Below are positions 1 to 31,813 of a stretch of DNA of 31,813 nt, in pieces. Below the pieces are notes generated by a model that searched no databases, was not told where the DNA came from, and saw only the letters and a program-made list of their open reading frames with translations. The first letter of the stretch is position 1; each line of letters opens with the position of its first letter. Both the position numbers and the translations under genes were made by a program. Source of the DNA: a virus. The stretch lies in the IMG/VR virus record IMGVR_UViG_3300027749_000343, positions 1 through 31,813 of that record; one strand, given 5' to 3'.

Positions 1-188
1 TCGTTGTTAAAGTAAGGAATAGGCTTTTCATGCATAGCCCAGTTTCTAACGGCCCCGCTCTTGCCATCAAATATATAAACACCATTACGCTTATTTGGTT
101 TGTCTACTGTGGCGCATCTAGCCCAACGATCATGCACCAAGTCTTGAATGATTAAACCGTGTTGTTCAGCAAAAGATTCAAAGGTCAT
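1..188 (-). CDS. Primase/helicase-like protein, N-terminal fragment (cut by window edge)
   Basis: The minus strand reads from an ATG at 188-186 to the window edge without a stop, giving about 62 residues that begin MTFESFAEQHGL. The segment has a DRWARC...DKPNKRNGVY pattern followed by an aromatic/glycine-rich stretch. This resembles the start of phage Toprim-type primase/helicase proteins, where an N-terminal zinc-binding or DNA-recognition part precedes the catalytic domain. No catalytic motif lies in the visible piece, so the assignment rests on N-terminal resemblance and on its place after a helicase and a methyltransferase. A GGAG Shine-Dalgarno lies 7 nt before the ATG. The start overlaps the methyltransferase stop by 11 bp, so the two are probably co-transcribed. 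The rest of the gene lies to the left of the window. Confidence 0.6.
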   Translation of the reverse strand, partial: MTFESFAEQHGLIIQDLVHDRWARCATVDKPNKRNGVYIFDGKSGAVRNWAMHEKPIPYFNN

Positions 189-1779
189 TGTCTATCTCCA
201 TAATTCGTTGTCCAATCCATTTCATACAGGGGACTGCCATACTGTTACCCATAGCCTTATATCTAAGACCGTCGGGTGATTGTTCTTTACCACGCCAAGG
301 AATATCCGTATAAAAATCAGGAAATCCTTGCAACCTTTCGCATTCAACAGGAGTAAGCCTGCGAACTGCCATTGTCGTGGCGTACACTGCGGCCACTTGA
401 CCTGTAATCTCGGTAGACTGAGGCGAACGGCTTGGGTCATTGCTAGCAGTCAGAGTTGGGGCAACGATAGGAACATGACCACCTCCATCGCCCATAGCGC
501 TTGTTAGGGTTGGAGCCTGGTCTTCTGCTATTGCGGCATTAGGGTGTTGTCCACCAATACAAGCAACAGATTCAGCCACAAAAGTCTGGGCGTGATGCGA
601 TTGAACTGATGGGCGTAAGGCCTGAAGTGCGGGCGTTACATCCAATAGCGTAGCACTAAAGTTATTGGCTTTAGCATCTTCTCTAAGACTATAAGCTACA
701 CATTGATTATGTTTGTATGTTGTTTGGGTCAAAGTATGTGCTATGTCATCACTAGCTTTTGGTGTTTGCTCAGTTGTAAACGCTACTACAGACTGTGCAA
801 CTCCTTGGGTTGCTGCCGCATCGAGCGTGTAACTAACCCCATCATCTGACCAGCCTTTGCCGTTCTGTTTCTTATCTCTTCCAGATACATCTTGTAAGGC
901 AATAGGCACATTACCTCCACCTGTACCCCATCTCGAGGTAACAGTTTGGCAGACATCGCCCATCTCTTTGATGCGACTATCCGCTGGGTGAGTCTCGTAA
1001 ACTTTGGCAATCAGATCGCTAGCGCTTTTATAGTCTCTCGCAGCAATAGTACTGGCTACTTCCTCAGTGCCGTATTCACCGCTGGACTGACGATCAAAAG
1101 TTACTAAAGTTTCTGATCCTCCTCCAAGATCTCCTCCGTTTGCCCTGATTGTGCCGACTCCCTCGCTGTAGTTTCCAAAGCTGCTTGGAGTAAATGGGGC
1201 AACTTCTTCCCTCTTTTTTCTGCTCGGCGCAGGATTCCGGCGCAAGCAAGAGGACTCAAATAAAACTTTTGCGGGAGATTCCCAGTCTCCAAGACATCCA
1301 ACAACAAAGACGCGACGGCGTCGCTGGGGTACTCCGAAGTACTGAGCGTCAAGAACCCGATAGCTGAACCCATACCCGAGTTCGACCAACGCCCCGAGGA
1401 AGGAACCAAAGTCCCGTCCTCCATTTGAACTGAGGACACCTGGCACGTTTTCCCATACGCACCACTTGGGTCTAAACTTGTCAAGAATTCCAACATAGGT
1501 AAGGGCAAGGTTTCCACGGGGGTCTTCAAGTCCTTTGCGGAGTCCAGCAACGGAGAAAGATTGGCAGGGAGTTCCTCCGACCAAAAGTCCAATTGGTTCA
1601 TTTAAATTCCATTCCTTGTATTTAGTCATATCCCCTAGGTTGGGGACTGTTGGATAGTGATGTTCTAGAACTGCAGATGGAAACTTTTCAATCTCCGAAA
1701 ATGCTATTGGTTTAAATCCAAGATCATGCCATGCGACAGTGGCTGCCTCTACGCCAGAGCAAACAGAAAGATAGTTCAT
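178..1779 (-). CDS. dcm-like: DNA (cytosine-5-)-methyltransferase with repeat-rich target-recognition region
   Basis: This 533-residue protein transfers a methyl group from S-adenosylmethionine to cytosine C5 in DNA. The conserved C5-methyltransferase motifs are in order: motif I SVCSGVEAA (5-13), motif IV GGTPCQSFS (68-76, catalytic Cys72), motif VI ENVPG (110-114), motif VIII QRRRRVFVVG (152-161), motif IX RRLTPVECERLQGFP (473-487) and motif X GNSMAVP (511-517). Between motifs VIII and IX is a region of about 310 residues, made of loosely repeated units each carrying a T-[LIV]-x-x core and often a glycine run and a VPI-type end. That position corresponds to the target-recognition domain and is long for the family. 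The likely role is protection from host restriction or marking of phage DNA. No cognate endonuclease gene is visible nearby. It overlaps both neighbours, as in a polycistronic operon. Confidence 0.95.
   Translation of the reverse strand: MNYLSVCSGVEAATVAWHDLGFKPIAFSEIEKFPSAVLEHHYPTVPNLGDMTKYKEWNLNEPIGLLVGGTPCQSFSVAGLRKGLEDPRGNLALTYVGILDKFRPKWCVWENVPGVLSSNGGRDFGSFLGALVELGYGFSYRVLDAQYFGVPQRRRRVFVVGCLGDWESPAKVLFESSCLRRNPAPSRKKREEVAPFTPSSFGNYSEGVGTIRANGGDLGGGSETLVTFDRQSSGEYGTEEVASTIAARDYKSASDLIAKVYETHPADSRIKEMGDVCQTVTSRWGTGGGNVPIALQDVSGRDKKQNGKGWSDDGVSYTLDAAATQGVAQSVVAFTTEQTPKASDDIAHTLTQTTYKHNQCVAYSLREDAKANNFSATLLDVTPALQALRPSVQSHHAQTFVAESVACIGGQHPNAAIAEDQAPTLTSAMGDGGGHVPIVAPTLTASNDPSRSPQSTEITGQVAAVYATTMAVRRLTPVECERLQGFPDFYTDIPWRGKEQSPDGLRYKAMGNSMAVPCMKWIGQRIMEIDNDL
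1104..1601 (-). CDS. Overlapping ORF inside the methyltransferase gene, same strand, other frame
   Basis: An uninterrupted 165-codon frame lies wholly within the methyltransferase gene, on the same strand but shifted one frame. It starts at an ATG with a GGAA purine motif 6 nt upstream. The product begins MNQLDFWSEE and has a basic segment near its C-terminal third, LACAGILRRAEKRGKKLP. From general knowledge, phage hypothetical proteins with very similar ends (LS..AC.GILRRAE.RGK.LP) are often annotated at cytosine-methyltransferase loci. The frame could therefore be a real overlapping gene, or a recurrent by-product of the conserved methyltransferase codons in another frame. Sequence alone cannot decide. 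No catalytic motif is recognisable. Confidence 0.3.
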   Translation of the reverse strand: MNQLDFWSEELPANLSPLLDSAKDLKTPVETLPLPMLEFLTSLDPSGAYGKTCQVSSVQMEDGTLVPSSGRWSNSGMGSAIGFLTLSTSEYPSDAVASLLLDVLETGNLPQKFYLSPLACAGILRRAEKRGKKLPHLLQAALETTARESAQSGQTEEILEEDQKL

Positions 1780-2003
1780 CTTTTAATTCCGTGAGCTTTT
1801 TCTATATACCGAGCAAATTCATGCAAAGTTTCAAACTTCTTATGCTTAATTATTTCATCTATTGCCCAATCGGTTAGCGGACTTCTAAATTGCGCATAAT
1901 CCCTTAAATCAGCAACCACTTTAGTAAATCTTTTAGAGTCCTCAAGGTGGGCTGTATAGTGCCAGTTAATATCATCAACTAACTCTTGTTCTTGGGCGTT
2001 CAT
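1776..2003 (-). CDS. Hypothetical protein, 75 aa
   Basis: This is a small, charged, probably soluble and mostly helical protein (begins MNAQEQELVDD, ends EKAHGIKR) with no recognised domain. It starts at an ATG with an AAGGA Shine-Dalgarno about 7 nt upstream. It overlaps the helicase stop by 4 bp, and its own stop overlaps the methyltransferase start by 4 bp. This tight coupling supports it as a real gene translated with its neighbours. No function can be given. Confidence 0.75.
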   Translation of the reverse strand: MNAQEQELVDDINWHYTAHLEDSKRFTKVVADLRDYAQFRSPLTDWAIDEIIKHKKFETLHEFARYIEKAHGIKR

Positions 2004-3490
2004 GCTGCAATCCTTTGTGGTGTTTTGCTTTTGCTAAAAGCAATCATTCGGCTTTTAATCCAGCGCAATGTCTCTGGGGTTGGTGGTTTTGGGTCTACTC
2101 TTAATCCATTGGGAAAGACTGAAAACTTTTCTTTATATTTGTAAGCTGCCCAACCCTCTTTGTAACCTTTAAGTCTGCCGTAATACATCAATTCAGAGTA
2201 AAAGTCTGTGTTATTTTTCTGAAGTTTTCGGTTGGATTCTTCTAATTCCTCCAGCTCCCCAGCTATGCTTATAATGTTAGATATAAATTGCCGCTCATGG
2301 CCGCACGAAAGGCATACATTCGTCTGCGATATCCATAAAGCCTCGCACTTCGGACACTTTGCCTGCTTCTTTTCTTTTTCAGTAGGCTCACGCTTAGTGC
2401 TTTCGTAATTACCCTCATCAAGGGTTTGAACCCCCTCATTGAATAAATTATCCCAGTCATCTCTAAACCTTAAAAAGTTACCAGAATGATCTAACCATAA
2501 GGCAAACTCTTTGGATTCATTAGGGCGCATAACCCTACCCAATTGCTGGACATGGGAACTAAAAGACTTAGAAAATGGGCGGGCTGATACGCCAATCATT
2601 ACATCTGAAACATCAAATCCACGGGTCAAAATATCAGTAGCAATTAATCCATGAATTTCGGTATCGGGTCTAGAAAAGTCCTCAATGGTTTGGCGCTTAA
2701 ACTCATCGTCTTCCTTATAGGATATAGATACAAAGTTATATCCAGCTTCAGCAAACTGTCTGACTAAATCGCGCCCATGCTCTACGCCAGAACAAAATAC
2801 AATTGTTTTCCTAGGCCCACCAAATACATCATAAGTTTTCTTGATCCACTCAACAACAATGTCGCCAGTAATCTGCATACCACGCTTGGTTACATCATCG
2901 GCTTTCCATTCTCCAGCCAGCTTGGTAACGCCGGACATATCAATCTCTTTGGCAATGTATACCTTTAGTGGAACAAGCCAGTTCTTTTCTATTAATTCGC
3001 CCGTAGGAGATGCGCCAACCACATGGGTATAGATATCCCCTAACCCTTTGGTAAACGGAGTCGCAGTAAGCCCTATAACCTTAATCTGGGGGTTATTTTT
3101 AATAAACTCTACTGTCTTGGCTCTCATTATGTGAGCTTCGTCAATAACCAACAACTCAATATCTGGAAAGTTTAGTCTGCGCTCCAATGTTTGAGCAGAA
3201 CAGATCTGAATGCGTTCATTGGGTCTATCTCGCCAATGATTTGACTGCATAACCCCATGTTCTATACCGTACTTTGAAAGCCTAATGCTTGTCTGCTCAA
3301 CCAAGACAATACGATCTAAAATCATTGCAGTTTTTTTGTAGTCTTCGGAAACGGCTTTCATAATTGCCATTGCTACTTCTGTTTTTCCGAACCCCGTTGG
3401 GGCGTACAACATTTGCCTTGTGTGTCCTTGCTCAAACCCTTGTTTGATCTTTTCTACCACTTCAATTTGATGCTCTCGTAGCTCTAACAC
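2000..3490 (-). CDS. Superfamily 2 DEAH-box DNA helicase with zinc ribbon
   Basis: This 496-residue ATP-dependent helicase has a Q-like motif (REHQ, 5-8), Walker A PTGFGKT (31-37), Walker B DEAH (117-120), motif III TATP (142-145) and the C-terminal RecA-like domain with motif VI QLGRVMRP (316-323). Four cysteines (379, 382, 393, 396) in CPKC...CLSC form a zinc ribbon after the helicase core. The family (Res/UvsW-like) remodels branched DNA in phage recombination and origin selection; that role here is inferred. The start is GTG at 3490-3488, with a strong AAGGAG 5 nt upstream. It sits upstream of the 75-aa gene, methyltransferase and primase-like gene in one operon. A 127-bp spacer separates it from the next gene upstream. 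Confidence 0.93.
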   Translation of the reverse strand: MLELREHQIEVVEKIKQGFEQGHTRQMLYAPTGFGKTEVAMAIMKAVSEDYKKTAMILDRIVLVEQTSIRLSKYGIEHGVMQSNHWRDRPNERIQICSAQTLERRLNFPDIELLVIDEAHIMRAKTVEFIKNNPQIKVIGLTATPFTKGLGDIYTHVVGASPTGELIEKNWLVPLKVYIAKEIDMSGVTKLAGEWKADDVTKRGMQITGDIVVEWIKKTYDVFGGPRKTIVFCSGVEHGRDLVRQFAEAGYNFVSISYKEDDEFKRQTIEDFSRPDTEIHGLIATDILTRGFDVSDVMIGVSARPFSKSFSSHVQQLGRVMRPNESKEFALWLDHSGNFLRFRDDWDNLFNEGVQTLDEGNYESTKREPTEKEKKQAKCPKCEALWISQTNVCLSCGHERQFISNIISIAGELEELEESNRKLQKNNTDFYSELMYYGRLKGYKEGWAAYKYKEKFSVFPNGLRVDPKPPTPETLRWIKSRMIAFSKSKTPQRIAA

Positions 3491-3617
3491 TTATGCTCCT
3501 TGCTAACAGGAATCCGCCTGATTTCGGGTGGGGTACTCACGTAATGTGAAGGAGTATTTAACTCTATACAGGCTGTTTAAGGTCGCCGAGCCGACCACGC
3601 TTTCCCCCAATGAAACT
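3491..3617 (-). other. Intergenic spacer with two short hairpins upstream of the helicase
   Basis: No ORF is supported here. On the minus strand it would be the 5' leader of the helicase. It holds two short inverted repeats: GGTCG/CGACC at 3581-3596 and CAGG/CCTG at 3507-3520, the second ending just before the Shine-Dalgarno. No convincing -35/-10 pair was found. It may be a processing or translation-control element, or simple spacer. Confidence 0.3.
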
Positions 3618-3689
3618 TTACTTTTTTTTCAAAAATTTTAGTATAGAGATATACCCTAATGTCCCAACAATAACCCCAAAAATAAACAT
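3618..3689 (-). CDS. Tiny membrane protein, 23 aa
   Basis: The ORF encodes a single hydrophobic segment (FIFGVIVGTLGYISILKF) followed by three lysines, the pattern of a minimal inner-membrane protein with a cytoplasmic basic tail. Its ATG (3689-3687) overlaps the TGA of the ParB-like gene in an ATGA arrangement, which supports translation by coupling. The spacing and composition match another very small membrane ORF at 6139-6219. No family is recognised. Because it is so short, a chance ORF cannot be excluded. Confidence 0.5.
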   Translation of the reverse strand: MFIFGVIVGTLGYISILKFLKKK

Positions 3690-4480
3690 CATGCTGCTTG
3701 TTTAACTTGCTTTTTCCAGTAGTTAATCTGCTTCATTAATTCTGCATTTTTGTTTTGAAAAGTATCTCTGCTGACTTTTAAAGCTCTAATCTCAATCTCT
3801 TGGCTTTTAACCTTAGCCTGGAGTTCATTAATTAATTCCTGAGCAGCATTTCTTTCCTCGTCAGTGGCATCCATTGCCACAACCGCAACTCTTGCCTCAA
3901 GTTTTTCATTCTCATTGGCTAATGTTTCAATCGTAGTAGCAAGCTCTTGAATTCGATGATCTTCTTCGGTTGGCTCGGGAATCTCTTCAATGCGAGGTTT
4001 TATAGTTCTTTCAATTTCTTGGCCGTTTCGAATATATTTAACGGATTCTTTTTCTGGCATTCCCATTGCTTTTCGAACCGCTGAAACCAGCATATTTGAT
4101 ACATTACAAGCCTTGGCAATTTCTCGGTCACTCCACTCAGACCACTCAAAATCATCAAGAATTTTACAAACAGCTTTACGTTTATCTGCGTGTGTTCTAG
4201 GTAATCCGTGAGCATTGTTTGCTCCAGCAGCATAAAGCATTGCACTTCTGCGTGTACCTTCTCGTACATCAGCATCAATAATCTCTAATCCAGCCTCTTT
4301 ATGAGCAAAATAACGGTGAATTCCGTCCGCTAAGTAATACTTAGTGCCGTCGTGAAAAAGAATAATTGAGGGAAATTTAACTCCGTTACGCAAAGCTTCT
4401 GCATATTCGGTAACGGTTTCTTTGTTGATATTTACACGAAATTGTAAATCTGGATCAATGTTAATTTGCGACAGTTTCAT
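3689..4480 (-). CDS. ParB/Srx-fold DNA-binding protein with coiled-coil tail
   Basis: The 263-residue protein starts with a ParB-like N-terminal domain; DGIHRYFAHKEAG (52-64) matches the conserved ParB GxHR box. It is followed by a helix-turn-helix-like segment around 116-140 (DREIAKACNVSNMLVSAVRK). The C-terminal part (about 174-260) is rich in Glu, Lys, Leu and Gln and looks like a coiled coil for oligomerisation. ParB-fold proteins bind DNA as CTP-dependent clamps or act as nucleases; phages use them as regulators or partition-like proteins. No ParA is visible, so partition is not supported and a regulatory or nuclease role is as likely. An AAGGAA Shine-Dalgarno precedes the ATG. The start shares one base with the upstream stop (TAATG). 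Confidence 0.85.
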   Translation of the reverse strand: MKLSQINIDPDLQFRVNINKETVTEYAEALRNGVKFPSIILFHDGTKYYLADGIHRYFAHKEAGLEIIDADVREGTRRSAMLYAAGANNAHGLPRTHADKRKAVCKILDDFEWSEWSDREIAKACNVSNMLVSAVRKAMGMPEKESVKYIRNGQEIERTIKPRIEEIPEPTEEDHRIQELATTIETLANENEKLEARVAVVAMDATDEERNAAQELINELQAKVKSQEIEIRALKVSRDTFQNKNAELMKQINYWKKQVKQAA

Positions 4481-4665
4481 TATAGGTTCCTTGTTAAGTC
4501 TGCTAATGCTTGTTGTAATTCTCTTTCAGATGACTTGGGGTTATTTGCAACTCGAAGTGCATTAATCGCCCGCTCTTTCCATCTAATCGTAGTTTGCACC
4601 GATCCACGATTTACCGCATCGGGGATTACCCCACTTGCTTTTTTCAATCTTTCCCGTAAGTCCAT
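4480..4665 (-). CDS. Hypothetical protein, 61 aa
   Basis: A small basic, helical protein (MDLRERLKKASG..., ending ALADLTRNL) with no recognised domain. It is the first gene after the long non-coding leader transcribed from the two promoters near 5060 and 5018, and is directly joined to the ParB-like gene by a TAATG junction. A GGAG sits about 9 nt before the ATG. Its place makes it the gene most directly exposed to any control by the leader. Confidence 0.7.
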   Translation of the reverse strand: MDLRERLKKASGVIPDAVNRGSVQTTIRWKERAINALRVANNPKSSERELQQALADLTRNL

Positions 4666-5018
4666 CCGCTTTCACTCCATATGTTTACCACTTGTATGCA
4701 CTCTGTTCTCTTTTGGTGGACGCACCTAGCCTTACCTAGGTGAGCCTTCAACTGTTCCCTTTTGGAGCCACAGCACCCGCCAGTCGTACGTAGAATCGGC
4801 ACTAGCTTCGCCACCGATATTGCGCTGTTGCATCTACTTACCCCCAGTAGCGCTTCAGTCTATTCCGCTGGTGTTTATTGAATGCCGCCCAGAATGACCG
4901 GCAGAAATGAAAAAACCCCATACAACTGGAGTCTATTTTGGTCATTCGCTTATATTTGTCAATCACGGAACCAAGTATAAGAAAACTTTGTATAGACCCC
5001 ATGTGTATAGGGTTTTCC
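4666..5018 (-). ncRNA. Long structured leader / candidate non-coding RNA
   Basis: About 350 nt with no supported ORF lie between the putative transcription start near 5018 and the 61-aa gene. On the minus strand several perfect inverted repeats can pair: CACGGAA/TTCCGTG (5021-5015 with 4970-4964), GAATGACC/GGTCATTC (4947-4940 with 4899-4892), CTACT/AGTAG inside GCG/CGC (about 4852-4822), ACAGC/GCTGT enclosing an ATCGG/CCGAT hairpin (about 4828-4770) and CACCTAG/CTAGGTG (4742-4723). A direct repeat, CTGTTCyCTTTTGG on the plus strand, flanks the last hairpin (4703-4716 and 4752-4765). This density of pairing suggests a riboregulator or a stable ncRNA. It matches no RNA family I can name. Confidence 0.5.
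4910..4932 (-). terminator. Weak intrinsic terminator or attenuator in the leader
   Basis: On the minus strand ACTCC, an 8-nt loop and GGGGT form a 5-bp stem with one G-U pair, followed directly by a run of Ts (As at 4910-4915 on the plus strand). It lies about 90-110 nt into the leader RNA and is enclosed by the GAATGACC/GGTCATTC repeat. This geometry would suit an attenuator, but the stem is short. Confidence 0.35.
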
Positions 5019-5024
5019 GTGTCG

Positions 5025-5053
5025 ATTATACATAATGAACTGACCAAAGTCCA
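5025..5053 (-). promoter_or_regulatory. Sigma70-type promoter, minus strand (proximal)
   Basis: On the minus strand TGGACT (5053-5048) and a perfect TATAAT (5030-5025) are separated by 17 bp. Transcription would start near 5018 and enter the structured leader and then the 61-aa, ParB-like and helicase genes. Confidence 0.6.
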
Positions 5054-5066
5054 TTGCTGCATGGCA

Positions 5067-5096
5067 AGTGTATCACGATCTTTTTAAAAGCTGCAA
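5067..5096 (-). promoter_or_regulatory. Sigma70-type promoter, minus strand (distal)
   Basis: On the minus strand TTGCAG (5096-5091), an 18-bp spacer and TACACT (5072-5067) preceded by TGA give an extended -10. The -35 box lies inside the perfect inverted repeat at 5086-5102, so a protein bound there would block this promoter. Confidence 0.55.
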
Positions 5097-5102
5097 GCTT
5101 TT
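5086..5102. repeat. Perfect inverted repeat overlapping a -35 box (operator candidate)
   Basis: AAAAGCT, GCA, AGCTTTT: 7-bp arms with a 3-bp centre. It covers the -35 element of the distal minus-strand promoter, the classic position for a repressor site. The regulator is unknown; the HTH protein at 5654 and the ParB-like protein are nearby candidates. Confidence 0.55.
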
Positions 5103-5104
5103 GC

Positions 5105-5124
5105 ACATGAAAGTTCTTTCATGT
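5105..5124. repeat. Perfect 20-bp inverted repeat (operator candidate)
   Basis: ACATGAAAGTTCTTTCATGT: 9-bp arms with a 2-bp centre, just upstream of the distal promoter and 2 bp from the previous repeat. The adjoining A-run lies on the wrong side for it to be an intrinsic terminator in either direction. A dimeric protein-binding site is more likely. Confidence 0.55.
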
Positions 5125-5155
5125 AAAAAAATAGGGTGACATATGAGCCACCCTA
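5125..5155 (-). terminator. Intrinsic terminator downstream of the rusA-like gene
   Basis: On the minus strand TAGGGTG, a 10-nt loop and CACCCTA form a 7-bp stem, followed by a run of seven Ts (plus-strand As at 5125-5131). It lies about 65 bp after the rusA-like stop and would end that transcript before the next promoters. Confidence 0.8.
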
Positions 5156-5186
5156 AAAGACCACCAAGGAATGCCTCAGTATGTAC

Positions 5187-5206
5187 TACTGTACAAATAT
5201 ACAGTA
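5187..5206. promoter_or_regulatory. LexA/SOS-box-like palindrome
   Basis: TACTGTACAAATATACAGTA has perfect 7-bp arms around 6 bp and fits the CTGT-N8-ACAG pattern of the LexA box of gamma- and betaproteobacteria, including the flanking TA bases. It lies between the rusA-like stop and the terminator, so it is not placed over an obvious gene promoter. A phage-encoded regulator could use it instead of host LexA. Confidence 0.5.
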
Positions 5207-5222
5207 TTAGGGTTTACCCTAA
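5207..5222. repeat. Inverted repeat TTAGGGTTTACCCTAA
   Basis: Arms TTAGGGT and ACCCTAA around TT, abutting the LexA-like palindrome and spanning the rusA-like stop codon. Its 10-bp core, GGGTAAACCC on the other strand, recurs at 8332, 17437, 17725 and 23873 inside genes. Confidence 0.45.
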
Positions 5223-5569
5223 CTTTCTTCTTGATATGGCTGAATAGTCACCTGGCACCCACCACCTTTAATCTTTTGCCGGCGCTCAATGCTTAGTTTC
5301 CAGACATTTTGGTCATCTTCATAAATAATGCCATTCATGGAGTCTAAAATTGCCTTACAAACATTGTCTACATCTAACAGTCTTTTGTCCCTTGGAAACA
5401 ATAAGATTGTTACTTCAACCTTTTGATCTTCAAATGATGGAATTCCAGCGCAAGCTTCTTGTACTGCCTTTTTGAATTCCATACCCCGCTTAGAAATATA
5501 TCGGCGATGGCCGCTGGCCAACCAATAATTATTTATGCTGGGGGGGTAGGGAAATGTAAGGGTAATCAC
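5219..5569 (-). CDS. rusA-like: RusA-family Holliday junction resolvase
   Basis: A 116-residue protein, close to the usual size of about 120 for RusA. It cuts four-way DNA junctions formed during recombination or replication. It begins MITLTFPYPPSINNYW, the typical RusA start. The acidic metal-binding cluster is present as DVDN (66-69) with Lys72, Asp76 and EDD (84-86). The start is GTG at 5569-5567; the upstream sequence is AT-rich with no clear Shine-Dalgarno, so initiation may be weak or leaderless. It is transcribed divergently from the HTH gene at 5654 and is followed by an intrinsic terminator, so it probably forms its own unit. It would resolve junctions made by the annealing protein and helicase encoded elsewhere in the window. 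Confidence 0.9.
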   Translation of the reverse strand: MITLTFPYPPSINNYWLASGHRRYISKRGMEFKKAVQEACAGIPSFEDQKVEVTILLFPRDKRLLDVDNVCKAILDSMNGIIYEDDQNVWKLSIERRQKIKGGGCQVTIQPYQEES

Positions 5570-5604
5570 TTATAAAATAATTGTATTAAATTCAGTAAGA
5601 TGCA

Positions 5605-5633
5605 TTGACAGTAATGAATGGGATCATTATAGT
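5605..5633 (+). promoter_or_regulatory. Near-consensus sigma70 promoter for the plus-strand operon
   Basis: A perfect TTGACA (5605-5610), a 17-bp spacer and TATAGT (5628-5633), with transcription expected near 5640. It is followed at once by an AGAGGAG ribosome-binding site and the ATG at 5654, giving a leader of only about 15 nt. It is the only strong promoter seen for the block running to 16919. It probably drives early expression by host RNA polymerase. Confidence 0.85.
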
Positions 5634-5653
5634 TCAATCAAGAGGAGAATCAA

Positions 5654-6142
5654 ATGCCAGCAATTAATCACGCAGATGAACCAGCATGGTTCAATGATCT
5701 GCAGCCAAATAGTCTTTTATCGACTAAAGAATTAACGACACTTTTTAAATTTAAAAGCCATACTGCAATTTCTACTGCGGTTATAAAAAATAATTTTCCA
5801 AAGCCAGACAGAAAATTTAAAGGAAGAATGTATTGGAATGTTGATACGATTAAAAAAGAAATAAAAAGAAGAACCCATGTTCATAGCAATCAAAAAAAAC
5901 TTATTCCAATATCCATGAATGATGTTGCTTCTATTAATGAGTTAATTTCTCGTTGTAGGGTATTTTCAGACTCTAAAGAGGTTGCTTCTGGTCTTGAAGA
6001 TTGTGGTGATATGTACGATAGATACTATATATGTGAAGCTAGAGATCATATTAATGGATCATGGCAATGGATGGTTCAGGCATACAAAGTATTAAGGCAC
6101 ATTCAAGCAAAATATGAGCAACCACCAAAGGAAGAAGCATGA
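5654..6142 (+). CDS. HTH DNA-binding protein (AlpA/MerR-like N-terminal domain)
   Basis: A 162-residue protein whose residues 21-72 resemble a winged HTH of the AlpA/excisionase type: LLSTKELTTLF, then FPKPDRKFKGRMYW and a final helix DTIKKEIKRR. The remaining part is helical without a known domain. It is the first gene after the strong promoter at 5605 and is divergent from the rusA-like gene. A transcriptional regulator of this intergenic region, or an excisionase-like architectural protein, is plausible. An AGGAG motif precedes the ATG. Its stop overlaps the next small ORF (ATGA). Confidence 0.7.
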   Translation: MPAINHADEPAWFNDLQPNSLLSTKELTTLFKFKSHTAISTAVIKNNFPKPDRKFKGRMYWNVDTIKKEIKRRTHVHSNQKKLIPISMNDVASINELISRCRVFSDSKEVASGLEDCGDMYDRYYICEARDHINGSWQWMVQAYKVLRHIQAKYEQPPKEEA

Positions 6143-6219
6143 TAACTATTATTTTGATGGCAATTTTTGTATTTTTATCTTTGTATTTAACGGTTAAGTT
6201 TTTGCAAGGTAAAGATTAA
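6139..6219 (+). CDS. Tiny membrane protein, 26 aa
   Basis: The ORF encodes MITIILMAIFVFLSLYLTVK followed by FLQGKD: a single transmembrane stretch with a short charged tail. The ATG overlaps the stop of the HTH gene (ATGA), and the TAA lies 2 nt before the next ATG, so it fills the gap exactly. This supports a real translated gene. No family is recognised. Confidence 0.55.
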   Translation: MITIILMAIFVFLSLYLTVKFLQGKD

Positions 6220-6221
6220 AA

Positions 6222-7076
6222 ATGAAAAAGGTATGTGTAGTTAACTTCTGGGACGGTGCGTTTGACGGGGACTTCTTTGAGTTCTTTTTTAGCGCAGCAT
6301 TTGATGGCATAAAGTATGTGCATAGCCCGCATGACGCTGACGTAATCATTAGCTCCGTCTTTGGTCATACAGAAACAAATCCCGCAAAAACAATTATGTA
6401 TATTGGCGAGAATGTACGTCCTAATTACATGGGATATAACTACTCCCTTTCATTTGATCACGATACTTATGGTGGACGTAACTTCCGTTTACCTTTATGG
6501 TGGTCACGCCTTGCATGGGACGGATTTACACAAAAGCCCCGCAAACAGAATTCCCACAATCATGGATACGAAGACCTTATATCCATTGATTCCCTAACAA
6601 ACGGGCGCACTCTTGATTTGAGCCAGAAGACTAAGTTCTGCGCCATGATTGCTGGGAACCCTGAAGGACTGCGAGTTAACTTGTACAACTCATTGAACAA
6701 GTACAAACCAATAGATGGCTATGGTCTGATGTTTGGTAACTCATTGCGCCAATCTAAGTTTGATATATTGCCTGAGTATAAGTTCTGCTTATGCCCTGAG
6801 AACTCGGTCTATGACGGCTATGTAACAGAGAAACTAATTGACGCTTACGCGGGCGGTACTGTGCCAATCTATAGTGGGGACTCATCGGTAGCTGAGGACT
6901 TTAACTACAACGCATTTTTAAATTATCAAGAAATTAGAAATATGGAACAGTTTGTAGAACACGTTTCTTTTTTTGACCGCAACACAGAAGCATACCGAGC
7001 TGTATATGAGCGGCCTTTGCTAGATGAAGCGCCAAGTCTTGATAACGCAATTGCTTTTGTAAGGAGTATTGTATGA
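6222..7076 (+). CDS. GT10 family (alpha-1,3/4-fucosyltransferase-like) glycosyltransferase
   Basis: A 284-residue protein with the GT10 donor-binding signature: KFCLCPENS (187-195) followed by DGYVTEKLIDAYAGGTVPIY (198-217), plus GENVRP (62-67) in the acceptor half. GT10 enzymes move a sugar, usually L-fucose from GDP-fucose, to a glycan by inversion. They are common in bacteria that decorate LPS and rare in phages. No signal peptide is seen, so it should be cytoplasmic. It opens a cassette with a radical SAM enzyme, an FkbM methyltransferase and two further glycosyltransferases. Substrate specificity cannot be read from the sequence. The stop overlaps the next ATG (ATGA). Confidence 0.9.
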   Translation: MKKVCVVNFWDGAFDGDFFEFFFSAAFDGIKYVHSPHDADVIISSVFGHTETNPAKTIMYIGENVRPNYMGYNYSLSFDHDTYGGRNFRLPLWWSRLAWDGFTQKPRKQNSHNHGYEDLISIDSLTNGRTLDLSQKTKFCAMIAGNPEGLRVNLYNSLNKYKPIDGYGLMFGNSLRQSKFDILPEYKFCLCPENSVYDGYVTEKLIDAYAGGTVPIYSGDSSVAEDFNYNAFLNYQEIRNMEQFVEHVSFFDRNTEAYRAVYERPLLDEAPSLDNAIAFVRSIV

Positions 7077-7372
7077 ACGTAAATGAAATAGCTGATTGGT
7101 TAGAGCAACAATCTAGCGTTAGTTGGTCAAACGATTTTGGTCAATTTTTAATTGATATAGCCACCATGCTACGCCAGCAACAAGCTGAAATAGAGGCGTT
7201 AAAACAAATCATTGACGCAAACAATCTAAGCCAAAACATTGGGCAGTTTGTAAAACCAAATTTAAAAATTGAGGAAGTCATGTTGGAGAATTGCACTTGC
7301 TACAAGTTAGGTTATAGCCAGTTAAATAATTATAGAAAGGTAAACAATGAAAATAATAACGAAGCTGCGTAA
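7073..7372 (+). CDS. Hypothetical protein, 99 aa
   Basis: The N-terminal half (MNVNEIADWLEQQSS ... IATMLRQQQAEIEALK) matches a pattern often seen in small phage proteins: a short helical domain followed by a coiled coil. No catalytic motif is seen. The C-terminal part has a CTC cysteine pair. It starts in an ATGA overlap with the GT10 gene and ends 26 bp into the next gene. Confidence 0.7.
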   Translation: MNVNEIADWLEQQSSVSWSNDFGQFLIDIATMLRQQQAEIEALKQIIDANNLSQNIGQFVKPNLKIEEVMLENCTCYKLGYSQLNNYRKVNNENNNEAA

Positions 7373-7559
7373 AGAAAGAAAAGACGGTTCAGCTATTTGC
7401 GAGCTTGATTTGGATAAAGAAGCCAAGGACTGGCTAATAGGTGAGGGGTTTGTATCCGTCTTAAGTAAAGCATTGGGTATGTCCGAGTCGTTTACGAAGA
7501 AGCAACCTAAAAGAATAAGAGAGTTATTAGAAGATTTTGATGTAGACGGGCGTTGCTAA
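7347..7559 (+). CDS. Hypothetical protein, 70 aa
   Basis: A small charged protein (starts MKIITKLRKERKDG, ends LEDFDVDGRC) with no recognised domain. An AGAAAGG ribosome-binding site lies before the ATG, inside the end of the previous gene. The stop overlaps the radical SAM start (TAATG). Its place just before that gene hints at co-expression only. Confidence 0.65.
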   Translation: MKIITKLRKERKDGSAICELDLDKEAKDWLIGEGFVSVLSKALGMSESFTKKQPKRIRELLEDFDVDGRC

Positions 7560-8428
7560 TGAAATCTAAGTACGGCATACAGCACCCACACTCGCCAGTA
7601 ATGGAGCTAACAACTATGGTTGGGTGTCCGCTTATGTGTTCATTTTGTCCGCAAGAAAACTTGCGCGATAACTATGGCGATAAGACCAAGTATTTACAGC
7701 CAGTAGATTTAACCCATGTTCTTGCCCAGCTACCAAAGAATACCCGCATAGATTTTTCAGGTATGTCCGAACCTTGGGCGAATCCTAAGTGTACCGATAT
7801 GCTGGAAGAAGTTTTATACATGGGATTTAATATAGCGATCTACACGACCCTGTACGGAATGACAAATGAAGACGCAATTAGGGTTAAGAAAGTGTTAGAA
7901 GACCACCCTAAGCAAGTTGAGGTAATTATGTTTCACCTACCCGATTCCAATGGCAACATGAAAGGCTGGAAATATTCAGACGAATGGGTAGAGTCGTTAA
8001 AGATAATGACTCAGCTTGATCTTCCTTGTGGCTTTGGTGCTATGACTATGGACGGTTCAGGTAAGGTTCACGTTGATCTTCAAGATATGATTGGCGATCT
8101 GCCCGGCTGGAAAGGCCATACACGGGCGGATAGCCTTAAGGTAGAGCAAGTAGGTGATCAGGCGTTAAGCGTTACTCCGCGTCATCAGTTCGCTTTAACC
8201 TGTGCCTCTACGCCATTCTATGACCGCAATGTTTTATTACCAAATGGAGACGTAGTTCTTTGCTGTATGGACTACAACTTAAAGCACGTTATAGGCAACC
8301 TATTAGAACAGACCTATGACGAGATATTTGCGGGTAAACCCTTACTTGATCTGATCGCTATGAACGAAAAGCCTGAGTTTAACAAGTGCAGTATATGTAA
8401 GTCGTGCGATAACGTGAGAAGAATATGA
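7559..8428 (+). CDS. Radical SAM enzyme with C-terminal SPASM-like cysteines
   Basis: A 289-residue protein with the canonical CxxxCxxC (Cys23, 27, 30) that holds the radical-SAM [4Fe-4S] cluster, followed by the GGE-like motif FSGMSEPWANP. The C-terminal region has a CAS...LPNGDVVLCC...CSICKSC pattern, like the auxiliary-cluster (SPASM/Twitch) region. Such enzymes generate a 5'-deoxyadenosyl radical to modify peptides, sugars or other substrates. An in-frame TTG lies two codons upstream, but the ATG at 7559, overlapping the preceding stop as TAATG, is the likelier start. Its neighbours are glycosyltransferases and an FkbM methyltransferase, so a sugar substrate or a glycosylated peptide is a reasonable guess. 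The stop overlaps the next start (ATGA). Confidence 0.88.
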   Translation: MKSKYGIQHPHSPVMELTTMVGCPLMCSFCPQENLRDNYGDKTKYLQPVDLTHVLAQLPKNTRIDFSGMSEPWANPKCTDMLEEVLYMGFNIAIYTTLYGMTNEDAIRVKKVLEDHPKQVEVIMFHLPDSNGNMKGWKYSDEWVESLKIMTQLDLPCGFGAMTMDGSGKVHVDLQDMIGDLPGWKGHTRADSLKVEQVGDQALSVTPRHQFALTCASTPFYDRNVLLPNGDVVLCCMDYNLKHVIGNLLEQTYDEIFAGKPLLDLIAMNEKPEFNKCSICKSCDNVRRI

Positions 8429-9150
8429 TTGATCAACTAAAAGAATTAGTTAAGGCATTGCGCCCCGTAAAGACTAAGTTTGAGCTTATACGGATAGGCG
8501 GGGATAACGATGGCGGTTATCTTATTCCCGATGATTTAGAGTGTATATCCTGTTGTTTTTCACCCGGTGTTGCTGATACGGCTAGCTTTGAAGTTGGCCT
8601 TTGTAAACGCGGTATTGGTTCACACCTTGCTGATGGATCGGTAGACAGTGCGCCCAAAGGATTTACCCCGTTATCGTTTACTAAGAAGTATCTAGATGGC
8701 TACAACGATGAAAACAATATGACCTTAACCGCATGGATGCATGGGCAATTGGCTATTCTTGGCGATTACATTTTGCAAATGGATATTGAAGGCGGCGAAT
8801 ATACGACCATTCTAACTACTGATCGCAACACATTAAACAGATTTAGGATTATCTGCATTGAAATACACGACACTGATGCGTGGTTTAATCCGATTGCTTG
8901 GAACACCGTATGTACGTTTTTTGCCAAGCTAACACAAGATTTTTATGTAGTACATAACCACCCTAACAATAACTGTGGGAATGTGGATGCTGGTGGATTT
9001 ATTTTGCCACGGGTATTTGAATTAACTTTATTGCGTAAGGATAGAAGTGAAGCATTAGGATTTGTAGAAGTTTTACCTCACCCATTAGATGCACCGAATG
9101 TAACCGATAAACCTGTATTAGAACTACCAAAGGAATGGTATGGAAACTAG
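8425..9150 (+). CDS. FkbM-family SAM-dependent methyltransferase
   Basis: A 241-residue protein with a class I methyltransferase pattern of the FkbM type: an SAM-binding loop FSPGVADTASFE (45-56), an acidic residue after strand 2 (LAD, 68-70) and the conserved LQMDIEGGEY (117-126). FkbM enzymes usually O-methylate sugars or polyketides. In phage and LPS loci they sit with glycosyltransferases, as here. The start overlaps the radical SAM stop, so the two are likely translated together. The methylated sugar position cannot be inferred. Confidence 0.85.
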   Translation: MIDQLKELVKALRPVKTKFELIRIGGDNDGGYLIPDDLECISCCFSPGVADTASFEVGLCKRGIGSHLADGSVDSAPKGFTPLSFTKKYLDGYNDENNMTLTAWMHGQLAILGDYILQMDIEGGEYTTILTTDRNTLNRFRIICIEIHDTDAWFNPIAWNTVCTFFAKLTQDFYVVHNHPNNNCGNVDAGGFILPRVFELTLLRKDRSEALGFVEVLPHPLDAPNVTDKPVLELPKEWYGN

Positions 9151-9301
9151 AGACGAATTTGCTAAATCAATTATGGCTGGCATTATTGCGGCTGATTGGA
9201 AGTTTGATTTAACTGAAAAGAAGTGGGACGAGATTGCCGCTAAACGTGCTTATGAGCTAGCAGATGCGATGATTAAAGAACGAGAGATTAATAATGTATA
9301 A
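9140..9301 (+). CDS. Hypothetical protein, 53 aa
   Basis: A small charged, helical ORF (METRDEFAKSIMAG..., ending KEREINNV) with no domain I recognise. It starts 11 bp inside the end of the FkbM gene, and its last codons overlap the next ORF by 8 bp. A GGAATGG sits just before the ATG as a weak ribosome-binding site. The continuous chain of overlaps supports it. Confidence 0.6.
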   Translation: METRDEFAKSIMAGIIAADWKFDLTEKKWDEIAAKRAYELADAMIKEREINNV

Positions 9302-9464
9302 GAACATTGGTCTTGGCATACTTTTTATTGCTTTGATTCTAGCGTTTAGTATGCGTAGCAACAACTGCCAAAAGGTAACTGTAGAACCGTATAAACAGAA
9401 CCAAATGGTTGACGGCTGTGTAATGCAGAAATCAGGCAGCGTATGGATTAGGACTTGCGGATAA
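9294..9464 (+). CDS. Small membrane-anchored protein with three cysteines, 56 aa
   Basis: The N-terminus is a clear membrane segment (NIGLGILFIALILAF, residues 4-18) followed by a polar tail with Cys25, Cys42 and Cys55. The membrane anchor would place the tail in the periplasm or outside, where disulfides could form. No lipobox is evident. It overlaps the previous ORF by 8 bp. No family is recognised; an accessory membrane or superinfection role is conceivable but not shown. Confidence 0.6.
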   Translation: MYKNIGLGILFIALILAFSMRSNNCQKVTVEPYKQNQMVDGCVMQKSGSVWIRTCG

Positions 9465-9470
9465 ATAAAA

Positions 9471-9635
9471 ATGCAATTAACTAAAGAATATTTAAACATG
9501 AGTCAAGACGAAGTTGCCGAGGTGTTAAACATTAACCGCAAAGCAGTTTTGGACGCAGAACGATCTGGCATTGAAAAAATCCGCAAGGCGCTTGAAGAAC
9601 GCGGCATTGACATTAAGATGTTGCTAGGAGATTAA
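9471..9635 (+). CDS. Stand-alone HTH protein resembling sigma70 region 4, 54 aa
   Basis: Residues 10-46 (MSQDEVAEVLNINRKAV, then DAERSGIEKIRKALEERG) follow the layout of sigma70 region 4: helix, turn, recognition helix, then a basic Lys/Arg-rich helix. The rest of a sigma factor is absent, so this is a lone region-4-like domain. Such small proteins could bind -35 DNA or the RNA polymerase beta flap; that is inference. The stop abuts the next ATG (TAAATG). Confidence 0.65.
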   Translation: MQLTKEYLNMSQDEVAEVLNINRKAVLDAERSGIEKIRKALEERGIDIKMLLGD

Positions 9636-10337
9636 ATGAGAGTTATGGTAATCACCCCCACTACTGGGAAAAGTACGGTTAATAAAGCGATTGAAAGTGT
9701 TGTTAATCAGACGATAGAGACCGAGCATTTAATTGTGGTAGATGGTGCAAAGGCTCAAGACAATTTAACCATTAACAACATTCAAGTACCGCCTAATTGG
9801 AATGGAAATATGATGCCGCTTTATGAAAACGTAGGCGGTAACGGTTGGTATGGTCACCGAGTTTATGCTGCTATGCCACTAATGGTAAACGCTGATTACA
9901 TTCTGTTCTTAGATGAAGATAATTGGTTTGAGCCTAATCATGTAGAAACAATGATTAATAAGATTAAAAGTAAAAACTTAATGTGGGCGTACAGCTTGAG
10001 GAGAATATGTGATGAATCAGGACAATATGTTTGTGACGATGATTGCGAATCACTTGGTCGCTGTCCGACGTTTTACGATAGTACTCTCAATTTTGTTGAT
10101 ACTAATTGTTATTGCTTTCGCCGCGAATTCTTGGTTACTGTGGCGCACAATTTTTATGGGCAATGGGGCGCAGACCGTCCTTTCTATAAAGCTGCCAGCA
10201 CAGCCTTGCCTGCCTTCGGATGCACAGGAGAGGCTACGGTTAATTACCGAGCGCCCGAAAGATTATTTAAGATGTTTGCAGAAGGAAACAAATTAATGAA
10301 AGATGCATACAAAGTCTTGCCTTGGAGAATGAAATGA
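9636..10337 (+). CDS. GT-A fold (GT2-like) glycosyltransferase
   Basis: A 233-residue protein starting with the typical GT2 strand MRVMVITPTTGK and a VVNQT segment, with the metal/nucleotide-sugar motif as DEDN (93-96) after YILFL. The family transfers a sugar from a nucleotide donor, here in the cytoplasm. Five cysteines cluster at about 127-158, which is unusual and may bind metal. It belongs to the glycan cassette with the GT10, radical SAM and FkbM genes. A TAGGAG ribosome-binding site lies 7 nt before the ATG. Donor and acceptor are unknown. Confidence 0.85.
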   Translation: MRVMVITPTTGKSTVNKAIESVVNQTIETEHLIVVDGAKAQDNLTINNIQVPPNWNGNMMPLYENVGGNGWYGHRVYAAMPLMVNADYILFLDEDNWFEPNHVETMINKIKSKNLMWAYSLRRICDESGQYVCDDDCESLGRCPTFYDSTLNFVDTNCYCFRREFLVTVAHNFYGQWGADRPFYKAASTALPAFGCTGEATVNYRAPERLFKMFAEGNKLMKDAYKVLPWRMK

Positions 10338-10549
10338 TCTGGGAAATAGCTTGTAAGATTGACGAGTTAAACAACAGAATATCTAACGCCGCAGACGCTC
10401 TTGAGCTTATTGCTGATGATATAACTAGCCAACCGCATAGCGGGGCATTGTGGTTAGTGCGGGATGTACTAAATGAAACAAACAAGGCCATTGAGTTATT
10501 GGTTAGTGATTTAATGCATGAAGATAAACCTAAAGGAAAAAAGAAATGA
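10334..10549 (+). CDS. Hypothetical protein, 71 aa
   Basis: A helical acidic protein (MIWEIACKIDELNNRIS..., ending KPKGKKK) with no recognised domain. The ATG at 10334 overlaps the preceding stop (ATGA) and has a GGAG about 7 nt upstream; it is preferred to an in-frame TTG 12 nt further up. The stop overlaps the next glycosyltransferase start by 4 bp. Confidence 0.65.
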   Translation: MIWEIACKIDELNNRISNAADALELIADDITSQPHSGALWLVRDVLNETNKAIELLVSDLMHEDKPKGKKK

Positions 10550-11343
10550 GCTTTAAGAAGAACAAATTAGCACCAATGATTCAAGTACAAAAGCCACCAA
10601 AACAGACTAAGCTATTTGTAGCCACGCCTATGTATGGCGGTATGTGTACAGGCATGTATTCGTCAGCGATTATGCAGATGGTAGGCGTATGTGGACAGGC
10701 CGGTATCCAGATGTACTACTCTTTTATGATGAACGAGTCCTTGATTACCCGCGCCAGAAACTCGATGGCTTATGACTTTATGGAAACGGATGCCACCCAC
10801 CTTATGTTTATTGACGCGGATATTGCTTTTAACCCAGCCGATATTCCTCGTATGGTTGCGGCAGACAAAGACATTATTTGTGGCCTTTACCCAAAGAAAG
10901 AAATTAACTGGCTGCAAGTAACTGAGGCCGTTAAAGCCGGTGTACCAGCAGAACAATTACACCTTCATACTGGGGCATTTGTACTTAATTTAGCACATGG
11001 AGAAACCCAAACAACAGGTAATGTTAATGAACCTATTGAGATTGCCAACGGCGGAACTGGCTTCATGCTAATTAAACGCAAAGTTTTTGAAACGCTAAAC
11101 GATAAAGTACCTAGCTATACCAACGATATGTACCACGCAGTTGATGTAGTCCGTAAGGTTAAAATTATCAAGGAGTTCTTTGCTACTAGCATTGACGAGG
11201 AATCTAACCGTTTATTGTCTGAGGATTATCACTTTTGCAAGATTTCAAGGATGGCTGGATTTAAGGTTTTCTGTGCGCCTTGGGCTAACTTTAGTCATAC
11301 AGGCTCTTACAACTTTAGCGGAACTTTACCGAGGTCTGTATGA
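10546..11343 (+). CDS. GT-A fold glycosyltransferase (DAD motif)
   Basis: A 265-residue protein with the GT-A start KLFVATPMYGGMCTGMY (22-38), a conserved RARNSMAYDFM segment and the DxD motif as IDADIAF (89-95), followed by PADI and the ANGGTGFMLIKRKVFE segment. This type of glycosyltransferase is common in phages of aquatic bacteria, where it may modify virion proteins, DNA or host sugars. It is the last member of the cassette. The start overlaps the previous stop and its own stop overlaps the next ATG. Confidence 0.85.
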   Translation: MSFKKNKLAPMIQVQKPPKQTKLFVATPMYGGMCTGMYSSAIMQMVGVCGQAGIQMYYSFMMNESLITRARNSMAYDFMETDATHLMFIDADIAFNPADIPRMVAADKDIICGLYPKKEINWLQVTEAVKAGVPAEQLHLHTGAFVLNLAHGETQTTGNVNEPIEIANGGTGFMLIKRKVFETLNDKVPSYTNDMYHAVDVVRKVKIIKEFFATSIDEESNRLLSEDYHFCKISRMAGFKVFCAPWANFSHTGSYNFSGTLPRSV

Positions 11344-11486
11344 GCGGCTGGTTAATAATCTTAACTGGCCTTATATACGCTTGGATAGCGGTGGAGCAAG
11401 GTCTTAAAGGGAACATACCCATGTTGATCTGTTACATCTGCTATGCGGGCGCTAACGTAGGTTTATGGATGATGGCAACTAAGTGA
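11340..11486 (+). CDS. Small two-segment membrane protein, 48 aa
   Basis: The protein has two hydrophobic stretches (SGWLIILTGLIYAWIAV and MLICYICYAGANVGLWMMA) separated by a short charged loop EQGLKGNIP: a hairpin membrane protein. It begins in an ATGA overlap with the glycosyltransferase. It resembles small inner-membrane proteins seen in many metagenomic phages, without known function. A holin is possible by size, but no endolysin gene lies next to it. Confidence 0.65.
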   Translation: MSGWLIILTGLIYAWIAVEQGLKGNIPMLICYICYAGANVGLWMMATK

Positions 11487-11493
11487 GTAAATT

Positions 11494-11793
11494 ATGAGGA
11501 AAATATTAATAGCTGTATGTTTATACAGTGGTATCGCATCGGCACAAGTAACAAACTGGGATAACAGTCCTATGAACTTTAAAAATTCAGATATGAATTG
11601 GAATAATAGTTCTGCCAATTGGGATAACAGCCCGCTAAACTTTAAAAATAGCGACATGAATTTTAATCAGCGTAATGGGGTTTACGATAATAGCGGAACC
11701 TACAAAGGTTATGAAACAATCAGTCCTGGTGGCGCAAGAAATTATTATGACGGCGATGGAACTAGACAAGGATATACCCCATATGGAAGATAA
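11494..11793 (+). CDS. Exported protein with N-[WF]-x-N-S heptad repeats, 99 aa
   Basis: The N-terminus is a signal peptide (MRKILIAVCLYSGIASAQ, likely cut after ASA). Residues 21-55 are five 7-residue units of the form N-[WF]-x-N-S-x-x, with units 1-2 (NWDNSPM, NFKNSDM) almost repeated as units 4-5. A glycine/tyrosine-rich tail follows (YKGYETISPGGARNYYDG). The regular aromatic/Asn/Ser pattern suggests a stacked beta or turn structure, as in solenoid or adhesin-like repeats. No family is recognised. It follows the 48-aa membrane protein by 7 nt. An exported phage protein could act at the cell envelope, for example in exclusion or lysis; that is speculative. Confidence 0.7.
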   Translation: MRKILIAVCLYSGIASAQVTNWDNSPMNFKNSDMNWNNSSANWDNSPLNFKNSDMNFNQRNGVYDNSGTYKGYETISPGGARNYYDGDGTRQGYTPYGR

Positions 11794-11794
11794 G

Positions 11795-11959
11795 ATGATT
11801 GATTATTCAGAGAAGTTGTTAAACATTAATAGGTCAATGCGGTGCGTTCAGGAACTGTTGCTTAATAGGAATGGCAAAGAAGCAGTTGATAAGCTTGATG
11901 ATGTAATTATTGATGCAATTTCCATGAAAGCTTGGATTAAATACAATGACAAGAATTGA
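11795..11959 (+). CDS. Hypothetical protein, 54 aa
   Basis: A small helical protein (MIDYSEKLLNINRSMRC..., ending AWIKYNDKN) with no recognised domain. The ATG at 11795 has GGAAG 5 nt upstream and directly follows the stop of the exported protein. An in-frame ATG at 11783 has no ribosome-binding site. The next gene starts 6 nt downstream. Confidence 0.6.
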   Translation: MIDYSEKLLNINRSMRCVQELLLNRNGKEAVDKLDDVIIDAISMKAWIKYNDKN

Positions 11960-11965
11960 TTTGAT

Positions 11966-12841
11966 ATGATAGTTACCAATAAACATGGTATGCCAGAGAC
12001 TTTGGTAAACCTAGCAAGGCGTGATAAATACACCAAAGGTAAAGCTCATTTATCAGCAACAGAAATGCTTAATAGCCCACGTATTGTTCAGTTGCGCAAA
12101 AAGTATGACGACCAAGTTGAGGTTGATGTAACCGATTTAATCCCATCAATGTGGGGTACCGCAATGCATTACATGGTCGAGCAAGGTAAAGCAGACAATC
12201 ATATTATTGAGCAGCGTCTTCATGCGGAAATTGATGGCTGGCATATTTCAGGCGCAATTGATCTGCAAACAGTTACACCAGATGGCATTGAGATTAGCGA
12301 TTGGAAGAATGTAGGTGTTTGGGCTGTGATGAATGAAAAGGTTGAGTGGGAACAGCAACTTAATATTTATGCATGGTTGGTTGAGGAAGTAGCTAAAAAA
12401 CCAGTAACAAAGCTTTCTATTGTTGCCATTGTTAATAATTGGAACAAGCGAGATGCAAAATCTAAAGAGGGATATCCACCAGCCAGAGGCATTGTTTTAG
12501 ATATAAAGCTCTGGCCGTTTGAGGAAAGACTTAAGTTTATTCGTGGTCGTATTCATGCTCATTCGGAGGGTCAGTTTTCTACAGATGCTGGAGAGGAGCT
12601 GCCATTGTGTACTCCGGTTGATATGTGGGAAAAGCCAACAAGTTATGCAGTAAAAAAAGAGGGTGGAGCAAGAGCAAAATCGGTTCATGCGGATTTACAA
12701 GAAGCCGAAGAAGCATTATTAAAAGCAGGAACTGGATATGCATTAGAAATAAGGCAGGGCGAGCGCACACGTTGTGATGAGTATTGTTCTGTCAATAAAT
12801 GGTGTGATCAGTATCAAAGTTATTTAAAAAGGGATAAATAA
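11966..12841 (+). CDS. PD-(D/E)XK nuclease, RecB/Cas4-like exonuclease
   Basis: A 291-residue nuclease of the RecB/Cas4 type. The core residues are visible: His68 in GTAMHYMVE, Asp99 in SGAIDL, then ISDWKN with Asp112 and Lys114, and the motif after it, EWEQQLNIYAW (128-138). Near the C-terminus, CDEYCSVNKWC with an upstream Cys in PLCTP could hold an iron-sulfur cluster, as in Cas4/AddB. The likely role is resection of double-stranded ends to give single strands for the annealing protein at 13486. It heads a recombination module with the DUF3310 protein, the Sak3-like protein and the SSB candidate. Confidence 0.85.
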   Translation: MIVTNKHGMPETLVNLARRDKYTKGKAHLSATEMLNSPRIVQLRKKYDDQVEVDVTDLIPSMWGTAMHYMVEQGKADNHIIEQRLHAEIDGWHISGAIDLQTVTPDGIEISDWKNVGVWAVMNEKVEWEQQLNIYAWLVEEVAKKPVTKLSIVAIVNNWNKRDAKSKEGYPPARGIVLDIKLWPFEERLKFIRGRIHAHSEGQFSTDAGEELPLCTPVDMWEKPTSYAVKKEGGARAKSVHADLQEAEEALLKAGTGYALEIRQGERTRCDEYCSVNKWCDQYQSYLKRDK

Positions 12842-12842
12842 T

Positions 12843-13046
12843 ATGAGCAATTACATGGAAACAATCATGTTGGCGTTGGAAAAAGGCACAATTAAAGGTG
12901 GTCTATTAATGCCACAGGTTGCACACGACAGTTGGTGCAAAATTAACAAGGGCAAGGAATGCAATTGTCATCCAGAAATTTCTGTTGAAACTGATGATGG
13001 ATTGATTTTTTTAAATGATAACGGCAGTATTAAAAATAAAATTTAG
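12843..13046 (+). CDS. Small Cys/His-containing protein, 67 aa
   Basis: The centre carries VAHDSWCKINKGKECNCHPEI, a His-Cys-Cys-Cys-His set that may bind zinc and is common in small phage proteins of unknown role. It starts one nt after the nuclease stop. No catalytic domain is seen. Confidence 0.65.
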   Translation: MSNYMETIMLALEKGTIKGGLLMPQVAHDSWCKINKGKECNCHPEISVETDDGLIFLNDNGSIKNKI

Positions 13047-13054
13047 GAGGAAAT

Positions 13055-13273
13055 ATGTTTAATAAAGTATACAAATATCTTAAAAAAGAACTTTGGGGTG
13101 GCGAAAAAGATTGGCAACCAGCAAAAGAAACCATTTATTATGGGCTTATGACTGACGAGGAGATAGCAGATATGCGCAAGCGTAATGAGGCTGCTATGGC
13201 TAAAGCTAAGAAAAGCCTAGGTAAGAAATGGTTATTGCACCCAGCTAACAAGGTAGTAAAAAATGACGGCTAA
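13055..13273 (+). CDS. Hypothetical protein, 72 aa
   Basis: A basic, helical protein (MFNKVYKYLKKELWGG..., ending NKVVKNDG) with no recognised domain. A TAGGAGG ribosome-binding site sits 5 nt before the ATG. It overlaps the DUF3310 gene by 11 bp. Confidence 0.65.
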   Translation: MFNKVYKYLKKELWGGEKDWQPAKETIYYGLMTDEEIADMRKRNEAAMAKAKKSLGKKWLLHPANKVVKNDG

Positions 13274-13517
13274 TAACTTTCAAGTTGGTGGAGATCATTA
13301 TTCAAAGAATGCAATCCAGCCTTGGGATTATATAGTTGCTAATGAACTCGGCTACCTTGAGGGGAACATTGTTAAATACATAACAAGGTGGCGGGATAAG
13401 GGTGGGTTACAGGATATTGATAAAGTAATCCACTATGCACAGAAGTTAAAAGAAGTAGAAACATTGAGGAAATTAAAAGAGGACTATGATGGAATACAAG
13501 GAACTACGCAGTATTGA
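13263..13517 (+). CDS. DUF3310 protein (phage nucleotide-kinase-like annotation)
   Basis: An 84-residue protein with the DUF3310 signature: FQVGGDHYSKNAIQPWDYI, then GNIVKYITRWRDKGG and the DIDKVIHYAQKL helix. The family is widespread in phages next to replication genes and is often labelled nucleotide kinase, although its activity is not proven. It overlaps the next gene by 32 bp, so the pair is probably coupled. Confidence 0.88.
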   Translation: MTANNFQVGGDHYSKNAIQPWDYIVANELGYLEGNIVKYITRWRDKGGLQDIDKVIHYAQKLKEVETLRKLKEDYDGIQGTTQY

Positions 13518-14229
13518 TGTATCGAAGTACACAGAAAAGAAGAATGGTCTTACTTATCTATCTTGGGCATGGGCGGTTGACCAGCTACTACTGGCTGACC
13601 CAAAGGCACATTGGTTCTATCCAGAGTTCCAGCGTTGGGGTAATGGGACAGTAATGGTGTTTTGTACCGTAGTCGCTAACGACATAGCTCGCACTGCACA
13701 ACTGCCTGTTATGGATTATCGGAACAAACCCATTTCTGAACCCGACTCTTTCGCTGTGAACACGGCGATGCAAAGGGCATTGGCTAAGGCGATTGCTCTC
13801 CACGGAATTGGCTTGTATATTTACAACGGTGAAGACATCCCGCCTGAATTAGGGAATGACGTAACTATGGTAGAAACAAAGCCAGTTACAAAGTCTATTA
13901 CCATAAACGCCGCACCGAATGAAGCAAAGATAGTTATAGAGGATTTAAGTACTGCATCAAAATCAGCTTTATTTCCATCTGAAAAAGTATCAGCAAAGTT
14001 ACCAGGAGAGTGGACTCTTAAGCCAACAGGCGAGGGAGAGGCTTGGTTGACATCCCTCAAAACGGGGTGTGACTCACTATTACAGCTAGCAACTAGCGTA
14101 GATGATGTGGCTAATCTATTTAAGGTTAACCGCACATCGTTTGACAAAGCCAAAGAGATGGATGAGAAGTTTTATTCAGATATGATGGCAAACTTTACCG
14201 CAACTAAAAAATCACTTACTAAGGAGTAA
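13486..14229 (+). CDS. Single-strand annealing protein, Sak3/DUF1071 family
   Basis: A 247-residue protein whose N-terminal 125 residues match DUF1071/Sak3 annealing proteins: LTYLSWAWAVDQLL, a FCTVVAN strand, then NTAMQRALAKAIALHGIGLY and EDIPPE. These bind ssDNA and anneal complementary strands in phage recombination. The C-terminal half is variable and has no known domain. Two adjacent ATGs (13486 and 13489) are possible starts after AAAGAGG. It sits inside a module with the RecB-like nuclease and the SSB-like gene downstream; RusA and the helicase are on the other strand. Confidence 0.88.
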   Translation: MMEYKELRSIDVSKYTEKKNGLTYLSWAWAVDQLLLADPKAHWFYPEFQRWGNGTVMVFCTVVANDIARTAQLPVMDYRNKPISEPDSFAVNTAMQRALAKAIALHGIGLYIYNGEDIPPELGNDVTMVETKPVTKSITINAAPNEAKIVIEDLSTASKSALFPSEKVSAKLPGEWTLKPTGEGEAWLTSLKTGCDSLLQLATSVDDVANLFKVNRTSFDKAKEMDEKFYSDMMANFTATKKSLTKE

Positions 14230-14232
14230 TAA

Positions 14233-14499
14233 ATGGAATACCCAAACAAAGGCACGCTATTTTTAACTGAAGACAAAAAGTCTGAAAAGTTTCCAGACAT
14301 GAATGGTTACATTAAGATTGAGCGTGACTATTTAAAACAGCTTATGGATAAGGGCGAATCCTTAGTTGAGATTAAGCTTTCTGGCTGGAAAAAAACATTT
14401 GCATCTGGCAAGAAAGGTGTTTCTTTAGCTATAGATACTTATGTAAAGTCCGATGCTGCACCTGCTTCCAAATCTCAGGAGAAAGATCCGTGGGAATGA
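14233..14499 (+). CDS. Possible ssDNA-binding (OB-fold-like) protein, 88 aa
   Basis: The sequence alternates short strands (KGTLFL, GYIKIE, VEIKLSGWKKTF, GVSLAIDTYV), consistent with a small OB-like beta-barrel. It ends in a flexible tail with an acidic/aromatic tip (SQEKDPWE), which resembles the protein-docking tip of SSB proteins. It follows the annealing protein directly, which favours an SSB-like role. The match is by pattern, not by a clear SSB signature. Confidence 0.5.
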   Translation: MEYPNKGTLFLTEDKKSEKFPDMNGYIKIERDYLKQLMDKGESLVEIKLSGWKKTFASGKKGVSLAIDTYVKSDAAPASKSQEKDPWE

Positions 14500-14753
14500 A
14501 AAAATATGTTAGCAAAGAAAGTAAAAAGTTTTTTAACGGCATTTACGAAGAGCTTCCTATGCCCGTAGATTGGGAAAAGTTATGCAAACAACTTCAGGAA
14601 GCTTTGGCTAAAGAGATGTGCGAAAACCAAGACTTAGAAGCTGAAAGAGATCAGTTATTAATTGAAATGTTAGAACTAAAAGGCGTTATTAAATATCTTG
14701 AAAAGCAACTAATTATCACGTTTGAAAGGACGTATGGAAACCAGCCAGTTTGA
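14496..14753 (+). CDS. Coiled-coil protein, 85 aa
   Basis: The C-terminal two-thirds are a Glu/Leu/Lys-rich helix (LCKQLQEALAKEMCENQDLE and onward) that looks like a coiled coil. The ATG at 14496 overlaps the previous stop (ATGA) and is preferred to a GTG 6 nt upstream. Function unknown. Confidence 0.65.
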   Translation: MKKYVSKESKKFFNGIYEELPMPVDWEKLCKQLQEALAKEMCENQDLEAERDQLLIEMLELKGVIKYLEKQLIITFERTYGNQPV

Positions 14754-15150
14754 AGGTAAGAAAGTAGCCCTCAAGCAGACCAAGGACGGCCATGTATTGA
14801 CTTTGGCGATTCACCCCGACGAGATTCCAGATGAGATTTTAAGGGATTTTGTGGGCGCCAGATACATGGTTGTTATGGTTCGTTTAGCGGATGATGAAAC
14901 ACCGCACTCTAGGAAAGACTATGAGGGCGCTTGGGCGGTTAAATTGGCTGGGATGATGTGTAGGGACAAGAAGTTCCAAGAGTTCCTCTATGAGCGTTCT
15001 ATGGTGTTTGAAACATCTGAAGAAACTGCCGCAGAAGCGCTTTGTGAATACCTTGGATTAGAGTCCCGCGCCCAACTTAAGGCAGATGCTAATGCCCAAA
15101 ACAAACTCAACCAATTAAACGATGAGTTTAAGGAGTGGAAACATGGATAA
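14734..15150 (+). CDS. Conserved phage hypothetical protein, 138 aa
   Basis: A protein beginning METSQFEGKKVALKQTKDGH with alternating strands in its first 60 residues (VLTLAIHPDEIPDEILRDFV, YMVVMVRL), then a helical part with AAEALCEYLG. Proteins with this start are common in phage recombination/replication clusters and have no assigned role. The ATG at 14734 has AAAGGA 5 nt upstream and is preferred to the in-frame TTG at 14722. It overlaps the previous gene by 20 bp and the next by 8 bp. Confidence 0.7.
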   Translation: METSQFEGKKVALKQTKDGHVLTLAIHPDEIPDEILRDFVGARYMVVMVRLADDETPHSRKDYEGAWAVKLAGMMCRDKKFQEFLYERSMVFETSEETAAEALCEYLGLESRAQLKADANAQNKLNQLNDEFKEWKHG

Positions 15151-15349
15151 AGATCAGCAATATATGCGGTTTTTAGCATCTTGTTTTACCATGAATGGAT
15201 TAATATCTAATGGTATTGAAAGCCCAAAAAAAGCGGTGGAGTTAGCAGATGCACTTATAGAGGAGCTGCAAAATGAGAATGTTGTTAATGGCGGTATTAC
15301 TACCATTGTCCCTAAGCGTAAGCGCAGGAATAATATCCGAAATACCTAA
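15143..15349 (+). CDS. Hypothetical protein, 68 aa
   Basis: A small protein (MDKDQQYMRFLASCF..., ending PKRKRRNNIRNT) with a helical centre and a strongly basic C-terminus. An AAGGAG ribosome-binding site is 7 nt before the ATG. Its last 77 bp overlap the signal-peptide gene in another frame. The basic tail is partly set by that overlap. Confidence 0.6.
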   Translation: MDKDQQYMRFLASCFTMNGLISNGIESPKKAVELADALIEELQNENVVNGGITTIVPKRKRRNNIRNT

Positions 15350-15569
15350 TGGGGGTGGAGGAGGTATAGCCTTACTAGATTTGCCATGTAAGTCAATGCC
15401 TAATACTTTTGTTGCTTATTCCTATTTGCCAGATGGCAGATCTGTACTTGGATGTTGGAGTGCGGGTGGAAATCGTATATTTATACAGTGGTCTGATGGG
15501 GATATGAGGTCTTATCCCGCAACTGATTTTGTTGCAAAGCCCGCTAAACGAGCAAGGATAGGGATATGA
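15273..15569 (+). CDS. Exported protein with two cysteines, 98 aa
   Basis: A signal peptide (MRMLLMAVLLPLSLSVSAG, cut near VSA) precedes a short mature protein with Cys39 and Cys61 that could form a disulfide. Aromatic/glycine segments include YSYLPDGRSVLGCW, IFIQWSDGDMRSYP and FVAKPAKR. It looks like a small periplasmic beta-protein; similar hypothetical proteins occur in other aquatic phages. GAGGAG lies 7 nt before the ATG. It overlaps the previous gene by 77 bp and the next by an ATGA. Confidence 0.65.
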   Translation: MRMLLMAVLLPLSLSVSAGIISEIPNGGGGGIALLDLPCKSMPNTFVAYSYLPDGRSVLGCWSAGGNRIFIQWSDGDMRSYPATDFVAKPAKRARIGI

Positions 15570-15733
15570 CAAACGATGAAATAGAAGAGGTTATACTAGC
15601 TTTGAAAGCGGCAGGTATGCAAATGCCTGAATACGAAATTTTACCAGACGGGTCATATCACTTTTTTCAAAATGGACAAACGAGCCTTAATACTGCAGTA
15701 CATAGCCAAGAACCCCGGAGTCCTCTCAATTGA
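15566..15733 (+). CDS. Hypothetical protein, 55 aa
   Basis: The ORF (MTNDEIEEVILALKAAGMQM..., ending SQEPRSPLN) starts in an ATGA overlap and ends 62 bp inside the next gene. An AGGATAGGG precedes it as a ribosome-binding site. No domain is seen. The overlap lowers confidence for its C-terminal part. Confidence 0.5.
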   Translation: MTNDEIEEVILALKAAGMQMPEYEILPDGSYHFFQNGQTSLNTAVHSQEPRSPLN

Positions 15734-15923
15734 TATTAATGTAGGTTTAAGTAGAGCTTCTATTGGCGCCCATACTAAAGCTTTAATGGACGACGGAAAA
15801 CTAATGAGAGATGATTCCAATGGCTGGCATATAGCTAAAAATTATGTTGTAGATTTTGATAGCCATACACCTATGGATGTAGCTGGTGAACATATTAGAA
15901 AAATGATTGATGTATCGAAATAA
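15672..15923 (+). CDS. Winged-helix DNA-binding protein, 83 aa
   Basis: Residues 3-57 look like a winged HTH: LILQYIAKNPGVLSIDI, a recognition helix SRASIGAHTKALMDDGKL and a wing MRDDSNGWHIA. This is the pattern of small transcription regulators or replication-initiator wings. No ribosome-binding site is clear before the ATG at 15672, so translation may depend on coupling with the overlapping upstream ORF. Confidence 0.65.
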   Translation: MDKRALILQYIAKNPGVLSIDINVGLSRASIGAHTKALMDDGKLMRDDSNGWHIAKNYVVDFDSHTPMDVAGEHIRKMIDVSK

Positions 15924-16197
15924 AAGGCTATTAGAAATTGTACGAGAATCTCCTTGCCAAAATTGTGGAATACAAAACGGCACGATTGTTGCGGCGCACA
16001 GTAATCAGCTTCGCGACGGTAAAGGTAGGGGACTTAAGTGTTCGGACTATAGAATTGCCGCCCTCTGTTTTGGATGCCATTCGGAACTCGACCAAGGAAA
16101 ATCGTTATCTAAAGACCAAAGGATTGAGATGTTCGAGAGTGCGCACCGTGCCACCATTGGTTGGCTTTTTGAAAACGAACATATTAAAATAAAATGA
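15910..16197 (+). CDS. HNH-like zinc protein (DUF1364-type putative nuclease)
   Basis: A 95-residue protein with two Cys pairs and histidines in HNH order: CQNC (residues 16-19), AAHSN (28-32), GKGRGLK, then CFGCHSELD (52-60). This matches the DUF1364/YbcO-like phage family, related to NinG and HNH nucleases, often found in recombination clusters. The ATG at 15910 follows an in-frame TTG. It overlaps the upstream gene by 14 bp and the next gene by an ATGA. Confidence 0.75.
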   Translation: MYRNKRLLEIVRESPCQNCGIQNGTIVAAHSNQLRDGKGRGLKCSDYRIAALCFGCHSELDQGKSLSKDQRIEMFESAHRATIGWLFENEHIKIK

Positions 16198-16919
16198 GAA
16201 TAGTTTGTTGGTTTAGCTGTGGGGCCGCTAGTGCGGTTGCCACAAAGTTAGCCCTATCCCAGTTTAGCGGGGAGGGGTATGAATTTATTATTGCATATAC
16301 AGAAGTAATAGAAGAACATCCCGATAACAAGCGATTTTTAATGGATTGTGAAAAATGGTTTGGTCAGAAAATATTAATCCTTGGGAATGATAAATATAAT
16401 CGGTCTATTTATAAAACATTTGAAACTTCTGCGATGAATATCAAGGGGGCTTCCCCATGCACAAGGAAACTTAAAAAAAATGTTCGGCTTAAGTTTGAAT
16501 TGCCAACCGATATTCAAGTATTTGGGTACACAATGGAAGAGCAAGACCGCTATGACCGATTTTTAGATGCCAATAATATTAAGGCTATAGCACCTTTAAT
16601 TGATAAGGGTTTAGGAAAAGCGGATTGTTTGGCAATGATTCAGAACGCTGGTATAGAGTTGCCAGAAATGTATAAATTAGGTTATCACAACAATAATTGC
16701 ATTGGTTGTGTAAAGGGTGGCAAAGGGTATTGGAATAAGATTAAAGTAGATTTTCCAATCCAGTTTGACCGTATGGCTAAACTTGAACGATTTAAAAGCC
16801 AAACAGTACTTAAAGACGTATATCTAGATGAACTGCCACCAACTGCGGGAAACTATCCACAAGAGCCAGACATACAGTGCGGAATTTTTTGCCACATGGC
16901 AGAGGAAGAATATAAGTAA
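16194..16919 (+). CDS. PAPS-reductase-like ATP-pyrophosphatase family protein
   Basis: A 241-residue protein with a nucleotide-binding PP-loop near its start (FSCGAASAVATKLAL, 7-21) and a layout like phosphoadenosine-phosphosulfate reductases and DndC-type sulfurtransferases. Cysteines occur in SPCTRKLKK, NNNCIGCVKGG and QCGIFC, more than in classical CysH and compatible with an iron-sulfur site. Phages often carry such genes, sometimes linked to DNA or nucleotide modification, but the real substrate is unknown. No other dnd-like gene is in the window. It ends the plus-strand block. The start overlaps the previous stop (ATGA). Confidence 0.8.
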   Translation: MRIVCWFSCGAASAVATKLALSQFSGEGYEFIIAYTEVIEEHPDNKRFLMDCEKWFGQKILILGNDKYNRSIYKTFETSAMNIKGASPCTRKLKKNVRLKFELPTDIQVFGYTMEEQDRYDRFLDANNIKAIAPLIDKGLGKADCLAMIQNAGIELPEMYKLGYHNNNCIGCVKGGKGYWNKIKVDFPIQFDRMAKLERFKSQTVLKDVYLDELPPTAGNYPQEPDIQCGIFCHMAEEEYK

Positions 16920-16922
16920 GTT

Positions 16923-16974
16923 GGGAGGCTGTCCGTGGGACTGGGCTTAAAAGAGGAGGGAAAGCCCGCCTCCC
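16923..16974. terminator. Three-way-junction hairpin between convergent operons
   Basis: A nested structure with a GGGAGGC/GCCTCCC stem (16923-16929 with 16968-16974), a side hairpin GTCC-GTG-GGAC (16931-16941) and a GGGCTT/AAGCCC stem (16943-16948 with 16962-16967) closing a purine-rich loop. All pairs are perfect. It lies where the plus and minus gene blocks meet, so it probably ends transcription from both sides, though neither strand shows a strong T-run. Confidence 0.6.
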
Positions 16975-16988
16975 GTTGTTAGTATATC

Positions 16989-17342
16989 TTATAATTCGAG
17001 CGGATCAAACCCTAGTTCAGTCGCAATAGAATGCGCCCGTCTACGAAAGGTAGCGTCATGCTTTGTCCATGCGTCAGATACGGTTCCTGACCTAGACATA
17101 TGAATCATTTCATGCGCCATCGTCCGTATAACAGTATCCAAATGCCCACAACGAGCATCTGAGATAGTAATAATATGTTCGTGCTTTTCCCCATCGTCAT
17201 AAAGGTAAGAACCCATAGTCTCTGGGTCAGTCTCTACGACAAACTTAATCTGCTCTGGCAATGGTAACGACCACTTCATAAATGGTTCGCAACAGTACAG
17301 AGTCGAATAGATATTTTTAAGTATTTGAGTAGTCAGTTTCAT
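16989..17342 (-). CDS. SprT-like zinc metalloprotease
   Basis: A 117-residue protein with the zinc-protease motif AHEMIHM (HExxH at His77-Glu78-His81) and a third ligand candidate His95 in TKHDATFRRRA, as in SprT/Spartan-like domains. It is short and lacks the C-terminal zinc ribbon of full SprT proteins. In phages it may act in virion maturation or on host DNA-bound proteins; both are inferences. The start overlaps the upstream phosphoesterase stop by 4 bp. Confidence 0.82.
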   Translation of the reverse strand: MKLTTQILKNIYSTLYCCEPFMKWSLPLPEQIKFVVETDPETMGSYLYDDGEKHEHIITISDARCGHLDTVIRTMAHEMIHMSRSGTVSDAWTKHDATFRRRAHSIATELGFDPLEL

Positions 17343-18301
17343 GTTTGATTAATACAGCCACGGAATTCAAATTCATCTTCTCCGCATACTTGAATCAGTT
17401 CTGGAAGCATTAATCTACCCCGTTCAAACGATAGTAGGGTAAACCCTGATCTCCAGTCTTTGGGTCCGTCCTCAGTATAGCCCATGAACTGCTCTGCATT
17501 AGGGTCAGCTAGGGTTCCTGTTTGGACGCCATAGCGGGTTCCGTTATAGTCAGTTAAGGGCTGGACAGCTAGGTTGTGGGTATGGCCTGTAATCATGTGT
17601 ACGCCAGCATTAAGAGCATTTGCCCTACCAGCACCAAATCCACCTTTCCAACGGTGCTTAATGCAGGTGTCCTCATTTACCCAGTATGACCAACACGGCT
17701 CCCATAAAGGAAAGTGATCTTTAAGGGTAAACCCTGATATTCCCTCGTATTGGGGTGCCTGAGCCGCTAGGAACGTTTCAAAGCGAGCGTCATGGTTACC
17801 CATTGTCCATATCAATTTAGCGCCTACAGAGGCTTTTTGGATGCCTTCCATGAATGTTTGGCAGGCTTCTAGTTCTTCCCTAACCGTTGGACTCTTTGAC
17901 CAACCAATTCTAGGGTGCCGTGAGTTCTGTGATCCATCAAACATATCTCCGTTGGCTACGACTACTTTTGGCTGGAATTCCTTAATAATAATTAGTAGCG
18001 CCCGATAAGCCGTAGTGTAATCGTCAGGCCAGAAATGGGCATCTGAGAAGACTACGACCCTGCCCTTTTCCATTTCCATGCCACGACGGGCATTGCCAAT
18101 GGTTTGTTCTAGTTTTTTAAGGGGGGTAAAGCGGGCATCATTTAGAGTAGGAAGGCTTATTTTGTGTCTGGCTTCAATTGATCTGCGCCTGTTATGGACA
18201 GAACGAACATCCATAGAATGCTTGGTGGCAAACTTAATGGGGCTACCAATAATGTTCCACTCTCTAATAAAATCTGCGTCATCTAAAAAATAACTAGCCA
18301 T
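17339..18301 (-). CDS. Calcineurin-like metallophosphoesterase with N-terminal HTH-like region
   Basis: A 320-residue protein with the full metallophosphoesterase motif set: SDAH (86-89), NGDMFD (117-122), GNHD (168-171) and GHTHN (239-243), giving a two-metal site for phosphodiester or phosphomonoester hydrolysis. The first 80 residues look like a short helical domain with an HTH-like stretch (VHNRRRSIEARHK). This arrangement is common in phages, but the substrate is not known. GAGGA precedes the ATG. It lies just downstream of the virion genes on the same strand and may be expressed with them. Confidence 0.88.
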   Translation of the reverse strand: MASYFLDDADFIREWNIIGSPIKFATKHSMDVRSVHNRRRSIEARHKISLPTLNDARFTPLKKLEQTIGNARRGMEMEKGRVVVFSDAHFWPDDYTTAYRALLIIIKEFQPKVVVANGDMFDGSQNSRHPRIGWSKSPTVREELEACQTFMEGIQKASVGAKLIWTMGNHDARFETFLAAQAPQYEGISGFTLKDHFPLWEPCWSYWVNEDTCIKHRWKGGFGAGRANALNAGVHMITGHTHNLAVQPLTDYNGTRYGVQTGTLADPNAEQFMGYTEDGPKDWRSGFTLLSFERGRLMLPELIQVCGEDEFEFRGCINQT

Positions 18302-18380
18302 TTTTTCCTCGTTGATCTTTTTAAGATAAAACGATAATACATTGATTATTAAGACAAATGTGTGAACTTAGGGAAAGTCC
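18302..18380. other. Short intergenic region, no feature seen
   Basis: A 79-bp AT-rich gap between the metallophosphoesterase gene and the giant virion gene. It contains the GAGGA ribosome-binding site for the former; no terminator or convincing promoter was found. Confidence 0.5.
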
Positions 18381-21300
18381 TTACTTCTCAGCATTAGAAA
18401 CTTGTTGGTTAAAATTCCGCATTACGGAAATCATTTGGTCTGTTTTCCGTTTAATCTGATCTTTAGAAGCATCCTTTTCATAAAGCTCTTTACGTTCTTT
18501 TTTCAAGGCTGTAATTTGATTCTCTACGGAATTAGCCCTTTGCCACAAGCGAGCAGAAGGATTTTCTTTCATAAAGTCTGCGGTACTTTCTTTATGCGCT
18601 TGGCGTCCTTTTATTTCTTGTTCAAAATTAGACATCTTTACAACATTGTTATAAAAGGTATTTGCTTGAGATGCATTGGAGTCCACATCACCATAAAATC
18701 GTCCTAACAAAGGAATGCGATAAGCCGGAGTTTCTTCGCCAGTAATAAGGTTTGAAATAATATCTTTAGTTTTAGTAAGTTCTCTGCCCACTCCGCCAGT
18801 AACTTGACCAGCAAGGTAATCAATTTCATCAGCAGTTGGGCTAAGAAGTCCCTTTTGATATTTTGTTCCACCAGACATAAAGTTTAAAGCTTCAGCTAAA
18901 AATTTACTAATAGAGCTGGCAGTTTCTCTAGATCTTGAATATCCAGGGGTTGGTTTAGTTGCACGATCTTCTCTAAAAATTGGTCTGTCAAATGCATCTT
19001 TATTTGCACCTATTTGAACAAAAGGTTTTGCTACCGTTGGGGTTATGGTTTGCCAGCCAAGACCAGTACCACCTAATGGGTTAAATGCATTAATTGAGGT
19101 ACTTGCAATATTAAGCAAAGCTTTGGTTGGGTTCTTTCCACCATTAAGTACAAAGTCAGTTGTAACTCTGCCAATCCCGGGAAACACATGAAAACCTAAT
19201 GGATAAGGAATGGATACATATTTCTTACCGCCAACTGGAATAACAAAGTTTCTTTCACGAATAAATTCTGGAGGATCGTCGTCTGCAAATCCAGCGGCTG
19301 CCATCATTACGGATTGCATAACCCCAATGCCTACACCACCAGCCATAATTTTTCTACCCGTAGGAGAAATAACTGTCTTGCCTTCACTATTTTTTGTAAA
19401 CAATGTTTCATAAATTCTTACAGAACCCTGTACAGCAGCGTTAAAGAAAGCAAAATAAGTATTAATCCTACGGCTTAGTAAACCTTTTCTATCAAAGTTA
19501 ACAGTTAAGTTCTTAGCTAGATTAGCCGCCTGATCTCTGCTCATGCCATTATCTAATGCGGTTTTATATGCGGCCAACCTGACAGAATTTTCCATAATGT
19601 CATTAAAATCAGACAATTGGTTAAGAACTGATAAAGCCATTTTCTTGGCTCTATTATCAGTAAGCTTTCTTAATCCCTCAGAGATAAGCTGTTCTTCTTC
19701 TTTTCTCCGCATTAACATATCTCGGTATCCAGTTTGACCGCCATCTTCTCTAAACTGAATAAACATTTTAGCCATCTCTGAATTGGGTCTAGCAGTGCCG
19801 TTTCTTTCTGCTGCCATAACTCCAGCAATTCCCCTCATTGAAGACATGATATGAGACGCAACTTCTTTTTGATGCCCCTTAAGCTCAGTAGACGAAAGGT
19901 TATACATCGCACCTTTTACGTCCCTTACTAAGTTAACTACTCCAAATATTGGGTTGTATTGGGTATTAACAGCAGCAATCCAATGGGTACCTTTGCCAAT
20001 AAAATTCTCAAAGTCATGAAGCGTTTCTACATCCATATTGCGCAATGCAGCAACCATATGCGCTGCTCTAGGATCTTTATTACTAAAGAATATATAACGG
20101 TCTTTTCCGTTAATGCGTACTGGAAACACATTAGGTTGACTTAATATGGCTGTATTTATCCTGTACCCAACCTGACCAGTAAGCTTATCAACATACGGTG
20201 TGCGTGGGGCATCAATTAAATTTAATACATATTCTGGGTCTTTAATACCCAAATCGTCTAACTCTTGAATTGCAGCTTTTTTGCTTTTAACAGCATCTGG
20301 GCTATAAGCAAACCAAAAGTTTGGATTGGGGTTCTTAAGTACTAAACCATACAAAGCCTGACCAACCTTAATCTTTTCACCACGAACAATTGCCCGCTCT
20401 CTTTGGGCAATAACATTAGCCAAAATGTCAGAAACTTTTTTGGTTGATCCAGTAGCTTGCTTACTAAAACTTCCTTTAATGCCAAATCCTTGACCAAGAC
20501 CAGTCCCCGGAGGGCTTACAAAGTCATCATCCTCACGGAACAAAGGAACATAATTTTCATAGGTTTTACGCCATGTCTCAATTAAAGAACGCTCTTCTGC
20601 ACCAGAATTAACTAAAATTTCTTGTGTCCCAGTAATGATGTTGTCTATTCGTTTAGCAATGGCATCAAATTTGGTTTTGTCTTCTTTACTTAAATTTTCA
20701 AAATATTTTTTTGCTACATTAGTATGAACTCCAGAACCCTGATCTTGTAAGGAGGAATTCCCCTTGTTAATTTCATTCATTTTGTCATTGCGCTCTTTAG
20801 CATGGCGCATATGTAGATATTCTTGAATTTGCTCTAAAGTAATCTTATTGGAATGCATCTCATTAATGATTGGCATAACCTCATCAAGCAAGAAGTCTTT
20901 TGTCTTTCCAGCAACCTTACCGTGGTAAAGGGTTTCTTTTTGCTCTACATTAAACTGGTCATCAATAGTTTTGCCTTCTTTTTTTATGGCATCCTGTATT
21001 CTTTTGGTATCAATATTCTTGTTTACAAGGTTGCGTAATAGGCTGTCCTTGCTAAACCCAAGAACTAAAGAGTCTTCTGGAGAAGTCCACTTATACATTT
21101 CTGGAGTTTTTTCTTCAGATACAATTTGATTGCCAGTTTTATCTTTGAATGTTCTACGTTTAATACTTTCAAAGGTACGACCCTCGCTTATTAACTTTTG
21201 GCTTTGGAACTTACCATCAGCTTTAGATAAGCTATTCAATGCATTAATAATAGGCGCATTAGAATCCAAGCCAAATACGCTTTTAGCTTTCTGAGCAAAC

Positions 21301-24272
21301 TCTCTAAGCCACTGCTTAAGCTTTCCAATAAACGACTTATCGCCCTCAAAACGAGCTGCCATAATATCAGTTGCATTAACAGCCCAGAATTCAGATGGGT
21401 TTGTATATTGATAGTTACTGTAATCTACAGAACCATTATTAAGCGCACTTTTTGCATCTGTTAATAATTGAGTGTTACCGCCCAAATGATAATCAAGAAG
21501 ATTCTTAAAGAAAGTCTTTAAAGTATTGTCTGTGCCTTTGTCGGCTTTTTTGGCGGCTTGAGATAAACGCTTAAGCCATAGCTTGCGAATTCCCATTTGA
21601 ACTGTTTCTGGCATCATGCGTTCTGTATGGTGCAAAATCTCGTGAACCGCAGTATCAGAATTGCCAGACCCTTTATATAAAGTCATCAAACGACTTAAGT
21701 CCTGATAGCTACCAGATGGGCTACCTTCTTTTGCCTGTTTAATAGATATAGCTAAGTCTTCTACAAGACTTGGATTGCGATTAATAAACCATGAAGCAAA
21801 GTCTACCGCTTGTTGATCAAGCTCACCGTTACGAACTGCCGCATTCATCTTTTCTAAAATAATGTTCTGGCCACGTTTCCTTGGTACTGGAACTCGTTCA
21901 ATTTTACTTTGATCTAAAATGGAAATAGCTTGATTAGTAAACACATCTGGAGAGATGCGGTCAGAATCAAACAATCTTTTAAGTCTATTTAACTCAATTC
22001 GCAATGATGGGGCGCGTTCTTCTATACCCTGAAAGACTGGTTGTGCTGTAGATAAACGCTCAATGTTTTCTGCTTGTGTTTTTGCTTCAGGAGCAGAAGC
22101 ATAATTATCTGGAGAAAAACCTTGTTGGATAGCCTGTTGATTAAACTGTTCAATTAACTTTGGATTTAATGGGCCATTTTCTAATTCAGCTCCATTAAAA
22201 TATTTAAGCTCAACTGGCAAGTATTTCCATCCCAATTCTTTAGCGGCCATAATTCTATGGTTGCCTTCATTAACATAAGGCGTTCCATCTTGAGCTACCG
22301 TAATAAATGGCACATAGTCTCCGCCATTATTTTTACTTTGAGGAAGTCTTCCAGTATCCCCCATAACTTGCTTTAATGAATCCAAATCTTTTTGACGAAC
22401 ATTTTTTTGCTCTTGATTTTCGCCTTGAATGGATGTCAAAATATCTATAGGAATTAATACATTTTGATTAAATGTTCCAGTTAATGAACCATATACTTTT
22501 GGAGCGCCTGATGGCTTGCGTCCATATTCATTTGAAATATCACGTTTTCCTTGAAGCCAATTTTGGCTTGGAATATCAGAACTAAACTTTAAAAGATTAG
22601 CTGGGCGTTCAATATTTTCTAATACTTGACCCTCTGGACTTGCTGGCTTTTCAATACCTTTTTGCACTTCTTGCGGTGTAAGCTCTGCAAGTTGTTTTTC
22701 AACATCCATAGACATGGATTCTGGCAGTTGAGCTTGAATAGTTTCTGCTGGTACTGAAGGAACAGTTTCTATGGGGGCTGGCTCTTGAATAGCCTCAACA
22801 GGAGGCGTTTCAACCTCTTCTGTTTTATTTGGTACACCCTGGGTCGCATCAAAAAAGGTTTTTAATTGAGTCTGAACTTCTGGATCTTGCACATTCATAC
22901 CATTGGCTGCTGCTCTATCAACAAGCTCTTCGTATGTACGTGGCATTTGAAGATTGTCTGGTTTTTTCGCAGCGCCAACATATTTCATAGCTTGTTGGGC
23001 GGCGGCGCCACCTCCTAACATCATTCCACCTTGAGCAACGGTAGCGGCTAAAGTATTTGCTGCGCCATCAAAGAAGTCTTTAAAACCAGCCTCTGGGTTA
23101 AGTCCGTAGCCCTTATCTACTGCAAATTGACCAGCATAAGTTAATTGCTCACCAGGTATTTCTTTGGCTAATGCTTTAGCAAAGTATGTAGAAAGGTCTT
23201 TGGTAGGTATATCTTTAGCAATTGCCTTAATACCTTTAAGCGTATCTCCTAATCCAAACTTTTCTCCAAGAACCTCAAATGATGCATACAACCCAGATCT
23301 AACTGCGGAGTCTGTTGTATCCATCCCAAGTCTTTTGCTTTGATCATAAGTTTGACCAAAAGACTGTGCAAACATTGACGCCAATACTGGGATTTCAGAT
23401 CCTGTAATAACGCTACCAGCTAATGCTGGAAGTTGTTGTGCTATGGAAGTAATTGCTCCCTCAAGAATGGCAACTGGTTTAGATGCTGGCTCGCCAATTG
23501 CTTGTGTATAACGATTAATGTTATCTAAGGTACGTGTTGTGTCTGTAGTGTCTACACCTAACATATCGCCAATAAAACGATTAATACCACCACCGCCTTG
23601 TAATATGCCAGCACCAGCTTTTGCGCCAGCCCGTTTTAAGACACGACCAGTTTCTTCAATACCAGTCATTTCTGGGCGTAGTCGGTAGTCTTGTTCTATT
23701 TGATATTCTGGTGGGGCTTCTTTAACTTCTCCATAAGGAGTCATCTTTCCTTGACCAGTAGCAGCCATGCGTTTAGCAGTAGACTCAGCAAAGTCTGGAG
23801 CCAATCCTTGCTCCATTAAAGATTGTTTACGAGCTTCTAAACGAGTATCAAATAAAGTTGGTGAAACAGTAGGGGTAAACCCTAACTGCTGATCTTTAAG
23901 TTGAGTATCTCTAGCGGTATAGTAATCATGGATTTGTTTAAAGCGTGGATCTACCGATGCTAGCCGTTCTCTTTCGGCTGGATTTGCCACATCATAAGCA
24001 CGTTGCAGAGGATTGCCAGCGCTAGGTAAGTACTCTCCCGTTGGCAATGTATCGGACGGGGCTGTAGTACCCTCTAAAACGCTTTTAGTAAGCTTTTCTT
24101 GGGCTGGAGCTATACCAGTTACCTGAAGTCCAGTCATAGGGTCATATGCTGGTTCTGCTTGTGGCTGTCTTTCCATGGTAAGACGTTTTGCCGTATTGCT
24201 AATTACAGACGGATCAGTACCGTCTGGAAATTCTAATATAGTTCCGTCAAATAATTGGGCTTCAATAGCCAT
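18381..24272 (-). CDS. Giant polyvalent virion protein with ParB-like and metallopeptidase-like motifs
   Basis: This 1963-residue protein is the largest in the window. The N-terminus (MAIEAQLFDGTILEFPDG) is a start often seen in phage internal virion proteins. Hydrophobic and Gly/Ala-rich helices lie at about 280-330 and 400-430. A ParB-like box EGNHRIMAAKELG is at 669-681. A zinc-peptidase-like HEILH is at 877-881. The segment from about 1440 (NPIFGVVNLVRDVKGAMYN) matches the LPD38-type domain of large polyvalent proteins. A coiled-coil-like tail ends it. Such multi-domain proteins are packed in phage capsids and ejected to protect DNA or alter the host. It sits downstream of the lytic transglycosylase gene in the virion cluster. 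The functions of the motifs are inferred. Confidence 0.85.
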   Translation of the reverse strand: MAIEAQLFDGTILEFPDGTDPSVISNTAKRLTMERQPQAEPAYDPMTGLQVTGIAPAQEKLTKSVLEGTTAPSDTLPTGEYLPSAGNPLQRAYDVANPAERERLASVDPRFKQIHDYYTARDTQLKDQQLGFTPTVSPTLFDTRLEARKQSLMEQGLAPDFAESTAKRMAATGQGKMTPYGEVKEAPPEYQIEQDYRLRPEMTGIEETGRVLKRAGAKAGAGILQGGGGINRFIGDMLGVDTTDTTRTLDNINRYTQAIGEPASKPVAILEGAITSIAQQLPALAGSVITGSEIPVLASMFAQSFGQTYDQSKRLGMDTTDSAVRSGLYASFEVLGEKFGLGDTLKGIKAIAKDIPTKDLSTYFAKALAKEIPGEQLTYAGQFAVDKGYGLNPEAGFKDFFDGAANTLAATVAQGGMMLGGGAAAQQAMKYVGAAKKPDNLQMPRTYEELVDRAAANGMNVQDPEVQTQLKTFFDATQGVPNKTEEVETPPVEAIQEPAPIETVPSVPAETIQAQLPESMSMDVEKQLAELTPQEVQKGIEKPASPEGQVLENIERPANLLKFSSDIPSQNWLQGKRDISNEYGRKPSGAPKVYGSLTGTFNQNVLIPIDILTSIQGENQEQKNVRQKDLDSLKQVMGDTGRLPQSKNNGGDYVPFITVAQDGTPYVNEGNHRIMAAKELGWKYLPVELKYFNGAELENGPLNPKLIEQFNQQAIQQGFSPDNYASAPEAKTQAENIERLSTAQPVFQGIEERAPSLRIELNRLKRLFDSDRISPDVFTNQAISILDQSKIERVPVPRKRGQNIILEKMNAAVRNGELDQQAVDFASWFINRNPSLVEDLAISIKQAKEGSPSGSYQDLSRLMTLYKGSGNSDTAVHEILHHTERMMPETVQMGIRKLWLKRLSQAAKKADKGTDNTLKTFFKNLLDYHLGGNTQLLTDAKSALNNGSVDYSNYQYTNPSEFWAVNATDIMAARFEGDKSFIGKLKQWLREFAQKAKSVFGLDSNAPIINALNSLSKADGKFQSQKLISEGRTFESIKRRTFKDKTGNQIVSEEKTPEMYKWTSPEDSLVLGFSKDSLLRNLVNKNIDTKRIQDAIKKEGKTIDDQFNVEQKETLYHGKVAGKTKDFLLDEVMPIINEMHSNKITLEQIQEYLHMRHAKERNDKMNEINKGNSSLQDQGSGVHTNVAKKYFENLSKEDKTKFDAIAKRIDNIITGTQEILVNSGAEERSLIETWRKTYENYVPLFREDDDFVSPPGTGLGQGFGIKGSFSKQATGSTKKVSDILANVIAQRERAIVRGEKIKVGQALYGLVLKNPNPNFWFAYSPDAVKSKKAAIQELDDLGIKDPEYVLNLIDAPRTPYVDKLTGQVGYRINTAILSQPNVFPVRINGKDRYIFFSNKDPRAAHMVAALRNMDVETLHDFENFIGKGTHWIAAVNTQYNPIFGVVNLVRDVKGAMYNLSSTELKGHQKEVASHIMSSMRGIAGVMAAERNGTARPNSEMAKMFIQFREDGGQTGYRDMLMRRKEEEQLISEGLRKLTDNRAKKMALSVLNQLSDFNDIMENSVRLAAYKTALDNGMSRDQAANLAKNLTVNFDRKGLLSRRINTYFAFFNAAVQGSVRIYETLFTKNSEGKTVISPTGRKIMAGGVGIGVMQSVMMAAAGFADDDPPEFIRERNFVIPVGGKKYVSIPYPLGFHVFPGIGRVTTDFVLNGGKNPTKALLNIASTSINAFNPLGGTGLGWQTITPTVAKPFVQIGANKDAFDRPIFREDRATKPTPGYSRSRETASSISKFLAEALNFMSGGTKYQKGLLSPTADEIDYLAGQVTGGVGRELTKTKDIISNLITGEETPAYRIPLLGRFYGDVDSNASQANTFYNNVVKMSNFEQEIKGRQAHKESTADFMKENPSARLWQRANSVENQITALKKERKELYEKDASKDQIKRKTDQMISVMRNFNQQVSNAEK

Positions 24273-24281
24273 AAAGCGCCC

Positions 24282-26258
24282 TTATTGTTTAATTGGATTG
24301 CCGTTTATATCAAATGAAATTCTACCAGATGGCACTGCCGTTGGGCTTGCTGCTGGTTGGTTTGTTCCAAATAGATTTTGAGATCCTCTTCTCAGCATAT
24401 CCAAGAATCCAGGCTCTTCTTTTTTAGGGACTGGGGGAGTTGGAATATAAGGCACATGACGTTTTTCCAATCCAATAGCTTTGAGTTGGTTATATTCCAT
24501 ATTGTTAATATCTTGTGCTGCTCGGATATATTCATCTGAATCAGGAGGGTTTTCTCCCATAGTTTTAACTGCCAGCTTATAAGCGGCTTTTTTAGCAACA
24601 GCCTCTAATGCATGATTAACTTGGGTGTTAATTTTAGTTTCAGTTGCTGTATTAGCAGTTTCTTTACTTAATAAAAGTCTTTCTTCTGCATTTATTGTTC
24701 GTGCTTTACGAGCTTCATCTTCACTCTCAAATCTTGCTTTTGCATTGATTGCCCGTTCTTTGCGGATTTCATCAAGACTCTTAAGTTGATCTTGTCTATA
24801 GTCAGATAATTCTTTGGCTCGCAATCCGCCTAACTCAGATTTATCTAACGCAGTCAAATCAGCAGAACGGGCCTTCTTTAACGCGCCATAAGTACTAATG
24901 CCTTGTTCTGCACCTTTACCAAAATTAGCCATCGTATAGGGAGATGTGCCGCTCATCATTCCAAAGCCACCTTGCATTATTGCAAGAGCCACATCTTGTA
25001 AAGAGCCAGATTTTAAAGCCTCTCGTTCTTTGGCATTTCTAGCAATAAACTGTTCAAAAGCATCCAATGATTTTGGTGGTTTTGTTCCATATAAATCTTC
25101 AGATGAATATGGCGCATATGCATCGTCTACATATAATCCAGCAGTATTTGCTGGATTATATGTACTTTCAAATGGAGCATAAGCATCATCTATATATTGT
25201 GGTTGTTTTGGCATAAACTCACCTTTGCCGTATGGATCTTCTCCAACAAGGCTATCTTGATCAGTTCCGCTATATCCTTTAATACCACCGCCGTTTGAAT
25301 ACTTAACATAACTTTGTGTCTCAATTGGCAAAGATTCAATTCCGCGACCACGTTTAAGCATTTCAGATATACGACCCGGACCAGCATTATAAGCAGCCAA
25401 ACCTAATGTGGGATCTTTAAAAGTATCTACTTGTTTTTTCAAATAACGAGCGCCACCCAATAAGTTTTCATATGCATCTTTACGATTAACATTAACTTCC
25501 TTGGCAGCAGCTTCCATTAATTGCATTGGACCAAAGGCGCCAGATTTAGATACTGCATTAGCTGGATCTCTATGACCGCCAGTTTCTTTATATAAAGCAT
25601 GAAGCATAAGCTCTGGATCTAAGCCAACTTGTTTGGCGGCAGCAATAGCATCAGCTTCATATGGATGTGTGCCTCTTTTAGAAGCAGGAATTCCGGCATG
25701 TTTGACTTGCTCTACTGCAGCTTTTTCTGCTTCATAAGAACGAGGCAAGGAATCTTTAACTGATTCAAGAACTCGTGGAATACCAGCAATTGCATTACTT
25801 GTGCTTGCCTTAATTCTAGCAAGCATTGCCATCATTTTATTTTCATCTCTTAATGCCTGAAGATCTTCTTCATCAGCATCTTCATCATCAGCTTCTCCAC
25901 CATTAGCAAAAGCCACAATTCCACCACCAGCCATACCTTGTGGCATACCTGTGGGTAGCCGAGCAACTCCGGGCTGGTTCTCTGGAAGAGCCATTTGTGG
26001 TGGCATTTGTTGAGGTAATGCTTGAGGAATTCCTTGGGGAATTTGTGGTGGTACTTGAGGTTGAGGCGCGGCTTCATTTAATACATCAACAGCCACAGTA
26101 GATGCTGGAGGTTGTGGCGTATTCTGTAAATGCTGACGGCGCTGAATCTCAGCTAAGGCTAAGAATTGAGGAACTACGCTATTCGGATCGCGGGCGTAAT
26201 TGACTAATGTACCTTGTGGTACATCCTTTAACTGTTCAGATAATTGAGCAATATTCAT
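24282..26258 (-). CDS. Internal virion protein with SLT lytic transglycosylase domain
   Basis: A 658-residue protein. Its N-terminus (to about 45) ends VPQFLALAEIQRRQ, a recurrent phage motif, and is followed by a Pro/Gln-rich linker. An SLT domain spans about 205-325 with catalytic Glu225 in YKETGGHRDP, SKSGAFGPMQLM (237-248) and AAYNAGPGRI (288-297). It would cut peptidoglycan during DNA entry, like T7 gp16. The C-terminal half is Lys/Glu/Ala-rich and helical. A GGGIVAFANGGE motif at 111-122 also occurs in related form in neighbouring virion proteins. The order on the transcript is the tail-like gene, fibre-like gene, 597-aa protein, 386-aa protein, this gene, then the polyvalent protein. 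Confidence 0.9.
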   Translation of the reverse strand: MNIAQLSEQLKDVPQGTLVNYARDPNSVVPQFLALAEIQRRQHLQNTPQPPASTVAVDVLNEAAPQPQVPPQIPQGIPQALPQQMPPQMALPENQPGVARLPTGMPQGMAGGGIVAFANGGEADDEDADEEDLQALRDENKMMAMLARIKASTSNAIAGIPRVLESVKDSLPRSYEAEKAAVEQVKHAGIPASKRGTHPYEADAIAAAKQVGLDPELMLHALYKETGGHRDPANAVSKSGAFGPMQLMEAAAKEVNVNRKDAYENLLGGARYLKKQVDTFKDPTLGLAAYNAGPGRISEMLKRGRGIESLPIETQSYVKYSNGGGIKGYSGTDQDSLVGEDPYGKGEFMPKQPQYIDDAYAPFESTYNPANTAGLYVDDAYAPYSSEDLYGTKPPKSLDAFEQFIARNAKEREALKSGSLQDVALAIMQGGFGMMSGTSPYTMANFGKGAEQGISTYGALKKARSADLTALDKSELGGLRAKELSDYRQDQLKSLDEIRKERAINAKARFESEDEARKARTINAEERLLLSKETANTATETKINTQVNHALEAVAKKAAYKLAVKTMGENPPDSDEYIRAAQDINNMEYNQLKAIGLEKRHVPYIPTPPVPKKEEPGFLDMLRRGSQNLFGTNQPAASPTAVPSGRISFDINGNPIKQ

Positions 26259-26260
26259 AG

Positions 26261-27421
26261 TTAACCTAATAATTGATGCAAACGAATGTCATTTAAACCA
26301 GATTTAACAAGACCGCCTTTTTTAAATCCTAATGCTTTATACATTAAACCAGCGCCACCTAAGGACGTTAAAAGACCAAGCGATTGAGACAGTCCACTAG
26401 AACCAGCTTGTGTTCCTTGTTGAATTCCTTGATTTGTTCCTGTTGATAGCTGGCTAGTAATTGGCAGTCCAGCTAACTGTTGATTTGCAAATTGAAGTTG
26501 TTGATAGGGGAAATTTTGTTGTTGTAAGCCGAACTGATTCTGCATAGCCAACTGAGCCAACTTAGCTTGAGATTCTTGCGCTGCAATATTACCCAAAGTA
26601 CCGCCTGCTTGAGTAGCGCCATTATATCCAGCTTGCGCTCCAGCAACACCTTGTAAGCCAACTTGAGAACCTTGCATAGCGGTTTGAAGTCCTTGAAGAC
26701 CAACTTGTTGTCCTTGCATACCAGCCTGAAGACCCTGAAGACCTAAGTTAGCGCCAAACTGTTGAGCTTGTTGTGCATTTTGATAGGCTTGTTGTTGTCC
26801 TGTAGCTTCAATTCCAGCTAGACGATTCTGTAAACCGCGATTAGCTTCTGCTTGTTGAAGCGTTAAACGATTGCCACCAAATGCACCAGAACCTACAGAC
26901 TGAGCAGCCATTTGAGGCGCTTGAATTTGATAGTCTCTAACTGCTTGTTGTTTTTGATAATCAACCACATTCTGCATATATGGCGACATATACTGTGCCA
27001 TATACTCTGGGCTTGTAGCTTGAGCTGTATACGCATCTCCAGCACGACTTGCTGCTGTACCCATAGTTGCACCAGTCTCACCATACTTAGGAGCTTGTGC
27101 GCCATATGCAGCGCCTTGTGCGCCATACTCTAAAGCAATAGGGGCGTTACTTAATGAACCCTGTCCACCAGCCTGAGCTAAAGAAGAACCACGGGCAAAT
27201 CCAGTAGGAAGGTTTAAATTAGCTGCGCCAACATAAGACTGGTTTAATAGTCCCGGAGTCTGTTGGTTTGCAATTAAGTTTTGACTACGGGTTAAGTAAT
27301 CAGAAACATAAGGCTGTATATAAGGAGATAATGTACCAGTATTTGTTCCAGTAGTCGTTTGATTTGTGGTCTGCTGACTTGTTGGGCTTGATGGTAGTGG
27401 ATTTGGGTCAAATAATCCCAT
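26261..27421 (-). CDS. Gln/Ala/Gly-rich virion protein with LQG repeats
   Basis: A 386-residue protein rich in Gln, Ala and Gly, starting MGLFDPNPLP. It has a conserved YMSPYMQNVVDYQKQQA segment found in many phage internal or DNA-transfer proteins. Near residues 225-265 a 14-residue unit GLQGLQAGMQGQQV is repeated with small changes. The C-terminus has KKGGLVKSGL, a GG motif shared with neighbours. It is probably a virion internal or ejection protein; no enzymatic motif is seen. Confidence 0.75.
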   Translation of the reverse strand: MGLFDPNPLPSSPTSQQTTNQTTTGTNTGTLSPYIQPYVSDYLTRSQNLIANQQTPGLLNQSYVGAANLNLPTGFARGSSLAQAGGQGSLSNAPIALEYGAQGAAYGAQAPKYGETGATMGTAASRAGDAYTAQATSPEYMAQYMSPYMQNVVDYQKQQAVRDYQIQAPQMAAQSVGSGAFGGNRLTLQQAEANRGLQNRLAGIEATGQQQAYQNAQQAQQFGANLGLQGLQAGMQGQQVGLQGLQTAMQGSQVGLQGVAGAQAGYNGATQAGGTLGNIAAQESQAKLAQLAMQNQFGLQQQNFPYQQLQFANQQLAGLPITSQLSTGTNQGIQQGTQAGSSGLSQSLGLLTSLGGAGLMYKALGFKKGGLVKSGLNDIRLHQLLG

Positions 27422-27424
27422 AAT

Positions 27425-29218
27425 TTAATTCCTTGGTAAAAATTTATCTGCGTTAATCTGTTTACCCTGTTTAGGGTTTCCTGTCCTAGCTCTGCGAATC
27501 TTGTCCATCATTTTGTATAGATGTTTAGCTCCAGCGTCAGTAGAGCCATTACCTAAATGACTTACTACATCGGCTGGTATTACAAATTCTCCGTCAGCCA
27601 AACGAGCGGGCTGTTGTCCGCCAATATTAGCCACAATACTATCACTCATTCCATCACCGGGACCCTTTAACAACTTACCGCCCGCGGCATATCCACCTAA
27701 ATCTGCAATCCCACCATCAGCGTACATAAGACCGCCTTGGGCCGCGTTTCTTGTTTGGTAATTAAAAAGATATGGGTTATATACTGAACCCATATTCTGA
27801 TTAGAACTCATGGTTGGAAACGAAACCATTGCGGGGCTTTGTGCAGCTGGCGCTCTAGTTGGGGTAGAAGTAGTTGTAGTATATGTTGGGTTGCTAGATT
27901 GTGTACTAGCTTGAGTACCAGCACCTCCACCAGATCCACCACCAGCGCTTCCAGCCCCACTGCTTAAAAGCTTTAAACCTAAAGCAGCTTTCGCAGCATT
28001 TGTTGGGGTTATCCAAGATGGGGCGCCGTATGTATTTCCGAGTATCCCACTTCCAGCAGGAGCAGGTCCAGTACCAACAACAGCTCCCGCATCTTCTGCT
28101 GCTTGTGTAGCAGCTAATTTAGCTAATTGCGCCTCAGTAAGGGATCCACTAGGTATTGCATTAGCGGCCTCAAGAGCAGTAATTCCAGTAGGTACAGCAG
28201 TAGCCGCAGGAGTAGCGGCAGTAATAGCAGCAGCTTGTTCCGCCGCAGTAAGACCACCATATGATCCACTAGTGCCAGCCAAACCACCAAATACATCTGC
28301 GCCAGCACCAGCCCCAATACCAGCTTCAGTGCCTGCTGCACCCTCTAAAAACGGCAAAAACTCTGGCGCGGCTGCGGCCCCAGCAGCTAAAGCAAGCATT
28401 GTTAACCCGGGTTGAACGTCTTTTTGAAAGCTAAATCCAGATCCACCAGTTTCAGCCAAATTAGCTATACGTTGTACATTTTGATTGCGGGCTTGCCCAA
28501 AATTTTGGCTAACAATAGAATCAATTTGATCTGTAGAAAGACCAGCTTTTTGTGCTTCTGGGATCATGCTTTTAATTGCTTCTTGGTTTGCGGTGTTTCT
28601 TTCTCCGCGGTTTTGACCAACTTGCCAACCCATTTGATGCGCTTTAAAACCAAGCTCATTCTTATAATAAGCTGCTGGATCTATTTCTTTAATCTTTTGA
28701 AGCTGGTTATATTCGTTATCGTAGTTATCATTTCCTTGATACTTTCCAATAATAGTACTGCCTAATTTATCAGCAACTGTACTGTAAAATTGTTTTGGAT
28801 CTGACTTTTTTAAATCAAACAATGATTGAATTTCTGTGGGGTCACTTGCAATAGGGCTAATATATGGGTCATCACGAGCTTCTTTAGTAGCTACAATTGC
28901 TCCACTTTTATCAACCAAATTCCCGTTATCATCGTTAGAATAAGTAGGTTTGGCTTCTACATATCTACCGCTATCATCAAAATTACCTTGAGTGGGGCCG
29001 CCTTCCTCAAAGCGCCGTATAGATGCAATACCACCTCTAGCCATCATTTGCCCACTATAAGCATCGGTTTTGGGGTCATATCCCGCATTAATTGCAGAAG
29101 AACTTACGGGCGTTTGTGCAGAAGTAGCATACTGAGATGCACTTTGGTTGCTTCCGGGATAGACGTCATTTTGCCCAAGTGCTGGCGTGTTCAATCCCAT
29201 TATTCCGTCAGAATACAT
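27425..29218 (-). CDS. Glycine-rich virion structural protein, 597 aa
   Basis: The protein has a short conserved N-terminus (MYSDGIMGLNTPALGQ) with a GGIASIRRFEEGG motif, a charged helical part, then a long Ala/Gly/Thr-rich low-complexity region (about 270-440). The C-terminus has a GGLMYADGGIADLGG segment, then KLLKGPGDGMSDSIVANIGG and ARLADGEFVIPADVV with SHLGNGSTDAGAK, a C-terminal module very common in tail-associated phage proteins. AAGGAC precedes the ATG. Structural or ejection role inferred. Confidence 0.75.
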   Translation of the reverse strand: MYSDGIMGLNTPALGQNDVYPGSNQSASQYATSAQTPVSSSAINAGYDPKTDAYSGQMMARGGIASIRRFEEGGPTQGNFDDSGRYVEAKPTYSNDDNGNLVDKSGAIVATKEARDDPYISPIASDPTEIQSLFDLKKSDPKQFYSTVADKLGSTIIGKYQGNDNYDNEYNQLQKIKEIDPAAYYKNELGFKAHQMGWQVGQNRGERNTANQEAIKSMIPEAQKAGLSTDQIDSIVSQNFGQARNQNVQRIANLAETGGSGFSFQKDVQPGLTMLALAAGAAAAPEFLPFLEGAAGTEAGIGAGAGADVFGGLAGTSGSYGGLTAAEQAAAITAATPAATAVPTGITALEAANAIPSGSLTEAQLAKLAATQAAEDAGAVVGTGPAPAGSGILGNTYGAPSWITPTNAAKAALGLKLLSSGAGSAGGGSGGGAGTQASTQSSNPTYTTTTSTPTRAPAAQSPAMVSFPTMSSNQNMGSVYNPYLFNYQTRNAAQGGLMYADGGIADLGGYAAGGKLLKGPGDGMSDSIVANIGGQQPARLADGEFVIPADVVSHLGNGSTDAGAKHLYKMMDKIRRARTGNPKQGKQINADKFLPRN

Positions 29219-29254
29219 AGAAGTCCTTCTTAATATTTGCTGATTTTATCATGT

Positions 29255-29899
29255 CTATAGCCTTGATACAAAAGATAATGTAACCACTACAGACGGGCTA
29301 ACAGGTCTAGCATAGGGGGTTGTAAGCGCTGGCAAACTAACTAAAGACACGGAGTTAAAGTCCGTAGCCCAGTACAAAGCAACACTATCCCCAGTATTTA
29401 AAGAAACAAAGAAGTTGGCTGCCGCAAGTGCATAGTTAAACTCGGTGGCGTTTTTCCTTGCTGGAAGCACAATTCTACTGGCAGTAGCTGTTATATCTGC
29501 CCCATTTTTACGCAACCAAATATCTGCATAGTGGATTTGATTGTCATTATTTTGAACTTGGATACTAAACTGAAGGTTATAAATTCCGTTTTGGGACACA
29601 GTAATAGCGCTATTTGCCAAGGTCATGCCACTAGAATAGTCAGCAGTATTAAGGGTAACTAGCGTAGCGGTATTAGCCGTAGCGGTTACATTGGAGTTAT
29701 TCTGAACAGATATATAGGTATTTCCCAAATACTGCCCACCAGTAGCCCCCAATAGCGCCCCGGTAACGTTATCTACTTGGTTAAAGTATAGGCGTAATGC
29801 ATTGCTAAATTGATCTTGATAGTTTTGGTTGTACTCTACTGGCCCAATAGGTAAGTTAGGAGCAATTGTATTACGGATGCTTATAGCGTTTGATGCCAT
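29255..29899 (-). CDS. C1q/TNF-like virion fibre protein
   Basis: A 214-residue protein whose C-terminal two-thirds form a beta-rich pattern like a C1q/TNF jelly roll: GIYNLQFSIQVQN, YADIWLRKNG, FFVSLNTGDSVALYW and VVVTLSFVSRL. The N-terminus (PNLPIGPVEYNQNYQDQFSN) may be the virion-attachment part. Such trimeric domains are used by phage fibres or head decorations to bind surfaces. It overlaps the upstream tail-protein gene by one base. Confidence 0.75.
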   Translation of the reverse strand: MASNAISIRNTIAPNLPIGPVEYNQNYQDQFSNALRLYFNQVDNVTGALLGATGGQYLGNTYISVQNNSNVTATANTATLVTLNTADYSSGMTLANSAITVSQNGIYNLQFSIQVQNNDNQIHYADIWLRKNGADITATASRIVLPARKNATEFNYALAAANFFVSLNTGDSVALYWATDFNSVSLVSLPALTTPYARPVSPSVVVTLSFVSRL

Positions 29900-31813
29900 T
29901 AGCTTCTCCGTCCATCTGGTCTAATATCAATCCGTGGTGCGCCTAACTGCCAAGATACACCTAAGCCATCAGAACTAATCTTCATCGCCATTTGACGGGC
30001 GCGAATCCTTGTATAAATCTGGCCTGTAAATTCTTGAACCGTATACTGTGGGTATACAGCGTAGTTATTACCGCTGATTGTTGCGGCGTTTGCTGGACTT
30101 CCATAGGCGGAACCTGAGTTTTGGCGGGGTTGTAATTCCATCGTAACAGTTGGCATATCTACATTTGAGCCATTAAAATTAACGTCAGGCAACATTCTCC
30201 AAACATAACCAAAGTTATGCCCATCTCCAATATCGAAATCAGAAGACTGTACATAGGAGTAAATAGGTAAGGAAGTAGCCGTAGAAGCATCATCAGTACC
30301 AAGTTCATGGTTAATTACACAGCCTGTCGAGTTCAATAAAGAATCCACGCCATTCTGGAACGTACCCATTGGGGTTTGGCGTAATCCTGAATCTAACCAA
30401 AAAGTACGGTTTAATGTACCGTAATACCATACACGGTCAAGGTAGTTGTAAATGACATACTTATCTACTACAACCGAATTAGTAGAACAATAGAACCACC
30501 AGATTTCATTAAACCCTTCGTTGCTACCAACAGAAACTTGCCAAGATTGATCTTTATTAATATCAGCAAAGATATATTGACGCAATGCACAAGGTAACGT
30601 TTCTACACGACCAGAGTACATATAGAATTTATCTCCACCCATCCAATAGGTGATGTTATTAACCGTAATAACTACGTTTGGACCCATTACTGAGATGTTA
30701 TCCATCAATACTTGAAAGCCCCAAATATAGGGTGGCCCTAAATACTGCATGGAGTAAAGAGTTGAATCTGTGAGGACTAATATTTCTTGGCGGGTATTAA
30801 TGGTAGTAACAATATAAGAACCATGCGAAAGCCTAAACTCACCTGCTTGGTTTGTAATATCTGGTACCCATTGATATGGGTTTTCTTGGTCTGACCACCG
30901 TACTAACATAGGGTCAAAATCCGTTGTTGGATTTGTAGGATCGTAAGAATTGGCGCCAAAAGCCATAACAAACCGCTGAATATCAGAAGCTAAAACTTCA
31001 AGTGTTTTATAGGGAACAAACTGCCCGCTGTAAGATGCTGTATTAGCTAAATCTGATAACTTTTTACCACGATAGGATGTGCCTAAGTTTGCATCCCAAT
31101 AAAAAAGTTGTCCACCGCGTTGGGCAAATACAAGATCTTGACCATAGTTATCATTGGTCCATATAACAAGCTGTTCGCCTACACTAACACCTAAAGGAGC
31201 GGCATTTCCCCAACCGTATTGACCCCACGTACCAGCGCCCCAGCCATTACCGTTCACATAGTATTCGAGTCCTACATGGCACAAGACTTGGCAGGTTACA
31301 TTTCCACCCACATTAGAGGCAGAAGAAGTACAGTAGGTTACGTTAGATAAGTTGTTATCTGAGGTTGAAGCTAAAAAGTAATAAACCGCTGATCCATAGC
31401 TTAAAACCTGATGTTCACCATTAATAACTGTATTAGCTAAACCGCCAACAGAAACCGCGCAGTTAGATAGAATCAGATAATCTCTAGTATTAGCGTTATT
31501 AGTACCATCAAAAATCTTAACAAAAGCGCTTGAGACGTTAGCGTTTGCCGTATGGGATGCTGCGGTAGTGTTATTAAACCCGCGTACACAGTTTGTTGCT
31601 GTATTAGCGCTTAATGTATTATAAAAAATAACCTCGCTATCAATTTTAACGTAGCCATTTTGAGGTGGAAAATTAGTAGATGCAGTAAATAATAGGGTTG
31701 TCGTAGTCGCGTTTACGTTTGCTGCTAACGTAGTACGGCCCGTAGATAAAGCATTGCTTAAAGTAAGTGTTGATACAACAGGGGTAACATCATAATATTG
31801 ACCGCCGTTTTCA
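29899..31813 (-). CDS. Tail/packaged-DNA-stabilisation protein (P22 gp10/T7 gp12-like), start outside window
   Basis: The frame stays open from the stop at 29899 to the right edge of the window, so the true start lies beyond it. An internal GTG at 31311 is not needed as a start. The last 470 residues have the beta-propeller-like pattern of podovirus tail-tube or P22 gp10-type proteins: FAQRGGQLFYWDA, WSDQENPYQW, NNITYWMGGDKFYMYSG, NEIWWFYCS and VIYNYLDRVWYYG. Upstream in the visible part is a short module, LFTASTNFPPQNGYVKIDSE then CVRGFNNTTAASH, that recurs in phage structural proteins. The role is probably to close the portal or form the tail nozzle. Confidence 0.8.
   Translation of the reverse strand, partial: ENGGQYYDVTPVVSTLTLSNALSTGRTTLAANVNATTTTLLFTASTNFPPQNGYVKIDSEVIFYNTLSANTATNCVRGFNNTTAASHTANANVSSAFVKIFDGTNNANTRDYLILSNCAVSVGGLANTVINGEHQVLSYGSAVYYFLASTSDNNLSNVTYCTSSASNVGGNVTCQVLCHVGLEYYVNGNGWGAGTWGQYGWGNAAPLGVSVGEQLVIWTNDNYGQDLVFAQRGGQLFYWDANLGTSYRGKKLSDLANTASYSGQFVPYKTLEVLASDIQRFVMAFGANSYDPTNPTTDFDPMLVRWSDQENPYQWVPDITNQAGEFRLSHGSYIVTTINTRQEILVLTDSTLYSMQYLGPPYIWGFQVLMDNISVMGPNVVITVNNITYWMGGDKFYMYSGRVETLPCALRQYIFADINKDQSWQVSVGSNEGFNEIWWFYCSTNSVVVDKYVIYNYLDRVWYYGTLNRTFWLDSGLRQTPMGTFQNGVDSLLNSTGCVINHELGTDDASTATSLPIYSYVQSSDFDIGDGHNFGYVWRMLPDVNFNGSNVDMPTVTMELQPRQNSGSAYGSPANAATISGNNYAVYPQYTVQEFTGQIYTRIRARQMAMKISSDGLGVSWQLGAPRIDIRPDGRRS

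Follow-up and report, generated by a model that had tools for sequence, protein, structure and literature searches.

A phage-type polyvalent protein with predicted ParB/sulfiredoxin-like and zincin-like folds ahead of an LPD38-containing C-terminal module

Introduction

Polyvalent proteins, in which unrelated domains are joined in one long chain, were described by Iyer et al. 2017 (PMC5512222), who predicted their injection. In the parts of that paper drawn on here, LPD38 is listed as phage-only, an MPTase occurs in fusion with a distinct ParB domain and with LPDs, and autoprocessing by the MPTase is put forward as a proposal. A similar arrangement is known from phage N4, whose virion RNA polymerase (vRNAP, gp50) has an HExxH-bearing part, C1, and a mostly helical part, C2; the portion of the authors' preprint used here (PMC12633501) reports no structural relatives of C2. 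According to the same portions of these two sources, N4 vRNAP is packaged unprocessed (PMC5512222) and the polymerase is less active in the presence of its C-terminal domain (PMC12633501, preprint). A third set of long phage proteins comprises the DarB-like giants of Bcep22-like phages. One of these, JC1 gp69, has 4515 aa with helicase, methylase-type and lytic-transglycosylase-like domains, and was detected in CsCl-purified virions by 51 unique peptides giving 15.61% coverage (PMC9144972, in part); phage Parlo has a DarB-like protein of 3764 residues (PMC6606913, in part).

Here we analyze a long gene in a window of 31813 bases, which is the whole of a linear IMG/VR virus record without a completeness estimate. 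A first-pass annotation, made from the sequence, had read its product as a virion protein joining ParB-like, zinc-peptidase-like and LPD38-like parts.

Results

A polyvalent gene among virion genes

The gene, the parts of its product and the two virion-related genes in the same run are as follows (window coordinates).

18381-24272, minus strand: polyvalent protein gene including the stop codon; 1963 aa, ATG start
24168-24272, minus strand: N-terminal tag, residues 1-35, with a near-identical start in loci L005, L008 and L016
22653-24167, minus strand: N-terminal region, residues 36-540, with relatives by phmmer
22068-22610, minus strand: predicted ParB/sulfiredoxin-like domain with GNHR, residues 555-735, from the model, Foldseek and relatives
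21183-22067, minus strand: predicted zincin (MPTase-like) region with HEILH, residues 736-1030, from ligands, fold and profile
21390-21392, minus strand: Glu961, candidate third ligand, invariant in the aligned rows
18384-21140, minus strand: C-terminal module (C-module), 919 aa, mostly helical, residues 1045-1963, from an 84-sequence alignment, the model and BFVD matches
18705-19280, minus strand: LPD38 stretch within the C-module, residues 1665-1856, Pfam PF18857
24282-26258, minus strand: SLT transglycosylase-domain protein, 658 aa (PF01464, E 9.6e-13; lytic tail protein in PHROGs)
29899-31311, minus strand: virion structural protein, farther upstream in the same run (phrog_3287, E 7.9e-50)

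Residue i starts at window coordinate 24272-3(i-1), descending. The ORF translation has GNHR at residues 670-673 (22254-22265, minus strand) and HEILH at residues 877-881 (21630-21644, minus strand), exactly where the first-pass annotation, which gave no strand, had put them. By chance, GNHR turned up in 0.36% of 5000 shuffles of the protein and the pattern HE[VILMFAST][VILMFASTG]H in 0.20% of 5000. No Pfam domain covers the GNHR or the HEILH region at E <= 1, or at E <= 5, so that both domains rest on conservation, profile and predicted structure. NCBIfam and PADLOC gave no hit, and no RNA polymerase family came up in the Pfam or PHROGs scan of the protein.

The polyvalent gene sits among virion genes, with the phrog_3287 virion protein and the SLT protein encoded in the same run. 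The SLT gene lies directly upstream, and its product is possibly co-packaged. Portal and capsid genes are not seen because the linear record ends inside the virion module.

A 117-aa SprT-like ORF (16989-17342, minus strand; 23.1 bits against a Pfam cut-off of 25.6) also contains an HExxH motif, HEMIH, and follows the polyvalent gene and a metallophosphoesterase gene. A separate ParB-like protein is encoded at 3689-4480 (minus strand; phrog_1033, E 3.7e-18). A C5-cytosine DNA methylase adjoins a ResIII/DEAD helicase at 178-3490 (minus strand), and at 6222-10337 (plus strand) there is a cluster encoding a family 10 glycosyltransferase (fucosyltransferase-like), a radical SAM/SPASM protein, an FkbM methyltransferase and a family 2 glycosyltransferase.

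The GNHR region is a ParB/sulfiredoxin branch that Pfam misses

The AlphaFold2 model of residues 555-1035, built on a 63-sequence alignment, has a mean pLDDT of 83.3, rising to block means of 92-98 over residues 565-724, and a pTM of 0.44, which leaves the relative placement of the two domains undefined. Predicted structures with the motifs outside the folds of their families would have spoken against the first-pass annotation; the model instead puts GNHR in a ParB/sulfiredoxin-like fold and HEILH in a zincin-like one. When this model was compared with known structures using Foldseek, the lowest E-value was that of SbnI (6.3e-3, prob 1.00; none < 0.001), a free-serine kinase also reached prob 1.00, and Noc, KorB and sulfiredoxin followed at E 0.011-0.05. 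Among the 50 VIA-align rows listed, those starting in model residues 1-50 are likewise ParB/Srx/SerK-type, with Z up to 6.9 and some very large rmsd values; Z is 5.5-6.9 for the Noc, KorB and sulfiredoxin matches. These scores are weak but consistent with a ParB/Srx-like predicted fold for residues 555-735.

While the domain shares its predicted fold with the ParB/sulfiredoxin superfamily (SbnI, free-serine kinase, Noc, ParB, Srx), it differs from its members in sequence, with an identity of about 9-22%, and has conserved flanks of its own, GEN[NQ]EQ ... EGNHRIM. Its GNHR loop is of the G-x-H-R kind seen in this superfamily. PHROGs gives weak ParB-like matches over residues 607-690 (phrog_8071, E 0.0017; phrog_1033, E 0.0042), and the same two families match 12/63 and 10/63 members of alignment A3, respectively. 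Pfam finds ddrB-ParB in 1/63 of these members (E 0.0048) and ParB_N in 1/63 (E 0.046), and in the polyvalent protein itself ddrB-ParB (PF18763) has no match at E <= 1. The GNHR domain is thus a ParB/Srx branch that Pfam misses, of which we found no description in the openly licensed literature searched. GNHR occurs in all 53 A3 rows having the domain, a conservation that is partly selected since EGNHRIM was one of two search patterns, and R626 occurs in all 60 rows that reach this position, of which 7 or more are zincin-only rows misplaced by the aligner.

Using a three-sequence profile, relatives of the GNHR domain were found in 159 of 241 candidate stretches of viral contigs, from which 80 loci were kept. 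By hand count, and with several ORFs near-identical or stopping at a contig end, 21/80 are of <= 240 aa and 21/80 of > 1500 aa; the C-module profile matched 8/80. Nine neighbor proteins from six of the loci (tail-fibre-like, transglycosylase/endolysin-like, nuclease, deoxyribonucleotidase-like, ParB-like and unknowns, one of them without any match) suggested no clear link.

With SbnI and a free-serine kinase among the matches, nucleotide binding or phosphotransfer is as plausible a function for this domain as nuclease activity. That the domain is an SbnI/SerK-type nucleotide sensor or small-molecule kinase-like enzyme, rather than a DNase, is a serious contender that falls slightly short of an even bet: SbnI has the lowest Foldseek E-value, the free-serine kinase also has prob 1.00, and when the GNHR profile was searched against PDB sequences SbnI again came first, but at E 0.38; Noc and KorB, with sulfiredoxin, come close behind.

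The HEILH region has a zincin-like predicted fold with invariant putative ligands

In the model's own numbering, three strands (287-292, 300-303 and 308-313) precede a helix (318-332) that carries HEILH at 323-327. Among the VIA-align matches listed for model residues 244-423, zincins range from Z 5.6 to 7.8, with lethal factor reaching at most 7.8 over about 120 residues, PPEP-3 6.9 and IrrE 6.0; two of the 50 rows listed are unrelated helical hairpins. All Z scores are < 8, a level at which the tool warns of common arrangements, and the fold assignment was weighed on how well fold, motif position and conserved ligands agree. As for the ligands, H877, E878, H881 and E961 are each found in 18/18 aligned rows with a residue there, and these rows were not motif-selected, except L007, which was added by hand. 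Both HEILH histidines and Glu961 thus hold up as an invariant set of putative metal ligands. Taken together, the evidence is weak in score but consistent with a zincin-like predicted fold within residues 736-1030. Its likeness to the C-terminal domain of lethal factor, PPEP-3 and IrrE, which lies in a predicted core with an HExxH helix, is at the level of fold only (Z < 8) and implies no common target.

The zincin could also be compared with N4 vRNAP. With hhalign, a 13-sequence zincin profile scored 48.0 against a profile of the N4 C-terminal domain (CTD), a value reached by 0/200 scrambled controls (best 28.6), and the A3 profile gave E 2e-4 and prob 46.6. Judging by these profile comparisons, the zincin of the polyvalent protein and C1 of N4 vRNAP are related. 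Since N4 vRNAP, with its related zincin, is packaged unprocessed, self-cutting is no general property of such proteins. Alternatively, the zincin here may be regulatory or structural rather than self-processing, which seems to be the case for the N4 vRNAP C-terminal domain; a conformational change on ejection, rather than cleavage, would then lift the inhibition of the ParB-fold domain. The intact packaging of the N4 protein (PMC5512222, in part) and the lowering of polymerase activity by its C-terminal domain (PMC12633501, preprint, in part) speak for this explanation, which we nevertheless consider rather unlikely, as the ligands are intact in all 18 rows with a residue there, arguing for kept metal binding.

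The two domains occur together beyond the window. In 10/80 GNHR ORFs, the zincin match begins 13-20 residues past the GNHR match; these ten amount to six distinct sequences after a redundancy filter. One of the ten, L113 (the contig of L005), carries a C-module found by our first profile. In L115, L117, L120, L122, L124 and L134 that profile missed ~950-990 C-terminal residues, and a profile of these six ends (4 rows after filtering; L118, L119 and L121 left out) aligned to the C-module over 628 columns with prob 99.4 and E 8e-22. The GNHR-zincin pair therefore travels with the module.

LPD38 lies within a ~900-residue C-terminal module

The LPD38-like region at the C terminus is borne out by Pfam, which finds PF18857 over residues 1665-1856 at 135 bits, well over the curated cut-off of 27 (E 4.3e-39). 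In PHROGs, the matching stretch is far longer: the C-terminal ~885 residues fall at the C termini of giant phage proteins that have no assigned function (phrog_14770, E 1.6e-185; phrog_616, E 4e-101). The model of the C-module, from the 84-sequence alignment, has a mean pLDDT of 85.7 and a pTM of 0.86, and has 84 structural matches in BFVD at E <= 0.001, some near full-length; among the best 50 of the 84, the top 32 have query TM-scores of 0.59-0.92 and the other rows 0.21-0.62. Among the PDB fold matches listed, none is convincing (14/936 chains were unaligned), and PDB sequence searches returned no relative of either the GNHR/zincin pair or the C-module.

A three-sequence profile of the C-terminal region found relatives in 272/393 candidate stretches of viral contigs, with 80 loci kept out of the 272, and in 29/91 stretches of genome contigs. 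By our own placement, 25/29 of the latter are presumably in Betaproteobacteria; the remaining four are two archaeal (Nitrosotalea and Methanoperedens), one Nitrospirales and one Verrucomicrobia. In a phage collection, 144 records match the C-module, with Methanosarcina virus MetMV heading the listing. Matches of the C-module HMM include Vibrio phage 252E42.2 (E 9e-170), Ruegeria phage 45A6 (E 1e-143), partial matches in Pascal 19 (E 3e-40) and Page gp20 (E 5e-37), and gp44 of pelagiphage HTVC034P in two pieces (E 3e-23), compared with E 0.27 for the best of 240 shuffled proteins. These results indicate that a ~900-aa C-terminal module carrying changing cargo has LPD38 at its core; for this extent, we found no description in the openly licensed literature searched.

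Packaging is supported by homology, since the C-module is shared with JC1 gp69, the protein found in virions. The similarity covers positions 15-874 of the 903-position HMM (E 3.7e-100), i.e., a near-full C-module with LPD38, which was the part of gp69 compared here. We infer from this that the polyvalent protein of the window is itself packaged, and it would then be ejected into the host. In HTVC034P, gp44 is preceded by a putative internal virion protein B and by gp45, and a putative tail fibre gene follows it, the gene place of T7 gp16. It is nonetheless improbable that the protein serves chiefly as a structural component, such as a T7 gp16-type internal core or channel, with its two enzyme-like domains as side functions or relics, because for all the gene-order place of relatives in this T7-like pelagiphage and in Bacillus phage Page, the C-module gives no sequence match to the one T7 gp16 sequence compared and the SLT domain is in a separate neighboring gene here.

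Homology to N4 C2 was considered as well. The C-module (profile A4) matches C2 locally around VNFDRKG / VNYDRLPG at E 0.08; a wider C-module profile gives E 0.036, with 10/200 block-reversed controls scoring as high, and one including diverged modules gives E 0.071, with 11/200 as high. The prob values of the three profiles are only 0.7-1.4%, and the best match shifts elsewhere when context pseudocounts are omitted. The C-module HMM hits the N4 CTD at E 0.18, a level that shuffled proteins also reach; the best 25 of 40 Pfam families for 15 N4-type CTDs do not include LPD38; and N4 vRNAP, which has entries in the PDB sequence set, is absent from the best 50 listed in either C-module fold search. 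Since some controls score as high, we keep this homology as a hypothesis. In architecture, gp50 resembles the polyvalent protein in the order of an N-terminal part, a cargo enzyme, an HExxH zincin and a large, mostly helical C-terminal part, and also in being encoded by the last gene of a virion run. It differs in its cargo, a single-subunit RNA polymerase, for which the Pfam and PHROGs scans gave no family in the polyvalent protein. It is a tentative and doubtful idea that the C-module and N4 C2 are one ancient ejection chassis, usually zincin-gated, with swappable enzymes, in which a ParB/Srx domain would here replace the polymerase and stay inactive until ejected.

The module carries changing cargo

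By phmmer, different parts of the polyvalent protein have different relatives. Within its first 540 residues, L008 and L016 match at 1-34 and 1-40, respectively, and nowhere else. The N-terminal region is found in L005, in L096 over residues 82-517 (E 1.8e-52) and in L060 over residues 272-526, while the GNHR region is common to L005 and L007 and the zincin region to 13 other loci. On this sequence evidence, polyvalent proteins with the C-module are mosaics.

Two short N-terminal tags start C-module proteins, partly with differing sequence behind (L001, L005, L007, L008, L013, L014, L016, L018, L020, L023 and L026). Their HMMs match 5 and 12 of 7892 ORFs, build sequences and duplicates included, and all of these are C-module ORFs. 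A role of the tag in virion targeting is possible.

We scanned the region before the C-module for cargo in 38 proteins, those of the window and 37 loci. Left out were 14 loci predesignated as short or duplicate, those with an open 5' end or low coverage, 2 redundant ones, and 23 for which the size limit left no room (chiefly distant loci, and including every genome-contig locus), which biases the sample to closer relatives. An HExxH-type motif occurs in 33/38, or 32/38 discounting L020, which has only GHEGRHR; the chance rate of the pattern is 0.9% of shuffles. A loose third-ligand pattern, with a partner in 23/38 representatives, proves little either way. Pfam finds ART-PolyVal (ADP-ribosyltransferase) in 10/38 and ddrB-ParB in 5/38 of the cargo regions, and L016 has ddrB-ParB, HELGH and the C-module in one protein.

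These results bear on two claims of the first-pass annotation. All three parts are indeed present in the window's protein, LPD38 by Pfam and the other two as predicted folds. The suggestion that their combination may define a particular effector is not supported: the C-module carries many other cargoes, L016 repeats the theme with ddrB-ParB, and GNHR is also found in short proteins. A ParB-fold domain, a zincin and LPD38 are a recurring theme rather than a single effector.

GHEGRHR/DGNHR motifs were also seen in other giants, at protein positions 1074 of L012, 1041 of L020, 279 of L039, and 1981 and 2930 of L095. Pfam at E 0.001 assigns no family to the L012 and L020 cargo regions. These giants perhaps contain further ParB-fold branches.

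Discussion

Our computational analysis identifies domains, predicted folds, conserved ligands and mosaic inheritance in a 1963-aa protein that belongs to the known polyvalent class, with a ParB-like branch absent from the Pfam library. As in the phage-type proteins described in the parts of PMC5512222 used here, unrelated domains (an HExxH MPTase, a ParB-superfamily domain and LPD38) stand in one long chain, and the virion gene context is alike. It differs from the polyvalent proteins of that source, to the same extent consulted, in that the ParB branch has no ddrB-ParB match and LPD38 lies within a ~900-aa module.

Our preferred reading, with a probability of about 70%, is that the virion takes up this phage-type polyvalent protein and delivers it along with the DNA, the C-module acting as carrier, the ParB-fold domain as cargo and the zincin as cutter. 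The chain would run from the N-terminal tag and region through the ParB/Srx-fold domain and the zincin to the ~900-aa helical C-module with LPD38. The C-module, perhaps with the tag, would be the constant carrier, responsible for the protein's entry into the capsid and its exit from it. Once in a new host, the ParB-fold cargo would bind or hydrolyze nucleotide and possibly nick DNA. The zincin between cargo and carrier would cut either its own chain or a host protein, which might free the cargo or switch it on in time. The DNA-acting and protein-cutting activities proposed by the first-pass annotation, and with them cleavage and its timing, are what we infer from this arrangement.

Our results indicate that LPD38, so far catalogued without a function, is the center of a carrier module of many phages and of a Methanosarcina virus. 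The LPD38 module may thus serve as a marker for finding particle-borne phage proteins and their cargo. The GNHR ParB/Srx branch, which occurs in short proteins as well as in giants, is a candidate early-infection enzyme that is testable as a single domain.
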